Source: a virus. Taken from it: DNA of 64,000 nt. The notes beneath the pieces were generated by a model. That model saw only the letters and a program-made list of their open reading frames with translations, was not told the origin of the DNA and searched no databases. The stretch is from positions 52,700-116,699 of the IMG/VR virus record IMGVR_UViG_3300018405_000014; one strand, given 5' to 3'. This document shows positions 1 through 64,000 of this stretch, in pieces. Every line of letters begins with the position of its first letter. Position 1 is the stretch's first letter. The position numbers and the translations under genes were made by a program.

Positions 1-2
1 AC

Positions 3-278
3 GTCGCAGAGACCCTGTTTGGGGATCGTCGGTTGGCGGTAATCAGTGAGTTCGGTTTCTGCACAGGAATCGATGCCGATGTGTCGATCAATACGCCGGC
101 TGGCGCAGTCAACTTCAAAGAAGTCATCGCTGCCCAGATCGCCTCGATCATCAGCGGCCACTACGAACTGATTTACAACAGCAAAGGCTTTGACTTCAGT
201 CTGGAAGTGGGTGCTGTCCAGCCGCTTCTTGGCACCAGCCAGATCCCGACGGTGTCCATGCAGATGCTGGGTGGTTAA
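3..278 (+). CDS. C-terminal part of an unidentified protein (5' end outside window)
   Basis: The reading frame is open from the left edge, so the start lies upstream; a TTG at 33 is probably internal. The visible 91 residues are a mixed, soluble-looking C-terminus ending QMLGG, with no membrane segment or motif I can assign. It lies 34 nt before the RuvC-like gene on the same strand. A virion or tail role would fit a phiKZ-like neighbourhood, but that is only a guess. Confidence 0.6.
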   Translation, partial: VAETLFGDRRLAVISEFGFCTGIDADVSINTPAGAVNFKEVIAAQIASIISGHYELIYNSKGFDFSLEVGAVQPLLGTSQIPTVSMQMLGG

Positions 279-312
279 CACCCGGTAAACCGACTCCCTG
301 GGGGACCTAGCC

Positions 313-903
313 ATGCAGTTTAACGATGAGTCATTCATCTACCGCATCATGGGGATCGATAACGGCTCGTCTATGTTAGGGATGGTGGTGACAGACCTGG
401 ATTTGCGTACTGGATTGTACGAGGTCGTCACTGCCGAAACCTTCGTGGCCGAGAAGATCCTAAAGGACTACCAGGGGTTGGTTTCATCGCACGGGGCTCG
501 TTGGGCACGTCAGCACGCATTGCAAGATGCGGTGGCCAGTGCATTGCGATTCTTTAACCCGCATGTCGTGGCTGTGGAGACTCCATTCTTCATGCCACGT
601 CGGGTACAGAGCTTTGAAACCCTGACAGAGATGATGATTTTCATTCGACTGGCTGTAGAAGATTACGGTCTAGGCAGTGACATTATCCGCGTCACCCCTG
701 GTCAAGCCAAGCGGGCTGTTCAGCCTGCTAACTTCACCATGAAAAAGGCAGTCATGAAGGACTGCGTTCTTAGAATGGAAAACATCCATTATCGAGAGGG
801 AATCCACAAAGACGCGCTGACGGAACACGAGTACGATGCAATCGCTGTGGCCGTGGCCCATGGTCGAGATGTGAGAAGTGCGACGGGTTTCGTCAAGCCA
901 TAG
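313..903 (+). CDS. RuvC-like Holliday-junction resolvase / RNase H-fold nuclease
   Basis: The 196-residue protein has the RNase H-fold signature of RuvC-type resolvases. It begins MGIDNGS with the first metal-binding Asp at residue 16, continues with VVAVETPFF (acidic Glu about 89), and has a C-terminal EYDAIAVAVAHG with the final acidic residue. Such enzymes cut four-way junctions or branched DNA before packaging, and phiKZ-like phages carry one. A GGGGGA ribosome site precedes the ATG by about 8 nt. It leads a short plus-strand operon with two membrane-protein genes that stops at the hairpin at 1612-1657. Substrate specificity is not visible. Confidence 0.8.
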   Translation: MQFNDESFIYRIMGIDNGSSMLGMVVTDLDLRTGLYEVVTAETFVAEKILKDYQGLVSSHGARWARQHALQDAVASALRFFNPHVVAVETPFFMPRRVQSFETLTEMMIFIRLAVEDYGLGSDIIRVTPGQAKRAVQPANFTMKKAVMKDCVLRMENIHYREGIHKDALTEHEYDAIAVAVAHGRDVRSATGFVKP

Positions 904-921
904 ACCATGAGGGGCGTCGTG

Positions 922-1389
922 ATGCTACTGTCTGACGTGATAAAGGTAATTGGTGACGATGAGCTCGAAGAGTTTCCGTGGGGGGGCGTGGTTGTCGATA
1001 CTGTCAACCTATTCGTCACTGAAGAATTTCGTTTGAAGCTGTCTTCAACCGGCCACGATGTTGACCGCGCCCTGAATTCTCTGGGTGCGGATGTGAAGGA
1101 TCTGGTGCTTAGGGCCAACCTGGACACCAGTCAATGCCGTATCACTGCCCCAGTGGGCGGTGGCATGGTAGTAGAGTTTGAAGAGACTACACCTGAAGAT
1201 GAAACACGTAAGCTATGCAAGGCCATGAAGAGTCCGGTCTTTGTCGTAGTGGCGGTGGTGGTGATGATGATGATTATAGTCGCAATGATTATGATCAGTC
1301 TCCTGCCAGGAAACAGACCAATCGACCGGTCCGAGGTGTTTTCAGAGGCGGTTAGGATCTTCTTCCCGTCCCTATTAAACCTACCGTGA
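922..1389 (+). CDS. Single-span membrane protein, unknown
   Basis: This 155-residue protein has a soluble N-terminal domain of about 105 residues. A very hydrophobic Val/Met-rich membrane segment follows (VVVAVVVMMMIIVAMIMISL), then a short tail. I chose the ATG at 922 over the one at 907 because AGGGG lies 8 nt upstream of it, while the earlier ATG has no ribosome site. It sits 18 nt after the RuvC-like gene. Function unrecognised. Confidence 0.75.
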   Translation: MLLSDVIKVIGDDELEEFPWGGVVVDTVNLFVTEEFRLKLSSTGHDVDRALNSLGADVKDLVLRANLDTSQCRITAPVGGGMVVEFEETTPEDETRKLCKAMKSPVFVVVAVVVMMMIIVAMIMISLLPGNRPIDRSEVFSEAVRIFFPSLLNLP

Positions 1390-1399
1390 GTAACGGACT

Positions 1400-1603
1400 A
1401 TGGGTACTGTTGAACCTGTAACACCACCTGAGAACAAACGTGGATTTGCTTTCTACGTCAAGATGGCCATTCTGGCTGTCGTATTGTTGGTTGTACTTTC
1501 TGAAATTGTTATATCGCAGCGCGCGGGAACCTCATTCAACATGGAGATGCTCGATAAGCTTCTCGATACCTTATTGACCCTGCTGGCCCCGACTCCTGAA
1601 TGA
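1400..1603 (+). CDS. Small membrane protein, unknown
   Basis: 67 residues: a charged, Pro-rich N-terminus, one membrane span (about residues 18-39, MAILAVVLLVVLSEIVI) and an amphipathic C-terminal helix. It lies 10 nt after another single-span protein and ends just before a terminator. The two may form a membrane pair, but there is no homology evidence. Holin-like size alone is not enough to call a holin. Confidence 0.65.
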   Translation: MGTVEPVTPPENKRGFAFYVKMAILAVVLLVVLSEIVISQRAGTSFNMEMLDKLLDTLLTLLAPTPE

Positions 1604-1611
1604 TGTACAGA

Positions 1612-1657
1612 CATAGAGCCTCCTAGAGCCCCTTCAAAGGCTCTAGGAGGCTCTATG
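1612..1657. terminator. Long bidirectional terminator hairpin
   Basis: A near-perfect inverted repeat: CATAGAGCCTCCTAGAGCC, a short loop, then the complement ending CTCTATG. It separates the plus-strand operon from the convergent CYTH-like gene. The stem base ATAGAG/CTCTATG recurs at many other terminators here. Confidence 0.85.
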
Positions 1658-1664
1658 CGGCACG

Positions 1665-2303
1665 TTAGTGCTTCTTGCGATGCATCGGGTTGCTTACCTC
1701 AAAAGAGTTCTTAAACAGCGTCCTGACGAACTCTGCATCTTCCTGGGTCTTGATGCCGGGTTTGATCACGCGGATGTCTTCCAGGGCAAAGGGAATCTCC
1801 ACCTCTTCGATCTTCACACCATCCGGTACTTCCAGATCGATCTTGACCATCGATTGCTGGACACCCTCGGCATCTTCAAAGACGTCCACTTCAAGCACCA
1901 AGTCACTGTCCTTGACCGGGAAGAAGTAACGGGTCTTTTTCAGACCAGTGGGTACCAAGGAACGGAAGATAGCGAATGTATCGGCCGAGATCTCCATTTC
2001 ATTCTCTTGATTGCCGTCGGGTTGTTTGACCTTGATGGTTTGGGTGTAGACAGGCTCACCGTCCCCGGTCTTTGTCATGCGGACACGGATGTTACCGTTT
2101 ATGCCCGTATCACCCCCTACGTTGCAGGGCATGCCCCATTGTTCCTGGAACTCCTGACGGTCTGCCGACTTGGCCAGTGCTTCAAGGTCCTTGACTTTAC
2201 CGTAGATCTCATATTCCCGTTCCTGGACCGTAGCCCCTTCTGCATTACTCTCCAAGCTGACGGCGTAGACGGGCGCCATGGCTTGTTTGAGGATTGTGTT
2301 CAT
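1665..2303 (-). CDS. CYTH-like (triphosphate tunnel) protein
   Basis: The protein is 212 residues when started at the ATG at 2303, which follows AGGACATTATC; the frame stays open further upstream without a better start. The alternating charged beta-strands expected of a CYTH tunnel are present: EYEIYGKV (about 30-37), IRVRMT (72-77), TQTIKVK (87-93), KKTRYFFPV (122-130), LVLEVDVFE (135-143) and VKIDLEVP (153-160). CYTH enzymes bind triphosphates and metal inside an eight-stranded tunnel (thiamine triphosphatase, inorganic triphosphatase, RNA triphosphatase, class IV adenylate cyclase). The substrate cannot be told. An SLE near residue 16 could be a prohead-protease site. Confidence 0.6.
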   Translation of the reverse strand: MNTILKQAMAPVYAVSLESNAEGATVQEREYEIYGKVKDLEALAKSADRQEFQEQWGMPCNVGGDTGINGNIRVRMTKTGDGEPVYTQTIKVKQPDGNQENEMEISADTFAIFRSLVPTGLKKTRYFFPVKDSDLVLEVDVFEDAEGVQQSMVKIDLEVPDGVKIEEVEIPFALEDIRVIKPGIKTQEDAEFVRTLFKNSFEVSNPMHRKKH

Positions 2304-2355
2304 GATAATGTCCTGTAGACGTAAGACCGACAAAAAAAGAAATGCACCATAGAAT

Positions 2356-2385
2356 GACAGGGAAAGGCCGAAGCCCTCCCCTGTC
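2356..2385 (-). terminator. Terminator after the 2403-4319 gene
   Basis: On the minus strand this is a GACAGGG...CCCTGTC stem with a GGGCTTCGGCC tip. About 20 nt further on is a pyrimidine tract (TTTCTTTTTTTG). It lies immediately downstream of the stop at 2403. Confidence 0.8.
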
Positions 2386-2402
2386 ACCCTGTGGCGTATG
2401 AC

Positions 2403-4319
2403 TTAAGCCAGACGGATACCTACGATGTCGCGGGCACCACTGATGGCCACCAGCTCGAAGCACAGGTTGTCAGCGGTCATCATGTAGATGTGCCCTGCGC
2501 CAGCCAGACGGCGTGCGGTGGCATACAGCTGCACCAGAACTTCAGCCAACTGCGGTTGTGCACCGGCCCCAGTCTTATTGGGGGTGCGCACTTCCTCAGA
2601 GACCAGCCCGAATTCTTCAGAGCTCACCTTGACATGGATCATGCCCAGCGGCTTGAACAACACCGCGACATTTTCACGGAACTGACGGTAGGCTTCCGGA
2701 TCTTCTTCAGCGATCGGCAGCGTGTCCGTGCACTCCATGAACTCCATACGCATGGCCTCATCGGTCAGCGGCGTCAGGCTCAGCAGCAGGTTGCGGGTAC
2801 GGCTGAGGAACTGTGCTGCATAGCCGGCACCGAACTTCTTGAACCGACCGCAATTGAGCAGGTCTTCAAAGTCCTCAACAAAGCTGGTGATCTTCAGGCC
2901 CGACAGACCAAACTGATCCAGGACTGCACGGTTCACCTCGTCGGTGTAATGCTTGTCCAGGTAGTTCATCACGTTTTCAGCGATGTTGCCACGCAGTGTC
3001 TTCAGGCGCTTTTGCAGCACCAGTAGATCCGCTTCGCTTTCATTCAGCGCTTTGATGGAATCCAGCGCTTTGATGGTCTCCTTGTCAGCGGGCAGTTGGA
3101 CAGCTACAAACTTGGATGTCACAGTGATGTGTTCATCCTGCTTTTGCGCAGCACCGGCCGCCTGAAGGGCAGCTTCTTCCAAGCTGGAAACTGCCTCAGT
3201 GCCAGACACACTGTGGACACTGTTCAGTTTCAGGTCATCGAGCACGTACTTGCGGACAGCTTCTTCCACATTCTTCAGTGCATCGAGGTCAACCACATCT
3301 AGGTCGTTGCTGGGGAACAGGTCATCACCGCTTTCACGGTCAGACACAGAACGAACTTGGTTGGGGCGGGTCATGTTGCGGATTTCGTGGGCGTACTCGA
3401 CCAGGTCTCCAGTCACGGCTAGGAACTCCTCTCGGACAGAGCCGTCCTTGCCCTTAACAAGGAAGCAGACTTCCTGGTCGGGATCGTAGGTACGGCGGGT
3501 GTGTTGTTTGGGTGACCAAGTCCAGGCGAACTTGGAACGGTGGGCCAGCTGCCAGTTCTCGCCGTTGACCCAGAAGTCATCGTACGGACGATCTACATTG
3601 AAATCAGGGCCGTCAGACTTCTGAGTTTCAGCAACCGGTTCTTGACGCACGGTTGTCGGGATGTCAGTCCGCGCCACATCGACGCGCCCTTGACTAATAC
3701 CCGATGCCTCTTGACCGAACCCGGCGCGGCGTGGTTGTTGCTCGTCACGGTTAAACAGGCTAGCACGCGGCTGTTCAGCCTGCGGGACCGCTGGTCGACG
3801 AGAAAAGATGCTGTTGCTACCCCGGACATCACGCTGAGGTTCGTTGCGGCTAAACACCGAACCTGCACGCGAGCCCACGACACGGTTATCGCCACGCTCA
3901 AAGACGCTACGGCGGTCACCACCAAAGACACCCGAGGAACGACCGGTGCCGGCACTGCGGCCCTGGATACGTGCCAGCAGGGTGTTCCACTTATCCTCGT
4001 GACGACGCATGTCGGTGTAGATGTCATCCGGAGCGGAGTCAACAAAATCCGGATCACTCATACCGAAGGCGCCCACATGACTGTCGACGATGTCGACGAT
4101 CACGTCACGGACGATAGCTTCTTCGTTCGAGCTACGCGAGGTGCGCAGGTCGTTGTCTGCCACGACGGCAATCACATCCACCAGCTGATTCATCTCGCTG
4201 TTGTTGTAATTCTGAGCCGACATGTAGCGCGCGTACTCACGACGAAGGCTGTTGGAACTGGCCCGGTTCTCGATGTAATCGATAGTGCGGTCGTAGACGT
4301 AGTTGATCAAGTCGCTCAT
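2403..4319 (-). CDS. Large protein with disordered linker and repeated S-[VIL]-F-x-R motifs, unknown (virion candidate)
   Basis: 638 residues in three parts. First comes a helical N-domain (about 1-118). Next is an Arg/Gly/Ser/Gln-rich linker (about 119-235). The rest is a folded region with FWVNGENWQLAHRSKFAWTW near 250-270 and mixed alpha/beta sequence to the end. The linker carries SVFER, SVFSR, SIFSR and SLFNR at about 138, 154, 170 and 187, spaced 16-17 residues apart. GGAGTACACC precedes the start. It lies between the CYTH-like gene and the RNA polymerase gene, 23 nt from the latter. I do not recognise the family; a partner-binding or structural role is an inference. Confidence 0.75.
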   Translation of the reverse strand: MSDLINYVYDRTIDYIENRASSNSLRREYARYMSAQNYNNSEMNQLVDVIAVVADNDLRTSRSSNEEAIVRDVIVDIVDSHVGAFGMSDPDFVDSAPDDIYTDMRRHEDKWNTLLARIQGRSAGTGRSSGVFGGDRRSVFERGDNRVVGSRAGSVFSRNEPQRDVRGSNSIFSRRPAVPQAEQPRASLFNRDEQQPRRAGFGQEASGISQGRVDVARTDIPTTVRQEPVAETQKSDGPDFNVDRPYDDFWVNGENWQLAHRSKFAWTWSPKQHTRRTYDPDQEVCFLVKGKDGSVREEFLAVTGDLVEYAHEIRNMTRPNQVRSVSDRESGDDLFPSNDLDVVDLDALKNVEEAVRKYVLDDLKLNSVHSVSGTEAVSSLEEAALQAAGAAQKQDEHITVTSKFVAVQLPADKETIKALDSIKALNESEADLLVLQKRLKTLRGNIAENVMNYLDKHYTDEVNRAVLDQFGLSGLKITSFVEDFEDLLNCGRFKKFGAGYAAQFLSRTRNLLLSLTPLTDEAMRMEFMECTDTLPIAEEDPEAYRQFRENVAVLFKPLGMIHVKVSSEEFGLVSEEVRTPNKTGAGAQPQLAEVLVQLYATARRLAGAGHIYMMTADNLCFELVAISGARDIVGIRLA

Positions 4320-4342
4320 GGTGTACTCCAGATCTGGTAAAC

Positions 4343-5977
4343 TTAGGTGCGTCGGATCAGTGCTTGCGTATGATCCAAGATAGGTTTGAACTCAGGTACC
4401 TCTTCGGTCGTATGTCGAGGTCCCAGACGGATACACGGATTGAACCGGTTGTTTCCGATGGGGGTTGACTTCGGCAGTACGCCGAACCCTGTGACAGCAG
4501 CGAAGGAGGAGTCCAAGTACATGGTGGGGCCAATCGGCTTGGCATCTTGGCTTTTACCCCGGCCGTGGGTATCGGTCTGCTGAACAATCACACTCGTGAT
4601 CTTAAAGAACATGTTGTCACTCGGGTTGGACACCGAGGAGACTTCGGGATGTTCGGCAGCGGAACTGATGCCATGGATCAACCATGGGTTGAAATACTTG
4701 CGAAGAATATCCTCGTACTCCTTGTTGGTGAGGGTCTTCTTGGAATTGCCGGTGATCTTGAACAGGAACTCGAACACATTGTTGTTGATGTTACGCAGCA
4801 GATAGCGCAGCACTTCGAGACGCTTGTTGTACAGGCAGGCCTCCTGGCCTCGCTTGCTGTTCAACATGTTCTGCATCTCTTTCATGATGTGGGCCATCAG
4901 GTCGTACAGATCGCTGCAGTCGATGTTCACTTCCTTCAGTGTCTTGATGGTTTCTTGGTCCACATAACCATCGAGCGACTTCAGGTGAATGTCAATTTCA
5001 CTGACCAGCTTGCCGTAGTTGTTGCTTTCACCCCAGAGAATGAACGCGAGGAATACACGCCACCACCAAGTATCATTCAGATCCTTGACGTCTTCCACGT
5101 ACTCTGGGAAATGGTCAATCACGTAGAAGAACCCTGCCGCCATCGAACTGGCCAGCTCACTCCATGATCCGCGGTCTATCAGCATGATAAAGTCGGTGGC
5201 AATGGCTTCGTAGTTACGACGTGGGTTCACGCCCCGCGGGGCTTTACGCATCGAGCTGACCTTGACCCAATATTCTTCAGGATAGGCTTCCGGGTCGTAA
5301 TCTTGCTGGCGCATGACCACCGGTCTGGTGCCGGTGTACTTTTCAAACGCCTCGTACAACCCATACTTACAGAACAGGTAATGTGGAAGGGAACTGAAGA
5401 CATACCCCAGGCGAATCAGATCGCTACGGTTGCGTGCCTTCTTGTTGTGCAGCTGGGAGTACACCACCTGCTCCTTGACCCGCAGACCATCGATCACCAC
5501 GGTGTAGCTTTCGCGGTTAAACGACATCGGTGCACGCGGGATGCGGATGAACACACTGTTCTCTTCGATCTCGAAAGCAATGTCGCCCATGACGGGTGCC
5601 ACTGCAAACGGTTTACCTGAAATGTAAAGCATGCCTGCCTGTCCCACATATGGCAGGTACATGTACATTGGGGCAAGTTCTTTGCCCTGATTCCTGAACC
5701 GATACTTCACCAAATACACCGAGGTGTGCGCGATGTCGTAGATCCGGTTATTGCCCGAGCGCGCCCGAGTAATGACGTTATACGTTTCCAACGGCGAACA
5801 GCGCTCACTCCCGATAAATTCGAACCCATCCGGATACTGGGACTCACCGCAACGGATGCGGCTATCAATGTAGGCCTTGGCGTGCGGGACGTCCTTACAG
5901 GCAATCCCTTTGACCACATCCTCATTGAACACTGGCGCACGTTTGCGGTGAGAGTATTCGAATAATGCGGAGTCCAT
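4343..5977 (-). CDS. Probable RNA polymerase beta-subunit N-terminal part (phiKZ gp123-like)
   Basis: 544 residues. The N-half has the look of the RNAP beta protrusion/lobe (GMLYISGKPFAVAPVMGD, then VFIRIPRAPMSF). The last ~90 residues (NPSDNMFFKITSVIV, GRGKSQDAKPIGPT, FGVLPKSTPIGNNRFNPCI) resemble the region where beta is split in phiKZ-like polymerases. In phiKZ, the non-virion RNA polymerase beta N-part gp123 lies close to the capsid gene gp120; here the gene is two genes from the capsid gene on the same strand. That synteny is the stronger argument, because sequence similarity by eye is weak. Such polymerases transcribe phage genes independently of host RNAP. AAGGGG precedes the start. 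Confidence 0.6.
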   Translation of the reverse strand: MDSALFEYSHRKRAPVFNEDVVKGIACKDVPHAKAYIDSRIRCGESQYPDGFEFIGSERCSPLETYNVITRARSGNNRIYDIAHTSVYLVKYRFRNQGKELAPMYMYLPYVGQAGMLYISGKPFAVAPVMGDIAFEIEENSVFIRIPRAPMSFNRESYTVVIDGLRVKEQVVYSQLHNKKARNRSDLIRLGYVFSSLPHYLFCKYGLYEAFEKYTGTRPVVMRQQDYDPEAYPEEYWVKVSSMRKAPRGVNPRRNYEAIATDFIMLIDRGSWSELASSMAAGFFYVIDHFPEYVEDVKDLNDTWWWRVFLAFILWGESNNYGKLVSEIDIHLKSLDGYVDQETIKTLKEVNIDCSDLYDLMAHIMKEMQNMLNSKRGQEACLYNKRLEVLRYLLRNINNNVFEFLFKITGNSKKTLTNKEYEDILRKYFNPWLIHGISSAAEHPEVSSVSNPSDNMFFKITSVIVQQTDTHGRGKSQDAKPIGPTMYLDSSFAAVTGFGVLPKSTPIGNNRFNPCIRLGPRHTTEEVPEFKPILDHTQALIRRT

Positions 5978-5995
5978 TGGCTACCCCTTGTTCTG

Positions 5996-7126
5996 TCAGG
6001 CTTTGGCTGATATTTTAGACAATACCCCGTAAAGAGTAATGGCTGCCCCTACGATCGCAACGATCGTCTTAGCCCATTCGACATAATTACGCCGCATCGC
6101 GGCTTCCCTGTCTTGCTGAGCTTTGCTGTAAGCCCCTTCATTACGTAAGTTCTGAAGTGTCTTCTCTACCTCGAGCTGTTCGGTCCTGATCTTGGATTCC
6201 TCCAGTTTCCGAATCGTCATGTCGCGCTCGATCATCCCCTTCGCCATCTCGGTGATCGGGCCACCGTTGATAGCGTCTTCCACGGTCCGGTGTAGTCCGA
6301 ACTTCTTATCTGCCTCTTCGAAGGTGTACGAACGGTTGATCACTTCACTGACCACCCGCCCTTCATCCACCGGCTTACGGCAGACCACATGAATCCCAGT
6401 CGGGTAGGACAGGTCCCGCTCCACCGGAATCATGAATACATCGCCACCCACATTGATGTAGCGCGTCCCGCGCTGCACCTGATGGGCATTGTCCACAGCT
6501 TTAAGCATGAAACCAAAAGTCGCCTCACCCATGCCAGGCGCTATGTCCTGCAGGGTCCGTTCATCGCGCTTGATCTTGTCAAACGGATGGCGGGCTCCAC
6601 GGTCTGCGACCCACTCTACCAGAAGATCGACATCCGGCATATAGCAACGCCCGGAGGCGTCTGTCATGTCGCGCCAATAGATGACATACTCTACACTGGC
6701 ACTCACGAACTGCTGAGTGTTTGCATGCAGTGCACCGTCGTAGGCCCTGATCCAATACTGGGTCTCACGGTCATCCAGGTTAGGACGGGTCCGTAACGTA
6801 TCAAGAGCCCGTTCCATGGATGCCTTGCTCATGGTGTGCGTGACACAGACGATGAATTCATCGCCACTGCCATTACCGATCGGCGGAACCACAATAGCGG
6901 TACCGTCTCGACTGGTCACAACAACGTCACGCTCCATGTAGTTGTAATAGTTGGTGGTGACATACGGAGCACCCCTCACTCCTCGCTCATGGTCCGCACT
7001 GGCTCTTCTTATCCGCGTAGCGTTTCGCTGCTGATAAGGAAGATCTTCACGTTCGAGGTGAGCGGGATTCTGAGTGCTATGTGGGTACCTATTAAAGCGA
7101 TTATCGATGCGAGTGACGTCGTCCAT
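5996..7126 (-). CDS. C-terminally membrane-anchored protein with coiled coil, unknown
   Basis: 376 residues: a charged N-terminal tail (about 1-60), a soluble domain with DGTAIVVPPIGNGSGDEFIVCVTH and YRDMTD/VDLLVEW strands, and a long helical coiled-coil region (about 285-345, MIERDMTIRKLEESKIRTEQLEVEKTL...). It closes with one membrane span (IVAIVGAAITLYGVL) and a short basic end, as in a tail-anchored protein. It lies between the capsid gene and the RNAP beta fragment. The candidate promoter element at 7237-7260 is just upstream. Family unrecognised. Confidence 0.7.
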   Translation of the reverse strand: MDDVTRIDNRFNRYPHSTQNPAHLEREDLPYQQRNATRIRRASADHERGVRGAPYVTTNYYNYMERDVVVTSRDGTAIVVPPIGNGSGDEFIVCVTHTMSKASMERALDTLRTRPNLDDRETQYWIRAYDGALHANTQQFVSASVEYVIYWRDMTDASGRCYMPDVDLLVEWVADRGARHPFDKIKRDERTLQDIAPGMGEATFGFMLKAVDNAHQVQRGTRYINVGGDVFMIPVERDLSYPTGIHVVCRKPVDEGRVVSEVINRSYTFEEADKKFGLHRTVEDAINGGPITEMAKGMIERDMTIRKLEESKIRTEQLEVEKTLQNLRNEGAYSKAQQDREAAMRRNYVEWAKTIVAIVGAAITLYGVLSKISAKA

Positions 7127-7236
7127 AGATGAACACCATTATTTAAAAAATTACTACGGAATCGTGTGATTTTATTTCTTTTGATACTGATGACTGACTG
7201 CGTGCCATCAGTCTAATGGCAATCGCTTATTTCCTT

Positions 7237-7260
7237 GATCACATCGATAATGTATCGCTC
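7237..7260 (-). promoter_or_regulatory. Candidate phage promoter (TACATKRTAG-type element)
   Basis: On the minus strand the sequence is GCGATACATTATCGATGTGA. It matches elements upstream of several other minus-strand operons (near 16.0, 32.2, 36.0, 42.9, 43.6 and 55.7 kb). It sits about 110 nt before the gene that starts at 7126 and just after the capsid-gene terminator. Confidence 0.45.
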
Positions 7261-7294
7261 TATTTCGCTTCAATGGATTCTGGACATGCGGCAT

Positions 7295-7320
7295 AAAAAG
7301 CGGACCGAAGCCCGCTTTTT
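7295..7320 (-). terminator. Terminator of the major capsid gene
   Basis: Minus strand AAAAAGCGG, loop GCTTCGGT-like, CCGCTTTTT followed by ATGCCG. The stem ends in a T run and lies 38 nt beyond the capsid stop codon. Confidence 0.85.
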
Positions 7321-7357
7321 ATTTGCGTCACTAGGACACCCAGTCAACCCTTACGGA

Positions 7358-9595
7358 TTAACCTCCAGTTCCAGCGCCGGTATCAGAACCGGTACCAGTG
7401 CTGCCAGTGCTACCTTCGACGGGGTCGGTGGCGTCGGCGCTACCGGGAAAGTTCTGGACGGGATACGCCCAGCCCTCCGACAGTACTTCGTCCAGGCCGA
7501 TCACGTTGATCTTGCCGAAGATCGGGAGGTGGTTGACGTGACGGTTACGCGGCTGAACCATCGCTTCACGGATCTGGGTTTCATCACGGCTCACGTTAAC
7601 GTGGCTGATCAGTTCCGGAATCCAGAAGTGAGTACCGCAGTTCAGCGGATCGAGGCCTTCGGTTTCACGCTTGAAGGTCCAGTAGATGGTGCGGCGAATG
7701 CGCTCGTCGACCGAGGTCACTTTCTCGAAGCTGATGTCGTCACCCAGGGTACGGGCATCGCCGTCCTTCAGGATGTACGAAGCAGTCTTCGGATCGGAAC
7801 CGATGATCACGTGCACCTTCTCACCAACGTAGCCGGTGTAGGCGTCCAGAGCGGTCTTGTAGTTGGACTCCAGGATAGCATCCTGAATGTCGCTACGCAG
7901 GACGTTGCCCAGAGCAGCCTGGACGTCCTGTACGCGCTCGAAGCTGCGGCGGCTGATTACCAGCTCACGCAGGTCGAGGTTGCGCTCACGGAACCACGGA
8001 CGGACCAGGAAGCGTGCGATACCTTCGACTTCCGGCAGGAGGTCGTCAGCGTCGATGCTGCCGCTCAGGAACTTCCAACGGCTCAGGCCGTCAACGAAGC
8101 GCTGCAGAGTGGTCACAGCCATGTTGTCGTTACGCAGACGCGCAGCAGTCACCAGCAGATCGATGTCAGCCATGCCACGGGCTTCAGCCAGCGGGGACGG
8201 AATCGACAGCGGGCTACCCAGCATCACCGGATAACGCTCGGTGTACTCGGAGCTGTTCAGCTGCAGGCCGCGCAGACGGCGGTTGGCGTTGGACAGGCGA
8301 GCAGCCGGTTCCCAGCCGATCACAGCGAGGTCAGCCAGGCCATCAGCGATGGTCTTGCCTACGCCAGCGTTGGTCAGGGACAGGACTTCACCAGCAGCGT
8401 TAACCACACGGTCAACAGCGATGGTAGCCGGGTTGACAACAGCGTTGCCCTTCTCGACGTCCACGTTACCAGTCACGACCAGAGCCAGAGTCACGGTGTA
8501 ACCACCTTCGACGATCTGCTTCAGGATCGGGTTGGTTACCGGCTCGCCATTGTAGTTCAGGGACTTGGCATTGATCTGGATGGAGCTCGAACGGAAGTTC
8601 AGTTCCAGTTCGCGGGCCAGACCCTGGTTGCCCTTGATGAACGCAGCACGCGGCAGGTTCTCGACATCGAAGCCCAGAACGTCGCTGTCACCCTTACGGA
8701 TGTACAGAGTCTTCAGACCGACGTTGCGGTCCAGAGAATCGGTCTGGTTGGCTTGACCGGCGATCTTGACCAGAGTGTTCTGGGCCAGGCCGACCAGGTT
8801 GACGCGATTGCCGACTTTCAGAGCGCTGGTGGTGACCTTACGGTTGCCCAGTTCAACGCTGCGCGGAGCGATGACGTTTTCGGCGACGAACAGATCCTTG
8901 TTACCGTCATGGATTTCCGGTACCAGAGTGGTCGACTGGTCGGCCAGGATCTTGTAGTTCAGAGCAGCTTCGAGCAGACGGCGCTGTTTGAAGTCGGCGT
9001 GGTCGCCACGGGTGTTGTGCAGGAAGTGGTTCAGCACGAGGTGCGAACGGATGGTGACGTCAGCGCCGCCCTGTTCCGGGGTCAGAACCACGGTACGGTA
9101 GAAGCCTTCAGCGAATTCGCCCTGCTTGGCCGCTTTCTGGTTGTAGACCATGGACAGACCGATGAAGTCGGTCAGGTTGCTGTTGTCGAAGGCTTCCAGG
9201 GAAGCGACAGCTTTTTCCATGAAGTCGAAGTCGCCGAGGGACTCGACGGAAACGACGGTGCCAGCGCCACGAGGAGCGGAAGCGTCCGAAGCGCTGAGAG
9301 CGGTACGGGCGTATTCAGCCGGGGAGGCCGAAGCCATGGCGATAACAGCAACGGCGTCTTTCTGAGCCTTGGTCAGGGTTTCGCCGCCGAAGGATTCCAG
9401 GGAGACCGACAGGTCGCTGACCACGGATTCCATGGACAGTTCCAGGTTTTCACGGTCCAGCGAGGACAGCGATTCCATGGATGCTACACCGATGTTACCA
9501 ACGATGGCACCCTGGCTGAAACGGGATTGCAGATCTTGAGCCTGACTGGCCAGGGTTTCCTGGGCGGTCGGCGCCTTCTTACCTACTACACTCAT
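7358..9595 (-). CDS. Major capsid protein (phiKZ gp120-like)
   Basis: Starting at the ATG at 9595, which follows GGAGAAACAAAAA, the protein is 745 residues, close to the phiKZ capsid protein. The frame continues upstream to 9715 without a comparable ribosome site. The first ~140 residues are rich in S-x-E sites (ASMES 39, LSMES 54, VSLES 65, VSVES 116, ASLEA 131), the motif cleaved by phiKZ-type prohead proteases, so an N-terminal propeptide is expected. The mature part forms the head shell. It ends in a Gly/Ser/Thr tail (GTGSDTGAGTGG). Codon use is strongly biased, which creates a long spurious antisense frame. It probably forms its own late transcript. Confidence 0.85.
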   Translation of the reverse strand: MSVVGKKAPTAQETLASQAQDLQSRFSQGAIVGNIGVASMESLSSLDRENLELSMESVVSDLSVSLESFGGETLTKAQKDAVAVIAMASASPAEYARTALSASDASAPRGAGTVVSVESLGDFDFMEKAVASLEAFDNSNLTDFIGLSMVYNQKAAKQGEFAEGFYRTVVLTPEQGGADVTIRSHLVLNHFLHNTRGDHADFKQRRLLEAALNYKILADQSTTLVPEIHDGNKDLFVAENVIAPRSVELGNRKVTTSALKVGNRVNLVGLAQNTLVKIAGQANQTDSLDRNVGLKTLYIRKGDSDVLGFDVENLPRAAFIKGNQGLARELELNFRSSSIQINAKSLNYNGEPVTNPILKQIVEGGYTVTLALVVTGNVDVEKGNAVVNPATIAVDRVVNAAGEVLSLTNAGVGKTIADGLADLAVIGWEPAARLSNANRRLRGLQLNSSEYTERYPVMLGSPLSIPSPLAEARGMADIDLLVTAARLRNDNMAVTTLQRFVDGLSRWKFLSGSIDADDLLPEVEGIARFLVRPWFRERNLDLRELVISRRSFERVQDVQAALGNVLRSDIQDAILESNYKTALDAYTGYVGEKVHVIIGSDPKTASYILKDGDARTLGDDISFEKVTSVDERIRRTIYWTFKRETEGLDPLNCGTHFWIPELISHVNVSRDETQIREAMVQPRNRHVNHLPIFGKINVIGLDEVLSEGWAYPVQNFPGSADATDPVEGSTGSTGTGSDTGAGTGG

Positions 9596-9743
9596 TTTTT
9601 GTTTCTCCGCGAAGATTGCAGCGCGCGCTGCGTGACTGCGAGCATACCGGGTTTTCATCTCCGTCCCCCGATACTTACGCAAGTTTTGCATACCATTGCA
9701 GAAAGATGTCCGCAATAGTCCTCAATAAAATACCGGCTTTTAG

Positions 9744-10253
9744 TTACAGTTGGTTCACGGCGTGCTGAAACGTGATAGTTTTAGCCAACTCGTGTACACC
9801 TACCATGTCATAGAGTACGGCGCTGATTTTAAGCGAAAGGTCAGCACGGGCAGTTTTCAAATCCTGCTCAGACTTATCCGACGCCTGTGTACATAGAAAG
9901 AGTCCCAGAGTGTTCTGGTCGATCATTTCTACATGGGCATGTAGCTCACCCTGCCTGTTGGTAGTCGCACCGAAGACAGTAGTCTCGAACGGCACGTTGG
10001 CGCAAAATGCACGTTCTTCGAGGTTCAGGCTTTCACCTACACCGTCGAAATCGAAGGTGCATTTGCCCTCACCCAACAGGATGTTCAGGATTTCTTCACG
10101 ATGGGATTGCACCAAGCGGTAAATCAAAAGATCTCTGCTTGATACTATGCCAGACAACTTTTCCCAATCAGTGAGATCGGCATTCGACAGTCCCAGCTCC
10201 TTCATGATGAGGTTGAGCCAGACAGGGACTACGACCAGTTTGATTTTGCTCAT
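9744..10253 (-). CDS. Unknown protein upstream of the capsid gene
   Basis: 169 residues, mixed alpha/beta, beginning MSKIKLVVVPVWLN. There is a central KCTFDFDGVGESLNLEERAFCANVPF stretch, no membrane span and no motif I recognise. GAGGATGAATGTCTA precedes the start. It is divergent from the DnaB-like helicase gene with only 41 nt between the starts, so promoters for both must lie in or overlap that gap. It is about 150 nt upstream of the capsid start on the same strand. Confidence 0.65.
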   Translation of the reverse strand: MSKIKLVVVPVWLNLIMKELGLSNADLTDWEKLSGIVSSRDLLIYRLVQSHREEILNILLGEGKCTFDFDGVGESLNLEERAFCANVPFETTVFGATTNRQGELHAHVEMIDQNTLGLFLCTQASDKSEQDLKTARADLSLKISAVLYDMVGVHELAKTITFQHAVNQL

Positions 10254-10294
10254 TAGACATTCATCCTCTTTAGAGCGGTGGTTAAGGCTTATCC

Positions 10295-11854
10295 ATGGAC
10301 ATTAAGCTATTCCTTGTTAAATCCGTTTCGCTTCTGTACCTTGAAAGTCAGGTAGAGGGGTATAAATCCGGTAACGTCTCGTTAATTCGCGATCTATTGA
10401 CCAACCTCCAGCTTCCAGATGACATCAGCGAAATCGGCGAAGGGCGGAACGTCCTTGCCAATCTCCGCACCACAGTCCTGTGGATGCTTAATAACGGTGA
10501 TTCACAAAGATATGAACCGGATTCGCTTCTTCAGCGGCTTCGGATGAACACCCAGCATGACGATGTCACCTATAAAGCCCTTGAAAAGTCTATCCGTAAG
10601 TACCCGGATGAGTCCGTCGTCCGCAAACATATCAATGACATTTCGCAGGAACTGCGCCGCTACAAAAACCGCGAGAAGCTGCACGAGATCATCAAGAAGG
10701 CGTCCTACACTCTGAGCTTCAAAGAAGCCGAAGTCGAGGATTGGGACGGCTTTATTCTCAACACCGCCCAAGACCTCTTGTCGGTGGACATGGAAACTGA
10801 AGACCGGGTCGACCCTGCCTTCATTACCAGCGTCAACTTCCAGGACAAGAGTTCGGTCACCGCGGCGTTCGAGGACATGAATAAGTCCTTGGGCACCGAA
10901 GGTATCATCCGCTGGCCAATCAAGGCCCTGAACCGTCTCATGGGCGTCCAGGCAGGGGGTAGACGCGGTGAGTTCGGTCTGATCAATGCCCTGCCTGGTA
11001 ACAATAAGTCAGGCACTATGCTTGACCTGTTTATCGGCACCTGCATTTTCAACGATCCTTTCCTGTTCGATCCTGAGAAGAAACCTTTGGCTCTGTTCTA
11101 TAGCACCGAAGATGACATCCCAGTGATCATCCAGAAGATCTACGTGATCCTGCGGCAGCGGGAAGTCGGTCACGCAGTCTCTGTCAAAGGTATGGACCCG
11201 CAAGCTGCTGCTGAGTACGTCATCGAGAAACTGCAAGCCCGTGGCTGGAACGTGGAGCTGCACCGTATCCGGGGTTCATCATTCTCCTATGCCAAGTACA
11301 TCAAGCACCTGGAGCAGTACAAGGCTAAAGGGTATGAGGTAGCAGTATCTTTCGTCGACTACCTGGCAATGTACAGCAAAGACGGCTGTGCACAAGGCTC
11401 GACTGGTGACGACCTGCAAGACCTGTTCAAGCGTGTGCGTGAGTACACATCTGCTGAAAAGATCCTTCAGGTCACAGCACACCAGCTCTCGACCCAAGCC
11501 AAGGAAGAGAAGCGCATGAACCCCACCAAGTTCATTCGCGACATGCCGGGCGGCGGTTACTACCAGGGCTGTAAGAAGCTCGATACCGAGGTGGATTGGG
11601 AGTTCTACGTCAACAAGCAAGTGGTCAACAACGGCACGTACTTGGAATACATCTGGGGTAAACACCGCGGTGTGGTGGAGCCGACTCCAGAGGCGCACAA
11701 GTACTTCGTCATGCGGTATCTGGATAACCACATGTACGGCATCCCGTACGACCTGGATCTGGATGAAGACCTCAGTTACAAAGTCGTGGGTGGACGTCCT
11801 AACTCCGAAGGCGGCGGAGCTACGTGGGACGACATTGAAAACATCGCAACATAA
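10295..11854 (+). CDS. DnaB-family replicative helicase, degenerate P-loop
   Basis: 519 residues with the layout of a DnaB/gp4-type helicase. The N-terminal helical region covers about 1-200. A RecA-like core follows, with motif 1 at 232-239 (ALPGNNKS), a later SFVDYLAMYS as Walker B, VTAHQLS as motif H3, and GKHRG near the C-terminus as the arginine-finger strand. The usual Gly of GK[ST] is Asn (N237), which is unusual. It would unwind DNA ahead of the phage replisome as a hexamer. TTAAGG precedes the start. It is a single-gene transcription unit ending at the hairpin at 11866. Confidence 0.8.
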   Translation: MDIKLFLVKSVSLLYLESQVEGYKSGNVSLIRDLLTNLQLPDDISEIGEGRNVLANLRTTVLWMLNNGDSQRYEPDSLLQRLRMNTQHDDVTYKALEKSIRKYPDESVVRKHINDISQELRRYKNREKLHEIIKKASYTLSFKEAEVEDWDGFILNTAQDLLSVDMETEDRVDPAFITSVNFQDKSSVTAAFEDMNKSLGTEGIIRWPIKALNRLMGVQAGGRRGEFGLINALPGNNKSGTMLDLFIGTCIFNDPFLFDPEKKPLALFYSTEDDIPVIIQKIYVILRQREVGHAVSVKGMDPQAAAEYVIEKLQARGWNVELHRIRGSSFSYAKYIKHLEQYKAKGYEVAVSFVDYLAMYSKDGCAQGSTGDDLQDLFKRVREYTSAEKILQVTAHQLSTQAKEEKRMNPTKFIRDMPGGGYYQGCKKLDTEVDWEFYVNKQVVNNGTYLEYIWGKHRGVVEPTPEAHKYFVMRYLDNHMYGIPYDLDLDEDLSYKVVGGRPNSEGGGATWDDIENIAT

Positions 11855-11865
11855 GAGCCAACATA

Positions 11866-11891
11866 AGAGAGCAGCCCTCGGGCTGCTCTCT
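11866..11891. terminator. Bidirectional terminator between convergent genes
   Basis: AGAGAGCAGCCC / GGGCTGCTCTCT hairpin followed by ATGCCG. It lies between the DnaB-like gene (+) and the minus-strand gene ending at 11902. Confidence 0.85.
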
Positions 11892-11901
11892 ATGCCGTTT
11901 G

Positions 11902-12525
11902 TCATGGAGCGTTCTGTGCAGCGACCAAGGCTTCGATCAGAAGTGTTTGTTCATCAATGGTGCGTTGTAGTTCGGCAACCTTATCGCTCAGGCGAATGAT
12001 GATGGCGGTGTCGGTTTCTGTGTGGGTCACAGCCGCACGCCGCGCCGCTGTCAACTGGGTGTGTTGCTGCTCGCTAACATGGTCACTGACCGGTGCACGC
12101 GTCACGTAGAACACCGGGTCGACACCGATCTTGGCTTTGACCGATTCGGTGATAGCCTGAACGATATCATCGGTACTGCGGTTCTCAGGCCACATCCCTA
12201 ACGAGACTGCCAGCACTAAGTGGCTGTAAGGAATGCTGCCCATGCTTGGATAGCGTTCGATGTAGGTGTCAGGTACATAGATCAATGATCCATCTTTATC
12301 ACGCAGACAGATGACCAGGGCATTCAGTGAGAGGTCATCCTTGTAGGCGGTCTCGGTCAGCCCGACTGGAGCATAGATCAGCTTCAGCGGCTCTTGCCCA
12401 CGGGCGATGAGTTCGTTGAATTGACGAATGGCGATGACGGTATAACTTTTGTCCGTATCTGCAACGAAAGGCGCACGGAACAGGAAGGCACCAGAAATAC
12501 CCATCGGGGGAGTCATGCGGATCAT
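11902..12525 (-). CDS. Unknown protein with C-terminal coiled coil
   Basis: 207 residues. An N-terminal folded domain (about 1-135) starts MIRMTPPMGISGAFLFRAPF and contains LNALVICLRDKDGSLIYVPDTYI. The C-terminal part (about 145-200) is a likely coiled coil (IIIRLSDKVAELQRTIDEQTLLIEAL). GAGGTCACCTC precedes the ATG. Neighbours are small unknown genes. Family unrecognised. Confidence 0.65.
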   Translation of the reverse strand: MIRMTPPMGISGAFLFRAPFVADTDKSYTVIAIRQFNELIARGQEPLKLIYAPVGLTETAYKDDLSLNALVICLRDKDGSLIYVPDTYIERYPSMGSIPYSHLVLAVSLGMWPENRSTDDIVQAITESVKAKIGVDPVFYVTRAPVSDHVSEQQHTQLTAARRAAVTHTETDTAIIIRLSDKVAELQRTIDEQTLLIEALVAAQNAP

Positions 12526-12562
12526 GAGGTGACCTCAGGCAAAGAAAAAGAAAAGAAATAGG

Positions 12563-12584
12563 GAGAGGGGCCGAAGCCCCTCTC
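12563..12584 (-). terminator. Terminator after the 12620-13003 gene
   Basis: Minus strand GAGAGGGGC-TTCGG-CCCCTCTC hairpin, then CCTATTTCTTTTCTTTTTC. It has the same hairpin plus downstream pyrimidine tract as other minus-strand terminators here. Confidence 0.85.
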
Positions 12585-12619
12585 TGTTGTTAAAGACTAG
12601 GGCATAGCATATCCAGTCC

Positions 12620-13003
12620 CTAGAACCGCACCAGGTCAAACCCGATGATCTCAGAGGCCTTGGAGCTGATATGTGTCCTGATCCCAAGGACCATCCGATC
12701 GGCCTGATCCCGCTCGATCAGTTGCTTGATCAACTTGCTCTTGGGGCCATGAGGTTGAATGACACCCCGCAGTTGGCCAGTGGACTCATCATAATGAACA
12801 CTGACAATCTTTGCACAGACGTTCTTCTCGTTCACCGAGGTGTGACGGTCGGCGCGCTGCTGGATCGTCTGGTGACCAAAGAGTGATGGCGTACCGAACT
12901 CAACCAGTAGGCCACCCGCAACTGCTGACCGATGAAGTTTCTCGACAACCTCAGGAGACAGGTCTAGGGCAAATTCCCCCAGACGTACAGACGCTTCTTT
13001 CAT
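12620..13003 (-). CDS. Unknown small protein
   Basis: 127 residues from the ATG at 13003, which has GAGGAG 8 nt upstream; the frame runs further upstream into the preceding gene without a better start. The sequence contains LGEFALDLSPEVVEKLHRSAVAGGLLVEFG and a C-terminal IRTHISSKASEIIGFDLVRF. There is no membrane span. It starts 11 nt after the stop of the exported protein gene and is probably co-transcribed with it. Confidence 0.65.
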   Translation of the reverse strand: MKEASVRLGEFALDLSPEVVEKLHRSAVAGGLLVEFGTPSLFGHQTIQQRADRHTSVNEKNVCAKIVSVHYDESTGQLRGVIQPHGPKSKLIKQLIERDQADRMVLGIRTHISSKASEIIGFDLVRF

Positions 13004-13013
13004 GAGTCTCTCC

Positions 13014-13814
13014 TCAGTACATGCTAGCACGCAGACCAATGGGTTTATCGTTACCGTCGTAGCAGATGGGGTATTCGCACATCCCACCTTCATTCTCGAC
13101 ACGGGTCTCATCGACCAATGGCAGGTATTTGGGCAGGTCAGCTATCTTTACCGCCCGACCATTGATTGAGCAGTCGTCATCTGCCCTGGGGTTGCACCAG
13201 GCTTCATTGATTTCATCCATCGGGACTTTCTGTGCAAGGTCAGGCACCTGACTGTCAGAGAGATAACCATCCAAACCGCCAATGTAGAGATGATCCATCC
13301 GGTTCTTGATCAGAGCTTCACTGGCACCATAAGTCCGGTAGTATTCGAGAATGTAATTGGCAGCATCCACGTAAGCCACCTGACCCCGTCCAGCATTGGG
13401 ACCCTGGTCCAGTCGATAAGCCATGGGCTGACCTTCGGTGGATTGATCCAGGTAATACCAGATATTGATGACACCCTGATTACCGACCGGATAAGCCCCT
13501 ACAAGGTAGCCTTGGTTGACCCCTGTACCTACGCATTGCCCACGGGCCGAACACGTGAAGAGGATCTGATTGAAGGTGTTGTAGTGCCGTCCTGTACTTT
13601 CATCGAACAGCTCCACGGTCGATTCACCGATCCAGGCGCAGGAAATAAACCCTTCCCCTTGTTTGTGGTAACTGGCCGTCTTGACAGAGCAGGGGTAGTA
13701 AAGCGGCAGGTTGCTCATGTTGCTTTGGGTGGGTGGGTTGAAGGCATGAGCCGGCAGGACAATCAGAGAGACTAGCAGCGATACAGTGAGCCAGAAGGCG
13801 CGTTGAATAGTCAT
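13014..13814 (-). CDS. Exported Cys-rich protein with signal peptide, unknown
   Basis: 266 residues from the ATG at 13814. It begins with a textbook signal peptide: MTIQRAFWLTVSLLVSL as the hydrophobic core, then a likely cut after LPAHA. The mature part has about nine Cys residues (PCSVK, SCAW, FTCSARGQC, WCNPRADDDC, GMCEYPIC), suggesting disulfides formed outside the cytoplasm, and aromatic/Gly-rich beta-like sequence. It lies downstream of the dCTP-deaminase genes. A periplasmic phage protein could act on the envelope, superinfection or lysis, but none of these is shown. Confidence 0.7.
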   Translation of the reverse strand: MTIQRAFWLTVSLLVSLIVLPAHAFNPPTQSNMSNLPLYYPCSVKTASYHKQGEGFISCAWIGESTVELFDESTGRHYNTFNQILFTCSARGQCVGTGVNQGYLVGAYPVGNQGVINIWYYLDQSTEGQPMAYRLDQGPNAGRGQVAYVDAANYILEYYRTYGASEALIKNRMDHLYIGGLDGYLSDSQVPDLAQKVPMDEINEAWCNPRADDDCSINGRAVKIADLPKYLPLVDETRVENEGGMCEYPICYDGNDKPIGLRASMY

Positions 13815-13825
13815 GGTTGTGTACC

Positions 13826-13897
13826 TCAGAAATGTTGAGTTAAAACCCGAATAGGCGCTTGATACGTTGAAAGAAAGTGGGTTTGGGGTGTAGCCAT
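13826..13897 (-). CDS. Possible 23-residue ORF, perhaps frameshifted
   Basis: An ATG at 13897 with AAGGA 8 nt upstream opens a 23-residue frame. If one C of the CCCC run at codons 4-5 is skipped, it would instead read MATPKPTFFQRIKRLFGF and stop at 13840, a basic amphipathic peptide of a kind common in phages. It lies just after the dCTP deaminase stop. It could be a damaged tiny gene, a +1 shift site, a base error or chance. Confidence 0.3.
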   Translation of the reverse strand: MATPQTHFLSTYQAPIRVLTQHF

Positions 13898-13908
13898 GAT
13901 CGGGTTCC

Positions 13909-14481
13909 TTATATTCTCGGAGATACCGGCCCGTCTTCCTGGTTCTGGTACTTACCAGAGCGCGAAGCATACGACGTATTGCATGGCGCCCCTTCGAAAA
14001 ACAATACTTGACAAGATCCTTCACCCGCATAGAGCATCGCTGGCAATGGAGTGGTGTTGGCAAACTCTAGGGTTACATACCCTTCCCAGCCAGGCTCGAG
14101 AGGAGTAGCCAAGCAAGAGATCCCACAGCGCGCGTAGGTCGATTTACCAAGTACGATGCCGACCATGTTATCAGGCATTGAAATGCGCTCGGCGCTACTC
14201 GCCAAGACAAACGAGTTCGGCGGAATGATGCACACGTCACCTTCAAAATCGACAAATGACTTATCGGAAAAATTCTTAGGGTCGATGATGCTGTTGTTTA
14301 CATTGGTGAAGATTTTGAATTTCTTACCGACCCGAAGATCGTAACCGTAGCTAGATAGACCATAGCTGACAATCTTATCCCCTGATTGTGAGATACGGAC
14401 TTGTTCTGGATTAAATGGATGGATTAACGGAGTGTCTCCGCTACAAAGTGCTTGAATCTGATGGTCGGCCAAAACGGTCAT
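13909..14481 (-). CDS. dcd: dCTP deaminase
   Basis: 190 residues, the usual Dcd length. The family core is clear: [10 protein letters not shown] near 43-52, then [27 protein letters not shown] (Glu139 aligns with the catalytic Glu138 of E. coli Dcd) and [14 protein letters not shown]. Dcd converts dCTP to dUTP, feeding thymidylate synthesis; some relatives also hydrolyse dUTP. AGGAGAATACC precedes the start. It follows a second, divergent homologue by 21 nt in the same operon. Confidence 0.88.
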
Positions 14482-14502
14482 GGTATTCTCCTAAGAAATT
14501 AG

Positions 14503-15258
14503 TTAAACATCGATGGTGTGAAACCGTAATCTAGCAATGCCTTCACCTAGATAAATCGTGAGGGCACTATTGGTCACGTTGGTGATCTGTAGTGTCATCA
14601 CGCCTTCAAACTCTGGTTCGATGGGGGTGACGTTGCAGATCAGCGCAGATCGTGCATAGGTACTCTTACCCGACACGGTGACCAATACGTCACGCGGGAT
14701 ATTGAAGTACTCGGCCGTCGGAGCCTGGATGTAACTGTGGGCTGGGATCAGCACATACTTGGCACCGTCTTCGTCAACCCGGATGTACGGTGCTGCGAAG
14801 TTGGTCTCCTTCATGCGCTTGGGATCTATTTCAGGCTCGAAGACGTTGGTGAAGACCTTGATCTGGTCGGGGTCACTCGTCAGGCTAACGTCGTAACCAT
14901 AGGACGAAGTGCCGAACGAAATCACTTTACGGACGCCCTCATCCAGCGGTTCGCCATCAATGAAGACGCCCTGATAAGGCATGTTGGTGGCCTTATCGAC
15001 ATACCGCACAGGACGGTCATGAAACTTGTCGATCATTGGCTTCCAATCCAGCCAATCATCATCCGACAGGGGTTTGGCATAAGCCCTATTGATGAAGATT
15101 TCACGCTTGTTCTCATCGCACCAGTTGGCGATCAGGGCTTTCTCCTCTTCGTTGTACGGTGGGGAAATCAGGCGCCCTTGGAGACCATCACAGTCATACA
15201 TCCGGTGCGTAGGGCGGGTGCACTGACGAATGATCCAGTTGTCAGACTTGATAGACAT
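14503..15258 (-). CDS. dCTP deaminase-fold paralogue lacking the catalytic Glu
   Basis: 251 residues. An extra N-terminal region of about 110 residues (IIRQCTRPTHRMYDCDGL...) precedes a Dcd-like domain with FGTSSYGYDVSL, SGKSTYARSALI, TPIEPEFEGVMTLQITN and LGEGIARLRF. Where the neighbouring dcd has LEF with the catalytic Glu, this has LQI (Gln224). Dcd/dUTPase-fold proteins need that acidic residue for deamination, so this copy may be a regulator, a binding partner or an enzyme with another chemistry. AGGAACATCTGAAA precedes the start. It is directly upstream of dcd. Confidence 0.75.
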   Translation of the reverse strand: MSIKSDNWIIRQCTRPTHRMYDCDGLQGRLISPPYNEEEKALIANWCDENKREIFINRAYAKPLSDDDWLDWKPMIDKFHDRPVRYVDKATNMPYQGVFIDGEPLDEGVRKVISFGTSSYGYDVSLTSDPDQIKVFTNVFEPEIDPKRMKETNFAAPYIRVDEDGAKYVLIPAHSYIQAPTAEYFNIPRDVLVTVSGKSTYARSALICNVTPIEPEFEGVMTLQITNVTNSALTIYLGEGIARLRFHTIDV

Positions 15259-15260
15259 TT

Positions 15261-15611
15261 TCAGATGTTCCTGTGGTTACGGTTGAGGTAGAAGAGGGCA
15301 TGGGCCACATTGCGACCGTGGACACCCAGTTCCCGTTTCTGGACGGCCAGGGATTTGCGGTTCAGCAGATTTTCAAGAGGGCCCATGGTCTTGACCAGCG
15401 CATCGTATTTAAGCCTGACGGTATCGAACTTCAACTGGAGGTTTGTCACCTCCATCTGCGCGGCTCTCAACTCGCGGTGATTGCGATAGACGGCCGTTGG
15501 CATGGTCGCCACTACTGTCTTCACCGAAATCTGTTTCATTTCGTTGAAGAGTTTGGTTGCAGCCCGGTACTTCGTTGGATACCGACGGAAGAAGCGAAAC
15601 AGTGACGGCAT
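15261..15611 (-). CDS. Unknown helical protein
   Basis: 116 residues, basic, helical, starting MPSLFRFFRRYPTKYRAATKLF, with a coiled-coil-like stretch (ELRAAQMEVTNLQLKFDTVRLKYDALVKTM). AAGGATCTCAATC precedes the ATG. Its start lies inside the upstream minus-strand frame (15409-15930), giving a roughly 200-nt overlap. It ends 2 nt before the Dcd-like paralogue begins. Function unknown. Confidence 0.6.
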   Translation of the reverse strand: MPSLFRFFRRYPTKYRAATKLFNEMKQISVKTVVATMPTAVYRNHRELRAAQMEVTNLQLKFDTVRLKYDALVKTMGPLENLLNRKSLAVQKRELGVHGRNVAHALFYLNRNHRNI

Positions 15612-15930
15612 GATTGAGATCCTTTACAATATTGACTTCGATGCACTTTCTGAGTGCAGTGGAAAAATTCAAGCGGGTCGTGGCCACGCCTTGTTTAGTC
15701 TTGACCGCAAAGTTCTGGGCCAGTTTAAGTACAGCTTTGCGGACCACTTCGAGCTCGACGTTGTCAAAGCGGCGGATGAAGAAATCGCCTGCATAGAACA
15801 CCTGAATCATGCCCGATGTCTTGCCTTGCTTATCGCGAGCCACACAGGTGCCCAACGTCTTGAACCCCGGTAATGGATACAGACTCACCACAAGGCGATC
15901 GCAGACCTTGTGAACAGTAAAACCTTCCAT
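15409..15930 (-). CDS. Unknown protein whose 3' third overlaps the next gene
   Basis: From the ATG at 15930 (AAGGAGG just upstream) the frame encodes 173 residues. The first ~110 look like a normal protein (VCDRLVVSLYPLPGFKTLGTCVARD, MIQVFYAGDFFIRRFDNVELEVV). The last ~65 lie antiphase over the next gene and are low-quality sequence (ETDFGEDSSGDHANGRLSQSPRVES), so the frame may have lost its original stop or contain an indel near 15610. An ATG at 15951 is possible but has no ribosome site. Confidence 0.5.
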   Translation of the reverse strand: MEGFTVHKVCDRLVVSLYPLPGFKTLGTCVARDKQGKTSGMIQVFYAGDFFIRRFDNVELEVVRKAVLKLAQNFAVKTKQGVATTRLNFSTALRKCIEVNIVKDLNHAVTVSLLPSVSNEVPGCNQTLQRNETDFGEDSSGDHANGRLSQSPRVESRADGGDKPPVEVRYRQA

Positions 15931-15980
15931 AACGCCTCCTTGTACAGACATAGTTAAGTCGCAGTCTTTTATTTTAACGA

Positions 15981-16006
15981 CTGTCTACACGGTGGTAATG
16001 TAGGGT
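15981..16006 (-). promoter_or_regulatory. Candidate phage promoter in the 15931-16160 divergent gap
   Basis: Minus strand CCCTACATTACCACCGTG fits the shared TACATKRTAG-type element. The rest of the gap is AT-rich and must also carry the nrdJa promoter; ATTATG near 16080 and TATTTTTAAG near 16060 are candidates without proof. Confidence 0.35.
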
Positions 16007-16160
16007 CATTAAATGGTCGAATGGTAACTTCCCTCGAGTCTATTTAGGGGTTCTATTTTTAAGAACTAGAGGGCGGTCTAATTATGTGCAGGCGACGAAA
16101 ACTCAACCTTTTCGATAGCCATTTAACCCCATGATCAACCCAGTAAAAGAGAGCCAACAC

Positions 16161-18278
16161 ATGACTGCTGTCGCTGCCAAATGTACCGAGAACATGACTA
16201 CGGATGTCCCGCTTCAGGCTCCCTCTCTGGACATTTGGGAATCGAAATACCGTCTTCGCGACCGTCACGGCGCTCCGGTAGATGCCAACATTGATTCCAC
16301 CTGGCTCCGCGTGGCCAAAGCCCTGTCCTCCGTCGAGAAAGACCCCGAGCATTGGGAAAAGCGTTTCCTCTGGGCACTGCACAACGGCGCCATCCCAGCA
16401 GGCCGCGTAACCTCCAACGCCGGTGCTGGTTTCCACAAGCCTGCGGTATCTCTGATCAACTGCACCGTGTCGCAGACCGTCCGCGACTCGATGCGCAACA
16501 TCCTCGCCGCTGTCTCCGATGCAGGCATTACCCTGAAAGCCGGTTGCGGTATTGGCTACGCCTTCTCGACCATTCGTCCGAAGGGTGCCTACGTCCACGG
16601 TGCCGGTGCTGGCACTAACGGCCCACTGGCCTTCATGGATATCTTCGACAAGATGTGCTTTACCGTAGCATCTGCAGGCGGCCGTCGTGGTGCGCAGATG
16701 GGTACGTTCGATGTGTCTCACCCGGATGTCGAATCCTTCATCACTGCCAAGCGTGAAGATGGTCGTCTGCGTCAGTTCAACCTGAGCCTGCTGATCACCG
16801 ATGAATTCATCGAAGCGGTGAAAGCTGATGCCGAGTGGGATCTGTATTTCCCGGTCACCAACAAACTCGCCATTAACGATCTGCGGACCGAAGACCTGAT
16901 CTGGCGTGACTGGCCCGTCATCGAAGACGAGTACACCGTCAATGACCAAGGCCTGGTTGCCTGTGAGATCTACAGCCGCGTGCGTGCCAAGCGCCTGTGG
17001 GACCTCATCATGAAGTCCACCTACGACTTCGCTGAGCCGGGCTTCATCTTGATTGACGCCGTCAACCGGATGAACAACAACTGGTGGTGTGAAGTCATCC
17101 AGGCTACCAACCCTTGCGGTGAGCAGCCACTGCCTCCGGAAGGTGCTTGCCTGTTGGGTTCGATCAACCTGACCAAGTTCGTCATCAATCCCTTTACCCC
17201 TGAAGCACGCTTCGACTGGGATCGTTACCGCGAAGTGGTGTCGGTGTTCACCCGTATGCTGGACAACGTCGTCGAGCTGAATGGCCTGCCGCTGGAAAAT
17301 CAGCGTAAGGAAATCATCCGCAAGCGCCGTCACGGTATGGGTTATCTGGGCCTGGGTTCCACCATGACCATGTTGGGTATGGTCTACGGCGATGAATCCT
17401 CCGTGGAGTTCACTGAGAAGGTGACCATGGAACTGGCCGTTCAAGGCTGGCGTGATGCATTGGCACTGGCTAAAGAGAAGGGCCCTGCCCCGATCATGGA
17501 TGAAGTCTTCGCCCTGACAGCCCGCCACCTGCGCCTGCGTCCTCAGCTGGTTGAAGACGGCTACAAGGTTGGTGATGAAGTTCCAGGTCGTATCCTGCAT
17601 GCCAAGTACAGCCACTACATGAGCAAGATCGCACAGGTCGAGCCTGAACTGGTAGCTGAACTGGCTGAAGTGGGCGCACGCTTCACACACCACAGCTCTA
17701 TTGCACCGACCGGTACTATCTCGTTGTCGCTGGGTAACAATGCCTCCAACGGCATCGAGCCGTCGTTCTCCCACAGCTACATGCGCAACGTGATTGTTCC
17801 AGGCAAGAAGACCAAGGAACAGGTTGAGGTGGTGTCCTTTGAATTGGCGGCCTACCGTCACTTCATCAACCCAGAAGCCAAAGAAGGTGACCTGCCTGCT
17901 TGCTTCGCTACGGCTGACACCATCAGTCCCGAGCAGCACGTGCTGGTTCAAGCTGCTGCGCAGCGCTGGATCGATTCGTCGATCTCCAAGACCGTGAACG
18001 TCCCGACGGACTTCCCGTTCGACCGCTTCCAGAATCTGTACATGGATGCATACGAGCAAGGTCTGAAGGGCTGCACTACCTTCCGTTTCAACCCAGAAGC
18101 CTTCCAAGGCGTCCTGGTACGTAAGGAAGACCTGGACAACACCGTCTACGTCTTCGAGCTGGAAAATGGTGAGACCATCGAATTGCCCGGTAGTGAGAAA
18201 GTCATCTACCAGGGCGAAGAGCACGTAGCGGCCAACCTCTTTGACGGGATCAAGGAAGGAACCTACGGTAAGTGGTGA
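16161..18278 (+). CDS. nrdJa: Class II (B12-dependent) ribonucleotide reductase, catalytic part
   Basis: About 705 residues with the class II RNR core. SLINCTVSQ holds the first redox Cys, and NPCGEQ holds the radical-carrying Cys and catalytic Glu. EGACLLGSINLTKFV holds the second redox Cys. APTGTISLSLGNNASNGIEPSFS and ISKTVNVP are also present. It reduces ribonucleotides using adenosylcobalamin. The protein stops at YGKW without the TSCPD domain and C-terminal Cys motif, which are in the next gene; P. aeruginosa splits nrdJ similarly. I prefer the ATG at 16161 (AGAGAG upstream) to that at 16131, which lacks a ribosome site. Confidence 0.88.
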   Translation: MTAVAAKCTENMTTDVPLQAPSLDIWESKYRLRDRHGAPVDANIDSTWLRVAKALSSVEKDPEHWEKRFLWALHNGAIPAGRVTSNAGAGFHKPAVSLINCTVSQTVRDSMRNILAAVSDAGITLKAGCGIGYAFSTIRPKGAYVHGAGAGTNGPLAFMDIFDKMCFTVASAGGRRGAQMGTFDVSHPDVESFITAKREDGRLRQFNLSLLITDEFIEAVKADAEWDLYFPVTNKLAINDLRTEDLIWRDWPVIEDEYTVNDQGLVACEIYSRVRAKRLWDLIMKSTYDFAEPGFILIDAVNRMNNNWWCEVIQATNPCGEQPLPPEGACLLGSINLTKFVINPFTPEARFDWDRYREVVSVFTRMLDNVVELNGLPLENQRKEIIRKRRHGMGYLGLGSTMTMLGMVYGDESSVEFTEKVTMELAVQGWRDALALAKEKGPAPIMDEVFALTARHLRLRPQLVEDGYKVGDEVPGRILHAKYSHYMSKIAQVEPELVAELAEVGARFTHHSSIAPTGTISLSLGNNASNGIEPSFSHSYMRNVIVPGKKTKEQVEVVSFELAAYRHFINPEAKEGDLPACFATADTISPEQHVLVQAAAQRWIDSSISKTVNVPTDFPFDRFQNLYMDAYEQGLKGCTTFRFNPEAFQGVLVRKEDLDNTVYVFELENGETIELPGSEKVIYQGEEHVAANLFDGIKEGTYGKW

Positions 18279-18285
18279 TACCCCA

Positions 18286-18308
18286 GACCTGGGACCGAGT
18301 CCCAGGTC
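18286..18308 (+). promoter_or_regulatory. Hairpin between nrdJa and nrdJb
   Basis: A perfect 10-bp stem GACCTGGGAC / GTCCCAGGTC with a 3-nt loop, 7 nt after the nrdJa stop. It has no following T run, so it is more likely an attenuator, RNA-processing or stability element than a full terminator. Confidence 0.6.
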
Positions 18309-18353
18309 ATTCCACACCCCACATCCCATTCACGCGTTATGGAACAAAATAGC

Positions 18354-19100
18354 ATGGCCATCGAAATAACCTCCAAGATCGTTGCGGTACGTCTCAAGAA
18401 AGAGCAAACCAACGATCCGATTGCACCTGTCGCCTCAACAGTTGATGAAAACCCGCTGACCCTGCGAATCGAATCGCGCCCCCAAGGGGCTCTGCAGGCC
18501 ATCTCCGAGAAGATTGTCTACGTCAGCAGTGAAGGCAAGAAGAAAGTCTACGTACTGGTGTCGTTCATGCCAGTCACCGGTATGGTCAACGGTAAAGAAG
18601 TCACCATCGAGCGTCCGGTGGAATTCTTCATTCCGAGCGGCCAGCTCTCCAGTGAACACCAGTGGATCACAGCCAGCATGCGCAGCCTTTCCCTAGCTGC
18701 TAGGGGTGGGTACATCACACAAGCCCTGCAAGACCTGCGTAAGGTCACCTGGGACAAGGGTGTGGTTCGCTGTGGCATGAACAAGTGGAATAAGCCTCAG
18801 TTCCACGACTCTGAAGTCGCGGCTATTGCCTGGTCCATCCAGCAGATCCTCATGCATCGCGGTTTTCTGGATGACGAGGGTAACCAGGTCTCGGTGGAAA
18901 AACTGGCCAGCCAGATGAACACCCGTCACCTGAGCGCCCCGGTTACGGTTGACGAGAAGGTCAATGAAGAAGTCGCTGTGACGGACACTGGTCTTAAAGT
19001 CAATAGCGTCGGCACATGCCCCACCTGCACCGGTAGCCTGGTCCTGATGGACGGTTGTCCGACGTGTGTGGAAGGATGTGGTTACTCCAAGTGCGGTTAA
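18354..19100 (+). CDS. nrdJb: Class II ribonucleotide reductase, TSCPD and C-terminal Cys domain
   Basis: 248 residues. A TSCPD-type domain is visible (EKIVYVSSEGKKKVYVLVSF, RPVEFFIPSG, ITASMRSLSLAARGGYI). The C-terminus CPTCTGSLVLMDGCPTCVEGCGYSKCG region matches the ends of single-chain NrdJ proteins, where these Cys bind metal and re-reduce the active site. This is therefore the missing tail of nrdJa as a separate subunit. The ATG at 18354 has GGAACAAAATAGC upstream; 18339 is an alternative. Residues 1-40 have no assigned role. Confidence 0.85.
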   Translation: MAIEITSKIVAVRLKKEQTNDPIAPVASTVDENPLTLRIESRPQGALQAISEKIVYVSSEGKKKVYVLVSFMPVTGMVNGKEVTIERPVEFFIPSGQLSSEHQWITASMRSLSLAARGGYITQALQDLRKVTWDKGVVRCGMNKWNKPQFHDSEVAAIAWSIQQILMHRGFLDDEGNQVSVEKLASQMNTRHLSAPVTVDEKVNEEVAVTDTGLKVNSVGTCPTCTGSLVLMDGCPTCVEGCGYSKCG

Positions 19101-19113
19101 CCGGGTACTTACC

Positions 19114-19332
19114 ATGGAAGATCGTGCGCGGCTCCTAAACCAGATCCAGCGACAAACCAGTACACATAACTGCCCGGCTTGCAGTGGGCCTGCGTACTGT
19201 GCTATCGAAGATGGTAAATCAGGTAACCTGTGCTGGTGCATGGACGTCAAAGCGGTCAACATCGCTGAAACCGACCAGTGCATGTGCAAGAACTGCCTGA
19301 AGGCTGAGACAACCCTGTTCAGCCCTACGTAG
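19114..19332 (+). CDS. Small Cys-rich CWC-type protein
   Basis: 72 residues with the pattern CPAC-x4-YC-x10-CWCMD ... CMCKNCL, which fits the bacterial cysteine-rich CWC family thought to bind metal. It starts 13 nt after nrdJb, so it may be part of the reductase operon, for example as a metal-site or redox partner, but this is inference. The unit ends at the hairpin at 19352. Confidence 0.65.
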   Translation: MEDRARLLNQIQRQTSTHNCPACSGPAYCAIEDGKSGNLCWCMDVKAVNIAETDQCMCKNCLKAETTLFSPT

Positions 19333-19351
19333 GTAATCCGAACCAACATAC

Positions 19352-19379
19352 GTGGCCAGACGGTACCCCGTCTGGCCAC
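19352..19379 (+). terminator. Terminator of the nrdJ operon
   Basis: Perfect GTGGCCAGACGG / CCGTCTGGCCAC hairpin followed by TATGTCCG, the same TATGyCG tail found at other terminators here. Confidence 0.85.
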
Positions 19380-19443
19380 TATGTCCGCAATCCTATGTAC
19401 AGTCATTTAAACTGTGCTTCATCTCTTGAAGAGGAAAATATAC

Positions 19444-20577
19444 ATGACCAGCACGTTTGTCGACAAGTCTGGGCGTGGCGTCCTGCTGGCTGCCCTAAAT
19501 AAGGCAGCGGCTACTAAGGGTTATTCTTTTGCTCCGACTGATCTGAATTTCGGTCCAGTGGAAGCATCGAGCAACCCGGTACGCCAGAACCAAGTCATCT
19601 ACACCGCAGCCGCTGACAGTCAGTACGAAGGCAGCCAGGTTGCTTACTACAACCGCCTTGACCTGACGCAGCTGTTCGTCAATGCAGGCATTGTTAATGT
19701 CGAGCTCACCCAGGGCGCCGTCACCACCGGTGATGTTGTGGCTGCTCTGAATGCCCGTTTCGGTCTCGGCTTCAGTGCCGAAGACATCGATTTCAATGTT
19801 GCAGTCGATCCGGCTGCCACCTCTGTGATTCTGCAGGCCCTGGAAGGCTCCTACGGCTTCCAAGGTCAGCTGGAAATCCAGTTGGTGGAGGGTAGCGTCC
19901 CTTTAGCTGAAGTCGTCGTGGACCCGGTTCTCGACGGCCCTGAATACCCCGCTCCTGTTCCAGCGTATATTATCGATCCGGTGATCGTGACTGGTGAACT
20001 GACCCTCAAAGGTCAGAAGGCTGATGGCACCATGCTCAATGGCACTGGCAACCCATCGACCGAATTCACTGTCGCCACTAACGGTGAACTGGAACTGGCT
20101 GTCGGTGCCCGTATCTGGAAGTCGGCTGTCCTGCCGGTACCGGAGGCTGGCCATTACAACATCGAGATCGCTGAAAACAGCGATTGGAACTGGCCGTTCT
20201 CGGTGGCCCTGCTCAGCGAGAGCCGTCCGGTCACCGACCTGTACGATGTCGTCCTGTCGATCACGTCGCTTGAGACGGGTGTCGCCCTCCCATTCCAACT
20301 GGTTCGTGATGCTGAAGGCGTAATGCACTTCATCAACGAACAGCACGGGTTGGACATTTCCGACAGCGTAGTGACTGCCTCCGGTGATGTTGTGCAGAAC
20401 ATTCAGCGGGCTACCTTCTACAAGGCCCAGCTGGGTGAGATGACCACTAACACCCTGGGATCACCGATCGGTGACTTCCTGATCAGTCTGAATGCCGTTC
20501 GGCGTGAAGGCCTGGTACAGCCGCTGCAGGTCGAGATCAGCGTTAGCGTATCCGTGCCTGGTTCTGAGCCGGTATAA
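19444..20577 (+). CDS. Two-module repeat-family protein with C-terminal extension (virion/fibre candidate)
   Basis: 377 residues from the ATG at 19444 (GAGGAAAATATAC upstream). The first ~170 residues are the domain that recurs throughout 43.7-54.6 kb: LLAALNKAA...FAPTDLNFGP, YEGSQVAYYNRLDLTQLF, VVAALNARFGLGFSAEDIDF, then ILQALEGSYGFQGQLEIQLVEG and VVVDPVLDGPEY. The remaining ~200 residues are beta-rich with a second, different repeat (NWPFSVALLSESRPVTDLYDVVLSI). It heads a three-gene operon of fibre-like proteins. The function is unassigned. Confidence 0.75.
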   Translation: MTSTFVDKSGRGVLLAALNKAAATKGYSFAPTDLNFGPVEASSNPVRQNQVIYTAAADSQYEGSQVAYYNRLDLTQLFVNAGIVNVELTQGAVTTGDVVAALNARFGLGFSAEDIDFNVAVDPAATSVILQALEGSYGFQGQLEIQLVEGSVPLAEVVVDPVLDGPEYPAPVPAYIIDPVIVTGELTLKGQKADGTMLNGTGNPSTEFTVATNGELELAVGARIWKSAVLPVPEAGHYNIEIAENSDWNWPFSVALLSESRPVTDLYDVVLSITSLETGVALPFQLVRDAEGVMHFINEQHGLDISDSVVTASGDVVQNIQRATFYKAQLGEMTTNTLGSPIGDFLISLNAVRREGLVQPLQVEISVSVSVPGSEPV

Positions 20578-20599
20578 TTTGCCGAAGTGAGGAAGCGTC

Positions 20600-21076
20600 A
20601 TGGCCGATAACGTCCCGCAGGTGGTAACGATCGCCCAACTTCCTCCTCTCGAACCTGATCTGCTCTCAGGTGATGACAGCATTGAGATAACCATCAGCAC
20701 CCGTGCTGATGGTGGTGCCGGGATGCCCAAACGGACTTACCGCACCACTCTCAATGCTGTCTTGTCGATCTACGCCAAGCGCAGGGATAACCCTAACCAG
20801 GTTACCGCTGAGCAAGTCGGCAGCTACACCATCGAACAGATCAAGGCTCTCCTTGAGGAGAAGCTGGGCGTAACAGATATTGCCGTCAATTCTATGAGAC
20901 TTGACGGTAGAACTCGGCAAGAGATTGTCGAGGAAGCAAGACAAGGCACGGCTTCGAACTCGGAAAACCTGGCGGGGCGTCCGGCAACTGACTACCTTCT
21001 GGTCGATGAGTTTGAACATGCGTTGGTGGAAGTAACGAAAAGCATCGATGAGCTCACTGATCTCATCACCATTTAA
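20600..21076 (+). CDS. Fibre-associated protein with NPNQVTAEQVG module
   Basis: 158 residues. The stretch RRDNPNQVTAEQVGSYTIEQIKALLEEKLG matches the NPHxVTxxQxG hinge common in phage tail-fibre N-termini and also found in the next gene and in the 56-60 kb fibre proteins. It is followed by MRLDGRTRQEIVEEARQ, like the LEGKTKxQ segment of those proteins. It sits 22 nt after the family protein and 21 nt before the larger fibre-like gene. It is probably a structural adaptor. Confidence 0.65.
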   Translation: MADNVPQVVTIAQLPPLEPDLLSGDDSIEITISTRADGGAGMPKRTYRTTLNAVLSIYAKRRDNPNQVTAEQVGSYTIEQIKALLEEKLGVTDIAVNSMRLDGRTRQEIVEEARQGTASNSENLAGRPATDYLLVDEFEHALVEVTKSIDELTDLITI

Positions 21077-21097
21077 GACTTACCGTAAAGGTGAAAT

Positions 21098-22549
21098 ATG
21101 TCACTCGATCCTACCAAGTTGGCTCTACTGCTGGCTTCTCTTTCCAACTTCAGCACCACCATCAAGGGTCGTCTTGATGCCAAGCTGAACGCCATCGACA
21201 CTGCGGTCAACTCCGCGAAGCTCGAAGGCAAAACCCTGGCTGAGATCCAGTCGCTGATCGGCGACGACATCAATGCCGCTCTGGCCATCCTGGAAGCTGA
21301 CTTCGCTGCGTTCGTCGCCCGTCGCGACAACCCGCATCAGGTTACCGCCGAACAGGTCGGTCTGGGTCTGGTCGCCAACTACGCACCGGCTACTCTGGTA
21401 GAAGCCGCTGCTGGTCTGGCTTCCGACAAGTACATGACTCCGGCTGCCTCCAAGGCACTGCTGGACGCGTTCTGGGCCGACGTAGCAGGTACTGCTCCCG
21501 AAACCCTGAACACCATCAACGAACTGGCAGCCGCGCTGCAGAACAACCCTGACGTCATCGCTGCTCTGCAGACCCTGATCGACGCCAACGCCGCTGCGAT
21601 CGCCGCCGTCTCCACTCGTGTGGATGCGCTGGACGTTCACGCTGGCAAGACCTACGTCGAAGTCGGTGCCAACGTCGACACCAACACCCTCACCGTCGGT
21701 GAAGGCGTTGGTGCTCAGCAGGTCACTCTGGCCACCGTTCTGGCCGGCCTGAAGAGCGACATCGCTGCTGGTCAAGCTGCTCAGGTAGCCGAAGCCACTG
21801 CTCGTACCGATGCAGATGCTGCCCTGCAGACTGCCCTGGACGCCGAAGTCGTCGCTCGTGGCGACGCCGACACTGCCCTGGACACCAAGTTCACTGCCCT
21901 GACCGACGGTCTGGAACTGAACAAGGTCGACAAAGGCGGCAACATCGGCTCCAACACCCTGACCCAGGGTGTAGGCGAACTGGCTGCCGAGGTTACCCTC
22001 GACACGCTGGTTGCTCAACTGCAAGCTGCCAACGCTGGCGACGCAGCTGCCATCCAGGCCCTGCAGGATTCCTTCAACGCATTCGTAGCCGCCAAGGCCA
22101 CCAGCGCTGAAGTGATTGCCGGTATCGATGACGCCAAGTACGTCACCTCCCTGGGCGCCAAAGCAGCCATCGACGCTGCCGTAGCTGCTCTGGTTGGCGC
22201 CGCTCCTGAAACCCTGAACACCATCAACGAGCTGGCCACTGCTCTGCAGAACAACCCGGATGTGATCACTGCTCTGCAGGGTCTGGTTGCTCAGAACGCT
22301 CAGGCCATCGTTGACCTGAGTGCTGTGGTTGACACCAAGCTGAACATCCTCGACAAGGCCACTTCGGCTGACGTCCAGGCTGGTATCGATGATGTCAAGT
22401 ACGTGACCTCGGCTGCACTGAAGCCTAGCTTCGATGCACAGGCTCAGGCCATTGCTGGCAACACCGCGTCCATCGACGACCTGATGGCTCAGATGGCTGC
22501 AGCGTTCGACACTGCTGCTGCTGACCTGACTCCGGCTCCGGTTGTCTAA
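21098..22549 (+). CDS. Fibre-like protein with internal repeats
   Basis: 483 residues, Ala-rich and helical. It begins LLASLSNFSTTIKGRLDAKLNAIDTAVN with KLEGKTLAEIQ and RRDNPHQVTAEQVGLG. Two ~60-residue repeats share APETLNTINELA[AT]ALQNNPDVI[AT]ALQ, around residues 130 and 370. Between them are trimeric-coil-like stretches (TARTDADAALQTALDAEVVARGDADTALDTKF). Such sequences form elongated trimeric phage fibres. The plus-strand operon ends at the terminator at 22566. Confidence 0.75.
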   Translation: MSLDPTKLALLLASLSNFSTTIKGRLDAKLNAIDTAVNSAKLEGKTLAEIQSLIGDDINAALAILEADFAAFVARRDNPHQVTAEQVGLGLVANYAPATLVEAAAGLASDKYMTPAASKALLDAFWADVAGTAPETLNTINELAAALQNNPDVIAALQTLIDANAAAIAAVSTRVDALDVHAGKTYVEVGANVDTNTLTVGEGVGAQQVTLATVLAGLKSDIAAGQAAQVAEATARTDADAALQTALDAEVVARGDADTALDTKFTALTDGLELNKVDKGGNIGSNTLTQGVGELAAEVTLDTLVAQLQAANAGDAAAIQALQDSFNAFVAAKATSAEVIAGIDDAKYVTSLGAKAAIDAAVAALVGAAPETLNTINELATALQNNPDVITALQGLVAQNAQAIVDLSAVVDTKLNILDKATSADVQAGIDDVKYVTSAALKPSFDAQAQAIAGNTASIDDLMAQMAAAFDTAAADLTPAPVV

Positions 22550-22565
22550 GTAATACCCGCGACAT

Positions 22566-22592
22566 AGACGGAGGGGCAGTGCCCCTCCGTCT
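22566..22592. terminator. Bidirectional terminator
   Basis: AGACGGAGGGGC / GCCCCTCCGTCT stem followed by TTATG on the plus strand and preceded by CAT on the other. It lies between convergent genes. Confidence 0.85.
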
Positions 22593-22601
22593 TTATGTGC
22601 T

Positions 22602-23159
22602 TTACTGGAAATCTTCAATCGGTACGCCACGCACCTGACCCTCATCCGTTACCCGGATGATGCCTTCGTCTGTAATGCGTCGTACGGCTTCAGACCAGAA
22701 GATGTGGATGGTCTTACGGCCGATGTAGATGTAGGATGTGTCTTTGGCAAAGATCTCGATCTCAAGGAACTGCGCCAGCGAATCGAAGGGGTGATCGATA
22801 TCCACATCGAATTCACCATCGACCAGGTTGAACTTACCGTCCAAGTAACGGATCAGGGCTTCCTTACCGTCAATCAGGGGTGCCTTGGCAGCGTCAATTT
22901 CAAAGACCGGGTAGTGAGTCTCGATGTCAGCACGGGCATAGTAAAGATCGACATCGCCTTTGACGGGGCCGTTAACCTTACCACTGACCTTAATGACAGT
23001 GTTGTCACCGTGTTCATCCGGTTCAATGGCACGTGGTACCCCCACATCCAGATCACGAGAACTCAAGCGGATGCGGTTGGTTCTGAAGATCAGGGCAAAG
23101 AGGTTCTCGAGCGCCGTTTTATCTGGGTCGAAGTGAAAGTCTTTCGTTTTACAAACCAT
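22602..23159 (-). CDS. Divergent member of the two-module repeat family
   Basis: 185 residues. The pattern of the 43.7-54 kb family is recognisable: LFALIFRTNRIRLSSRDLDVGVP, NTVIKVSGKVNGPVKGDVDLYYARADI, LIRYLDGKFNLVDGEFDVDI, then IFAKDTSYIYIGRKTIHIF. It is on the opposite strand, convergent with the fibre operon at 19.4-22.5 kb that begins with another member. The start at 23159 has AGAGGTCGTC upstream. The similarity is by eye and would need a profile search. Confidence 0.6.
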   Translation of the reverse strand: MVCKTKDFHFDPDKTALENLFALIFRTNRIRLSSRDLDVGVPRAIEPDEHGDNTVIKVSGKVNGPVKGDVDLYYARADIETHYPVFEIDAAKAPLIDGKEALIRYLDGKFNLVDGEFDVDIDHPFDSLAQFLEIEIFAKDTSYIYIGRKTIHIFWSEAVRRITDEGIIRVTDEGQVRGVPIEDFQ

Positions 23160-23191
23160 GACGACCTCTGATAGGCGTTAAAGGAGTGGGT

Positions 23192-23557
23192 TCATAGTAT
23201 TTCACCCTTGTAATTCAGGTGGTACCCGTTGTCATCGGCTATCTGTCTCATGTATCGGATAAAGAGATGCCGGTGACAGAACTTACCTGCAGTGCAGTAA
23301 CAAGCCACAGCTAATGGACCCGTTCGCTCAAGGAAGCCCTGGAAGTCCTCAGGAGCCTCTCTAAAGCGCTCTGTAAGCTTCTTTAGGTAGATCTCGGTAT
23401 ATTGGTCGTCTGTAACTTCACCGCGCTTGTATGCGTACAGGACGTCCTTGTAGGGAGCGAAGGGTTCAAAGCCTGATTTGACTGTGATGTCGAATAACTC
23501 AATGCCTCTGTCGCGGGCTTTCCGCCACTGTGGTATCGCGATCGTATAAACGTCCAT
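23192..23557 (-). CDS. DUF488-like protein
   Basis: 121 residues. It begins MDVYTIAIPQWRKARDRGIEL, has FAPYKDVLYAYKRGEVTDDQYTEIY in the middle, and ends with LAVACYCTAGKFCHRHLFIRYM. The Cys-Tyr-Cys and FCHRH cluster is typical of DUF488 and related phage proteins, whose biochemical role is not settled. GGAGACGAGC precedes the ATG. It is followed by the family protein at 22602. Confidence 0.55.
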   Translation of the reverse strand: MDVYTIAIPQWRKARDRGIELFDITVKSGFEPFAPYKDVLYAYKRGEVTDDQYTEIYLKKLTERFREAPEDFQGFLERTGPLAVACYCTAGKFCHRHLFIRYMRQIADDNGYHLNYKGEIL

Positions 23558-23627
23558 GCTCGTCTCCGAAGATTGTCATACCCTACCCTGGGTTATTTTG
23601 AAATCACAGCAAAACAAAAAAAGAAAT

Positions 23628-23691
23628 AAAGTACTTCCCCCAGTGATCAGCCCAATCGTTCGAAAGGACGGATCACTGGAGGCTGCACTTT
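23628..23691 (-). terminator. Large compound terminator hairpin
   Basis: The outer arms AAAGT/ACTTT and inner arms CAGTGATC/GATCACTG enclose a ~20-nt tip. On the minus strand it is followed by ATTTCTTTTTTTG, the usual pyrimidine tract. It lies nearly 400 nt beyond the nearest upstream minus-strand stop (24073), so it may end a non-coding transcript. Confidence 0.7.
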
Positions 23692-24050
23692 ATGTCTGAA
23701 TCGGAGAAGGAGCGGACCCCAATCCAGACACCACAGGCAGGGAGAAAGCCGGAAAACCCCCCGACTGTGTTTCTTTGCAGCGGTGTGGAGCAACGACGCT
23801 CTACACACCATCGTTTACCACCTTCCCTTGGCCTGGAAGGCGGAACCACAATCACCTGAGCTATCACGACAAGTTCACTCAGGGCAACGAACAGGGACGT
23901 GAGGTGGGATTATCCCACCTCACGAAGGTGCACCACGACTAAGGGGGTAGTCAGGTACTGGGCTAGGGAAAAAGTACCCCAGCAGGCTCTACGCAGTGAA
24001 GCGCATCAGGTTGACCATGCTTTAAATGCATAGTCTGACATACTATACCG
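23692..24050 (-). ncRNA. Candidate structured non-coding RNA
   Basis: About 360 nt with no convincing ORF on either strand (a 55-codon plus frame from 23692 and a 64-codon minus frame from 23867 look random). It contains several hairpins. One is a 12-bp stem CGTGAGGTGGGA/TCCCACCTCACG-like at 23898-23924. Another, CCgCCTTCC/GGAAGGtGG, lies near 23820-23845, and a bulged GGTGTG..GAGC/GCTCCACACC near 23786-23815. It ends at the compound terminator. Alternatives are a replication or packaging site, or a decayed gene. Confidence 0.4.
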
Positions 24051-24072
24051 TAAAACAGTACAAGTATTTCAG

Positions 24073-25614
24073 TTACACCCCAAGGAGGATACCGAGTGAG
24101 AGAAGATTGGCTTGCCCATCACGCAGCGAGGCACCGATCCACGTCTGATAATGACGTGCCAATACTTCAGCAGCATGCGGGGTCATCAGGTCAGTGGAGA
24201 ACACGAAATCGACCGCTTGGTCGTTTTCAGCGATAGCCTGACCTTCGGGGGTGAGCATACCGTGATCGCCAAGGAAGCGAAGGATCTGTGTGTGGATACC
24301 ACGGACTTCGGCGGCTTGTTCGCCGTACGCTTCGGCATCCCAGACCATGGGTTCGACCAGAGATTCGTTGGAATTGGTTTCACCGTCTTCCTCCTCCTCT
24401 TCAAGGTCTTCGTCTTCTTCCTGCTCTTCGGATTCAGGCTCCTCTTCCTCTTCGACTTCGGTTTCAATAGCGTCTTCGTCGATCGTGTCGGCGTTGGCTA
24501 CTTCTTCCTCTTCGTTATCGAAGTCGTCACCTTCCTCTTCTTCCTCAGGGAGCTCTTCCTCCTCTTCGGGAAGCTCCTCTTCTTCGACTTCTTCAGGGAG
24601 TTCTTCTTCCTGCTCGTCGTCGAGGTCGGTTTCTTCCTCTTCTTCAGACGCCTCTTCAAGATCGGGGTCTTCTTCAAGAGGTGCTTCTTCCTCTTGTTCC
24701 TGATCATCCTCGTTCGGGACGAGTTCCATTTCGTCATCGGTCATGGAAGTGTCGTCCATAACATCGTTCTGCTCGTCGTCAGACTCGGACTCGTCGAGCG
24801 TTTCTTCTTGCTCTTCGTCGTCCTTGGGTTCAGCATCCGACTGGATGCTGTTGACAGAGGTGCCTTCCTCGAACTGGATACCGACCGGGTTGTCCTGGCG
24901 ATGCTTTTCGATCAGATCGCCCAGCTTGTCCGCTTCGTCGCTGCCGACAGCCTGAGCGTCTGCGCGAATGGCTTCAGCCTGCTCAAGCACAGACTCATGG
25001 GCCTTGGTCACCAACTGTTCGATGCGATCAACGGCATCGCTCATTTCACCGAGGACTTGCGTCTGTTCCAACGATTCCATCGACACACCGAGCTTGTCAG
25101 CATACGAGCCAAAGCAGCGGGTGACGCTTTGAAGCAGAGGTGTGGCGGCCGCTACCGGGAAGGATTCCATCGATAGGACCGAGCGAATGGCACCAATGTA
25201 GTTACGATGGATAGCCAGCATCTCCATCGACAGGATCAGTTCTTCCTGCGAGGCGTGAGTGGCGCGTTCGCTGGTATGGAAAGCTACAGGTTCTTCTGCA
25301 TCGGCCTTGGCTTGCAGAGCGTCTTCGATCTGCTCGACTTCGGTCAGACGAGGGGTCAGGACATCCTGCATGATCAGCTCGACCCGGACCTGTGGTTCTT
25401 CAACACCGTCAACGGCTACGAGGTCCTGTTGGTGGTCTGCTTGCTCAAGAACATTCTCGGCCAACACCTGGAAGGCGGTTGCAGAGGCATCTTCCATCGA
25501 CGGACTGCTGAGCAGGGCACGCCCTACACTCATCAGGCTTTCCAGGCTGGTGCGGTAGTTCTGGGCTTCGTTAAGCATGACGGCTGCAGTCGGTTTGCTT
25601 GCGGTGTGGCTCAT
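24073..25614 (-). CDS. Acidic inner-body-like virion protein with S-x-E cleavage sites
   Basis: 513 residues. The N-terminal half is helical and dotted with S-x-E sites (TSLESL, SPSMEDA, LSMEML, LSMESF, VSMESLEQ), as in phiKZ capsid and inner-body proteins processed by the prohead protease. Residues about 265-430 are an extreme Glu/Asp run with ELPEEEEE repeats. The last ~85 residues form a small folded domain (GIHTQILRFLGDHGMLTPEGQAI). An acidic region could be a scaffold, a DNA mimic or a propeptide removed during head maturation. AGAGGATTCATAGA precedes the start. It is divergent from the helicase gene by 49 nt. Confidence 0.65.
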   Translation of the reverse strand: MSHTASKPTAAVMLNEAQNYRTSLESLMSVGRALLSSPSMEDASATAFQVLAENVLEQADHQQDLVAVDGVEEPQVRVELIMQDVLTPRLTEVEQIEDALQAKADAEEPVAFHTSERATHASQEELILSMEMLAIHRNYIGAIRSVLSMESFPVAAATPLLQSVTRCFGSYADKLGVSMESLEQTQVLGEMSDAVDRIEQLVTKAHESVLEQAEAIRADAQAVGSDEADKLGDLIEKHRQDNPVGIQFEEGTSVNSIQSDAEPKDDEEQEETLDESESDDEQNDVMDDTSMTDDEMELVPNEDDQEQEEEAPLEEDPDLEEASEEEEETDLDDEQEEELPEEVEEEELPEEEEELPEEEEEGDDFDNEEEEVANADTIDEDAIETEVEEEEEPESEEQEEDEDLEEEEEDGETNSNESLVEPMVWDAEAYGEQAAEVRGIHTQILRFLGDHGMLTPEGQAIAENDQAVDFVFSTDLMTPHAAEVLARHYQTWIGASLRDGQANLLSLGILLGV

Positions 25615-25663
25615 TCTATGAATCCTCTTCCATTATACTCCTAGTTAAAAGGAATATTTTCAA

Positions 25664-28600
25664 ATGTACGCCAATTTCTCGCGTCTGTTAGGGTTGATCT
25701 CCGTGAAGGAGACCGGCTCTCACATTATAGTCAATGGAATACCTGGGCTCAGGTTCTCTAAAGACGTATACAATCACTGGAAAACTAGCAAGTTGAACAA
25801 CAACATGTTCACTGCTATTTCGCGAAGTGGCGTAAAGTTTCCCAAGTTCTACGCCATCGAAGTTCTGTACATGTTGGATCAACTGATCCAATCCCGTCGG
25901 ACGTATGTGGGTCGGCGGACGCTACAGCGTGTACGCGATGAGTTGATTGCTGGCACGTGGCTGCGCAACATAGGTCTGGGTGATTTCACCTCCAGGCTTA
26001 ACATGTCGGCACTGAAGGACTTGACAGTCACATTATTTCCCCATCAAATTAACTTTTTACAGCATTACGACAGAGCTACGTTTGAATACTCGCTCAATGG
26101 AATGTTGATGGACGCGGCAGCAGGATCGGGTAAGGCTCAGCCTCTTGACGCTAAAATCAAGGTACCTGGTGGTTGGGCCACTATGGGTGACATGCGCGTG
26201 GGGAGTCAGGTGATTGCGCCGGACGGTACGACCGTCAATGTGTCGGGTGTTTATCCTCAAGGTGTAAAAGACATCTATGAAATTGAGTTCGTCGATGGGC
26301 GGAAAACCAGGGCGTGTGGTGAGCATCTCTGGGAATGTCACGACGGAAGGCAGAGTAATGTTTCCCGTCAGTGGGATGTCCGATCGACGTTGCGTATGAA
26401 AGAGATTTTAGAATCTCGCGGTGGTAATCGACTGTACGTTCCTCTCATCACTCCAGATGAAGGTACAGAGGTACAATACCCACTTGACCCGTATGTGCTG
26501 GGTGCGTTATTGGGCGACGGTGGTCTTCGATACCATGTTGCCTTTTGTACTCCAGATGCCGAGGTACTGGAGAATGTCCGTAATGCCTTACCAGACACCG
26601 TGGAATTCAAACGTATAACTGAAATCGACTACAGCATTGTGGGTGTTGAGCGCGGCGACAATGTACTGAGACGGATAGTTAGAGAACTTGGATTATTTGG
26701 TAAGTATTCTCACGAAAAACATATTCCTAGTGAGTATCTCCAGGGTTCCCGGACACAACGCCTGAGTCTTCTTCAAGGCCTCATGGACACCGATGGAACT
26801 TCGGATCAGCAAGGGACCGTCTCATTTTGCTCCAGTAGTAAGCAATTGGCGGAAGGTGTGCAGTATCTGGTTCGCAGTCTGGGTGGTATCGCCAGGATCG
26901 CTGTTCGGAAACCGACTTATACTTACAACGGCGAGACGCGAAATGGCCGCCCTGCATATCAAGTCAACATTCGTCACTCCAAACCATCCGAACTGTTCAG
27001 GTTAAAACGCAAACAGGAACGTTGTAAAGACGATGGACAGTATGCTGCAACGCTCAAACTACGTGTTAAGTCAATCAAGCTCGTCGGTCAGGAAGAGGCG
27101 CAATGTATCAGGGTGGATCATCCGAAACACCTGTACATCACCGATGACTTCATTGTCACCCATAACACGATCTCGCAATACGCCACGGCCCATTGCTTGG
27201 GGGCTGACACCTCAGTGCTCGTTGTACCGAAGAACTCTGTGTTTGACGTCTGGGTCAAAACCATCAAGGTACTCTTCAAGCAGACGCCAGAGTACTGGCA
27301 CAGCCTGAGTGGAGAGGAATTGACTCTGGGCAAGAAGTACTACATCGTCCACTACGATTATCTGGAGAAGTTCGTGGCCTTCGTCGGGGCTAACAAAGGC
27401 AGCTTCGGCAAGGTCTACGTAGGGATCGACGAATCGCACAACTTCAACGAGCAGTCCAACCGGACCAACCTGCTGATCCAGCTCTGCCAGACCCTCAAGG
27501 CTCGAGATGTGATCCATGCATCGGGTACGCCATTCAAGGCCATGGGTTCTGAAGCCATCACCCTGCTGGCGACGATCTGTAATGACTTCACCCCTGAAGT
27601 ACAAGGGTCCTTCCGTAAGATCTTTGGCAAGGAGGCTAAGCGGGCGATTGAGATCTTGGCTAATCGAATCGGTATTGTCTCCTTCAAGGTGGTGAAAGCT
27701 GACATCGAGACGCCGGGTGTGGATTACCATGAGATCAAGGTACCGATGAACAACTCATCGGAATATACCTTGACCAGTGTCCGCGAAAAGATGAGCAAGT
27801 TTATCGATGAGCGTTTGGCCTTCTACCGAAAGGGGATGCCGGAGTATGAAAAACTCTACGCGACGTGCATGGACCTTCACGGGCAGACTGTAAAGGGCGG
27901 AATGGCCTCCGCAGCGTTCTCCGAATACCGACGTGGCGTGGCTCAACTTCGCAAGGGGTATGATCCAGTTACCATGAAGGATCTGGTGATGTACTGTAAC
28001 CGGTACGAGCTGAAGACCATTGTTCCCTCGCTACCTGAACGGTACCGCAAACCGTTCTTGAATGTCCGTGCCATCATCAAGTACGTTGACCTCAAGGTCA
28101 TGGGTGAGGCGTTATCTCAGGTATTGGGGCGCCTGCGCATCCAGTGTCACTTGGACATGCTACCCAACATGCCCTTGGATGAGATCATCGACAACGCGAC
28201 CACCAAAACGGTGATCTTCACCAGTTACGTGGAAGTGGTCAAGGAGCTTGAGAGCCTGCTGACGAAGGCGGGGTATAAACCCATGCTGGTGTACGGGGAG
28301 ACCAACAAGGACTTGCCGAACATCGTCAAGCGGTTTGAGAATGACGACGACATCAACCCTCTGGTGGCAACCTTCAAGTCCCTGTCGACAGCTGTACCGT
28401 TGACCATGGCCAACACAGTGGTGTTCACCAATGCCCCGTTCCGTGATTACGAACGGACGCAGACCATTGCCCGTGTTGACCGAATTGGACAGAAACATCG
28501 CTGCCATGTATACGAGACGTATCTCGATACCGGTGCAGAGCCGAACATCTCGACGCGCTCTAAGGACATCATGGCGTGGAGTAAATCTCAAGTCGAGGCT

Positions 28601-29506
28601 ATCCTCGGGGTCAGTGCTCCGGATGATCTGGAGACTTCGTTGGAGTCTTTGGTGGAGAACCCTAGTGCGACCTTGCCCGATGCTGAAGGTTTCATGGCAC
28701 GTTTGCAACAAGAGCTGCCAATCGACGTGGTCGAGGATGATGTGAGTATGGAGGGTCTATTTAGCAATGCCCCATCCGCAAACATCCATAAGACGGAAGC
28801 CGTTCTGGCAAAATTGAAGGAGACGTATCTTAATTCGTCTTGGAGGTCAAAGCAGAAGTTCAAGGAAGGCAAGCTTCGGCTTGAAAACAGTCACCTGACC
28901 GAGATCGCCAGAGTCAATCAGACCAAGCAGGTCATGGACAAATGGGTGGATGCAGTCAGAACCCGTAGTTCGAGCCTGGCCAGAACAGTCAGTGACTTCT
29001 CCAAGGGCTGGAAAGACCCCAGTAAGGTAGAGCGTTGGGCAGACGGAATCGAGACTGACACTCTGCACGGGGCTCGCAGTAAGCAGACAGTCACTGTCAT
29101 CCGGCTGGCCGACAAAATACCGACGATGAATGGTTACATCATCGGTGGTGTCGGCACTACGACTTATCTGAGCACCGATAAAGAGGTTCTTGACGCTGCT
29201 AAGCGGCTCGAAGCTCTGCTGGATCACGATGTCGTTTGGATTGACGAACTGCTCGATAAGGAGTTTTCTCACAAGAGATTTGGAGAGTTCCATCGTGGGG
29301 CCGACCACACTACCTTGCTCGATGAAATCTCCAGCAGCGATCTCTCACATGCCGAGGATGCCATAATGGTATACAGGGCGATCAAAAACACCATGAAGAA
29401 GGAAGAAGCTGACTTCGTTAACTCACCTGAGGCCAAGTTGTTTAAGGACCATCACAGTGCGATGTACAAAGCGCTGTGGGCACAGCTAACGAAATCCACC
29501 AAATAA
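25664..29506 (+). CDS. SNF2-type SF2 helicase, interrupted by an intein, with C-terminal S-x-E region
   Basis: The 1280-residue precursor yields a 936-residue protein after intein removal. The helicase motifs are split P-loop AAAGSGK^T, VLVVPKNS (Ia), VYVGIDESHNF (II), HASGTPF (III), TVIFTSYVEVVKEL (IV) and TQTIARVDRIGQKHRCHVYET (V-VI), the SNF2/RapA style. Beyond about residue 985 are SLESL and SMEGL sites, then a domain (YLNSSWRSKQKFKEG) shared with the next gene. The S-x-E sites suggest a protein cleaved and perhaps packaged in the head. The ~100-residue N-terminus is unassigned. AAAAGGAAT precedes the ATG. Confidence 0.8.
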   Translation: MYANFSRLLGLISVKETGSHIIVNGIPGLRFSKDVYNHWKTSKLNNNMFTAISRSGVKFPKFYAIEVLYMLDQLIQSRRTYVGRRTLQRVRDELIAGTWLRNIGLGDFTSRLNMSALKDLTVTLFPHQINFLQHYDRATFEYSLNGMLMDAAAGSGKAQPLDAKIKVPGGWATMGDMRVGSQVIAPDGTTVNVSGVYPQGVKDIYEIEFVDGRKTRACGEHLWECHDGRQSNVSRQWDVRSTLRMKEILESRGGNRLYVPLITPDEGTEVQYPLDPYVLGALLGDGGLRYHVAFCTPDAEVLENVRNALPDTVEFKRITEIDYSIVGVERGDNVLRRIVRELGLFGKYSHEKHIPSEYLQGSRTQRLSLLQGLMDTDGTSDQQGTVSFCSSSKQLAEGVQYLVRSLGGIARIAVRKPTYTYNGETRNGRPAYQVNIRHSKPSELFRLKRKQERCKDDGQYAATLKLRVKSIKLVGQEEAQCIRVDHPKHLYITDDFIVTHNTISQYATAHCLGADTSVLVVPKNSVFDVWVKTIKVLFKQTPEYWHSLSGEELTLGKKYYIVHYDYLEKFVAFVGANKGSFGKVYVGIDESHNFNEQSNRTNLLIQLCQTLKARDVIHASGTPFKAMGSEAITLLATICNDFTPEVQGSFRKIFGKEAKRAIEILANRIGIVSFKVVKADIETPGVDYHEIKVPMNNSSEYTLTSVREKMSKFIDERLAFYRKGMPEYEKLYATCMDLHGQTVKGGMASAAFSEYRRGVAQLRKGYDPVTMKDLVMYCNRYELKTIVPSLPERYRKPFLNVRAIIKYVDLKVMGEALSQVLGRLRIQCHLDMLPNMPLDEIIDNATTKTVIFTSYVEVVKELESLLTKAGYKPMLVYGETNKDLPNIVKRFENDDDINPLVATFKSLSTAVPLTMANTVVFTNAPFRDYERTQTIARVDRIGQKHRCHVYETYLDTGAEPNISTRSKDIMAWSKSQVEAILGVSAPDDLETSLESLVENPSATLPDAEGFMARLQQELPIDVVEDDVSMEGLFSNAPSANIHKTEAVLAKLKETYLNSSWRSKQKFKEGKLRLENSHLTEIARVNQTKQVMDKWVDAVRTRSSSLARTVSDFSKGWKDPSKVERWADGIETDTLHGARSKQTVTVIRLADKIPTMNGYIIGGVGTTTYLSTDKEVLDAAKRLEALLDHDVVWIDELLDKEFSHKRFGEFHRGADHTTLLDEISSSDLSHAEDAIMVYRAIKNTMKKEEADFVNSPEAKLFKDHHSAMYKALWAQLTKSTK
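26135..27166 (+). other. Intein with LAGLIDADG homing endonuclease
   Basis: 344 residues (158-501 of the precursor), inserted between Lys and Thr of the P-loop. The splicing blocks are an Ala-1 start AQPLDAKI, block B-like ACGEHLWEC, and a C-terminal DHPKHLYITDDFIVTHN followed by Thr+1. The two endonuclease motifs are VLGALLGDGGL and LLQGLMDTDGT. An Ala instead of Cys/Ser at position 1 implies the splicing route used by Ala-1 inteins. The endonuclease looks intact, so the element may still be able to home. Confidence 0.9.
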
Positions 29507-29544
29507 GTAATTGATGGGAGTCTAGGCTCCCTTAAGGAACTGTT

Positions 29545-30621
29545 ATGAGTAGTATTCTTTCTCGAGCACTTCACCCGACGACTCATCCAGCCGTAGCCAG
29601 TATGGAGTGCTTCAAATTGCTGACATCCATGGAGCAGGCAGCTGACGAAGAGCGTCAGGCAGCCGCCACAGTAAAGCTCTTGGAATCCATTTCTGAATTG
29701 AGCGACACCGACAAAGCAGATGAGTTGCTCGGTCACGTGTCTGAATTACAAGGGGTTGAACGTGAGCACGTCTCGCTGGAATCGCTAAGTGGTCTGCTGC
29801 CAGTTCTTCGAAAGCTGATCACCCCTGAAAAGGAACCCAGCAAAAGCCCGAAGGACTTCAAAGAACTCCAGGCGCTGTTCAACAAGTACTACCTCAATAG
29901 TGCCTGGCTCAGCAAGCAGACGCTGGTTGATGGTGAGGTTGATGGTGCCAGTATCGGTGAGACTTTGTCAAGACGTGGCAAGTTCAATGCCGGTACGTTC
30001 GCCGCCGACCTTTCCAAGTATGCCGGGGAACTCAAGTCGACCTATTCGAAGTATGTGCGTTCTATTGCACCTTACGCCGAAAAGATCCGGACACTGGATG
30101 GTCAGCTTGTCAGTCAGGTCAATGCGCTCAATGCCAAAGATAATGGCTACGACGCTCAGCTTATCAAGCTGGTCAAAGACGCTGTAGCAAAGATGGAGGC
30201 ACTCGAAGCCCCCGTTGTGCAAATGGACGGTAAGTTCGAGGCGTTCGGCGGCTGGACCACCATCGCCAAAAACGGTACCCTGACCGCTACGCTGACTCAC
30301 AAAGGCCCGACGCTCAAGACAGTTGCTACACTGACAAAAGAAGACATCGTGTCGGTGTGCAAAACCATTCTTGAGTTGTACGCGACGATTGCCGAACTGG
30401 GCAGTCTTGCCCCTGAGTTCTGCGACCTCAGCGACCGAGATCACGGGTTTGTTTCCTCGCTTAAAGGCGAATCCAAGAAGCTCTGGGAACAGTACGTACT
30501 GCAAACTTCCACGTTCGAGCAAATGCGTCGTCTGCTCTGGATGACAGGGGTTGCTACGGGTGTGAGTGAAGTGGCCCGTGTCTCGATCAAATGGATTGAC
30601 CGCTCCATTAGAACTGAATAA
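29545..30621 (+). CDS. Virion/inner-body-like protein sharing a domain with the upstream helicase
   Basis: 358 residues. The N-terminus has S-x-E sites (ASMECF, TSMEQA, VSLESLSGL), implying cleavage by the prohead protease near residue 75. The next segment FNKYYLNSAWLSKQTLVDGEVDG parallels LKETYLNSSWRSKQKFKEGKLRL in the helicase C-terminus, followed by similar helical sequence. The two adjacent genes thus carry paralogous C-terminal domains. Ribosome site AAGGAACTGTT. A small hairpin (GGGAGTCTAGGCTCCC, 29516-29531) lies between the genes. An ejected or inner-body protein is the likely class. Confidence 0.6.
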   Translation: MSSILSRALHPTTHPAVASMECFKLLTSMEQAADEERQAAATVKLLESISELSDTDKADELLGHVSELQGVEREHVSLESLSGLLPVLRKLITPEKEPSKSPKDFKELQALFNKYYLNSAWLSKQTLVDGEVDGASIGETLSRRGKFNAGTFAADLSKYAGELKSTYSKYVRSIAPYAEKIRTLDGQLVSQVNALNAKDNGYDAQLIKLVKDAVAKMEALEAPVVQMDGKFEAFGGWTTIAKNGTLTATLTHKGPTLKTVATLTKEDIVSVCKTILELYATIAELGSLAPEFCDLSDRDHGFVSSLKGESKKLWEQYVLQTSTFEQMRRLLWMTGVATGVSEVARVSIKWIDRSIRTE

Positions 30622-30665
30622 AGAAAAAAGAAACAGCTAAGAGAGGGAGCCTAGGCTCCCTCTCT
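30622..30665. terminator. Bidirectional terminator with A-rich arm
   Basis: AGAGAGGGAGCC/GGCTCCCTCTCT perfect palindrome at 30640-30665, preceded by AAAGAAAAAAGAAACAGCTA. The same ~30-nt A-rich block and stem start recur at 35163-35190. On the minus strand it supplies the T-rich tail for the gene ending at 30679. Confidence 0.85.
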
Positions 30666-30678
30666 ATGTCGTCACCGG

Positions 30679-30975
30679 TTATTCGAGCGATTCGAGGAGA
30701 TCCTCAAGGCTCTCGAAATCGGTGTATCGTGAGGCTACATCTACTTCGATGGTGATCTCCTCACCATCACCACTGACGACATAATCGGCAGCGCAGAGGC
30801 TGGCGATCAAGCGCTTTCGGGTAATGGTCTTCAGGCGCTCGAGCCCCATGCGGTTCTTCAGTTCGCTATCGGACATGGTCAAGTTGATGGTACCGAAATT
30901 ACCGACCGCGATGTTAGCCTTGACACGGGCTTCGATGGCTTCGACGATTGTTTTAGCAATGGCTTTATACGGCAT
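30679..30975 (-). CDS. Unknown small protein
   Basis: 98 residues, helical then beta (GNFGTINLTMSDSELKNRMGLERLKTITRKRLIASLCAADYVVSGDGEEITIEVDV), ending acidic (FESLEDLLESLE). AAGGAGCAACACC precedes the ATG. It contains the phrase MSDSELKNRMG; the upstream gene has a similar MADSELREKVA near its own middle, so the two may be distantly related. No function recognised. Confidence 0.6.
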   Translation of the reverse strand: MPYKAIAKTIVEAIEARVKANIAVGNFGTINLTMSDSELKNRMGLERLKTITRKRLIASLCAADYVVSGDGEEITIEVDVASRYTDFESLEDLLESLE

Positions 30976-30991
30976 GGTGTTGCTCCTTGTA

Positions 30992-31279
30992 TCAGTAAAA
31001 GATGCCCGATTCGATCAGGCGGTTTCTAATCTGGCTTATCCAGCGTTCACTGGGTTTCCGCCGACCTTTCACAACCGCTACTTTTTCACGCAGTTCAGAG
31101 TCGGCCATTACCAGACTAGCGGGATAATAGCCACAGCCCGATTCGGGCGAGCCGTGACGGACAAGCAGGCCTGTAAGGTCGCCATCTACCTCGTCTGGAT
31201 CGATGGCGACATAGCTGATCCCAACCTCCCCTTCCAACTTGCGGAAAAGAAGGCCATTGGGTTCATGGTAGATGTTCAT
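30992..31279 (-). CDS. Unknown small protein
   Basis: 95 residues (MNIYHEPNGLLFRKLEGEVGISYVAIDPDEVDG..., then VMADSELREKVAVVKGRRKPSERWISQIRNRLIESG). It overlaps the upstream gene by ATGA, indicating translational coupling, and has GGGAGCCAGGT before its ATG. The MADSELR segment resembles MSDSELK in the next gene. Function unknown. Confidence 0.6.
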   Translation of the reverse strand: MNIYHEPNGLLFRKLEGEVGISYVAIDPDEVDGDLTGLLVRHGSPESGCGYYPASLVMADSELREKVAVVKGRRKPSERWISQIRNRLIESGIFY

Positions 31280-31929
31280 ACCTGGCTCCCAAAATGGATG
31301 TCGAAGAATTCACGCTTCTCTTTCCAGGCGCTCACCGGGATGTTCTTATGGAAACTCTCGGCGACGATCGGATCATTAAAGAGACAGCTCATGGGGGCGT
31401 AGAGCCATGTGCCGGAGGAGGTCTCATACCGCACCAGAAACTCATTGGGGATGAACACCCCATGATCCAGGTAGACATACTGCTTGTATATATCGCAGAT
31501 GACATGGTCGAGGACGGACGTGTACCCGACGCCTTCCACCTTGATAAAGACGTCACCTTGGAGCGGATGGATCTCAGGGCGCCCTTCGGCATTCAGGACA
31601 GTCTTGTACGCACCATCAGGGGAATTGACGATAACGTCTACCGCGTAGCTACCCACACCTACCTTAAGTCTATTGGCCTGATGGATCTTAAGTAAGACGC
31701 CATACGTGGTGGGCAGGAGGTCACCAAGATCTGAGGTCTCGGTAAAACGCTCCCGGGTGTCCTCGCAGGCCTCGTATTTAAGGATGATCGTGCCGTCCTT
31801 GACTTCATAACCGTACTCCGTTTCCACACTCGGGAGTTTGGTGATGTAGAGGTTCTTAAACGGCTCGACCGTATTCATTCGAGCTTCAGTGAGCAGGTCT
31901 TGGCTGATAATGAAAGTAATGTTGTTCAT
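31276..31929 (-). CDS. Unknown protein, beta-rich
   Basis: 217 residues, beta-rich with no membrane span, starting MNNITFIISQDLLTEARMNTVEPFKNLYITKLPS. AAGGAGATCAGC precedes the ATG. It is coupled to the next gene by an ATGA overlap and preceded, 29 nt away, by a small membrane-protein gene. It probably belongs to an operon running from the promoter element at 32.16 kb to the terminator at 30.64 kb. Confidence 0.6.
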   Translation of the reverse strand: MNNITFIISQDLLTEARMNTVEPFKNLYITKLPSVETEYGYEVKDGTIILKYEACEDTRERFTETSDLGDLLPTTYGVLLKIHQANRLKVGVGSYAVDVIVNSPDGAYKTVLNAEGRPEIHPLQGDVFIKVEGVGYTSVLDHVICDIYKQYVYLDHGVFIPNEFLVRYETSSGTWLYAPMSCLFNDPIVAESFHKNIPVSAWKEKREFFDIHFGSQV

Positions 31930-31958
31930 GCTGATCTCCTTAGATCGGGAAGGGTAAC

Positions 31959-32129
31959 TTAGCGAGACGGTTTGGTAATCTCGCGGACTGGGTCAAGGAT
32001 GCGTTGAACTTCAGCGGCTTGTTCCGCAGAAAGAGGGGTCTCGCTTTTGAACTTCTTATACTGCCTGTAACTGCAGTAACCGATAGCGGCAGCGGCAATA
32101 GCGATGACAGAAATGGCTTTGACGTTCAT
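31959..32129 (-). CDS. 56-residue membrane protein
   Basis: MNVKAISVIAIAAAAIGYCS forms an N-terminal membrane segment, followed by a basic stretch YRQYKKFKSE and an amphipathic helix (LSAEQAAEVQRILDPVREI). AAGGAGAACTGATC precedes the ATG, a strong site. The candidate promoter at 32157-32181 lies just upstream, so this is the first gene of the operon. Unknown function; host-takeover proteins of this size are common in this position. Confidence 0.65.
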   Translation of the reverse strand: MNVKAISVIAIAAAAIGYCSYRQYKKFKSETPLSAEQAAEVQRILDPVREITKPSR

Positions 32130-32156
32130 GATCAGTTCTCCTTAAGAACTCGGTGA

Positions 32157-32181
32157 TGTATTCACCGCTATCATGTATGTT
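32157..32181 (-). promoter_or_regulatory. Candidate phage promoter (TACATKRTAG-type element)
   Basis: Minus strand CATACATGATAGCGGTGAAT, almost identical to the element at 35949-35973. It lies 28 nt upstream of a start codon and just downstream of the spanin-operon terminator. Confidence 0.55.
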
Positions 32182-32206
32182 TGTAATAAATTGGAATCGA
32201 GACGGC

Positions 32207-32236
32207 ATAGAGAGGAGCCCACGGGCTCCTCTCTAT
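32207..32236 (-). terminator. Terminator after the spanin genes
   Basis: ATAGAGAGGAGCCC/GGGCTCCTCTCTAT hairpin directly after the stop at 32241. Its minus-strand end runs into CTATGCCG. Confidence 0.85.
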
Positions 32237-32240
32237 AGGG

Positions 32241-32585
32241 TCAATCGAGGGTGTCACGTGCTTTATTGGCAGCATTGACCAGACGTATCTTCTTGTTGCA
32301 GCTGGCTGTTTGTTTGACCTGAGCAATGTAGGCACTGCTCATCATGATCAAACGCTCATCTGGGACAGCTTGTAGGTAGCGGTCGGCATCCGGAGGCGAG
32401 GTGATCTCACATTCAGATACAGCCAGGTACCGAGGTGTACACCCCGGTAGGGTGACCACGGCCCCAAGCAGTAGCAACAGCCACCACCGACTGCGTTTAG
32501 GGCGCTTGGGGGAGTACGGAGTACTGAACATCGCGAATCGGTTAAACAGGTGGTTACTGTGAGCCTTTATTGGGTAGGTATGCAT
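32241..32585 (-). CDS. Putative outer-membrane spanin lipoprotein (Rz1-like)
   Basis: 114 residues. A basic N-terminus (SPKRPKRSRWW) leads to LLLLLGAVVTLPGC, a lipoprotein signal with the lipidated Cys at about 49. The short mature part of 65 residues contains two more Cys. Its start overlaps the end of the upstream single-span coiled-coil protein by 19 nt, the usual Rz/Rz1 style. The o-spanin would sit in the outer membrane and join the i-spanin to fuse membranes at lysis. AGGAGCACCCCTC precedes the ATG. No Pro-rich region is present, so the call is from architecture only. Confidence 0.6.
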   Translation of the reverse strand: MHTYPIKAHSNHLFNRFAMFSTPYSPKRPKRSRWWLLLLLGAVVTLPGCTPRYLAVSECEITSPPDADRYLQAVPDERLIMMSSAYIAQVKQTASCNKKIRLVNAANKARDTLD

Positions 32586-33082
32586 GAGGGGTGCTCCTGT
32601 TTATTGGCGATGCAGAATGCCTCCCAAGAGTTCTCAAGAACCTTTACAGCGATCTGCTCATTTGATGGTCGTAGTGCGGTGCCCAGTGAGTCCGTCACTT
32701 CAGCCTGATTGATGTCAAGCGTAGGGCATTTGCTCATCCGGTCCCGGTAGACCACAACTTCTTTGACCAGGGGTAACTGCACCGACCTGTCCTGGACGGG
32801 TTGACCGTAACGGGCTGCGCAGAGAAGGTCATTCTGAGATTGTTCTATCTGATAGAACTTCTCTTCTAGTTTGTGGTTTTCCTGGAGGTACTGCTGTATC
32901 TCGCCACGAAGGGTGTTGATGGTCTCTTCGTGTTCTTCAATGGTCTTTGCATTGCTTGCCAGGGTCTGATTGGCCTCAAGGGTCCAGTTCACCCAGTAGA
33001 TGAACGTGGAGATGACACCCGCTACCAGAAGACCGACCAATATACCTTTCAAACCAACTGCCGCTATAAGTCTTGTCCACAT
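32567..33082 (-). CDS. Putative inner-membrane spanin (Rz-like)
   Basis: 171 residues. One N-terminal membrane span (GILVGLLVAGVISTFIYWV, about 12-30) is followed by a coiled coil (LEANQTLASNAKTIEEHEETINTLRGEIQQYLQENHKLEEKFYQIEQSQNDL, about 35-86). A periplasmic tail has four Cys. N-in/C-out topology and coupling to a lipoprotein gene fit an i-spanin. No endolysin or holin is visible nearby, so the lysis genes are probably dispersed. Confidence 0.6.
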   Translation of the reverse strand: MWTRLIAAVGLKGILVGLLVAGVISTFIYWVNWTLEANQTLASNAKTIEEHEETINTLRGEIQQYLQENHKLEEKFYQIEQSQNDLLCAARYGQPVQDRSVQLPLVKEVVVYRDRMSKCPTLDINQAEVTDSLGTALRPSNEQIAVKVLENSWEAFCIANKQEHPSCIPTQ

Positions 33083-33137
33083 AATGAAATCTCACCGATA
33101 GATAAAGACATACAATGGCACCGTCGACCCGGCATAA

Positions 33138-33157
33138 GGGGAGAGCCGAAGCTCCCC
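33138..33157 (-). terminator. Terminator after the KAP-rich protein gene
   Basis: GGGGAGC-TTCGG-CTCCCC hairpin on the minus strand followed by TTATGCCGGG. It lies just beyond the stop at 33165. Confidence 0.8.
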
Positions 33158-33164
33158 CGTTTGG

Positions 33165-33572
33165 TCAGGCGGACAGCGTGGCGATGTACTGGGTCACGAT
33201 TGCCGAGACCAGTGCCGAGACCGAGATCTTCAGGCGCTTGGCTTCAGCGACCAGTGCAGCCTTGACGTTCACATCGACGTTGCCAGGCAGACGCACGTTA
33301 CGCGGCGACTTACCGCCGTCGGCGAAAGCTTTCAGGCGTCCGGTCAGGTCCAGAGCCATGACGGTGGCTTTGACCTTCGGTGCAGGCTTCTTGGCCGGAG
33401 CTTTGGCAGCAGGCTTTGCAACCGGCTTGCGAGCAGCTTTCGGCGCGGCGGGCTTGGTAGCCACCGGCTTCTTGGCGGGGGCTTTCGGGGCTGCTTTGGT
33501 AGCGGCGGGCTTCTTGGCTGGGGCCTTGGTAGCCGGTTTAGCGGCAGTGCCTTTCTCGATAGCGGTGGTCAT
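33165..33572 (-). CDS. Histone-H1-like Lys/Ala/Pro-rich protein with C-terminal ribbon-helix-helix domain
   Basis: 135 residues from the ATG at 33572, which has AAGGA 10 nt upstream. The first ~75 residues are repeats of APAKKPAATKAAPK type, like AlgP/histone-H1 tails. The last ~55 residues (PRNVRLPGNVDVNVKAALVAEAKRLKISVSALVSAIVTQYIATL) resemble a ribbon-helix-helix DNA-binding fold. The protein probably coats or compacts DNA or regulates transcription. Which DNA, host or phage, cannot be told. Confidence 0.65.
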   Translation of the reverse strand: MTTAIEKGTAAKPATKAPAKKPAATKAAPKAPAKKPVATKPAAPKAARKPVAKPAAKAPAKKPAPKVKATVMALDLTGRLKAFADGGKSPRNVRLPGNVDVNVKAALVAEAKRLKISVSALVSAIVTQYIATLSA

Positions 33573-33616
33573 GTTGGACATTTCCTTCAGTGCATTAAAA
33601 TGGATTTGTAACACCA

Positions 33617-34210
33617 TCAGACGTTATTAGGTCTGTCATATGATGGCACTTGGCCAGTTGTTTTTAACTTGAATAGATTAACGATCCGATCACCGTCGGC
33701 GAATACAACGGTGGCTACATCCTCACTGGCCTTTCGGCCAAGGATGTCGAAGAGCATGTTCGACAGTTCAAACCGTTCAACCGGTGTATCGCGCAGCTGA
33801 TTAAGGGCGGTGTCACCCACCAGCAGAAAAATGCGCCGCGCAGGTCGGGCTTTAGGTAGATGGTAAACGTGCTTATCCCGACCGGGTTGATAGACGTAAC
33901 TACCTTGACAAGACATCCGCTCAAACCACTCGTCTATCCAGCGAGGCACTTGCTGACGATAAAACTCGTTATGTAGGTGCTTGCGCCTGTACATGTCAAG
34001 GAGCATGTCGTACGTGGCTTGCTTTAATTGACTGAATGCGTACGATGAACCGTAATGGCCCCGCAGGTCCATGTAGACAAAATACGTGGTCTCATTTAGG
34101 ACGGTGGCTTTTATCGTCCTTCTCAGCGTCTTGATCAGCCTTCGCTTTCGAATCGGATAAAGCAGCAGATGCCACATCTGCACTAGGAATGACATAGGTG
34201 TAGGCCCCAT
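33617..34210 (-). CDS. Unknown protein
   Basis: Up to 197 residues; an ATG at 34195 is equally possible and neither has a clear ribosome site. The N-terminus is basic and hydrophobic (MWHLLLYPIRKRRLIKTLRRTIKATV). Then follow YFVYMDLRGHYGSSYAFSQLKQATYDMLLDMYRRK and a C-terminal RRIFLLVGDTALNQLRDTP...FADGDRIVNLFKL. Its 5' end overlaps the upstream gene by up to 119 nt in another frame. Function unknown. Confidence 0.55.
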   Translation of the reverse strand: MGPTPMSFLVQMWHLLLYPIRKRRLIKTLRRTIKATVLNETTYFVYMDLRGHYGSSYAFSQLKQATYDMLLDMYRRKHLHNEFYRQQVPRWIDEWFERMSCQGSYVYQPGRDKHVYHLPKARPARRIFLLVGDTALNQLRDTPVERFELSNMLFDILGRKASEDVATVVFADGDRIVNLFKLKTTGQVPSYDRPNNV

Positions 34211-34622
34211 CGTTAAAACTGTCGAGGATGTATGGCATGTGCATGTCCAGGAGATGGGACATGCATTTACCCGCTCGGTAGATGAGCGTGATTGTATTGT
34301 TCTTGTGTAACACTGCGGTCAGTAAAAGGTGTTCGCGGTAAGGTTCGAGTAATGTGTTGGTGGCCTTAAAGGTATCCTCATCGAAGGCATAGGGTCGAGT
34401 GCCTTCACCCACCAGGTGCCAGTGGTCATAGAGGTGATCGTCTTTGAACACAACCGACCAGGTAGAATCGTAGAGGGCCATTCGACCCTTCGTGTATTTA
34501 CGTTCATCGTCGGGGTTGAGGTCTATGAAATCACCCCTGATCACCTCGCTATCATGTAGGTAATCATCCACCTCACGGGAATCCGGGCACATGCCTTCTC
34601 GGAAGACTAGCAGCTTTTTCAT
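34092..34622 (-). CDS. Unknown protein
   Basis: 176 residues, beginning MKKLLVFREGMCPDSREVDDYLHDSEVIRGDFIDLNPDDERKY. That opening faintly resembles a thioredoxin/glutaredoxin-like strand-helix with a lone Cys, but there is no CxxC. The last ~30 residues are charged (SKAKADQDAEKDDKSHRPK) and overlap the next gene. The start is 67 nt from the divergent plus-strand gene at 34690. Confidence 0.6.
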   Translation of the reverse strand: MKKLLVFREGMCPDSREVDDYLHDSEVIRGDFIDLNPDDERKYTKGRMALYDSTWSVVFKDDHLYDHWHLVGEGTRPYAFDEDTFKATNTLLEPYREHLLLTAVLHKNNTITLIYRAGKCMSHLLDMHMPYILDSFNDGAYTYVIPSADVASAALSDSKAKADQDAEKDDKSHRPK

Positions 34623-34689
34623 TGGGGTGATGTCCGTTTCTGTTCTACAGGATCGGTGAGCTTTTTCTTATTTAACAAGGGAATTCACC

Positions 34690-35157
34690 ATGCATCATCT
34701 TTACCATGGTTCTGGTTATCGTCATGCAGAACTAAAGCCCGGTATCCATCATACGGGTGTTAAAGTCGAGTGGGATAAGAGCGAATCCAACGAGTGGCTC
34801 TACGCAACGTCTGTGATGGAGGAAGCCATTTCGCAAGGGTTAGCCTCGGTGGTGGAGAAACACTTCGCCATGAGCCGCTTTAAGTCTTCTGGCAGGACTC
34901 TGGAATTCATCTTCGAGGATGTCCCTCCAACCCTGAGGGAAATAGAGGCCTTGACTGTCTATCTCTATAAATTGGATTGGCACAAAGACATCTGGGTGGC
35001 TGTTAACAACCTGCACAATGGCATGAAAAACGAATATAAGACAAAGGAGATTATTCCAGCCGCCATGATCGACCATTGTAAACAGGTTGATCTTAAGACT
35101 TACCTGGGGCGTAAAGAAGTCATCCTCTCCTCTGCCAGATCCGCCATGAACTGGTAA
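34690..35157 (+). CDS. LYHGS-type protein, possibly ADP-ribosyltransferase-like
   Basis: 155 residues. The N-terminus HHLYHGSGYRHAELKPGIHHTG followed by WLYATSVMEEAISQGLAS recalls the H-G...Y-A-T/S pattern of small ART-fold proteins. The remaining FIFEDVPPTLREIEALTVYLYKLDW and NEYKTKEIIPAAMI are unassigned. No catalytic Glu can be placed with confidence. It is the only plus-strand gene between 30.6 and 43.7 kb. AAGGGAATTCACC is upstream and a terminator follows, so it forms its own unit. Confidence 0.6.
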   Translation: MHHLYHGSGYRHAELKPGIHHTGVKVEWDKSESNEWLYATSVMEEAISQGLASVVEKHFAMSRFKSSGRTLEFIFEDVPPTLREIEALTVYLYKLDWHKDIWVAVNNLHNGMKNEYKTKEIIPAAMIDHCKQVDLKTYLGRKEVILSSARSAMNW

Positions 35158-35162
35158 ACCAA

Positions 35163-35206
35163 AGAAAAAAGAAACAGCTAAGAGAGGGAGCGCAAGCTCC
35201 CTCTCT
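35163..35206. terminator. Bidirectional terminator with A-rich arm (second copy)
   Basis: AGAGAGGGAG/CTCCCTCTCT hairpin at 35181-35206 preceded by AAAGAAAAAAGAAACAGCTA, nearly identical to 30622-30650. It lies between convergent genes. Confidence 0.85.
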
Positions 35207-35214
35207 ATGCCGTC

Positions 35215-35898
35215 TCACCGACCGTTCAGGAAGTCCTTAGCGGCGCGGGCATCGAGGTGGAATGTCCCAGCGATATCCGCCTCACTCGAGACTGCCTTAG
35301 GGAACCGGCTACCCGAGGTGCTAAAGCCCATGAACACAGTACCGCCAACATGTACCACTGCCGATACATGGCCTTTGGTTACGTGAACGATAGCCGGGGC
35401 ATCAAAGCCTTCGATATGGGCCTTGTGATACCCCTTAGCCAGGGTGGGCTTGGTGCTGCTGGTGAAGTCCTGTGCAGTCAGGTTGACAACTTCCTCTCGA
35501 CGGATGTTGCGGTAGAAGAAACTCCAGAACGCCGGCGTGGTGTCGACCGCAGGTTCTTCGGATGCTTCAGATACCCGGATGCGAGATACTGCAGCGATGG
35601 TTTCACCGTCTGTGCCTGTGACACTGGAGACGGCATCATCCTGAACCACTGCTTTAACTTCTTCTGCAGCGACAGGTTCGGCTACAACAGGTTTGACAAT
35701 GGACAGGGTGGGTTTGACATTCTCCCGTTCACAGACTGCCATAGCTTCCTTCAGGGAAGTGTTGACAGTGGTAACTGATGGGGACGGTGCTGCAGTGACC
35801 CTAGAAGCCTTACGGGCCTTGAGGGTCTTCCAACCAAGTCCTGCAACTGCTGCCAGACCTACAACGATGGCGCTGCCGATTGCGATATTCTTAGTCAT
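35215..35898 (-). CDS. Membrane-anchored protein, unknown
   Basis: 227 residues. The N-terminal membrane segment (IAIGSAIVVGLAAVAGLGW) is followed by a Lys/Arg stop-transfer, a ~90-residue Val/Ala/Glu-rich linker and a C-terminal folded domain. That domain contains FWSFFYRNIRREEVVNLTAQDF, HVTKGHVSAVVHVGGTVFMGFSTSGSRFPKAV and FHLDARAAKDFLNGR. AAGGAGAACACC precedes the ATG and the candidate promoter lies ~55 nt upstream. Unknown role. Confidence 0.65.
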   Translation of the reverse strand: MTKNIAIGSAIVVGLAAVAGLGWKTLKARKASRVTAAPSPSVTTVNTSLKEAMAVCERENVKPTLSIVKPVVAEPVAAEEVKAVVQDDAVSSVTGTDGETIAAVSRIRVSEASEEPAVDTTPAFWSFFYRNIRREEVVNLTAQDFTSSTKPTLAKGYHKAHIEGFDAPAIVHVTKGHVSAVVHVGGTVFMGFSTSGSRFPKAVSSEADIAGTFHLDARAAKDFLNGR

Positions 35899-35948
35899 GG
35901 TGTGTTCTCCTTAAGAACAGGGGGCACGTAGCCCCCTTATTGGGTAGG

Positions 35949-35973
35949 GTATTCATCGCTATCATGTATCGTT
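35949..35973 (-). promoter_or_regulatory. Candidate phage promoter (TACATKRTAG-type element)
   Basis: Minus strand CGATACATGATAGCGATGAA, sharing TACATGATAGCG with the element at 32157-32181. It lies between the upstream terminator (35996-36021) and the gene starting at 35898. Confidence 0.55.
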
Positions 35974-35995
35974 GAAAAAAAGTCGAATCGCATAA

Positions 35996-36021
35996 AGAGC
36001 CTGGGGAACTCCCCAGGCTCT
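35996..36021 (-). terminator. Terminator after the 36025-36318 gene
   Basis: AGAGCCTGGGGA/TCCCCAGGCTCT hairpin, followed on the minus strand by TTATGCG, 4 nt beyond the stop codon. Confidence 0.85.
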
Positions 36022-36024
36022 ATG

Positions 36025-36318
36025 TCAGGACTTGGCGCAGGCCATTTTGTAGAACTCATCGTTGATCTCAATGAGTTGGTCGACACTGGTTGCGGTATGC
36101 AACGCATCAATGAACATGCCGCACGAAGCCTGGAAGTGGGTCATCAGGTACTTGGCTGATTCAAACTCATCGCCACTGTAGGCTGCTGGCGCAGCATTCT
36201 TGATCAGTCTGAGGAAGGTATTGAGGTGTGACGCTGTGATGCGGGCTGCCACCCAGCGCTCCCGGTTATCCAGATGTCCTGGTGCCACCCGATTAGCCGG
36301 CGTAATAGAAACTATCAT
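36025..36318 (-). CDS. Unknown small protein
   Basis: 97 residues, helical, no membrane span (MIVSITPANRVAPGHLDNRERWVAARITASHLNTFLRLIKN..., AKYLMTHFQASCGMFIDALHTATSVDQLIEINDEFYKMA). AAGGTAATGCTCC precedes the ATG. It is a single-gene unit between a terminator and a region with a plus-strand promoter-like element. Function unknown. Confidence 0.6.
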   Translation of the reverse strand: MIVSITPANRVAPGHLDNRERWVAARITASHLNTFLRLIKNAAPAAYSGDEFESAKYLMTHFQASCGMFIDALHTATSVDQLIEINDEFYKMACAKS

Positions 36319-36373
36319 GGAGCATTACCTTAGAAGAAATAAGACACAGGATTACAGTGAAACAAATTGACTA

Positions 36374-36395
36374 AACATACATGGTGGTGTATTCG
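36374..36395 (+). promoter_or_regulatory. Promoter-like element on the plus strand with short downstream unit
   Basis: Plus strand CATACATGGTGGTGTATTCG, the shared element in the opposite orientation to all other copies. Downstream, 36396-36513 holds only a 13-codon frame (ATG 36417) before the hairpin at 36494-36513. It may drive a ~120-nt RNA. Confidence 0.4.
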
Positions 36396-36493
36396 TTTTC
36401 TTTGACGGATTAAAGCATGTACTCGCGAATGACCGTTATCTGTTCGACCTCTATATAGTGCCCCATCGTAACCGTGGGAGACGCGGCATAAAA

Positions 36494-36513
36494 CGGCGCC
36501 CCGCAGGGCGCCG
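36494..36513. terminator. Terminator hairpin (GC-rich)
   Basis: CGGCGCC/GGCGCCG stem with flanking CATAAAA on the left, so the T-rich end (TTTTATGCCG) is on the minus strand. It ends the gene at 36522 and possibly a plus-strand short RNA. Confidence 0.75.
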
Positions 36514-36521
36514 AATTACGG

Positions 36522-37004
36522 TCACCAATAGTCGCTGAAATCGACGTGAGTGGACGGGACCTTGATGATATTCAAGGCCTCGACCAATGCAGATCGTTCA
36601 GTGCGCTCGAGCAAGTTGATCGAGAAGCGTGCCAACTTGAGCGGGGTGATTTCACTTGGTCGCTCGAGGATGTACCAGTTGCTCAACTCAGGAGCCTTGA
36701 AGGCACCGGGAAGAACATTGGTGACGTAGCCATGAACCAAGGTGGCTTCACGTTCACTGATCAGACCTATTGACTGAGCGCCGATGTGCTCAAGCTCTTT
36801 GACCCGATTCGGCCGCGGAATGTCACTGTGTTGACCTTCCAGCAGTTTATCGAGATGACGGATGTCTTTGTCGGTGAGTCCCCTCTCACCGAACTTTCGA
36901 ACCAGGATCAGGTTGCGGTTGCGAGGAATATCCCCCTTGACGAAAAACAATTCGCGACCGCGTTGACCTAGGATCACCGGTATTATATATTTACCCTTGG
37001 ACAT
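36522..37004 (-). CDS. Unknown protein
   Basis: 160 residues from the ATG at 37004 (AGGAACAGCTTTC upstream; an ATG at 37043 lacks a site). It opens KGKYIIPVILGQRGRELFFVKGDIPRNRNLILVRKFGERGLTDKDIRHLDKLLEG, followed by ERPSEITPLKLARFSINLLERTERSALVEALNIIKVPS. No motif recognised. A weak promoter-like element lies just upstream at 37031-37060. Confidence 0.6.
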   Translation of the reverse strand: MSKGKYIIPVILGQRGRELFFVKGDIPRNRNLILVRKFGERGLTDKDIRHLDKLLEGQHSDIPRPNRVKELEHIGAQSIGLISEREATLVHGYVTNVLPGAFKAPELSNWYILERPSEITPLKLARFSINLLERTERSALVEALNIIKVPSTHVDFSDYW

Positions 37005-37030
37005 GAAAGCTGTTCCTGTTGTGTTTCCAA

Positions 37031-37060
37031 CTACTGACAACACATTGCAGGGCTATTATT
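37031..37060 (-). promoter_or_regulatory. Weak candidate promoter element
   Basis: Minus strand AATAGCCCTGCAATGTGTTG resembles TATAGCCCTACATTGTAGAG at 43610-43635 over the AGCCCT-CA-TGT part. It lies 27 nt before the start at 37004. It is the weakest match of the set. Confidence 0.25.
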
Positions 37061-37134
37061 TTAAGTGCATCTTGCTCTTTGCAATAGAGTGTCATGGAAA
37101 TTTTGAGCATATTTCGACATACTCTTGGTTTAGA

Positions 37135-37260
37135 TTACACTATGCCAGCATTGCCCAGTGTCAGGAATGTACCGTCATGGTCCAGATAAAGTGCTTCTGT
37201 GTTGTGGATGGATTGCAATAGATTACGAAGGGATGTGGTTAACTGGAGCACACTGGCCAT
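37135..37260 (-). CDS. 41-residue protein
   Basis: From the ATG at 37260 (AGGA 6-7 nt upstream; a second ATG at 37266 overlaps that site) the frame reads MASVLQLTTSLRNLLQSIHN, then NTEALYLDHDGTFLTLGNAGIV-type sequence. It looks like a compact helix plus beta-hairpin. It lies between DHFR and the 36.5 kb gene on the same strand. Unknown function. Confidence 0.45.
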   Translation of the reverse strand: MASVLQLTTSLRNLLQSIHNTEALYLDHDGTFLTLGNAGIV

Positions 37261-37322
37261 AACCATTCCTATATTTGGTTAATGAGGTCATAGGATAAAC
37301 TGCATCAAGGTGACCAGTGTGC
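37248..37322. repeat. Inverted repeat downstream of the DHFR gene
   Basis: GCACACTGG (37248-37256) and CCAGTGTGC (37314-37322) are perfect complements about 57 nt apart, with a smaller AACCA/TGGTT stem inside. It may form a stem-loop in the folA 3' region overlapping the small gene's ribosome site. Confidence 0.5.
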
Positions 37323-37332
37323 AGTGGGTACA

Positions 37333-37845
37333 TTAAAACAGGTGGGGGATTCGCTTAAATGTCTGGAAAACAAGGTCGGGATTAGTTGGACAAGTCAGGA
37401 CATTGACACATTCAAACTCACCGGGTATTTCAGGAACAACGGCCAGGTCCCCTTCGAGTGATTTGTTCAGAATCACTGTCCGATGAATAGTGTCAGCCAC
37501 TCCCATCCCTTCTGCGATAACTGAAGCCCCTCCGATCAAGCAGACTTCTTCGGCCATGTCCTCCAGACACACATTCAGGGCGTCATCGAGAGAGGCATGG
37601 AACATAACCCTATCTGTACGACCCAACGAAAGAAAAGACTTCTTGCGGGTAAGTACATGATGGAACCGGCCAGGTAAAAGACATGGCAGAGATTCGAAGG
37701 TCGACATGCCCATGATCATGGGTTTCCCCCGTGTGACTTGGACAAAGTGAGTCAGGTCTTCGGGGTAGTTCCACGGTAGGGGTTTATTCCCACTGTATCC
37801 GATGGCACAGTCTTTCGTCTGGGCATATACCAACGTAATTTTCAT
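37333..37845 (-). CDS. folA: Dihydrofolate reductase
   Basis: 170 residues, typical DHFR length. The signatures are MKITLVYAQTKDCAIG at the N-terminus, LPWNYPEDLTHF (acidic active-site residue and helix B), PMIMGMSTFESLP (NADPH-binding) and EVCLIGGASVIAEGM (GGxxV/I phosphate-binding). It reduces dihydrofolate to tetrahydrofolate for thymidylate synthesis, complementing dCTP deaminase and RNR in the window. AAAGGATTCGCT precedes the ATG. Confidence 0.88.
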   Translation of the reverse strand: MKITLVYAQTKDCAIGYSGNKPLPWNYPEDLTHFVQVTRGKPMIMGMSTFESLPCLLPGRFHHVLTRKKSFLSLGRTDRVMFHASLDDALNVCLEDMAEEVCLIGGASVIAEGMGVADTIHRTVILNKSLEGDLAVVPEIPGEFECVNVLTCPTNPDLVFQTFKRIPHLF

Positions 37846-37866
37846 AGCGAATCCTTTAGAGTCAGC

Positions 37867-37894
37867 ATAGAGGAGGGCGTGTGCCCTCCTCTAT
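37867..37894 (-). terminator. Terminator upstream of folA
   Basis: ATAGAGGAGGGC/GCCCTCCTCTAT hairpin between the stop at 37899 and the folA start, flanked by CATAG...CTATG on both sides. Confidence 0.85.
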
Positions 37895-37898
37895 GTCG

Positions 37899-38447
37899 TT
37901 ACGATGCGTGATGGGCCAGCTTATGTGACAGGCTTTCTACCATCTTTTCCATTTCAGGTTTGGCGTAATAGTTCATAGAGAACTCATGAATCTCACGACC
38001 AGCTTCACCACTCGTTACAAGGATCAGCTCAACCCCCACACCACCATTGGCAGCCTTCCACTGTCGAAGGTAAGCGTTTTCACGCGGCACCTCAGCCAGT
38101 GTCTCCCAAAGCACCTGCCCTGTCTGCAACGAACAGGTAAGGTGCTCTTTAGGCTGAATCTCAGCGATAGTCGGAAGTGTCTTAAGGTCCACGAACGCCT
38201 GATCCTTCAGCACCACCCACGGATACTCCCGAGTAGCCTCAAGGCCCTGGATGTACTCAGTCATGACCTCGGGATTCTTATTGAGGTCATGGCGCTGGGT
38301 GCACTTCATCACCAGGTGCTTCTGGTGATAGTGCATTCTCAGGATTCGGTTTCCATGGCCCTTCTTACCAAAGCAGGTAATGGACAAATCAGCCGGAGAT
38401 TGGATGCGCTGATTCTGCGCACCGACCACCAGATCAAAGATATCCAT
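37899..38447 (-). CDS. Unknown protein
   Basis: 182 residues, mixed alpha/beta, starting MDIFDLVVGAQNQRIQSPADLSITCFGKKGHGNRILRMHYHQKHLVMKCTQRHDL. There is no membrane span or known motif. Its ATG overlaps the upstream stop as TAATG, so translation is coupled to the 38447-38908 gene. Part of the ligase operon. Confidence 0.6.
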   Translation of the reverse strand: MDIFDLVVGAQNQRIQSPADLSITCFGKKGHGNRILRMHYHQKHLVMKCTQRHDLNKNPEVMTEYIQGLEATREYPWVVLKDQAFVDLKTLPTIAEIQPKEHLTCSLQTGQVLWETLAEVPRENAYLRQWKAANGGVGVELILVTSGEAGREIHEFSMNYYAKPEMEKMVESLSHKLAHHAS

Positions 38448-38908
38448 TAACTGAGCGCCGTCGGAAGCTTGATGGTCTGAACCACGTGATCACTCGGAAG
38501 ACGAAGTCTGGAGACGATGTAGCTGTCTACCAAGTGGTCGTCATTCAGGATCAGTAGCATGAGGTACTCTTCCTCGATCTCTTCAGGCACAGGCTCCTGA
38601 ATGACATGGAGGTCCAGATTATCGAACAGGCCGATCCGCGTACCGTCTTGCTTGGAACGGACGAAGTGGGCACGCGAGGTGACCGATCCTTCCGGCATAT
38701 CGAAGAGGTACTGAGCGATACCGATGGAGGCCGCCAGGGCGTAGCGGTAATGTTCGCTGCGACTACTGGCCAACAACACCATGGCACGGACTGTGTCAGC
38801 AGTCATTGACTGTACACCCCAGCCCAGACTACAGTCGAAAGGCGGTAGCTTGGCCACTACCTCCCCAACAGTCAAAGGTGCAGGGAGCTTTACCAGCTCA
38901 TTGTTCAT
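38447..38908 (-). CDS. Unknown protein in the ligase operon
   Basis: 153 residues (MNNELVKLPAPLTVGEVVAKLPPFDCSLGWGVQSM..., HYRYALAASIGIAQYLFDMPEGSVTSRAHFV, EIEEEYLMLLILNDDHLVDSYIV). AAGGAGAAACAC precedes the ATG, which lies inside the 3' end of the ligase gene (11-nt overlap). Its stop overlaps the next start. Function unknown. Confidence 0.6.
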   Translation of the reverse strand: MNNELVKLPAPLTVGEVVAKLPPFDCSLGWGVQSMTADTVRAMVLLASSRSEHYRYALAASIGIAQYLFDMPEGSVTSRAHFVRSKQDGTRIGLFDNLDLHVIQEPVPEEIEEEYLMLLILNDDHLVDSYIVSRLRLPSDHVVQTIKLPTALS

Positions 38909-40946
38909 GTGTTTCTCCTTGAGGTTTAGTCATGTCCGAAACAGGCATGACGACCAATTTCGAATGGAAGTTAATGGCTTTATTCAGGGTCTTGGGGTTG
39001 ACGAGCATCGCACCAACTTCGGTAAGTCCGAGTTCCTTAGCAGTCTTGGCCTTATCGGGGCCATGTCCGACACCTAGAAACACGATGTCAGTGTTCTTAC
39101 TGACACTCTTGGTGAGTTTACCGCCACGCGAGATGACCTCATCTTCCATCTCCTTGCGTGACTTTCCGTCAAAAGACGATCCACTGACCACGACTGTCAA
39201 TCCGGTTAGGTCCTGATGTTCTGCTTTCTTGACCACCTCATCGGTGTAGGTCAGGATCTTATCCAGGGCCAACAGGTCGTATCCGTTGGTAAGGAACGCA
39301 TTGACTATAGACTGGGCTACGGTTGGACCAACATCATCAACCTCCTGAAGCTCCAATAGAATGGCCTGTCCCAAGGCTTCGAAGTTATGGAACTGACTGG
39401 CCAACGCCCGTGCAGTGCTGTCACCTACCTCAGGAATGCCGACCGCGCGCAGTACCTTGTAGAACGGTAGGACTCGGCAGCGGTTTATGTTGGCCAGTAT
39501 CTTCTCGGCCATGTTGGTGCTGATACCTGCCAGATAAAAGTCCTCTTCCGACAGGTGGAACAGCGAACTGTACGACCCGAGTGATCCAGCTTCAATGAGG
39601 GCTTCGACTGCCGCAGGACCAAGGTTCTTAACGTCGATGCCTGCACGGCTGACGAAGTAGCTCATCCGGTTGACCACCTGAGCTGCACAGCTTTCGTCAT
39701 TGGTACAGAACAACTCACCACCCTCACCGCGGCTCTCTACCGGCGAATCACAGCACGGACAGGTCGTTGGAACCTGAATGATGCCATGTTCATCGGTGCG
39801 AAGCGAGGTGATGACCGATTCAATCTTGGGAATGACGTCACCTCGACGTGAAACCACAACCGTATCGCCGATGCGAAGATCCAGGCGCTTGACTTCTTCA
39901 AAGTTGTGAAGGGTCACGCTACTGATAGTTACCCCACAGAGCTTCACAGGACGAATCTTGGCGACAGGGGTGAGCACTCCAGTCCGGCCGACTTGTACCT
40001 CAACCCGCTCCAGGATCGAAGTGGTCGACTGGGCTTCGAACTTATAGGCCACTGCCCAGCGAGGTGAGGTCGAACGCTGACCCAGCGAGGAACGCACTGT
40101 ACCGTTAATGGCCTTAAGTACCAGGCCGTCGATGTCGTACTCGAGGTTATGGCGTTCTTCAGCCACTCGATTGACCGTCTCCATGATCTGATCGATTGAG
40201 GTACTCAAGCCAGTCCACAGAGCATCAACTTTGTAGAAGGCCTGGAGTACACCATCGTCGACATCAGCCAACGACACCGACCTTGACACGCCATCGCTGT
40301 ATATCACCGCGTCGTATGCAATAAAACGAATGCCCATGCCCAGCAGGCTTTCACCTTCCTTTCTGCGCATCAGGCCAGCAACCATGTTACGGGCGTTGGC
40401 ATAGGGTTTCTTGCCTTGAGCTTCACGGCGCTCGCATGCTTTCTTGAATTGAGCGTGGGGAATTATACATTCTCCACGGAATTCAATGTCGCCCGGAATT
40501 GGACCGATGTCAGCAGGGATACCCTCAAAGAACACGGCATTGTCGGTGATGTCGTCGCCGACATAACCATCACCGCGGGTAACTGCACAGACAAGTTTGC
40601 CATTGGTGTAACGGACATTCAGGCTGGCACCGTCGAGCTTGTATTCCAGAGCGGCGTAAATAGGACTGTCAAGCCCCACACACCAGTCGATCAGCTCTTC
40701 TTCGTTGTAGACGTTCATCAGACTGAGCATGGGCGACAGGTGCTTGACCTTATCGAAACTGCCTCCGGGCGGAGCCCCTATTTGATTCAAAGGGGAAAGC
40801 GGATCGTCGGTCTCCCCTTCAAGAGCCTTCAATTCCTGTTTAAGGGAATCATAGACTTCGTCAGAGACATCCGATTGACCCTGGTTGTAGTACAGGTCAT
40901 TGAGGCGCGCCAGTTCAGCACGCAGAGTGGCGATACGGGTGTCCAT
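38898..40946 (-). CDS. ligA: NAD-dependent DNA ligase
   Basis: 682 residues with the full LigA layout. An N-terminal domain Ia (LNDLYYNQGQSDVSDEVYDSL) is followed by the adenylation motif EYKLDGASLNVRY (Lys103) and TRGDGYVGDDITDN. The OB-fold holds GRTGVLTPVAKIRPV; a four-Cys zinc finger has CPCC...C...C, helix-hairpin-helix repeats follow, and there is a C-terminal BRCT domain (LTGLTVVVSGSSFDGKSR). It seals nicks using NAD+. Phages more often carry ATP ligases, so this is notable but known in jumbo phages. AGGAGCCTGCTT precedes the ATG. Confidence 0.92.
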   Translation of the reverse strand: MDTRIATLRAELARLNDLYYNQGQSDVSDEVYDSLKQELKALEGETDDPLSPLNQIGAPPGGSFDKVKHLSPMLSLMNVYNEEELIDWCVGLDSPIYAALEYKLDGASLNVRYTNGKLVCAVTRGDGYVGDDITDNAVFFEGIPADIGPIPGDIEFRGECIIPHAQFKKACERREAQGKKPYANARNMVAGLMRRKEGESLLGMGIRFIAYDAVIYSDGVSRSVSLADVDDGVLQAFYKVDALWTGLSTSIDQIMETVNRVAEERHNLEYDIDGLVLKAINGTVRSSLGQRSTSPRWAVAYKFEAQSTTSILERVEVQVGRTGVLTPVAKIRPVKLCGVTISSVTLHNFEEVKRLDLRIGDTVVVSRRGDVIPKIESVITSLRTDEHGIIQVPTTCPCCDSPVESRGEGGELFCTNDESCAAQVVNRMSYFVSRAGIDVKNLGPAAVEALIEAGSLGSYSSLFHLSEEDFYLAGISTNMAEKILANINRCRVLPFYKVLRAVGIPEVGDSTARALASQFHNFEALGQAILLELQEVDDVGPTVAQSIVNAFLTNGYDLLALDKILTYTDEVVKKAEHQDLTGLTVVVSGSSFDGKSRKEMEDEVISRGGKLTKSVSKNTDIVFLGVGHGPDKAKTAKELGLTEVGAMLVNPKTLNKAINFHSKLVVMPVSDMTKPQGETHEQ

Positions 40947-40963
40947 AAGCAGGCTCCTATGAC

Positions 40964-41410
40964 CTAAGCGATGACTTCAGGTCGTGGGGTGAGAATAGCG
41001 TGAGACAGACCAACAATACGGCGACCAGAATTCTGGTCACCCGGGACTTTATCCACGGTCAATGTCATCAGCTTCAGTGATTGAAACACTTCACTGGCCA
41101 AACCATCGGGATTACCGTAAAGCAATTGGGCATGCAATACGACAGATTTGTTTTCAATAATCAGACCAAGCGGCTTAAGGTATCCAACCTTGAAGGGCGC
41201 TCGGTATCGATAAATATCAACCAGGTCGGGATTGTTGCCTGTAACCGTGCGGTCTGGCCACTTGGAATACACCGGAATTGTATTTTCAAGCAGATGGGTA
41301 CACTCCTCGGTGGAGAGCCCTTCGCTGTAAGCAATCGGTAGGGTGTGGAGCGAGGTATGATGGTAGACATCGGTCGGCGTTTGAAACAGGTTAAGTACAG
41401 CTTGGTTCAT
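40964..41410 (-). CDS. Unknown protein
   Basis: 148 residues, no membrane span (MNQAVLNLFQTPTDVYHHTSLHTLPIAYSEGLSTEECTHLLENTIPVYSKWPD..., LGLIIENKSVVLHAQLLYGN, RRIVGLSHAILTPRPEVIA). It lies 17 nt upstream of ligA and 3 nt downstream of the SspB-like gene, so these are probably one operon. Function unknown. Confidence 0.6.
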   Translation of the reverse strand: MNQAVLNLFQTPTDVYHHTSLHTLPIAYSEGLSTEECTHLLENTIPVYSKWPDRTVTGNNPDLVDIYRYRAPFKVGYLKPLGLIIENKSVVLHAQLLYGNPDGLASEVFQSLKLMTLTVDKVPGDQNSGRRIVGLSHAILTPRPEVIA

Positions 41411-41413
41411 GAT

Positions 41414-41893
41414 TCATTTCACCACAGTAAGGAAGGAGGGGCGGGTGGGTTCTTCTTTCCTGACTTCGGCTGTAGGCGCACCATCCGCCACCTCAATGGC
41501 TACACCATGTAGCATGTGCATCGCGGTTTCAGACACGAGGATGGTCGTTGGGATGCAGGTATGAATGATCTGCGGCATGGCGGGGTCGTATATGCCAATC
41601 ACCCCGTGAAGGCTGACGGTATGGACGTATTCAACGCCCTGGTAGCGTGCCTTGAAGATGATGTTGGTGTTTTCCAGCCGGAGGTCACGGATGGCCATGG
41701 GACTGATGTTCAAGATAACTACATCGTCGCCCACATGGGTGGTGAATACGTAAGGGGTAAGGTGAGGATTTTGTTCCAGGAACTCAGGCGTAGCAAAAAC
41801 CTGCATGTGACAGGCGCTGGCGGTCTCCATGATGTAATCGCGGGTGGATTGGATGTAACGGAATGCAATTTCAGCAGTCTGGGGTAGGATCAT
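41414..41893 (-). CDS. sspB: SspB-like ClpXP adaptor
   Basis: 159 residues, close to E. coli SspB (165). The fold core is recognisable: NPHLTPYVFTTHVGDDVVILNISPMAIRDLRLEN (like LTPHLVVD...VLNIAPRAVGNLELAN), IIFKARYQGVEYVHTVSLHGVIGIYD (like VRFNARFGGIPRQVSVPLAAVLAIYA), a variable linker, and a C-terminal RPSFLTVVK. That matches the RPALRVVK tail with which SspB docks to ClpX. SspB delivers ssrA-tagged and other proteins to ClpXP. A phage copy could redirect host proteolysis. It overlaps the upstream gene by 4 nt. Confidence 0.8.
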   Translation of the reverse strand: MILPQTAEIAFRYIQSTRDYIMETASACHMQVFATPEFLEQNPHLTPYVFTTHVGDDVVILNISPMAIRDLRLENTNIIFKARYQGVEYVHTVSLHGVIGIYDPAMPQIIHTCIPTTILVSETAMHMLHGVAIEVADGAPTAEVRKEEPTRPSFLTVVK

Positions 41894-42240
41894 TTAATAA
41901 TACCTGGATTGAGACAGAGGTAGTCATATACCTGATTGTCGATCTGTTCTTTAAGGAGCTTCTTCCGATCGCGTTTGGAGGCGCACGGGTACTCATGTAC
42001 TCGGATGGCATTATCTCGCTCATACAGGCCATTTAGGAGCTTACAGGGGTGTTTGCTGACTGTCAGGAGGCCTAGCTGTTTATCGACCTCCTGACTGACG
42101 TGGGTAGACTCACCCATGTAAAAGCGCCCGGTGGCATCGTGTTCAAGGATATAACACCCCTTATTCACGATACCTGAGCGCTTACTGCGTCCTGAGGGCG
42201 AATGCAGCCACTTGATGACTGCGTTCGGGGTGTCGGACAT
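41890..42240 (-). CDS. GIY-YIG-like nuclease domain protein
   Basis: 116 residues. GCYILEHDATGRFYMGES resembles the GIY...YIG beta-hairpin (here GCY/YMG). It is followed by HPCKLLNGLYERDNAIRVHEYPC, like the HP-KL-NAI-KYG-F-F pattern, and KEQIDNQ with a possible catalytic Glu. Such nucleases act as homing or repair enzymes. It is free-standing and coupled to the SspB-like gene by an ATGA overlap. AAGAAGGTTGAT precedes the ATG. Confidence 0.55.
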   Translation of the reverse strand: MSDTPNAVIKWLHSPSGRSKRSGIVNKGCYILEHDATGRFYMGESTHVSQEVDKQLGLLTVSKHPCKLLNGLYERDNAIRVHEYPCASKRDRKKLLKEQIDNQVYDYLCLNPGIIK

Positions 42241-42307
42241 ATCAACCTTCTTTAGGGATCGGGGCTGTGGTGCGGAAAGATTCAGGCGGTTTTAACGCCA
42301 CCGCTCC

Positions 42308-42886
42308 TTACTTGCAAAAGTCGCGGTCGTTGACAACTACGTTCTTAGGGCCGATGGTGAAGACGAAGACACTGGCAGGTTTCAAAAGTTGGATACCTTT
42401 CTCACCCTGTCCGATGAAGACACCCCACCAGCTATCGCTATTCAAACCGACGACGTTCATGCTGGTGCCATTGACATCGAGTTCGGTTTCTTCACGGACT
42501 TTCGAACTGTCCTTATACTGGATGCCGAAGAGTTCACGCTCCATGTAGGAGTAGTGCCGACGGCCAGTCAAATGGATACCTCGACCTTCATCGACAAACT
42601 CGCACGGTCGAGTGTCAGTGACCATGACCCCAGGCATCTTGACCTGTGTATACAGGTACCACGCCGCACCACCGACTACCGCAAAGAAAAGACCACTGAT
42701 TAGCAGATAGGTGCGAAGCAGGGTCGCACCTATAGATTTAGATCGTGCCTGGATCTTTTCGCGGGCTTGGCGACCCGCATCAGAGGATTTATTTTTCTGA
42801 CCACTCAGAAAATTGTTCACGAGGTCCTCGGTACGCATGAAGAGTGCATCGTTCGAATTGGTAGCGTTGTCAGCTGATACAGTCAT
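42308..42886 (-). CDS. Single-span membrane protein, unknown
   Basis: 192 residues: a charged cytoplasmic N-terminus (about 1-55), one membrane span (LLRTYLLISGLFFAVVGGAAWYLY) and a ~115-residue outer domain containing two Cys (PCEFVDEG, DRDFCK). AGGAGCATTATCC precedes the ATG and the candidate promoter at 42910 lies 24 nt further upstream. It heads the GIY-YIG/SspB/ligase operon. Confidence 0.65.
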   Translation of the reverse strand: MTVSADNATNSNDALFMRTEDLVNNFLSGQKNKSSDAGRQAREKIQARSKSIGATLLRTYLLISGLFFAVVGGAAWYLYTQVKMPGVMVTDTRPCEFVDEGRGIHLTGRRHYSYMERELFGIQYKDSSKVREETELDVNGTSMNVVGLNSDSWWGVFIGQGEKGIQLLKPASVFVFTIGPKNVVVNDRDFCK

Positions 42887-42909
42887 GGATAATGCTCCTA
42901 TTGGTTGTG

Positions 42910-42933
42910 TGTACTCCTCGATAATGTACGGCT
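42910..42933 (-). promoter_or_regulatory. Candidate phage promoter (TACATKRTAG-type element)
   Basis: Minus strand GCCGTACATTATCGAGGAGT, like the element at 7237-7260. It is 24 nt before the start at 42886 and downstream of the terminator at 42974-43005. Confidence 0.5.
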
Positions 42934-42973
42934 GTAATGTTTTTGATTACGGGAAAAGAAAAAAAAGAGAGAT

Positions 42974-43005
42974 CATAGAGGCCGGGGACATCCCCGGCCT
43001 CTATG
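42974..43005 (-). terminator. Terminator after the 43008-43391 gene
   Basis: CATAGAGGCCGGGGA/TCCCCGGCCTCTATG hairpin, then on the minus strand ATCTCTCTTTTTTTTCTTTTC. It shows the hairpin plus pyrimidine tract pattern clearly. Confidence 0.9.
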
Positions 43006-43007
43006 AT

Positions 43008-43391
43008 TCAACGTCGGACATATCCCAACTCTTCGAACGGGTCGTCTTTCTCTTCAGGAACTGTGAGGCTTCGGGTGGTCTGAACTTTCTCAGTCGTGGC
43101 TGGTTTAGAAGTCTTGACCAGCAGTTTAGTCATCCAGTCGACATTGGAGCCGAGAAATTTATCCTTCCCGTCTACCCGAATGACTCCACGTCGGACGGTA
43201 AAATAGGTAGCCAGTTGCTCCAGCTCTGGAACCGAATCGCCCAAGGCGAAATAGGTGGCATGAGGACTGGTACGGTAGGTCTGGATAAGTTCCTCTATCG
43301 GGTAGACTTCCTCAATATCAAGTTCTACGGTGATGGCATCCACAGCTGACATCGAGTCAGCCAGGATCAAGTTGATACCAACATTACGCAT
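43008..43391 (-). CDS. Unknown small protein
   Basis: 127 residues from the ATG at 43391, which has a near-perfect AAGGAGGT site; 43412 is a poorer start. The sequence MRNVGINLILADSMSAVDAITVELDIEEVYPIEELIQTY is followed by FALGDSVPELEQLATYFTVRRGVIRVDGKDKF and a charged tail. It could be a small nucleic-acid or regulatory protein; no family recognised. Confidence 0.6.
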   Translation of the reverse strand: MRNVGINLILADSMSAVDAITVELDIEEVYPIEELIQTYRTSPHATYFALGDSVPELEQLATYFTVRRGVIRVDGKDKFLGSNVDWMTKLLVKTSKPATTEKVQTTRSLTVPEEKDDPFEELGYVRR

Positions 43392-43440
43392 GGTGTTACC
43401 TCCTTGAGGCAATGGTCAAATGATTGGCAGACGGCATAAA

Positions 43441-43476
43441 AGACCACATCGAGGGAATCGCCCTTCGATGTGGTCT
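43441..43476 (-). terminator. Terminator hairpin with TTTTATG tail
   Basis: AGACCACATCGA/TCGATGTGGTCT hairpin, followed on the minus strand by TTTATGCCG. No minus-strand gene ends just before it, so it may end the short RNA at 43477-43609. Confidence 0.85.
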
Positions 43477-43609
43477 GATGCACAGGCGCCGTTGGAACAG
43501 ATGCAATGTCTCCCGACAAGGCTCACTGATCCGGGAAGGAACTAGGCTGGATCACCCCCTCACGTGTACTCGAAAGTACCTGTACATATAATGGGATTGA
43601 AATTGCCGT
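43477..43609 (-). ncRNA. Candidate small RNA between promoter element and terminator
   Basis: About 130 nt bounded by the promoter-like element (43610-43635) and the hairpin at 43441-43476. The only frame is 30 codons (MNTAISIPLYVQVLSSTREG...) with no properly spaced ribosome site. GGTGATCC/GGATCA and GTACAGGTAC-type repeats suggest folding. Either a small RNA or a micro-peptide is possible. Confidence 0.35.
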
Positions 43610-43635
43610 GTTCATCACCTCTACAATGTAGGGCT
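43610..43635 (-). promoter_or_regulatory. Candidate phage promoter (TACATKRTAG-type element)
   Basis: Minus strand GCCCTACATTGTAGAGGTGA. The 43636-43762 remainder of the gap is AT-rich and should hold the plus-strand promoter for the long fibre operon. Confidence 0.5.
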
Positions 43636-43762
43636 ATAATTCTTTTGAATTGGGAAATTACGCGACTGTGGGGTCAAATGGTGTGTGACTGGTTAACTAT
43701 ACGAAACTTTTACTGAGTCTCGTTGGACCGTCCACCAATCCTTCCCCATCAGGTACCTTGAC

Positions 43763-44272
43763 ATGTATAATGTATCGATGCTCGCAAAAGATCAGGTCCT
43801 GGCCCTGATCAATGATGAAAACCTACTCAACCTCACATTCGACAGTGTTTCCTTCGGTGTGCCGACTGCTGCTCCGGGCGAAACGCCTCAACGCGATACC
43901 GAACTGGTAATCGAAGGTATCCCCGGTAAGGGGTACAAGGGTACCGCCACCCTGTTGTACAACCGTATTCCACTTCAGGCGTTCGAAGACGCTGTCCCAT
44001 CGGCCATCCAGGTCGAAGGTGACATCACCCTTCAAAACATCCTGAATGGTTTCAATGCCTTCTACGGTTCCAACCTGCAACTGGATGACATCCGTAGCGA
44101 CCTGGCCATGCCGGCGGTGCTGACCAGCACCCCTCAGCAGTGGACCATGATCGCTGCTGCTGGCTCCTATGCCTACCGCGGTCAAGTCGTTCTCAACATC
44201 CAGGCCGCTGACGTGGATCTGGCAGTTGCCGTCACCAAGCCTGTATTGGATGGTCTGACCCTGACGATGTAA
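43763..44272 (+). CDS. Two-module repeat-family protein, N-domain only
   Basis: 169 residues. The family pattern is clear: QVLALINDENLLNLTFDSVSFGVP, TELVIEGIPGKGYKGTATLLYNRIPLQAF, LQNILNGFNAFYGSNLQLDDIRSDL, then MIAAAGSYAYRGQVVLNIQAADVDL and KPVLDGLTLTM. It lacks the C-terminal module of its larger neighbours. AGGTACCTTGAC precedes the ATG. It is the first gene of a plus-strand run to 54.0 kb and is probably a virion or fibre-linked protein. Confidence 0.7.
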   Translation: MYNVSMLAKDQVLALINDENLLNLTFDSVSFGVPTAAPGETPQRDTELVIEGIPGKGYKGTATLLYNRIPLQAFEDAVPSAIQVEGDITLQNILNGFNAFYGSNLQLDDIRSDLAMPAVLTSTPQQWTMIAAAGSYAYRGQVVLNIQAADVDLAVAVTKPVLDGLTLTM

Positions 44273-44342
44273 GCATCTGCTTACCGCTGGGTTAGGTCTT
44301 CCTTTCCCAGCGGTTATAGCTTCCTCTTAAGGTGAGTCTATC

Positions 44343-45182
44343 ATGCAGCAATATCAACAACGTCCCGAGCAACAATTGAGAGATCTCCTCAACCAGACCA
44401 ACACCCCTGAAGTCGAGTTCACCCCCACTAACCTCATTTTGGGTAAACCAAGTGATCTTCTGGGGTTCGGCAATGCCAACACTCAGTTGAATGTTCGAGG
44501 TGTGGCTGGCGACCATTACAAGGGGCAGGTCAAAGTTTACTACAACCGCCTTGATCTGGGCGTCCTGTTTGGTGGTAATTACCGGGCTGAGTTCAGTGCC
44601 CTAGGACAGTCATCTCTGCACAGACTGTTGCCTGAAATCAGTAAAGCCTTGGGCATCACCCTGACTGAAGACGATCTGGTCAACATTGACCTCAGGCTTC
44701 TCGGTACCGGTGAGCAGGTTCTGATTGAACTGGAAGCAAAACCGGGCTCGATTGCCTATAAAGGATACACCGTAGTCCTGTTCAATCGCAGGCAGCTGAT
44801 GTTGACAGATGTCATCCGGACGCGTGCAGTGGCCAAGCTTACCCATCCAGATCCAGTGTTGGACGGGTACCGGAGCGCTGGGTTGACCACGTGGGGGTTG
44901 GACTTTACCCTTATTCGCCCTCAGTTGAGGGTCAGTCCTAACCGGGCACATTACCGTGGAAACTGGACAGACCATGCTGGGCTTCAAGCCAAACTGCAAG
45001 AGCTGTACAACATCACCGACTGGCCAGCCATTGACGCGTCGTCGACCTCCACCGATTCGGTCAAGGTCTACGAGACCAAGTCTCTACCAGATGCTAACCG
45101 TAACTTCTCGCACGTTGCTGTACAAACTGGCATTCGAAGTAACGGCCTTTCTGGTACCGCGTACTTTCATTACAACATCTAA
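44343..45182 (+). CDS. Two-module repeat-family protein, FHYN-ending (type A)
   Basis: 279 residues. The N-domain has QLRDLLNQTNTPEVEFTPTNLILGKP, YKGQVKVYYNRLDLGVLF, LHRLLPEISKALGITLTEDDLVNI and SIAYKGYTVVLFNRRQLML. The C-module begins near YRSAGLTTWGLDFTLIRPQL and ends VAVQTGIRSNGLSGTAYFHYNI. AAGGTGAGTCTATC precedes the ATG. It is 14 nt from the next member. The shared YxG-x-YYNR signature suggests a beta-sandwich unit. Confidence 0.7.
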   Translation: MQQYQQRPEQQLRDLLNQTNTPEVEFTPTNLILGKPSDLLGFGNANTQLNVRGVAGDHYKGQVKVYYNRLDLGVLFGGNYRAEFSALGQSSLHRLLPEISKALGITLTEDDLVNIDLRLLGTGEQVLIELEAKPGSIAYKGYTVVLFNRRQLMLTDVIRTRAVAKLTHPDPVLDGYRSAGLTTWGLDFTLIRPQLRVSPNRAHYRGNWTDHAGLQAKLQELYNITDWPAIDASSTSTDSVKVYETKSLPDANRNFSHVAVQTGIRSNGLSGTAYFHYNI

Positions 45183-45196
45183 TCGGAGTTTTACTC

Positions 45197-46042
45197 ATGT
45201 CTCTTTATAAGGACCCAGTAACAACCCTGCTGGGTGTGATTGCCCAAAACAACGGGATTCAGCTGAGTCCTGAAGATTATGACTTTGAGAATCCGACGGT
45301 CAACACCACCGGAACCAATCCAGGGCAGAACACCTACGTCACCGTCACCGCCAACAACAACGTCGCCCCTTATCAGGGTTCGGTACAGATCTTCTATAAC
45401 CGGTTGAACCTGGCTGACCTTCCAAAACTTGTGACGCTGAGCATTCAGGCGCCCGAGTTCAGTAACTCTCACGATATCCTGCCATACATCAATGAGCGTT
45501 TCGGTCTGAACCTCGAGCCGACCGATATCGTGTTGGTAGATGCGGTTGATATGGTGACCTATAAGACCGTCACACTGACGGCTGAGGAAACCAGTCTGGG
45601 CTGGATCGGGACAGTGGACGTTTCTGTCAAACAGGGCGACATCCCACTGGAGAACTACCTGGTCAACACGGCCCTACCTGGGTTCCAATACCCGACTCAG
45701 TACGCCACCCTGCCCTTTGCGCAGTTCTACAGCTACTGGCGTGATTTTTCCGAGCACACCGCTTATCTGAAAACCCTGGTCGCAGGTCAAGCCATCCCGG
45801 TAGAGTTGGCGACGATCCTGACCGACATCACGGGCGACACTTGGGCCCATACCGGTTACAGTCAGTTCAGTCTGGGGGGTGCAATCATCAAGTTTGCAGG
45901 TCCTACTGCAGAGAACGGTCTGTTCAACGACAACTACGATTACGGACTGATTGTGGGTCTCGACCACAACGATGCATTCGGAATCAGTGGGGATCTTATC
46001 ATCCACTTCAGCGATCCGGTCGACCCGTTCGCTCAAGCTTAA
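45197..46042 (+). CDS. Two-module repeat-family protein, type B
   Basis: 281 residues. N-domain: LLGVIAQNNGIQLSPEDYDFENP, YQGSVQIFYNRLNLADL, DILPYINERFGLNLEPTDIVLVD, SLGWIGTVDVSVKQGDIPLENYLVNTALPGFQYP. C-module: FYSYWRDFSEHTAYLKTLVAGQ, IIKFAGPTAENGLFNDNYDYGLIVGLDH, ending DLIIHFSDPVDPFAQA. This HxxDPxDP ending differs from the FHYN type, and the two types are interleaved along the operon. Confidence 0.7.
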   Translation: MSLYKDPVTTLLGVIAQNNGIQLSPEDYDFENPTVNTTGTNPGQNTYVTVTANNNVAPYQGSVQIFYNRLNLADLPKLVTLSIQAPEFSNSHDILPYINERFGLNLEPTDIVLVDAVDMVTYKTVTLTAEETSLGWIGTVDVSVKQGDIPLENYLVNTALPGFQYPTQYATLPFAQFYSYWRDFSEHTAYLKTLVAGQAIPVELATILTDITGDTWAHTGYSQFSLGGAIIKFAGPTAENGLFNDNYDYGLIVGLDHNDAFGISGDLIIHFSDPVDPFAQA

Positions 46043-46055
46043 GTGAGGTGATCTG

Positions 46056-46859
46056 ATGGACGGACGTCTTAAAGTTCTGCAACTGGTCAATGAGCAGAAC
46101 GATCTACGCATCCCTGTAAGGCCCGATAACGTCGAGATGGCAACACCCGTGGCCAAGGCCAGCGGTGGAGTGAGAAATACCGGTGTGGTGCTCTCAGGCA
46201 TCGTAGGGAAGGGATACAAGGGCGAGGTAGAGATCCTCTTTGACCGACATGACCTTTCTGCCTTGTTTAATGGTGACGGAGTCGCGGCGAAAGCCCGGAC
46301 CAACGGAACCATTAACCGAGACTGGCTGCTAAGTCACCTGAATAACAAGTACGGCTTATACCTCGAGCCAGTCGATATCCAGGAACCAGTGATCCCTGAG
46401 TTCAATACCCTTGAAACCACTCAATTGATCGAGATCCAGGTCAAGGACAACTCGTGGAACTGGATGGGTCGGGTGGTGGTTGAGACCACGTACGGTAACC
46501 CCCTGCTGGAAACCGTTGTTCTGGTTCGGTTATTGCCTCTGCTTGATCATCCGACCGACCTCATGATTCTAGGATCGAACCGTCGGTATGGGTACATGTC
46601 CACGTATAACTTCGACTTTACCGGCTATAAAAACGATCTTCAGATTGACCCGAAAACAGGCCGCTGGGCGAACTTCAGCCGCGTACTTGAAATCGGTGCC
46701 AAAGCCGGGATGCCGTCATGGAATAATAACTCCGTGGTGGATCGGGCGACGAGCGAGATCGCTAACGCAAATCCGAAGTTCCAACGTGTGATGATCCAGA
46801 CGTACGCCACCGGTGGGGTAATGGGACCGCTGTATTTCCATTACGATCTGGACTGGTAA
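46056..46859 (+). CDS. Two-module repeat-family protein, FHYD-ending (type A)
   Basis: 267 residues. N-domain: VLQLVNEQNDLRIPVRPDNVEM, YKGEVEILFDRHDLSALF, LLSHLNNKYGLYLEPVDIQEP, NSWNWMGRVVVETTYGNPLLETVVLVRLLPLLD. C-module: MSTYNFDFTGYKNDLQ through QRVMIQTYATGGVMGPLYFHYDLDW. GAGGTGATCTG precedes the ATG; the spacing to neighbours is short, as in one operon. Confidence 0.7.
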   Translation: MDGRLKVLQLVNEQNDLRIPVRPDNVEMATPVAKASGGVRNTGVVLSGIVGKGYKGEVEILFDRHDLSALFNGDGVAAKARTNGTINRDWLLSHLNNKYGLYLEPVDIQEPVIPEFNTLETTQLIEIQVKDNSWNWMGRVVVETTYGNPLLETVVLVRLLPLLDHPTDLMILGSNRRYGYMSTYNFDFTGYKNDLQIDPKTGRWANFSRVLEIGAKAGMPSWNNNSVVDRATSEIANANPKFQRVMIQTYATGGVMGPLYFHYDLDW

Positions 46860-46895
46860 AGTCTCCCAGTTACTTTTTCATGAAAGGGTTAGCGC

Positions 46896-47894
46896 ATGGC
46901 TATCTATACCAAAACGGCCAAGCAGATGCTGGTCGATCTGATTAACGAAGGGAATCCCAACCTCCCCTTCCCGATCAATGACACTGATTTCGATTTCACC
47001 CTGCCTGAGACGATCATCGATCCAGGCAATGGCCACAACACCAGGATCCGGGTGATCGCCAAACCGAACACCAACTACATTGGCAACATTGTAGTGACTT
47101 ACCGGCGGTTGAATGTGGGCTTTCTCTTCCGCAACATGACGCTGGAAGTGCAGAAGTGGGTGGCGAATAGCGGTCAGGGGAGCGGCAGCCTGATCCTACT
47201 GAGCAACCTGCTGCCGATTTATTCTGAAAAATACGGTATCCCCTTTACAGCAGGTGAGTGGACCGATCAGTGGTTGACAGGTTTCCATGGTATCCGGGGT
47301 GATACCTTTACGATCGCCCCGACAGCCAACAACTTGGTTTTCGTCGGATCAGTGACCGGTAGATGGCGGGTGGGCGAACGCACCTTGGAATCGTTGCTGC
47401 CGGTGGATGTGGTGGCAGGTCGTCTGTATCCGGGTGGAAATAACCAGGACGATCCGATGCGCAAATACTGGATCACCCCAGACGGCTTTAACACCGATTA
47501 TTCCAATAAGTCGGCCATACTTAACGGTTGGCTGGGGAATGCCAATCACCCCCTGGGTCAATGGCAAGATAGCGGTGTATCAGCATTACACACACGACTG
47601 ATCAACGAAGTCTTCCCGATGGTCATTCCCAGAAATGGCCCGCGGATCACCGCTACAAGCTACGTCGGTCGCGCCGCTCTTACCAACGGGACCTCGTTCA
47701 ATGGTAACGATCCAACAACCGGTTATCTGGTCAAAGAACTGGGAATGACGGGCGCACGCACCAACCGGTACATACTGCCGCATGCCGCAGTACCTGAGGC
47801 AAACTCCGAGTTCTTTAACCGGGTACTTGTTCTGACACTGCCAGATGACTGTCCATGGGGCACGGGTGCTCTGTACTTCCACTATAACGTCTAA
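46896..47894 (+). CDS. Two-module repeat-family protein, FHYN-ending (type A, longest)
   Basis: 332 residues. The N-domain has MLVDLINEGNPNLPFPINDTDFDFTLP, YIGNIVVTYRRLNVGFLF, LLPIYSEKYGIPFTAGEWTD and NLVFVGSVTGRWRVGERTLESLLPVDV. The C-module is larger, with DGFNTDYSNKSAILNGWLGN and FNRVLVLTLPDDCPWGTGALYFHYNV at the end. It follows the 46056 gene by 36 nt. Confidence 0.7.
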   Translation: MAIYTKTAKQMLVDLINEGNPNLPFPINDTDFDFTLPETIIDPGNGHNTRIRVIAKPNTNYIGNIVVTYRRLNVGFLFRNMTLEVQKWVANSGQGSGSLILLSNLLPIYSEKYGIPFTAGEWTDQWLTGFHGIRGDTFTIAPTANNLVFVGSVTGRWRVGERTLESLLPVDVVAGRLYPGGNNQDDPMRKYWITPDGFNTDYSNKSAILNGWLGNANHPLGQWQDSGVSALHTRLINEVFPMVIPRNGPRITATSYVGRAALTNGTSFNGNDPTTGYLVKELGMTGARTNRYILPHAAVPEANSEFFNRVLVLTLPDDCPWGTGALYFHYNV

Positions 47895-47905
47895 GGACCC
47901 TGTAC

Positions 47906-48781
47906 ATGACTATTCATCGTACTGCCAAACAGAGCTTGGTCAATTACATCAACAGTGCCAACAGCGCTGCACTGACTGTAGCTGAACTGGATTTTGGCCT
48001 ACCCACCCCTATTGCAGGGACGTGGCGTGAAGGTCTGATCGACCGCAATACTGCAATCAGGATCACCGCCAAAGAGGCGTCCTCCTTTCAAGGCAGCAGG
48101 ATCATCTGTTACGACCGGTTGAGGCTGGATGATTTTAACAAGCTGATCCCCCTGTCCATCAAGAACTACTTGCCGGACACGACCCATGACCTCATCAAGC
48201 CCCTGAGGCTTCGTTACGGCATCGCCCTGGACCCCGATGAGTTCATCGATGAACCCCTGCCCGAAATTGGCGATGTGCCAGTGGCGTGCGTACTCCGGGC
48301 TCAACCACACGCAATCGGCTGGCTCGGTCAAGTTGAGATCATGGTCCAACAAGGTGATGCTGTTCTAGCCGATCACCTGACCACTACTCAGCTCCCAGGC
48401 TTTGACTACCCGGTCGAAGGTGACGGTGCGCAGGGGTCTGCACTGACCTATCTGTACCCGTACGACTTTACCGCGTACAAGGATCTGCTTGACGTCCTGA
48501 CGGTAGGTCAGTTCATCGACGATACCGATACAGCGCTTCTGGATGCAGTCAAGGCGATTGATACCAACTTGGGCAGGAGTCTGTGGACCCTCGACGGCGC
48601 TGCGACCACATGGGCATTGGGAGGTGCTGAGGTGGTGTATAACGGCATCAATAGTCCGCTACTGCCCACCAACTCGTCCTACAAGTACGTGGTCGGGATC
48701 AAGATGCGTGACAACGTGACCACTCCGCCCGGTGTCTTCTACCTGCATTACGACGATCCAATCGATCCTAACGCAGTCTGA
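47906..48781 (+). CDS. Two-module repeat-family protein, type B
   Basis: 291 residues. N-domain: LVNYINSANSAALTVAELDFGLP, FQGSRIICYDRLRLDDF, LIKPLRLRYGIALDPDEFID, AIGWLGQVEIMVQQGDAVLADHLTTTQLPGFDYP. C-module: LYPYDFTAYKDLLDVLTVGQF, VVYNGINSPLLPTNSSYKYVVGIKM, ending GVFYLHYDDPIDPNAV. Its C-module is the intact counterpart of the free-standing protein at 50189. Confidence 0.7.
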   Translation: MTIHRTAKQSLVNYINSANSAALTVAELDFGLPTPIAGTWREGLIDRNTAIRITAKEASSFQGSRIICYDRLRLDDFNKLIPLSIKNYLPDTTHDLIKPLRLRYGIALDPDEFIDEPLPEIGDVPVACVLRAQPHAIGWLGQVEIMVQQGDAVLADHLTTTQLPGFDYPVEGDGAQGSALTYLYPYDFTAYKDLLDVLTVGQFIDDTDTALLDAVKAIDTNLGRSLWTLDGAATTWALGGAEVVYNGINSPLLPTNSSYKYVVGIKMRDNVTTPPGVFYLHYDDPIDPNAV

Positions 48782-48830
48782 GCATAAGTCCCTGGCCTAG
48801 GCCAGGGACCTGACATGGGCGGAACTCACA

Positions 48831-49691
48831 ATGTCTTATTACTCAAAACCTCAGATAGACCTGTTGTACAACCTGATCAACGAGTCCAACCCTGGGTTGT
48901 TGGAACCGAGGGATCTGGTCAATACACGGATCGGATTACCCTTTAACCGAACGCCCGCCGCCGGCGAGATCGCAGACACCTCCCTCGAGTTGTATGCTAC
49001 CCCAGAGTCGTTTTACATCGGGAAACAGATTGTCCACTATCGTCGAATCGACGTCAGTAGGCTATTTGCCAACATGACGATTAAGATAGACCTTTGGACA
49101 CCGTTTGGTGGCATCAATCGGACGACTCTGCGCGAACAGATAAACCAACTGTTTGGTCTGACGCTGGTAGATGATGATCTTCCCAATACAACTTGGGGCG
49201 AAACCACCTACAATGTCGACATCTTGCCGACATCGTTGACGTACAAGGGCCGGTTCAGGTTCACCTATACCCGTGGTAAGCGAGCACTCGATCAGATCCT
49301 TCCAGCCAACGTGGAGACCTTTCAGAGTCGCTTCTGGGACAGTCGCTATGTGGAAGGTAAACCTCTGCTGTCGTTGGTTAACGTCGGGCTTGATTTCAGC
49401 ACATATGCAGCAGTGGCCGGGAACATATCCAACAACTGGACCATCAACGGGTTCGACTTTAGACTTAACCAGTTGATAGGGTGGTACCGGCAGGTCTCTG
49501 GCATCATGCTAGACACCAACAAACCTCATACGGAAGTTGGAGGGATAGGTGGGCTGGTGTTCACTCGGTTCAGTTTACCGAACATCAACGCCCCTGAAGG
49601 GAATGCCGGCAGGTTCAACCGCGTGATCCTGATCTCCAGTCGAGACGATAGCTGGTTCGCAGGAAAAATCATTATGCATTACAACGTATAA
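48831..49691 (+). CDS. Two-module repeat-family protein, MHYN-ending (type A)
   Basis: 286 residues. N-domain: LLYNLINESNPGLLEPRDLVNTRIGLP, YIGKQIVHYRRIDVSRLF, LREQINQLFGLTLVDDDLPN, SLTYKGRFRFTYTRGKRALDQILPANV. C-module: LVNVGLDFSTYAAVAGNISNNW, ending FNRVILISSRDDSWFAGKIIMHYNV. It is preceded by a 50-nt gap containing CCTGGCC inverted repeats, and GGCGGAACTCACA precedes the ATG. Confidence 0.7.
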   Translation: MSYYSKPQIDLLYNLINESNPGLLEPRDLVNTRIGLPFNRTPAAGEIADTSLELYATPESFYIGKQIVHYRRIDVSRLFANMTIKIDLWTPFGGINRTTLREQINQLFGLTLVDDDLPNTTWGETTYNVDILPTSLTYKGRFRFTYTRGKRALDQILPANVETFQSRFWDSRYVEGKPLLSLVNVGLDFSTYAAVAGNISNNWTINGFDFRLNQLIGWYRQVSGIMLDTNKPHTEVGGIGGLVFTRFSLPNINAPEGNAGRFNRVILISSRDDSWFAGKIIMHYNV

Positions 49692-49706
49692 CGGTCGAGG
49701 TGACCC

Positions 49707-50186
49707 ATGGCGCTGATACAAGGCTCCAAGGCCGATGTCATCTCGGGACTGAACCGAGAAACATTGGCAACACTGGATCACTCGGGACTTCACATGAGTC
49801 CGGTGGTTCCAGTAGACGATCCCTCAGGCAAAGTAGTCAAGGTGCGTATTACCTGTCAGCCTGAATACCAGTATCGGGGGACGGCGGTCATTCAGTATAA
49901 CCGTCTTCCCTTCGCTGAGTTGGCTGCTAAGTTCCCTGTACTCCCGAACATCAGTCCAGGAGCCATGCTCTATGAGATGCTCGATAACTTCCGCGATGCC
50001 ACCAGTGTCAATCTGACAGATGAGGCGGTGGAAGATTCGCCTGTCGTGGCGCTCGAGGATGGGACCTTCCAGGTAACACTGACTGCTAAACCTGAATCTC
50101 ATGGGTGGTATGGGACCGGAGTCTTCACTTTCCGGGATCTGCCACCCCTTTCACTGGCGGTGACTGACACCAGCCTCAGGTGGTAA
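49707..50186 (+). CDS. Two-module repeat family, N-domain of a split copy
   Basis: 159 residues with only the N-domain: VISGLNRETLATLDHSGLHMSPVVP, YRGTAVIQYNRLPFAELA, LYEMLDNFRDATSVNLTDEAVED, SHGWYGTGVFTFRDLPPLSLAVTDTSLRW. It stops 2 nt before a gene that carries only the C-module, so the pair equals one normal family member divided in two. The stop is unlikely to be a simple single-base error because no one-base change joins the frames cleanly. Confidence 0.7.
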   Translation: MALIQGSKADVISGLNRETLATLDHSGLHMSPVVPVDDPSGKVVKVRITCQPEYQYRGTAVIQYNRLPFAELAAKFPVLPNISPGAMLYEMLDNFRDATSVNLTDEAVEDSPVVALEDGTFQVTLTAKPESHGWYGTGVFTFRDLPPLSLAVTDTSLRW

Positions 50187-50188
50187 AA

Positions 50189-50536
50189 ATGACTGAACGT
50201 AAATGGATCAACTACTTCTTTGGCACGGACTTCACTCCGGTGGCAGAAGCACTGAAGAGCATCCAGGTTGACACTGTCCTGAAAGATGATACCGCGCTGG
50301 GTATGGTGGCGCTTCTTCAGGAAATCGACAAGGGTGAGGGTAAAGACAGTTGGGTGGCAGATGACGTAAGTGTTCAGTGGAACCTGGCTAATGTCCATGT
50401 CTGCTACAACGGCGTTAACACACCCGACTTACCCACTAACTCCAAATACAGCCATGTCTTGATGTTGATGTTCCCTGAAGGGTCAATGGCACCGACTGGC
50501 AAAGTGTGCCTACAATACAACCTGATGGAGGTGTGA
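50189..50536 (+). CDS. Two-module repeat family, free-standing C-module (type B)
   Basis: 115 residues (MTERKWINYFFGTDFTPVAEALKSI, then VCYNGVNTPDLPTNSKYSHVLMLMF, ending GKVCLQYNLMEV). It aligns with the C-half of the 47906 protein (VVYNGINSPLLPTNSSYKYVV). AGGTGG lies just upstream, so it is translated from its own site, coupled to the preceding stop. This supports two independently folding modules in the family. Confidence 0.7.
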   Translation: MTERKWINYFFGTDFTPVAEALKSIQVDTVLKDDTALGMVALLQEIDKGEGKDSWVADDVSVQWNLANVHVCYNGVNTPDLPTNSKYSHVLMLMFPEGSMAPTGKVCLQYNLMEV

Positions 50537-50537
50537 G

Positions 50538-52133
50538 ATGGCTATTTTGAACATGATCGGGTTTGATCAGATGCCATTGATCAATAACATCAGTGCAACG
50601 CGCATCAGGCACGAAGGCTTCGATCTACTGGATGGATCGAAGACGGGCGGCATGCAATGGAACACAGTTAAACGAGATGGTCGGGTTCGGTTACAGGCAG
50701 CCTTTATTAACCATGGTAGTTCCGGCACGCGAGCCTTCACATTTACCGAAGGTCTACCCCTGTCGACATGGTTTGGCAATCGGACCAAGCTCACAAAAGG
50801 TGTGATTGGATGCCGCATTCACATCAATAATGCTGTTGCAAACTTCAGTAATGCACCGATGGTTATTGTCGACTTGAGTACGTGGTCGGCATCGAGCACT
50901 GTCATCTCCAAGTTGGCTGCTGGTGAGCATTACGTTGAGTATGTATTCGACATGGTCAGGAGCGTCCTGGAACTGTGGATTAACGGCGAAATGAAGGTAA
51001 GTACGCCATGGACTATGACCATGGCGTCAACCTTCGGTATCCGGCAGTATTTCATGTCAGTTCCCAGTGGAAACCCAGGTGTTGTCATGGACTTCTCGGA
51101 CCTTTACGTCCTCTGGGATACTGAAGATGACACCCCCTGCGACCGGTTGGGTCCGGTGCAGGTCAAGTGGCTTCCGGTGGCCGAAACAACATTCCCAGAC
51201 GACTGGGGGTACCTGGACGGGCCACTGCTCACCTACCGGGTCGATGGTGTCGACAAGACGTACCAAGGTCTGATTCCCCGTTACCTTGAAAGCGATGTCA
51301 AGGAAGGATCTATCAAGCTGACATTGTCGACCACCGTCGGGTCCATCACTGGTCCACTCTTCATTCACGCTGATCCTCTTAACACAACCGTAAACGGGTT
51401 CGCTAACCAGCAGACCGATAGCAAGAACACCCTCGGTGTAGATTTTGTCTCCGCCAAGAAAGTGACTGCCTATGCACTCAAACGGTCTACAGTGACTAGC
51501 CTTGGATTCATGGATGATTGGACCTTCGAAGCCAGTTCGGATGGTGTGCAATGGACTGTACTCGACACCAAGACATCTCAGGCCGCTGCTCATGCATCAG
51601 GGGAGACAATCGTCCATAGTCTTCCGGTCGACAAGGTCGGCGCCTATAAGTTCTATCGACTGGTGTCAACCAAACAGGTAGTCGGCAGCAGCGCAAGTAG
51701 GCACGTGACCATGCAGCATTTCCAGTTGCTGGGAGATCCTGCAGATGTACGGATCAACGCTGACCTTACGTCGCTGGTAAATATGCCTTATAACAACAAC
51801 GTGGCCGATACTGAAGTGCCAGTGCTTCGGACCTCGGTCAGCGAATCTGAGGCTACTTTCCGGTTTACTGCTCCGGTGGTGGGTAGCGCCGACATCAAGA
51901 TGGTGCAGTTGCGCCTGGCGGGTAAACGCGATCCCGGTACGGAAGAGCGTCTTGTTGTGCGCAGTGAAGTAGGCACCGTACAAGGCCCTGAACAAGACCT
52001 TCGCATGGACACCGATTTCCGCTTGGGACCAATCTTGGAAAACCTGGCGGTCAGTCACACCGGTGATGCCTGGACGGCAGATTCGGTTGGACAACTGAAA
52101 CTCATCGTTAAATCCAAGACAGGGGAAGCCTGA
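50538..52133 (+). CDS. Tail-fibre-like protein with LamG-like and discoidin-like domains
   Basis: 531 residues. The N-terminal ~220 residues look like a phage LamG/concanavalin fold (YVEYVFDMVRSVLELWINGE, VMDFSDLYVLWDTEDDTPCDRLGPVQVKWLPV). A middle region (about 290-410, VTAYALKRSTVTSLGFMDDWTFEASSDGVQWTVLDT, ..YKFYRLVST) resembles an F5/8 type C (discoidin) carbohydrate-binding domain. The C-terminal ~110 residues are shared with the next gene (VLRTSVSESEATFRF, SIGQLKLIVKSKTG-type end). It is a likely receptor- or glycan-binding fibre protein. GGAGGTGTGAG precedes the ATG. Confidence 0.7.
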   Translation: MAILNMIGFDQMPLINNISATRIRHEGFDLLDGSKTGGMQWNTVKRDGRVRLQAAFINHGSSGTRAFTFTEGLPLSTWFGNRTKLTKGVIGCRIHINNAVANFSNAPMVIVDLSTWSASSTVISKLAAGEHYVEYVFDMVRSVLELWINGEMKVSTPWTMTMASTFGIRQYFMSVPSGNPGVVMDFSDLYVLWDTEDDTPCDRLGPVQVKWLPVAETTFPDDWGYLDGPLLTYRVDGVDKTYQGLIPRYLESDVKEGSIKLTLSTTVGSITGPLFIHADPLNTTVNGFANQQTDSKNTLGVDFVSAKKVTAYALKRSTVTSLGFMDDWTFEASSDGVQWTVLDTKTSQAAAHASGETIVHSLPVDKVGAYKFYRLVSTKQVVGSSASRHVTMQHFQLLGDPADVRINADLTSLVNMPYNNNVADTEVPVLRTSVSESEATFRFTAPVVGSADIKMVQLRLAGKRDPGTEERLVVRSEVGTVQGPEQDLRMDTDFRLGPILENLAVSHTGDAWTADSVGQLKLIVKSKTGEA

Positions 52134-52135
52134 TC

Positions 52136-53182
52136 ATGATCAAAGAAATTCTAGGGTTCGCTGACTTCCCGGCCGATACTCGCTACCCGACACTTGAGCT
52201 GCTGGGTAAAGGTATCGTTTCGGGATATAACCCAGGGGCCACCTCAGCGAATGTTAGTTGTGTACAATACAACAATCGACGCTGGTTGAGGATCTTTGGT
52301 GCGGCCACACCCTTTCTCCGTATGGATCTCAAAAATGTCGGGATCACCAACGACGAGGTCAGGACCCGTAAAATTTACGGTGGCTTTCGGTACGCTGTCA
52401 CCAACAACCCCGCGTTTAACAATGCCCCTATCCTGTTCTTCTCTCGGGGGACATCATACACCCTGCTGACAGACTCGCAGCTGACGTCCAGGCAGGGTGA
52501 AGCCTACATCGAGTACATGATCGACATCCCCAACCTGACATTCAAAGTCTGGGTCGATGGGGTTATGCGTAACAGTGGACCACTCAACACTGCCGAAACG
52601 GCTTCGACGGACGAAGGGCACATGCGCTACGGACAGACTGCAGTTAGTCCAACGAATGCAATGCATCACTACAACGACTTCTACTGGCTGGTTGACACCT
52701 CCGATCTCGATGACACTCCGTCGTCGCGCCTGGGGCCCGTCAAGGTTGGTGCTGTCAAGGTCGATACCTCGGTCGTGCCTACTGATTGGGTCGTGCCAGA
52801 AGGGACCACACCGGAAACTGTACTGGACGCCACCACCCTCGGCCCTAACGGTGAAGTGTCTCCTGTCATTCGTACCTCACCGGCCGAGTCTGTGGCTTCG
52901 TTCAGCTTTGCCAAGCCAGACACTCCTTTCCCGATTCGGGCCGTCTCAATTGAGATGTATGGTTATCGGGATACCGGTACCGTACCTGTCATCGAGGCGC
53001 AGCTGCGTCAGGGTGAGGCAGTCTCGGCTAAGCAGACTCAGTCCCTTCACACCAATGTGCTGCGTGAGGGTGCTGACGCGAACCGCATCGGGTGTCTCAA
53101 CAAGGACCTGAACAACCAGCCTTGGACGGTCGATTCCATCGATCAGCTTGAGGTCCTCATCAACTCCAAAACAGGAAGCTGA
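52136..53182 (+). CDS. Tail-fibre-like protein with LamG-like domain
   Basis: 348 residues. It is a shorter relative of the preceding gene without the discoidin-like part: a LamG-like domain (AYIEYMIDIPNLTFKVWVDGVM, HHYNDFYWLVDTSDLDDTPSSRLGPVKVGAVKV) then the shared C-terminal domain (VIRTSPAESVASFSFAKPD, PWTVDSIDQLEVLINSKTGS). The start is 2 nt after the previous stop. A plausible role is glycan or surface binding. Confidence 0.7.
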   Translation: MIKEILGFADFPADTRYPTLELLGKGIVSGYNPGATSANVSCVQYNNRRWLRIFGAATPFLRMDLKNVGITNDEVRTRKIYGGFRYAVTNNPAFNNAPILFFSRGTSYTLLTDSQLTSRQGEAYIEYMIDIPNLTFKVWVDGVMRNSGPLNTAETASTDEGHMRYGQTAVSPTNAMHHYNDFYWLVDTSDLDDTPSSRLGPVKVGAVKVDTSVVPTDWVVPEGTTPETVLDATTLGPNGEVSPVIRTSPAESVASFSFAKPDTPFPIRAVSIEMYGYRDTGTVPVIEAQLRQGEAVSAKQTQSLHTNVLREGADANRIGCLNKDLNNQPWTVDSIDQLEVLINSKTGS

Positions 53183-53187
53183 ACACC

Positions 53188-54000
53188 ATGACCGAGTCAG
53201 CTAACCTGCGAAGTGTTCGCATCCAGTACCTCTACGTAGATAAGAATGATACAGCACTACGGGATATCCGGGTCGATTACTTGGCAGTAGACAAGACCCC
53301 CGTCTCAGTACGTCGGGTCAATGCACAAATGCTGACCGTGTCTGAAGATCCTGCCAACGTACGGGACGCTCGTCTCCAGTACCTGGAGCGAACTCGGGAC
53401 CCGGTGTCAGTTCGCCGAATCCTGAGTCAGGTCTTGATGGTTCAGAAAGACCCCCTTTACCTAAAGGGGATGCGTGCTCAGTACCTGACGCTAGAGAACA
53501 CCCCACCTAACTTTACCATCGATGCGTGGCCGCGGTTGTTGGAGATCATCAACAACAACAACGGCACCAAGTTCAAACTCGGTGACGTGCTGCCAGGCCT
53601 ACCTACACCCAACCTAAAGTTAGGTACGTGGAATACACAACTTGAAATCACAGCCCAACCATCGTCGGGTTACTCTGGCAAGGTTACAGTGTACTACGAG
53701 CGATACCCTATTGGGTTGTCGTTCCAGGACATTCATCCGGTCTTTGATTTCACAGGTGTTACAACCTCGCACGACCTGCTACCGCAGATCAATGCATTCT
53801 TCGGCCTCAAGCTGACACCGGTCGAAATAGTCGCCACCCCGATGATCCCTCAAGGCCCGAACATTACGAGCTTTGATCTGGTGGCATCTGAGAATGCTTG
53901 GTTCTACGTCCCTGGCAGTAAATTCCACTTCTCTGGATTGTCGGATCTGAAAACTGTTTACGCAGTGACTGATCTTTCTGGTTTTGATCTTCCGATGTAG
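53188..54000 (+). CDS. Repeat-family protein with six 17-residue N-terminal repeats
   Basis: 270 residues. Residues 7-108 are six tandem 17-residue repeats with consensus [VL]RxxRxQYLxVxxDPxx, starting at 7, 24, 41, 58, 75 and 92. The rest is a single family N-domain (LLEIINNNNGTKFKLGDVLPGLP, YSGKVTVYYERYPIG, LLPQINAFFGLKLTPVEIVATP, ending TVYAVTDLSGFDLPM). Regular short repeats suggest a solenoid or a fibrous shaft. It is the last gene of the plus-strand operon and is followed by a terminator. Confidence 0.7.
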   Translation: MTESANLRSVRIQYLYVDKNDTALRDIRVDYLAVDKTPVSVRRVNAQMLTVSEDPANVRDARLQYLERTRDPVSVRRILSQVLMVQKDPLYLKGMRAQYLTLENTPPNFTIDAWPRLLEIINNNNGTKFKLGDVLPGLPTPNLKLGTWNTQLEITAQPSSGYSGKVTVYYERYPIGLSFQDIHPVFDFTGVTTSHDLLPQINAFFGLKLTPVEIVATPMIPQGPNITSFDLVASENAWFYVPGSKFHFSGLSDLKTVYAVTDLSGFDLPM

Positions 54001-54010
54001 CCAGCATAAA

Positions 54011-54030
54011 GGGAGGGCTTCGGCCCTCCC
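54011..54030 (+). terminator. Terminator of the long fibre operon
   Basis: GGGAGGGC-TTCG-GCCCTCCC hairpin followed by TGTTTTATGTC on the plus strand. Confidence 0.9.
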
Positions 54031-54052
54031 TGTTTTATGTCTGACGGCATAA

Positions 54053-54080
54053 AGCCACTGCACCCGAAGGTGCAGTGGCT
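54053..54080 (-). terminator. Terminator of the 54088-54636 gene
   Basis: AGCCACTGCACC/GGTGCAGTGGCT hairpin followed on the minus strand by TTATGCCGTC. It lies 23 nt from the convergent operon's own terminator. Confidence 0.9.
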
Positions 54081-54087
54081 CTAGACA

Positions 54088-54636
54088 TTAGACTACGGGT
54101 TCAGCTACGTAGTCAAAGCCGCTCAGGTCGGTGGTGGCGTATACCTGGCTCATGCGCTCACGGCCGTCTACCGGCTCAACCAGAGTCACGATCAGGTCGC
54201 CCACGTAGGCGTGCGAGCCAGCTGCAGCGCGCAGGGTCAGCGGTGCAGTTTCACCGTCAACCATCTCGTCAACCCAAGTCGGCATGACAGTTTCGACGAA
54301 GTCTACGTCTTCGGCGATCAGACCCAGCTGAGCGACAACAGCTGCTTTGACGTCAGCCAGAGTCGATTCGGCAGTGGTCTGGAATTCGGAAACGGCAGCA
54401 CCAACGGTGGCCAGCTCCAGACGGGTGTAACGCAGGGTCTGAGAACCCTTGAACTCGGTGCTACCTTCAACAGCAGATACGACGATCTGGGTGTTGCGGG
54501 TGTTGATGCCTTCCGGATCAACGAACTCAGACGGGGCACTGATGGCAACTTGTGCCAGAGTCAACGCACGGGCGTTGTCAGCGTTCATCAGGTCCAGAAT
54601 ATTCTGGATGGAACTCTTGAGGGGATCGATGATCAT
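54088..54636 (-). CDS. Repeat-family protein, N-domain only, minus strand
   Basis: 182 residues from the ATG at 54636 (TGGAGACACAGA upstream). Family pattern: ILDLMNADNARALTLAQVAISAPSEF, FKGSQTLRYTRLELATV, DVKAAVVAQLGLIAEDVDFVE, SHAYVGDLIVTLVEPVDG, ending QVYATTDLSGFDYVAEPVV. That ending matches TVYAVTDLSGFDLPM of the 53188 protein across the convergent junction, so the two are close relatives in opposite orientation. Confidence 0.7.
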   Translation of the reverse strand: MIIDPLKSSIQNILDLMNADNARALTLAQVAISAPSEFVDPEGINTRNTQIVVSAVEGSTEFKGSQTLRYTRLELATVGAAVSEFQTTAESTLADVKAAVVAQLGLIAEDVDFVETVMPTWVDEMVDGETAPLTLRAAAGSHAYVGDLIVTLVEPVDGRERMSQVYATTDLSGFDYVAEPVV

Positions 54637-54730
54637 TCTGTGTCTCCAGACGCAGTGGGAAAGAGTGGAAATCACCCTTCCTCATAGTATAGGTTCACCG
54701 AAAAAACCATATATTATTCAAAAATAACAA

Positions 54731-54749
54731 GGGGGGCCGAGGCCCTCCC
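54731..54749 (-). terminator. Terminator after the 54751-54969 gene
   Basis: GGGAGGGCC/GGCCCCCC stem on the minus strand, then TTGTTATTTTTG. It is directly beyond the stop. Confidence 0.75.
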
Positions 54750-54750
54750 G

Positions 54751-54969
54751 TTATGTCTCTGGTAATACTTTCGAAAGGATCAGCGTCAACCCATTCAGGG
54801 TTTTGTTTGCCACTGCAACCCCTATTTCAACGTCACCATCGGGAGCAAAGTCCCACGGCACCCAGACCCCATCGATCTTGGAATAGCCGCTGACGACCTC
54901 TCTATACTGCCCGTCTAGCTTCACGAAGACCTGTGTACTACCAGGCCATACACCATCTTTGATTAGCAT
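54751..54969 (-). CDS. Small fibre-region protein
   Basis: 72 residues (MLIKDGVWPGSTQVFVKLDGQYREVVSGYSKIDGVWVPWDFAPDGDVEIGVAVANKTLNG...). It is beta-rich with repeated DG[VQ]W/Y turns, as in small phage tail appendage proteins with WxxxxxxYxKxxGxW patterns. GAGGGGAGTTGGC precedes the ATG. It starts 15 nt after the upstream gene. Probably a tail component. Confidence 0.55.
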   Translation of the reverse strand: MLIKDGVWPGSTQVFVKLDGQYREVVSGYSKIDGVWVPWDFAPDGDVEIGVAVANKTLNGLTLILSKVLPET

Positions 54970-54984
54970 GCCAACTCCCCTCTA

Positions 54985-55230
54985 TCAAGGCTTGACAACC
55001 AACCAGATGTCACCGTCGGTGCCCTGAAGGTTATCTGGCAGGGAAGTGCTAACATGAAGGTCACGCATGGCCATGGATTTGACAGTCGACAGTTTGGTCT
55101 TGTCTTCGGTGGTGTAATCTTCAGTGGACAGTTGCTTACCGTTGACCTTATCGACCTTACCTGTCAACAGGCTGTTGACCTTGGAGGTAAAGTTGGACAA
55201 GGACTGAATGACGTTGCTGATAGTGCTCAC
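54985..55230 (-). CDS. Small tail-fibre-type protein
   Basis: 81 residues from a GTG at 55230 with AAGGAATTTAAAC upstream. The segment KVDKVNGKQLSTEDYTTEDKTKLSTV is the classic phage fibre motif VDKVxGKxLSTxDYTxxEKxKL. The end is GTDGDIWLVVKP. N-terminal heptads (ISNVIQSLSNFTSKVNSLL) resemble the starts of the larger fibre proteins in this region. Likely a minor fibre or adaptor. Confidence 0.65.
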   Translation of the reverse strand: MSTISNVIQSLSNFTSKVNSLLTGKVDKVNGKQLSTEDYTTEDKTKLSTVKSMAMRDLHVSTSLPDNLQGTDGDIWLVVKP

Positions 55231-55331
55231 GTTTAAATTCCTTCTACAGATGGATAGATTGCGGGTGAGGCTGGGTCATACTTATACAGCAAGTATGCCA
55301 GAAAAGAAAAAAAGAAAGACTCATAAAATTA

Positions 55332-55363
55332 GCTAGGTATAGGGCGAATACCCTATACCTAGC
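55332..55363 (-). terminator. Terminator after the micro-protein pair
   Basis: GCTAGGTATAGGG/CCCTATACCTAGC perfect stem, then on the minus strand TTTATGAGTCTTTCTTTTTTTC. Confidence 0.9.
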
Positions 55364-55384
55364 CGTATGTTTACATGCTGTCTT

Positions 55385-55495
55385 TCATGACTTCGCCGAG
55401 GTCTTTCTCAACGATTTCATCTGAGTCATGATAACGCGATGACCTGCGTAAGCGATGGCAGCACCGATGACTGTACCTATCATAAAGTTTTTCAT
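55385..55495 (-). CDS. 36-residue membrane micro-protein
   Basis: MKNFMIGTVIGAAIAYAGHR forms a short membrane segment followed by a basic tail (VIMTQMKSLRKTSAKS). GGAGAGCATCTAA precedes the ATG, and the start directly follows the stop of the preceding micro-gene. With that gene it forms a two-gene unit behind a promoter-like element. Unknown role. Confidence 0.6.
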   Translation of the reverse strand: MKNFMIGTVIGAAIAYAGHRVIMTQMKSLRKTSAKS

Positions 55496-55597
55496 TTAGA
55501 TGCTCTCCATTACTTCAGCGATTTTCTTGTTACGCGCAGGTGCAGTGATGGTCACAACTACGATGTAACCAACAACGATTCCAAGAAAGGTTTTCAT
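55496..55597 (-). CDS. 33-residue membrane micro-protein
   Basis: MKTFLGIVVGYIVVVTITAP is a membrane segment, followed by ARNKKIAEVMESI. A strong TAGGAGATACACCC site precedes the ATG. It resembles the next micro-protein in layout (MK-F-G start, short tail), suggesting duplication. Unknown role, but conserved translation signals argue it is real. Confidence 0.6.
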   Translation of the reverse strand: MKTFLGIVVGYIVVVTITAPARNKKIAEVMESI

Positions 55598-55653
55598 GGG
55601 TGTATCTCCTACGATTGGGGTATGTGTAGAGCAGTCCTTGATGGATTACTCTG

Positions 55654-55679
55654 TGTACTCACCACTACAATGTATTGTT
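55654..55679 (-). promoter_or_regulatory. Candidate phage promoter (TACATKRTAG-type element)
   Basis: Minus strand CAATACATTGTAGTGGTGAG, ~57 nt upstream of the first micro-protein start and downstream of the hairpin at 55719-55737 (AGAGAGG/CCTCTCT). Confidence 0.5.
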
Positions 55680-55718
55680 GAAATTATTTCGAATCGAATT
55701 TTAGAGTGACGACATAAA

Positions 55719-55737
55719 AGAGAGGATGACCCTCTCT
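55719..55737 (-). terminator. Short terminator hairpin
   Basis: AGAGAGG/CCCTCTCT stem, followed on the minus strand by TTTTATGTCGTC. It lies between the cassette's repeat and the micro-protein unit. Confidence 0.7.
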
Positions 55738-55768
55738 GGTAATTGTCAGATATAAGATTGGTTTGGTC

Positions 55769-55860
55769 AGGATTAATTTACAGCAGTCAGCATAAAGACC
55801 TACTCCCCATCCTTCATTGGATGGGGAGTAGGTCTAACGGACTTATGCCGGCAGAGCCAT
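55769..55860. repeat. 92-bp direct repeat, copy 1
   Basis: Identical to 61013-61104. It covers AGGATTAATTTACAGCAGTC, a terminator hairpin (55796-55835) and the last codons of a fibre gene (ATGGCTCTGCCGGCATAA on the minus strand). Confidence 0.9.
55796..55835 (-). terminator. Terminator within repeat copy 1
   Basis: AGACCTACTCCCCATCC/GGATGGGGAGTAGGTCT hairpin, followed on the minus strand by TTATGCTG. It is identical in copy 2. Confidence 0.9.
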
Positions 55861-56180
55861 TGCTGGGAACGCGTGCAGCACTGAATACACCTGTACCAAT
55901 GTTACTCGCATCGAGTGCGGGGGAGATCGCCGATTAGGAGTGGTTCTCCCCCGATGACTTGCCCCTTCACGCTGATAGTTACTTTAGGATAGGTTCCTGC
56001 CGTGGCGATGGATGGTAAAGTCGCATCAATACTGACATTAGAATTGCCTGAGATACTTACAGAACCTATTATGTCCTTCTTGAGTGTCAATGTAAAGGGG
56101 TTAGTGAGTCGATCGGCACTTACCGACGCTGTTGTCTTATCTAACTTAGTATCAAGCTTCTCAGAGATACTGATAAACAA
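55843..56180 (-). pseudogene. Frameshifted tail-fibre end
   Basis: The intact part from a TTG at 56180 (no better start) is typical fibre sequence: LTNPFTLTLKKDIIGSVSIS and ATLPSIATAGTYPKVTISVK, ending LLIGDLP, then RTRCE-stop at 55902. Removing one C from the CCCCC run near 55922 restores ALDASNIGTGVFSAARV, the usual fibre continuation. Removing one more C near 55870 gives PAMALPA-stop inside the 92-bp repeat. The gene therefore appears to carry two +1 indels, by decay, phase variation or base error. Confidence 0.6.
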
Positions 56181-56196
56181 CTCTGTAAACTATTGA

Positions 56197-56898
56197 CTAG
56201 ATCCAACTTGGATCTATTTTAGTGGCAGTGGTATGATTCCCAGCAGTGGTCGGCATTGCACTACCTTGTGCTGTCTGACTCATGCGATATATTCCGATTC
56301 GAGTCACTCGCTCAATTGTATTCGACGTTATCTGGGAGGAATCTGTAACTATTTTACCGAGATACATCATACCATCCGATTCAGGTAACTTCTCAAGACT
56401 TGTCCGATATCCCAATATTCCTTTATCAATACTCAGGTATATGTAGAATACTTTATTAGCAGGAGATACATCGATCGTGCTGAGCACTATGTCCTGAGCC
56501 GGAATTAATCCTAATGTACCTTGTAAATATGCCTGAATGACTTTAGTGAATCTTAATGTGAATCCGGTGGATGTTACACCCAATGGATCTGTACCCGTGT
56601 CTCCAAACTGACTCACTGGTAACTCTGACAGCGATACTGTTTCAGACAATGCATTATCGACATAAGCCTTAGAAACACCTCCGATAGAATTTAAGGTAAC
56701 TCCATGTGGATTGTTCTTATTGGCTATGTGTGAATTGACTGTTGTCAATACAGATGTCTTAATGGATTCCTTAGATGTGCCATCCAATGTGGCTGTATTT
56801 ACCGACTCAACTGCATGGGATGGCCTTGTCTTGACAAGATCATTTATGGCACTTGTGAACTCGCGCACTTTGGCGAGTAGTGTCAATAGCTGGCTCAT
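56197..56898 (-). CDS. Tail-fibre protein, paralogue 1 of 3
   Basis: 233 residues. N-module: LLAKVREFTSAINDLV, NTATLDGTSKESIKTSVLTTVNSH, NKNNPHGVTLNSIGGVSKAYVDNAL, LSELPVSQFGD. C-module: VFYIYLSIDKGILGYRTS, MMYLGKIVTDSSQI, VTRIGIYRMSQTAQGSAMPTTAG, ending KIDPSWI. AAGGACAATGAACC precedes the ATG. The whole gene is visibly richer in A+T than genes outside the cassette. Likely host-range fibre component. Confidence 0.7.
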   Translation of the reverse strand: MSQLLTLLAKVREFTSAINDLVKTRPSHAVESVNTATLDGTSKESIKTSVLTTVNSHIANKNNPHGVTLNSIGGVSKAYVDNALSETVSLSELPVSQFGDTGTDPLGVTSTGFTLRFTKVIQAYLQGTLGLIPAQDIVLSTIDVSPANKVFYIYLSIDKGILGYRTSLEKLPESDGMMYLGKIVTDSSQITSNTIERVTRIGIYRMSQTAQGSAMPTTAGNHTTATKIDPSWI

Positions 56899-56923
56899 GG
56901 TTCATTGTCCTTCGTTTACTTAA

Positions 56924-57637
56924 TTAGGTCCAATTCGGATCAAGATGAACCACTCTGGAAGGAAGGCCGCTAGTAGTAGGTATCGATTGTCCCTTTGGAA
57001 CAGATGATAATCGAAATCCTCCAAACTTAGTGAACTTGGTTATATTTATAGAATTGACTTTAGCGCTACCTGTTACTATTGTCCCAACGAACATGAGAAC
57101 TGAAGTCTCTGCGACTTGAGTCGTATGGACCACGTAAGAAGCAGTGCCATTGACAATAGTGACATAGACAAAGAATGTAGAATCTGATGGATTCGTCTTT
57201 ACCGTAGTCAGGTTTAAGATCATGGGGGCCAATGGGGCATATCTACCATTTATCAACAATGGGGTTACTTCTGCAAAATTGACCATCCATCCTGAAGACA
57301 CGGCCGTTATTAAGGGGAGGTTCGTGTCCAGTGATCCAAAGCGACTCACTGGAATGATTGATTCAGAGACCCTGCGCTTAAGCATCACCTCCACTTCACC
57401 CTTAGTATAGCTCCCTAACTGTAACGCTGTCAGTCCATGGGGATTGTTCTTGTTATTCTCATGTGCTGTTACAGTAGGATCTATCTCGGCCTTGATCTGT
57501 GCTATCGTACTTCCACCTAAGGTCTGTGCATTCTGACTTGAGATGACGTGAGCAGCAGTCTCCTTAAGTCGGACTGCTACTTGATCGAAATATATCCTTA
57601 TCCGATCAGTCAGCGCTGTTACTTTTGAGGTACTCAT
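56924..57637 (-). CDS. Tail-fibre protein, paralogue 2 of 3
   Basis: 237 residues with the same layout as its neighbours. N-module: LTDRIRIYFDQVAVRLKE, QTLGGSTIAQIKAEIDPTVTAHENNKNNPHGLTALQLGSYTKGEVEVML, IIPVSRFGS. C-module: FFVYVTIVNGTASYVVHT, LMFVGTIVTGSAKV, FTKFGGFRLSSVPKGQSIPTTSG, ending HLDPNWT. AAGAGGATTTAA precedes the ATG. AT-rich. Confidence 0.7.
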   Translation of the reverse strand: MSTSKVTALTDRIRIYFDQVAVRLKETAAHVISSQNAQTLGGSTIAQIKAEIDPTVTAHENNKNNPHGLTALQLGSYTKGEVEVMLKRRVSESIIPVSRFGSLDTNLPLITAVSSGWMVNFAEVTPLLINGRYAPLAPMILNLTTVKTNPSDSTFFVYVTIVNGTASYVVHTTQVAETSVLMFVGTIVTGSAKVNSINITKFTKFGGFRLSSVPKGQSIPTTSGLPSRVVHLDPNWT

Positions 57638-57655
57638 TTAAATCCTCTTGGGACT

Positions 57656-60556
57656 CTAGGTCCAATTAAGTTTGACGTTATCTGCAGGGTGTCCTGACGA
57701 TGTAGGTATTCCAGATCCGATTGGAGTTGTAGACATCCGCACCGTGTCAATCCGATAAACCTTTTCAACGTCAATGCGCTCGATCTGAGTTGCGTTTGTG
57801 GTCACTGTACCAATCAACATTGTCGAGAATGTCTCTATCTTTTCTGTCAACGTAATAACGTACTGCGGCGCACCATCGATCATTTCTACGTAAACGTAAA
57901 ACTTTTTATTGGTAGGTGTTGGGTGGATGTCTTTTAAATCAATGGTACGGATACCTAAGACATATGGCGATCCCATTATGAATACTGGTGTCGGGTCAGT
58001 AAAGTAAACCGACCACCCCTCAGACACATCCTGAGACGCAAGAACAATTGCTTCTGATTCAGGGGGTCTAACATACGCATCGAATTCTGCTTCGGTCTTA
58101 GCAAACGGGTAGATTATCGACTTAGTGTAAAGGTCACTTGACCATGAGTTTGAAAGGCACTGACAGAAGCCAAACGTCGGATGTACAAAGTAACCAATGT
58201 CCGTTAGTGGGATCGGGTTAAAATTAGAAAACCTAAAACTACTGGCTACAAATTCTTGAGTGGCCTTATTCCATTTAAATCGAACATTTACAAATGTACT
58301 ATTTCCAATTGTAGAGTAGTTATGACACGCTGGCCCACCAATCAATACTGCCGTTGGGGTATCATAGAAACACCACGCACCCGTAGTGAGACAATGGAGT
58401 GCTGCCGCAGGTCCAAAGCCAGTAGAATTTCCACCATATGCAACAGGTGTATATGTTTTCCCTATACCAATGCTGGTAACCACATTACCTGACTTAACAA
58501 GTCCAGTCACTTTAGATAATACACAGTAGTTGGTCCGAGTGGTAGCATTGTGAATATAGGTCCAGAAGAATGGAGGGACTCCACTTGTCTGAGGTACAAC
58601 CAATTGGCCGTATGCTGTCGTCCAAGTTCCGACCGTACCTGCAACAGATACAGCGACATTCCGGGCCGTAGTATTTAAAAGTGTACCGGAGACAGTCATT
58701 GGTGTTCCAGATACAGTCATATCTGAATTTAACTTCTGTCCTCGAGTCTCACTCACCCCGCTCACCGAAGTGAAATGGTAGCCAGACACATTCACCGAGC
58801 CGTTTACAACTTCGACTATCGGATTACTCCATGTATATAAATCGAGTCCCTTAGTGGATATATCTATCCGCTGTCTTGCGGGAGAGTACCCAGTCCGAGT
58901 TGGGTTACCATTGGCGCTCCGATATGTCCAATCGCGTGGACCTCCCTCTAACTTGACATTGACAACCGCCCTTGCCAATAAACCGTCAGATTCACGTCTA
59001 CCGATAGCATGGAGTAATATGTTTTCACTATCAATGCAGATAGCGCCGCCAATACTCGACCCTAGTGGAGTGGGAAAGAGTGGATCATCACTTGCGGTTA
59101 ATATACCTGTATTGTTACTTTGTTTTGAGAATTTTAATGTTTCAAACCGTGAGACAAAATTGGCAACGTTTGTTCTACGTATCGCGGCAGCATCTACCGT
59201 AGAACCGGAGAAAAAGTTAAACCAGACGCCATTCCGCGTCAAGATCTTATTGTCAAAGTAACCATTACCATTTGAATTAAATAGAACGTTATCGATGTCG
59301 CCTAAGAAGAAATCTCCGGAACGAGTAAAGCTTCTACCATCTTCAGATGCAATCAACTTGGCCTGATCGTTCAGACCGGGATCTACCACCGCTGTGCGTC
59401 TTACTGGATCGTAGACAACCGACATTGTGTTTGTAGCACCAGTTGAAGAAAATGAAGTTGCAAAATAACTTCTTGAACTGACTGCGATTCTAACAAGTCC
59501 CGCCTCATTTGCAGCCGCTGCAATGCCCACATTATCGCCGTGCTGTACGTTAACTGCGACTAAGGGACCTGCAACTAAAACCAATGGTTTAGTTGCAGCA
59601 TCCGTACTACTTGCAGCTGAGGCCAATGCAATCTTATTACTGGTAATGGGTCCCGAGTAACTTTGCGTGGTGATCGACGGCACTAATGTCAACTGTGTCA
59701 GAGTCCCGTTTCGGATATCCGACACTAGACATGTTCTAACGTATACCGCAAACTCACTACCTAATCCACTACCCCCTGCAAAGGTAAAGAAGTATACCGT
59801 ACCGTCTATAATGAGGTTGGCTGTTCGAGGGGAAGACCATCCCGATCCAAAACCCTCATTACCTTCGATGATACAACCTTCATGTAACTTCTCATCCATT
59901 GTACCGTTAGTCAGGGTTACAGACCAGCCATAGAACGTACCGTCTACTTCATTCTCCAGACGTGCTACAAATAACTCTTCAGAACTACAAACGATTGCAG
60001 AAAGTCGAACAGTTGAAGGTAAGAACGATGGACGATATTGCTTACCAGTACGTACTGGAGAAGTTAAACTGCCAATTTCAGCTTCGGGAATGTAACAGTA
60101 GAAAACACCACGTCTAGATCCATTAGTTCCGTTGCGCAACGCTACCAAGGTACCGTCTTCCTCCAACACCATCGCATACCCTTTATAGGTAGGGTCTGTA
60201 CTTGCACCTTCAAAACTACCTGTGACGCCTAAAGGAAGATAGTTCTGAAGACCATAGTTTGAGATAGGTAGTATACCTGGCGGTATCATAGTCTTCAGTT
60301 TATTATCAAATTCGGTCTTGGTATATATATCGAGTTGCTCTGTAGTGACATCGTGTGGATCTGTGATCTGTGAAGTATGCGCGGTAACCTTTGAAGTCAG
60401 GACTGCATTAACTTGAGTCTTCGTCTTCCCCTCTAATTTCTCTGCATTGTCTGACTGCAAGGCATTTAATCTTGGCTGTGACGCAAGGTACTTAATCCTA
60501 TTTGAAAGTATAACTAACTTACTACCGAGTTCTGTAAATTTGTCTGAAAGTGACAT
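57656..60556 (-). CDS. Large tail-fibre protein, paralogue 3 of 3 with a ~690-residue insertion
   Basis: 966 residues from the ATG at 60556 (GGGGAAATGACA upstream; 60562 and 60586 are alternatives). It opens with the shared N-module (KLEGKTKTQVNAVLTSKVTAHTSQITDPHDVTTEQLDIYTKTEFDNKL, ILPISNYG). It ends with the shared C-module (KFYVYVEMIDGAPQYVITLTEK, TMLIGTVTTNATQI, VYRIDTVRMSTTPIGSGIPTSSGHP). Between lie ~690 residues of beta-rich sequence with recurring short strands (GVFYCYIPE, LFVARLENEVDGTFYGWSVTL, GTVYFFTFAGGSG), suggesting a propeller or beta-solenoid tip. It is the largest candidate receptor-binding protein here. Confidence 0.7.
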   Translation of the reverse strand: MSLSDKFTELGSKLVILSNRIKYLASQPRLNALQSDNAEKLEGKTKTQVNAVLTSKVTAHTSQITDPHDVTTEQLDIYTKTEFDNKLKTMIPPGILPISNYGLQNYLPLGVTGSFEGASTDPTYKGYAMVLEEDGTLVALRNGTNGSRRGVFYCYIPEAEIGSLTSPVRTGKQYRPSFLPSTVRLSAIVCSSEELFVARLENEVDGTFYGWSVTLTNGTMDEKLHEGCIIEGNEGFGSGWSSPRTANLIIDGTVYFFTFAGGSGLGSEFAVYVRTCLVSDIRNGTLTQLTLVPSITTQSYSGPITSNKIALASAASSTDAATKPLVLVAGPLVAVNVQHGDNVGIAAAANEAGLVRIAVSSRSYFATSFSSTGATNTMSVVYDPVRRTAVVDPGLNDQAKLIASEDGRSFTRSGDFFLGDIDNVLFNSNGNGYFDNKILTRNGVWFNFFSGSTVDAAAIRRTNVANFVSRFETLKFSKQSNNTGILTASDDPLFPTPLGSSIGGAICIDSENILLHAIGRRESDGLLARAVVNVKLEGGPRDWTYRSANGNPTRTGYSPARQRIDISTKGLDLYTWSNPIVEVVNGSVNVSGYHFTSVSGVSETRGQKLNSDMTVSGTPMTVSGTLLNTTARNVAVSVAGTVGTWTTAYGQLVVPQTSGVPPFFWTYIHNATTRTNYCVLSKVTGLVKSGNVVTSIGIGKTYTPVAYGGNSTGFGPAAALHCLTTGAWCFYDTPTAVLIGGPACHNYSTIGNSTFVNVRFKWNKATQEFVASSFRFSNFNPIPLTDIGYFVHPTFGFCQCLSNSWSSDLYTKSIIYPFAKTEAEFDAYVRPPESEAIVLASQDVSEGWSVYFTDPTPVFIMGSPYVLGIRTIDLKDIHPTPTNKKFYVYVEMIDGAPQYVITLTEKIETFSTMLIGTVTTNATQIERIDVEKVYRIDTVRMSTTPIGSGIPTSSGHPADNVKLNWT

Positions 60557-60900
60557 TGTCATTTCCCCAACAGTGAATAAGTTCATCTAGGAATATCTCT
60601 TTACGCTCACTGAGTTCCTCTTCGCAAGCAATGCCCTTACTTTCAAAGAGTGCCCATTCGTGATAGAGATCGAGGGTTTCATCTACTACAAAGAAGATAA
60701 AGTCAAATATTGCTACGTATGTATTCTTTTTCCATCATGTCTCTCCATTGAGGATATTGTCGATATGGGATCGAATACCGGTGAGCAAGGCAGTCATACT
60801 TTCTTTAAGCTGAGTCACAATGACCATAGTTGTGCATCTCTTGAAGGGTTGGGAAGAATCGGTACATATGCATATCCGTTATCTTTGAACGGATATGCGA
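60530..60900 (-). pseudogene. Possible decayed gene (several frames)
   Basis: Minus-strand fragments that look protein-like lie in successive frames. MHMYRFFPTLQEMHNYG is followed by TQLKESMTALLTGIRSHIDN, then MEKEYIRSNI and DFIFFVVDETLDLYHEWALF...EEELSERKEIFLDELIHCW, separated by single-base shifts. A plus-strand 81-codon frame (60660-60905, GTG start) is the alternative but has an unconvincing sequence. The hairpins at 60870-60898 (GCATATCCGTT/AACGGATATGC) and 60905-60930 (GAGGAGTG/CACTCCTC) are in the same area. Confidence 0.3.
60870..60898. repeat. Hairpin GCATATCCGTT/AACGGATATGC
   Basis: An 11-bp perfect inverted repeat with a 7-nt loop, followed after 6 nt by a second stem at 60905-60930. 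60931-61012 shows no gene. It could be a terminator pair or a regulatory structure near the cassette edge. Confidence 0.55.
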
Positions 60901-61012
60901 CATAGAGGAGTGGGGGATGACACACTCCTCCGCTCAGGATCATCTTGGCCGTGAACGGCTAAAGATAATATCCTCCAGCTTCGCTCTTTATAGTCTTTTT
61001 GAATTTATTCAG

Positions 61013-61104
61013 AGGATTAATTTACAGCAGTCAGCATAAAGACCTACTCCCCATCCTTCATTGGATGGGGAGTAGGTCTAACGGACTTATGCCGGCAGAG
61101 CCAT
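61013..61104. repeat. 92-bp direct repeat, copy 2
   Basis: Identical to 55769-55860, 5244 bp away. It contains the terminator at 61040-61079 and the last 18 nt of the 61087-61593 gene, which here is in frame. Confidence 0.9.
61040..61079 (-). terminator. Terminator within repeat copy 2
   Basis: Same AGACCTACTCCCCATCC/GGATGGGGAGTAGGTCT stem as copy 1, directly after the stop at 61087, with TTATGCTG following on the minus strand. Confidence 0.9.
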
Positions 61105-61593
61105 GGCCTTACCAAGCAGGTAAGCATCCCAGGTCAGACCGCCATCACGAGTGGAGAATGCAATGACGTCACGACCAGCTGCTGAGAACTCAGGTGCTTT
61201 ACCTTCGTTCCAGTAGACGTTCGGCCAGAAGGTGATGGCGTGTGCACCAGCGTTGGTCAGGTACAGTGCCATGGTGTAGACGCGATCGGCTTCAGGCACT
61301 CGCAGGAGGGAGAAGGTAGTCGGTGCAGTGATGGTTTTGTTGAAATGGTTACCCAGCCAGCAATCCAGAGCAGAGTCAGCACCCAGGTCAACCAGACGCT
61401 CGGTGACAGCAACACGCTGCTCGCCAGTTTCAGGAGAACTCATGGCACTGGTGTCTGCGGCAAGCTGAGTACTCAGCTCATCGATCAGGCGCTCGGTTTC
61501 AGCGATGCCGTGAGCATCACCGTCTTCGATGGCGGTTTTTACTTTACCGGTGTAGTTGTTAAGCGACGCTAACAACACTGTTGGATCAGACAT
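61087..61593 (-). CDS. Tail-fibre tip-like protein
   Basis: 168 residues. The N-part is a helical stalk (LLASLNNYTGKVKTAIEDGDAHGIAETERLIDELSTQLAAD). The C-part (GADSALDCWLGNHFNKTITAPTTFSLLRVP, VYTMALYLTNAGAHAITFWPNVYWNEGKAPEFSAAGRDVIAFSTRDGGLTWDAYLLGKAMALPA) is the beta domain found at the end of many phage fibre proteins. Base composition is like the main genome, not the AT-rich cassette. Its 3' end is the source or partner of the 92-bp repeat. Confidence 0.7.
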   Translation of the reverse strand: MSDPTVLLASLNNYTGKVKTAIEDGDAHGIAETERLIDELSTQLAADTSAMSSPETGEQRVAVTERLVDLGADSALDCWLGNHFNKTITAPTTFSLLRVPEADRVYTMALYLTNAGAHAITFWPNVYWNEGKAPEFSAAGRDVIAFSTRDGGLTWDAYLLGKAMALPA

Positions 61594-61642
61594 ATAGACC
61601 TCGATGTGTTAGAAATGAAGAACCCTGTCTTCATACGATAAC

Positions 61643-62083
61643 TCAGGACTTAGGCAGGAAGGATGATTTACCCCCAACCCGAACCCCGATGTAGAAGATG
61701 CTGGCACGCCAGCGTGCGATACCCTCATCGCGCAATGCACGGTAGAAGACCTCATCAGCCTCATCGCGAGTGAGGTAACGGGCAGTACCGTCAGGACGGA
61801 TGATGGGGTTGCCACTGTAAAGCCAATCGTGCAGCGTCGCGGACTGATCCCCATAATCAGCCAGCAATGCATACACAGGGAAGAGAACGACGTTGCGCAG
61901 GCTTTTAAGGCTTGCGTAGTCGGTCCTGAACCCCTTCTTAACCACAATGGGGCCATAGACCTCATCGTAATACGTGAAGTCATCCAGCATCTCATAGAGA
62001 CGCCGCCCCAGTTGACGAGTGTCAAAGTGGGAGAACTTCCCGATCCCTAGGGTATCGGTGTATTGTGGAAATGTTAGCTGCAC
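61643..62083 (-). CDS. DUF1353 family protein
   Basis: 146 residues from a GTG at 62083 with AAGGAGTCACC upstream. The family pattern is visible: IVVKKGFRTDYASLKSLRNVVLFPV, YGDQSATLHDWLYSGNP, LTRDEADEVFYRALRDEGIARWRASIFYIGVRVGG. DUF1353 proteins are common near phage tail genes and of unknown function; the conserved Asp-His-Asp suggests metal binding. It lies between the fibre-tip gene and the large tail protein. Confidence 0.75.
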   Translation of the reverse strand: MQLTFPQYTDTLGIGKFSHFDTRQLGRRLYEMLDDFTYYDEVYGPIVVKKGFRTDYASLKSLRNVVLFPVYALLADYGDQSATLHDWLYSGNPIIRPDGTARYLTRDEADEVFYRALRDEGIARWRASIFYIGVRVGGKSSFLPKS

Positions 62084-62092
62084 GGTGACTCC

Positions 62093-64000
62093 TTACGTGA
62101 TGCTATATTCCTGAGTCTTCCAGACGCCGGGTTCTGGACGCATTGCAACCGCCCCTGTTGCTAGGTTAACCAGTGCGCACGTCCAATACGACGGTGTGTT
62201 CGCAGGTGTATTGGTGTTAGAGACCTTGACTGCATAGTATCGACTCTCAGGGATGGTGATGTCCACCGTGCCTTGAGTGGAGATAGTCGCTTTCTGCACC
62301 CCATCCATGAATAGATCGAAGATGTCATCGGCCTGTGCAAATACCCGATAGGTCCCTGCCTCGAAGTACAGGTTAGCGTAGTAATCCAACTTGAAGTTAC
62401 CGGGTACAGATTCCGACCCATACACCGGCGAAAAGAGCAAATGACCAAAATCAATCACTGTCCCTGTAACGGGGTTTAACGGCTGCCAGAACGAATATGG
62501 CCCAGTGGCAGACCATGGACGAGCAGACGCCGTATACGGCCTCGTAGCGGCGTTGGGGAGGACCTGTGCTGCTAGTCCCTTGTCGGCGAAGTAATCGCCG
62601 ATCAATTTCATGTTGATTGGGATGTTGGCTGAATGTTTAAGGCCCAACCAAGGCACTCCTGACGCAATTTCGTCGATCATCCGACCGACCCGCCTGATGT
62701 CCGTCAAGTCAGGCAGATACGCGCGCAGCGTTTTCATGATGTCCGCGTAATACACCTTGTCCGATATCACTGGGGCAAACCGCTTGATCTTGATGGTACT
62801 GGTCATGGTGAAGGGCGTACTGAGTACCACTTTGAACTCATCGTTGTTCTTCACCATCACAGGACCAAGTCCCGCGCCATCCCAGGTCTGAGTCACAGGC
62901 TGACCGGGTACATAAGCCACTGTCCCGACCCGGACCCCATTTTTGTAAACGATACCTGACCCGTTGACATCCATCGTCCCAACAAAGTCGACGTTAATCA
63001 GACTCTGGTTCCTAATGCCCACATCGAGCACCTGACCGTTGTCCCTGACGTTCTGCCCGTCGGTGAAGGAGATCTTGAAGGACACCACGTTATAGGTGAT
63101 CCGGTAGGTCTCAATCTCACCCGAGTTCAGAATGGCGGCCACTTGGATCGTCGTGGTCCCTTTCGGCACGGTAAAGGGCTGGACTTGCGCAGGAGTCACC
63201 GAGGTGAACGATGCCACTTGGACACGAGATTCTGATCCTCCCGCACTGATGCTTTCGGCGTCTGTCATGCCGTTATAAAGCGGGTGGTCTCCATAGGTTG
63301 CCCGCAAGAATCCGACGTTCACAGGCGTCCGGTTGTAGTCACCAGAGAAGTAGGCCCCGAACCTTACGATCAGCTTGTTCGCTGTGGCGAAGAACGATGA
63401 GAGTGTGACGGGGTGCGCTTGAGCGATGTTGTTGATCAGTTGTCCGTGATCGGTGATCACAATCAAGCCGTTACCGTTTTCACGGTAGGTCATCATGGCC
63501 TGCACAGCTGCATCAGTGATCAGAGCTGTCACGGTAGAGACAGATGACATCAGCAGAACACACGCATACTGCTCAAGTTCAGTCAAGGTGGGGTTGAGCG
63601 ATCCACCGTAATCGCTGACGTCCTTGAATGTCGGAGTGAAACCCACTGCTGCACACAAGCGCGTGAAACTTGTGTTAAAGCCCGAGGCAACTGTACTTTT
63701 GACCGCGTAGCTGCCGGTGGCAATAGCATCGCCGAGGATCAGGATCTTTCGATTGCCGGCAGTGACCTTCTTCGGGTTAGCAGTCCAGAGGATTGCGTTG
63801 TACAGGTACTTATACGACGCTGTAAGCTGTGAACGAGGGTCGTAGAGCGTCTTTGACAGGTTGGTGTAACCCGATGCCCCAGTCTCAGCTGACGTGCTCT
63901 CAGGGAGGTCTATGGTGTCTTTAAACAGGACGGCCTTAATGTTACCATTGGCATCCAGAATATAGACGTCACGGAAGCGGGTGTAGTAATCACCTGCCAC
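62093..64000 (-). CDS. Large tail protein with PA14-like C-terminal domain (5' end outside window)
   Basis: At least 635 residues; the frame is open to the right edge, so the true start is probably beyond the window (the edge GTG is coincidental). A middle region (about 80-230, KILILGDAIATGSYAVKSTV, YACVLLMSSVSTVTALITDAAVQAMMTYRENGNGLIVITDHG) looks like a Rossmann-type or vWA-like fold. Beta domains follow, then a PA14-like domain near the end (LDYYANLYFEAGTYRVFAQADDIFDLFMDGVQKATI, YYAVKVSNTN). It is likely a tail tip, baseplate or adhesin component. Confidence 0.65.
   Translation of the reverse strand: MAGDYYTRFRDVYILDANGNIKAVLFKDTIDLPESTSAETGASGYTNLSKTLYDPRSQLTASYKYLYNAILWTANPKKVTAGNRKILILGDAIATGSYAVKSTVASGFNTSFTRLCAAVGFTPTFKDVSDYGGSLNPTLTELEQYACVLLMSSVSTVTALITDAAVQAMMTYRENGNGLIVITDHGQLINNIAQAHPVTLSSFFATANKLIVRFGAYFSGDYNRTPVNVGFLRATYGDHPLYNGMTDAESISAGGSESRVQVASFTSVTPAQVQPFTVPKGTTTIQVAAILNSGEIETYRITYNVVSFKISFTDGQNVRDNGQVLDVGIRNQSLINVDFVGTMDVNGSGIVYKNGVRVGTVAYVPGQPVTQTWDGAGLGPVMVKNNDEFKVVLSTPFTMTSTIKIKRFAPVISDKVYYADIMKTLRAYLPDLTDIRRVGRMIDEIASGVPWLGLKHSANIPINMKLIGDYFADKGLAAQVLPNAATRPYTASARPWSATGPYSFWQPLNPVTGTVIDFGHLLFSPVYGSESVPGNFKLDYYANLYFEAGTYRVFAQADDIFDLFMDGVQKATISTQGTVDITIPESRYYAVKVSNTNTPANTPSYWTCALVNLATGAVAMRPEPGVWKTQEYSIT

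Follow-up and report, generated by a model that had tools for sequence, protein, structure and literature searches.

A class 3 intein with a LAGLIDADG endonuclease domain in the P-loop of a SNF2-type helicase of the phiKZ gp203 family

The stretch of DNA that was analyzed (here called the window) comprises 64,000 nucleotides and corresponds to positions 52700-116699 of a 116,699-base IMG/VR virus record. It holds an open reading frame (25664..29506, plus strand) that encodes the precursor of a SNF2-type helicase of 1280 amino acids, or 936 amino acids without the intein that interrupts it. The codons for the Walker A sequence GSGK are found at 26123..26134 (+) and are directly followed by a class 3 intein with a LAGLIDADG homing endonuclease domain (26135..27166, +; 344 amino acids). 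As the last base of the GSGK codons is 26134 and the helicase is resumed by the Thr codon at 27167, the intein occupies residues 158-501 of the precursor, between Lys157 of AAAGSGK and Thr502. The C-extein (27167..29506, +) contains the remainder of the SNF2 motor and a variable C-terminal tail that starts around 28728. The helicase was assigned to phrog_62 (DNA helicase, E=3e-110), and the motor within the exteins was found to be SNF2-like in Pfam, with Helicase_C above the cut-off and SNF2-rel_dom slightly below it. On the minus strand, divergent from the adjoining helicase, lies a gene (24073-25614) whose product of 513 residues is of low complexity over a very long, acidic middle part rich in Glu and Asp; no PHROG match was found for it.

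The record nearest to the window (L017; 250,515 bases) shows about 96-97% DNA identity across most of the stretch compared. A homolog of the phiKZ nuclear shell protein is encoded by L017 and by three other relatives (E 4e-18 to 2e-21), and the phage of the window is therefore most likely related to the jumbo phages that form a nucleus (phiKZ-like). The record of the window, which is a fragment, did not itself contain the shell protein homolog, nor was a second intein found elsewhere in it.

The orthologs of the helicase are phiKZ gp203, PhiPA3 gp233 and EL gp166, and the PhiPA3 record itself names the phiKZ and EL proteins as similar. The intein-free phiKZ gp203 is annotated both as a helicase and as a structural protein. 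When the exteins were aligned with seven orthologs, the identity ranged from 32 to 73% and the homology ran across the motor in the phiKZ-like phages, as expected for a member of this family. The first-pass annotation had placed the intein exactly between the Lys and the Thr of the P-loop and had suggested a comparison with intein-free alleles. The coordinates and the alignment agree on this position: the 936-residue remainder aligns with the intein-free orthologs of Noxifer and pPa_SNUABM_DT01 (40% and 73% identity, respectively), where the site is an uninterrupted GGGKT or GSGKT, and in PhiPA3, HHBS36_1, SL2, FishSpeaker and EL the insertion is found at the identical codon. The Lys^Thr position has been termed a 'classic' P-loop insertion (PMC5050341).

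The ends of the intein read AQPLDAKIKV...DDFIVTHN. Its relatives match over the full length with up to 52% identity and E-values down to 1e-108, and matches were recovered in 757 phage records, which puts the identification as an intein, made on the basis of sequence, far beyond chance. All positions that define class 3 inteins are present as published (PMC3196547, PMC5222942). With the block numbering of PMC3196547, these are His64 (B:10) and Trp66 (B:12), which flank Leu65 in block B (26324..26332, +), the predicted initiating nucleophile Cys324 (F:4) in block F (27104..27106, +), and Thr342 (G:5), His343 and Asn344 in block G, followed by Thr+1 of the C-extein (together 27158..27169, +). 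We aligned 160 relatives, drawn from named phages, viral contigs and cellular genomes. The Cys at F:4, the Thr at G:5, the His at B:10 and the terminal His-Asn were invariant among them (160/160), and the Trp at B:12 was found in 159. The first residue of the intein (26135..26137, +) is an Ala and thus no nucleophile. It was Ala in 122 of the 160 aligned relatives and Ser in five; where residue 1 directly follows the P-loop Lys it is Ala in 72, and in others Ser, Gly, Asp, Val, Leu, Met, Glu or Gln. Such variability fits a residue that lacks a chemical role.

The Ala start, the THN end and the Thr+1 had been read correctly before, but the idea that Ala-1 represents notable chemistry does not hold, as Ala is the usual first residue of class 3 inteins, in which splicing is started by the internal Cys at F:4 (PMC3196547, PMC5222942). 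The Cys, His and Thr at these positions constitute a catalytic triad in Mch DnaB1 (PMC7664689). Nor does a SNF2-type host gene set the element apart, considering that splicing has been demonstrated for the class 3 intein in Snf2 of Deinococcus radiodurans (PMC3196547). The solved sequences nearest to the intein are the class 3 DnaB inteins 6bs8 and 6rix. The intein tree was made without class 1 and class 2 outgroups, and the putative membership of the class 3 clade is read from the signature and from the nearest relatives, which carry WCT. Among the relatives outside the helicase gene, 110 of 140 also follow the Lys of a Gly-rich P-loop, as judged by a simple pattern. By its sequence, the element is a well-preserved class 3 intein of a known kind, and class 3 inteins at the Lys^Thr of P-loops are common. 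That conserved motifs alone are no proof of activity is made clear by the class 3-like Arth_1007 intein, which is dead and had lost the Cys at F:4 and the His at B:10 (PMC3196547).

Both LAGLIDADG-type motifs are retained, as claimed in the first-pass annotation. Block C (26492..26521, +) reads YVLGALLGDG and block E (26768..26797, +) reads LLQGLMDTDG, and the acidic residues are in place in both (Asp128 in LGALLGDGG; Asp218 and Asp220 in LLQGLMDTDGT). In Pfam, LAGLIDADG_3 was matched with E=1e-8, and PF14528 and PF05204 scored above cut-off. An AlphaFold2 model of the intein, built from a 60-sequence alignment, reached a mean pLDDT of 95.8 and a pTM of 0.93, and was compared with known structures using Foldseek and VIA-align. 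The model as a whole superposed on PI-SceI (Z 27.8, 336 residues), and its splicing part on the class 3 DnaB intein 6bs8 (Z 20.5, 1.4 A, 123 residues), while the predicted endonuclease part has the LAGLIDADG fold as found in PI-SceI, PI-PfuI and I-DmoI. The model thus predicts a Hint (hedgehog/intein) fold combined with a LAGLIDADG endonuclease, where the absence of an intein-like fold would have spoken against an intein, and together with the motifs and the Pfam matches it agrees with the earlier description of an intein whose homing endonuclease looks intact.

The distribution of the intein over the helicase family is strongly mosaic. We found this codon occupied in 20 of 88 orthologous helicases and empty in 68, and 11 changes of state are needed on the helicase tree, at least 10 of which are forced by well-supported branches. 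The occupied L020 and the empty L025, for instance, are close sisters on this tree. Of the phiKZ-like phages that were listed, SL2 alone is occupied; the other 45 records, phiKZ included, matched at 80-90% identity, with only 74% of the SL2 query covered in the matches listed, and in phiKZ, which was checked individually, the site is empty. Within Pawinskivirus, the inteins of HHBS36_1/PS119XW (Ser-1) and of BRkr (Ala-1) share only 62% DNA identity, whereas the N-exteins are 98.5% and the C-exteins 99.4% identical, and HPP-Temi is empty at the site. The occurrence of such divergent inteins within near-identical exteins implies that alleles were replaced or separately acquired at one codon. The state of the endonuclease varies as well. 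The SL2 intein has lost much of the domain together with the Asp residues of the motifs (GEN, DTCG), and in the inteins of EL and kin the LAGLIDADG motifs are absent altogether. The phiPA3 gp233 intein, in contrast, is a full-length relative in which the motif Asp residues are in place. Taken together, the comparison suggests that the intein of the window is mobile and probably was so recently. The occupied and the empty alleles have only the codon-level P-loop consensus in common, and a recognition sequence could not be read from them.

The comparison with L017 revealed a tract of low divergence (25010..27351) that spans the intein and both flanks. Its 2342 nt contain 7 differences, against an average of 3.4% over the 27 kb compared, which means that the divergence within the tract is about ten times below that of the surroundings. 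The segment score was 57.7, with 12.8 for the next best segment, and was reached in none of 1000 shuffles, a control that ignores the clustering of differences along the genome. Neither the N-extein nor the intein shows any amino-acid change relative to L017, and the dS of the C-extein is 0.105. The tract reaches 1125 nt beyond the intein on the upstream side and 185 nt on the downstream side, and includes intergenic DNA and part of a neighboring gene, so that constraint on the intein alone is an inadequate explanation. We consider it a candidate co-conversion tract, which a recent conversion event around the intein would explain, although it concerns one pair of genomes and ordinary phage recombination could have had the same result. 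HHBS36_1 and PS119XW were considered as a second case, as their inteins are identical and the flanks nearly so, but the block of low divergence (9271-16799 of L249) is unspecific and the neighborhood is mosaic throughout. In distant pairs of occupied and empty alleles (L020/L031, L021/L030, SL2/L085) no clear rise in identity towards the site was seen, as would be expected where old tracts are erased. The mosaic distribution and the low-divergence tract together lend indirect support to the predicted cutting of intein-free alleles by the endonuclease.

Based on the above, the element is very probably a class 3 intein with a LAGLIDADG endonuclease, residing at the Lys^Thr of the phiKZ gp203-type helicase of a jumbo phage, that splices by way of Cys324 and homes. 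We infer the splicing from the class 3 signature and the known biochemistry, and the homing from the intact motifs and the comparison of relatives. In the proposed mechanism Cys324 would attack the bond between Lys and Ala1, assisted by His64 and Thr342 and with Trp66 packed against it, after which the N-extein would be held on Cys324 as a branched thioester and then be transferred to Thr+1. Asn344 would cyclize with the help of His343 and the exteins would be joined to restore GSGKT, with no chemical part for Ala1. The endonuclease would cut the conserved, uninterrupted P-loop codons of a related phage in a co-infected cell, and repair from the intein-bearing copy would transfer the intein along with flanking DNA.

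Some alternatives deserve consideration. The intein may splice while its endonuclease is inactive or has stopped homing, in which case the distribution would reflect older events, vertical inheritance and ordinary recombination. The decay of the endonuclease in relatives at the same site (SL2, EL and kin) is in line with this, as is the faster evolution of the endonuclease part, which has 58.6% amino-acid identity to L020 against 76.2% for the splicing part. Nevertheless, considering that the two motifs are intact, Asp residues included, that the domain is modeled at high confidence and that the low-divergence tract holds the intein, we regard this as unlikely. It is quite improbable that the intein serves as a switch, in which slow or conditional splicing, for example redox-controlled via Cys324, would time the activation of the helicase. 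ATP binding is not expected of an unspliced P-loop, and a DnaB intein of mycobacteria has been reported to respond to oxidative stress in its splicing (PMC6195587), but most orthologs are empty at the site, implying that there is no general need for such a switch. A defective class 1 intein, in which Ala has replaced the nucleophile at residue 1 with loss of splicing and an inactive helicase as the result, is very improbable. Non-conservative changes of residue 1 do block class 1 splicing (PMC3196547), but the class 3 signature is complete, Ala-1 is shared with the majority of the relatives in many genes, and helicase and intein form one open frame with an N-extein and intein unchanged in amino-acid sequence relative to L017. 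A class 2 intein of the KlbA type, which also lacks a nucleophile at residue 1 and relies on Thr+1 for a direct attack on the N-terminal junction, is hardly credible, as class 2 is known only from KlbA genes (PMC3196547) and the host here is a SNF2-type helicase, and as C324 is invariant in the 160 relatives; both the class 2 and the defective class 1 reading of Ala-1 were rejected on the complete WCT signature.

If the class 3 intein does home, its endonuclease could have a further effect. The intron-borne HNH enzyme gp210 of phiPA3 has been shown to confer an advantage against phiKZ (PMC11620839). By analogy, the intein endonuclease might act as a weapon between nucleus-forming phages, by cutting the helicase P-loop of intein-free competitors in the same cell and lowering their yield, which we consider speculative and rather unlikely. 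If true, it would extend the finding on phiPA3 gp210 and phiKZ from introns to inteins. As the intein of phiPA3 gp233 is full-length and phiKZ gp203 is empty, the question of gp210-type interference applies to this intein also. PMC11620839 makes no use of the word 'intein', which is also absent from a review on nucleus-forming phages of 2025.

On the intein tree, the intein of the window groups with those of L017 and L020 in the same gene, and the next grouping consists mostly of jumbo-phage inteins in several different P-loop genes. Examples of closest kin across genes are EL ORF39 with the FishSpeaker SNF2 intein, and AerS_266 with the CF8 SNF2 intein. In L017, the nearest phage, another helicase-like gene contains a second intein that is 45% identical. 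It likely follows that the intein has moved within the helicase gene in the short term and between P-loop genes in the long term. The second intein of the L017 phage is also of class 3, is located at GGGK^T (L242, G001:C1:229500-233500, at about 231065-232090) and apparently starts with a Met (MERATNH...VTHN, between GGGK and Thr).

In the records examined, intein-bearing members of the helicase family do not carry an intein label. RefSeq and other records (L003, L006, L008, L248) label the SNF2 helicase as 'DarB-like antirestriction', and other genes with similar inteins go under labels like terminase, RNA polymerase beta subunit and gyrA; such labels were possibly carried over through the shared intein sequence. 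The helicase of PA1C (L245) has a frameshift inside the intein, which is either a sequencing error or a real lesion, and is annotated as two overlapping helicase genes. SA002 (L009), which has the most identical intein relative among the named phages (52%), likewise has its helicase split over two annotated genes (RAD2/SF2 helicase 1 and 2), although the intein frame is free of stops.

The region 28728-30586, which holds the C-terminal tail of the helicase and the next gene, is wholly unlike L017 while the DNA on both sides matches, and by this comparison a cassette of about 1.9 kb is swapped relative to L017. The helicase tails of the relatives are modular, and those of L017 and L025 are homologous to a separate downstream protein of DT01 (39-46% identity). 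A YLNxxWxxKQ block is present in the helicase tail (28826) and in the next gene (at 29890; gene 29545-30621), as well as in the tails of relatives. Given the annotation of phiKZ gp203 as a structural protein, the block is possibly a virion-targeting or packaging module. A pairwise BLASTP of the last 212 residues of the helicase against the downstream gene was not significant, and a search for relatives with the downstream gene gave no match; the two are connected by this short block and by the better-matching tails of relatives only.

Comparison with known systems places the element as follows. The Mycobacterium class 3 DnaB inteins (Msm DnaB-1, 6bs8; Mch DnaB1, 6rix) have WCT, the His at B:10, the THN end, the Hint fold (1.4-1.9 A) and a helicase host in common with it, but these are mini-inteins without an endonuclease in the replicative helicase DnaB, whereas the intein of the window has one. 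The Snf2 intein of D. radiodurans shares the class and the SNF2-family host, but resides in a bacterial gene. The inteins of PhiPA3 gp233, HHBS36_1, SL2, FishSpeaker, EL gp166, CF8 and BUCT660 share the gene, the Lys^Thr position and WCT, at 27-49% amino-acid identity; some of these seven have lost the endonuclease and that of HHBS36_1 starts with Ser. PI-SceI (the VMA intein) has the whole-length fold and the two-motif LAGLIDADG domain in common, but splices as class 1 (Cys-1) and is hosted by a yeast vacuolar ATPase. Finally, PhiPA3 gp210 is a homing endonuclease within a conserved gene of a nucleus-forming phage that targets the uninterrupted gene of a relative (PMC11620839), but it is an HNH enzyme within an intron, where the element of the window is an intein. 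One codon of one phage gene, which is either empty, occupied by different inteins or occupied by inteins at several stages of endonuclease decay among closely related phages, presents a clean natural experiment. Some of these phages (phiPA3, phiKZ, SL2, Pawinskivirus) infect Pseudomonas aeruginosa, and homing, allele replacement and a possible interference between nucleus-forming phages in co-infections are directly testable.

Follow-up and report, generated by a model that had tools for sequence, protein, structure and literature searches.

The window analysed here is a stretch of 64,000 nucleotides from a 116,699-bp contig, a metagenomic fragment of a phiKZ-like jumbo phage. Protein matches place it in the phiKZ-like group, with Pseudomonas phage DT01 (MW735835) as a distant relative by protein comparison and IMG/VR genomes such as L007-L012 and L092-L106 in the same group (about 41-77% protein identity). 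DT01 was placed nearest Noxifer, in the same cluster as phiKZ, by its authors (PMC8541153). Megablast of the region against phage records gave no match. All genes of the locus lie on the minus strand, in the order virion structural gene, DUF1353 gene, fibA, right repeat copy (R), cassette, left repeat copy (L) and a downstream edge, in which repeat L is followed by a stem-loop with a promoter-like element, two tiny peptides, pep81 and pep72. The main features are as follows:

62093..64000, minus strand: virion structural gene (phrog_11065), truncated by the contig end
61643..62083, minus strand: DUF1353 protein (PHROG tail assembly chaperone), the upstream flank
61087..61593, minus strand: fibA, the resident fibre gene of 168 aa, whose 3' end is the repeat
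61013..61104, minus strand: repeat copy R (judged the original), with the last five codons and stop of fibA (ATGGCTCTGCCGGCATAA) and a terminator stem-loop at 61040-61079
57656..60586, minus strand: long cassette protein of 976 aa, phrog_3573 family, with a beta-rich middle resembling propeller proteins
56924..57637, minus strand: short cassette paralogue of 237 aa, whose model resembles phage receptor-binding proteins
56197..56898, minus strand: short cassette paralogue of 233 aa, matching family phrog_26864
55769..55860, minus strand: repeat copy L (judged the duplicate), the same 92 bp in an out-of-frame fusion to a broken f304-type fibre gene
55644..55737, minus strand: conserved downstream edge, with a native terminator (55719-55737) and a promoter-like element (55644-55699)

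The terminator and promoter-like element of the downstream edge are also present in DT01, L007, L009, L095, L097 and L102. The element (CGATTCGAA ... TACATTGTAG ... GTGAGTA) with its preceding terminator is found in the window at 55644-55737 and at 32177, on the minus strand in each case, and the combination recurs in the lineage (DT01, L007, L009, L095, L102), usually with the element directly after the stem-loop. Elsewhere in the window, a plus-strand ORF (25664-29506) encodes a 1280-aa SNF2-type helicase with a putative intein, recognised by eye from the sequence.

The sequence-only reading had described an exact 92-bp direct repeat around the cassette, and sequence comparison agreed: 55769-55860 and 61013-61104 are identical at 92 of 92 positions, in direct orientation, with no extra matching base on either side and an ungapped identity of 16-34% beyond the ends. 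This is the sole exact repeat of at least 40 bp within the 64-kb window, and the 116,699-bp contig holds two full copies and no third. Further copies were searched for in the rest of the contig, in the relatives and in plasmids, and none was found; the repeat has no Rfam match and contains no promoter-like site, the lineage's own promoter-like element included. The stem-loop of copy R has a 17-bp stem and a fold of -45.7 kcal/mol (z -7.5), and that of copy L lies at 55796-55835.

The resident gene fibA enters copy R in frame and ends there in MALPA followed by the stop, while at copy L the same bases come after a broken gene, in a different frame. Because fibA is in frame at R, with an end that is conserved in L093 and DT01, and the gene at L is broken and in another frame, copy R is judged by its coding context to be the original and copy L the duplicate. 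The repeat had been said to span the end of a fibre gene and its terminator, which is correct for the right copy, at fibA, but not for the left one, which follows the broken gene. With 0 of 92 differences, the divergence between L and R is about 3% at most (at 95%), and therefore the copy is recent or has been held identical by gene conversion.

The end of fibA can be followed in several relatives. In L093, fibA has the same last 22 residues and a stem-loop of its own after the gene; in the 200 bp that end at the stop, the DNA is 83% identical. The C-terminal end of the DT01 homologue is MKLPA, and a stem-loop stands at a similar distance after the stop of fibA in L010 and L012. L093 also contains a second, chimeric fibA with 52% protein identity to the other copy, which shows that duplication of fibA occurs in a relative. 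The two fibA-type genes of L093 lie at 5469-6620 and 10419-10931; in the first of them, an N-terminal half resembling fibA is fused to a C-terminal part that differs.

The DNA between the repeats had been described as richer in A+T, with a different codon choice, and both properties were confirmed. The GC content of 55861-61012 is 0.438, compared with 0.530 ± 0.015 (minimum 0.503) in windows of 5.15 kb elsewhere, and GC3 of the three cassette genes is 0.37, 0.42 and 0.39 versus 0.61 ± 0.04 in 57 background genes. Their codon-fit z values (-10.7, -10.1 and -18.2) are the worst three among 60 genes. GC and codon use are thus not uniform across the boundary. The f304-type relic beside repeat L has a GC3 of 0.46, low like the cassette, and low GC extends past the cassette to about 55.2 kb, in intergenic DNA. 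A donor search by DNA gave no relevant match in phages or plasmids, and no exact hairpin in genome contigs. Among phages that carry a related trio of genes, those with similar identity have a GC of 0.50-0.57 and others about 0.33-0.37, compared with 0.44 for the cassette.

As proposed from the sequence, the three fibre genes are paralogous: the proteins are 29-33% identical and have N- and C-terminal domains in common, and the families matched by the cassette genes are phrog_3573 and phrog_26864. Homologues of the long protein, roughly 25-33% identical to it, were found in Rak2-like, Agrican- and other jumbo phages; as a single query against viral contigs the 976-aa protein found nothing, and detection of homologues there needed a profile search. 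The set of one long and two short proteins recurs in other jumbo phages. For example, the trio lies downstream of the virion gene in L130, the same domain pattern is found in L131, and the order is short-short-long in L041, L042 and L052. In L043 (8004-17424), the long-short-short trio occurs twice in tandem order in one genome. Fresh tandem triplication was considered as the source of the three fibres and is unsupported, since a C-domain tree separates them: the 237-aa protein falls among long proteins from other phages, and the 233-aa protein in a group made up mostly of short ones, in a tree of few columns and long branches. Because of this separation, the three window proteins look like old paralogues travelling together.

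For the 237-aa protein, the model (pLDDT 78.5) has phage receptor-binding proteins as its top fold matches (lactococcal p2, the cyanophage A-1(L) fibre and Bordetella Mtd); most of the probabilities are close to 1, but the E-values are no better than 0.01-0.15. The model of the long protein (pLDDT 78.5, pTM 0.73) shows partial matches, at low TM-scores, to enzymes that contain a propeller, and it resembles a CBB structural protein along its whole length (TM 0.78). A sequence search against solved structures gave no match. In view of these model fold matches and their E-values, receptor binding by the cassette proteins is likely, and they probably add or change receptor recognition; it is from the protein family and the predicted fold that an effect on host range, as suggested by the sequence-only reading, may be inferred.

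The cassette is missing from the relatives. No match to the long cassette protein was found in the searched records of seven relatives (L007-L012 and DT01), although the same query recovers the two short paralogues in the window's own contig, and all three cassette genes are missing from these records. The site is empty in four relatives (L008, L009, L095 and L104). In L008, L009 and L095/L106, the pep81, pep72 edge comes next after the DUF1353 gene, with neither fibA nor cassette, and L104 is in addition without the DUF1353 gene and has an unrelated 250-aa ORF ahead of the same edge genes. DT01 carries at this site a LamG fibre followed by the same promoter-like element, and a homologue of this LamG fibre was seen by eye 5' of DUF1353 in L092. 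In L010-L012, the DUF1353-fibA pair is followed by other genes. The flanks are mosaic: DUF1353 and fibA are closest to L010-L012 (77% and 59-60%), and virion, pep81, pep72 and vsp195 are closest to L008/L009. The closest relatives are only about 60-77% identical at the flanks. A region carried by all of them at the same divergence as the flanks is not what is found. Two features of a hotspot are present, namely a site content that differs among relatives beside conserved flanks, and a content of foreign composition by GC3 and codon use.

Inside the repeat pair, decayed pieces of native genes were found at both edges of the cassette:

60914..60979, minus strand: relic of the virion gene start, codons 9-30, with an internal stop (one TAG); 73% identity, E 8e-4
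60570..60731, minus strand: remnant of codons 2-55, from the start of a 315-aa gene; 52% identity, E 1.5e-14
55865..56180, minus strand: relic of an f304-type fibre gene from residue 15 onward; 61% identity to L008/L009

The first two lie near repeat R and the third adjoins repeat L. The virion-start relic has 82-89% DNA identity over 44 nt to L008, L009 and L103. The f304-type relic carries a frameshift at a C run, with its frameshifted continuation found and a DNA match, and ends about 5-10 bp from repeat L. In relatives, the 315-aa gene is located about 7 kb away from the virion gene, on its 5' side. The order fibre-fibre-f304-virion is found in L040 and so exists in other phages. A candidate relic of the f304 start (60738-60878) was dropped as too weak.

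In summary, a fibre module of three genes with foreign composition lies between fibA and the conserved downstream edge. On balance, we think that the locus is a receptor-binding hotspot with a foreign cassette, in which a degenerate second virion-to-fibA block had its interior replaced by foreign fibre genes. A tandem duplication of the virion-DUF1353-fibA-terminator block would have supplied the second copy, and the foreign module would then have taken the place of its interior, a mixed infection being the probable setting. What would be left of the second copy is its start, the virion relic beside R, and its end, the fibA tail and terminator at L. A block duplication is preferred because the virion start beside R and the fibA end at L match the two ends of a second block. 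Consistent with this history are the composition, the absence of the cassette from relatives, the empty or otherwise filled sites, the trio elsewhere, the fold matches of the short protein, the fibA end and terminator of L093 together with its chimeric fibA, the native relics and the mosaic flanks. Against it, the virion relic is short, and the order of the relics (virion, 315-aa gene, and f304 after the trio) is unlike a simple second copy, so that at least one further event would be needed. Further points against it are that the donor search found no source for the trio, whose relatives have other GC values, and that the closest relatives are no nearer than about 60-77% at the flanks. The simplest history would make the repeat a by-product of duplication and not the entry site, and the 92-bp repeat is probably the scar of past gene swapping.

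A possible but clearly less probable account is that the foreign block entered downstream of fibA in one event, without block duplication, and that strand exchange left a copy of the fibA end and terminator at the far junction, or that the block had captured a fibA end earlier and brought it along. A single event would explain both the repeat and the composition, and the identity of L and R is compatible with a copy that is recent or was kept identical. However, the virion-start relic beside R and the 315-aa relic are left unexplained, unless the donor had that order.

The exact direct repeat could also be read as an active switch, the strong form of the sequence-only proposal, with the repeat maintained so that mixed populations lose, regain or exchange the cassette often enough to be useful. 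If R and L recombined, by homologous recombination or by strand annealing, 5,244 bp would go and a single intact fibA-terminator locus would stay behind, so that loss of the cassette need not harm fibA; the fibre content of the site is variable among relatives. Nevertheless, we regard such a switch as unlikely: among the records searched there is no near-identical genome lacking the cassette, the closest relatives being those about 60-77% identical at the flanks; the repeat is missing from relatives; and the decay of the genes at either edge looks more like debris than like a device under maintenance. In the same way, it is doubtful that the duplicated fibre-gene end and terminator are kept as a recombination handle, with a mixture of cassette-plus and cassette-minus genomes and a removable module that circulates between phages. 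Of the original proposal that recombination at the repeat could insert, delete or swap the cassette, the foreign fibre cassette and the variable site are supported; R/L recombination itself is at most a possibility, the repeat being absent from the relatives searched.

That two strains or phages were joined in assembly at a common 92-bp sequence is improbable; the contig is a metagenomic fragment and its composition shifts at the repeat, but 92 bp is shorter than an ordinary read, the cassette contains relics of this very lineage (virion, 315-aa gene, f304), and the downstream edge agrees with that of relatives. Least of all do we expect a site-specific or mobile element bounded by the repeat (an invertible segment, transposon, homing element or diversity-generating retroelement), for which the repeat at both ends and the variable receptor-binding genes might speak, since the large cassette ORFs are the three fibre genes and relics, the families scanned gave no recombinase, transposase or reverse transcriptase match, and the repeat is direct, consists of the fibA coding end and terminator, and is without Rfam matches or copies elsewhere in the contig, relatives or plasmids. 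Unlike in the Mu/P1-type invertible tail-fibre segment, the repeat is direct and there is no recombinase among the neighbours scanned, and unlike in a diversity-generating retroelement, 54088-64000 has no reverse transcriptase match and the repeat copies are identical.

The two terminators would putatively close transcription on both sides of the module. Terminators may also be preferred joints in this lineage, because vsp195 (DUF7941; 54088-54675, minus strand), which lies between stem-loop terminators, has the opposite orientation to its homologues in L008, L009, L095 and L104. Two other terminators of the window, at 30620-30673 and 35161-35214, agree at 93% of 54 nt. The interval that they bound, 30.6-35.2 kb, was considered as a second island of this kind and rejected, since the flanking genes are also about 5 kb apart in relatives and the codon-deviant plus-strand ORF at 33115-33630 overlaps a likelier minus-strand gene.

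Several known systems resemble the locus in part. Large lytic phages, e.g. Schizotequatroviruses, have recombination hotspots for receptor-binding and tail-fibre genes (PMC12028318), where fibre genes are likewise swapped between phages at fixed places with mosaic flanks; what differs here is that a long exact fibre-gene end with its terminator brackets the cassette, together with native relics. PeSLs, as far as they are described in the paper that cites them (PMC4503421), are cassettes of a promoter and a terminator stem-loop to which gene shuffling in T4-like phages is attributed. By that secondary account, what the two share is a terminator stem-loop that recurs on either side of an exchanged block, and this lineage has true terminator-promoter composites at the downstream edge; the 92-bp repeat, however, carries a coding-gene end, has no recognised promoter and exists in only two copies in the 116.7-kb contig, and so it lacks two PeSL features, an early promoter in the element and many copies in the genome. 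The triplicated structural proteins of Rak2-like phages (GAP32_143-145, CBB_147-149, XbC2_139-141) also belong to phrog_3573 and stand several in a row, and it is the CBB structural protein that the long-protein model matches; in those phages three proteins of about 900 aa lie among metabolic genes, whereas here one long and two short proteins lie in a phiKZ-type virion neighbourhood. The exchange of receptor-binding genes in large lytic phages is thus already known, and what sets this locus apart is the bracketing by a long exact fibre-gene end and terminator.

The joints at which receptor-binding genes recombine in large phages are rarely still legible. At this locus one can still read the foreign module, the resident fibre gene, the joint in its duplicated form and the debris of the native block, and the relatives provide the empty site. 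Two ideas thereby become testable: that exchange in this lineage uses terminators as its joints, and that a receptor-binding module can be lost as a whole with its neighbours unharmed.
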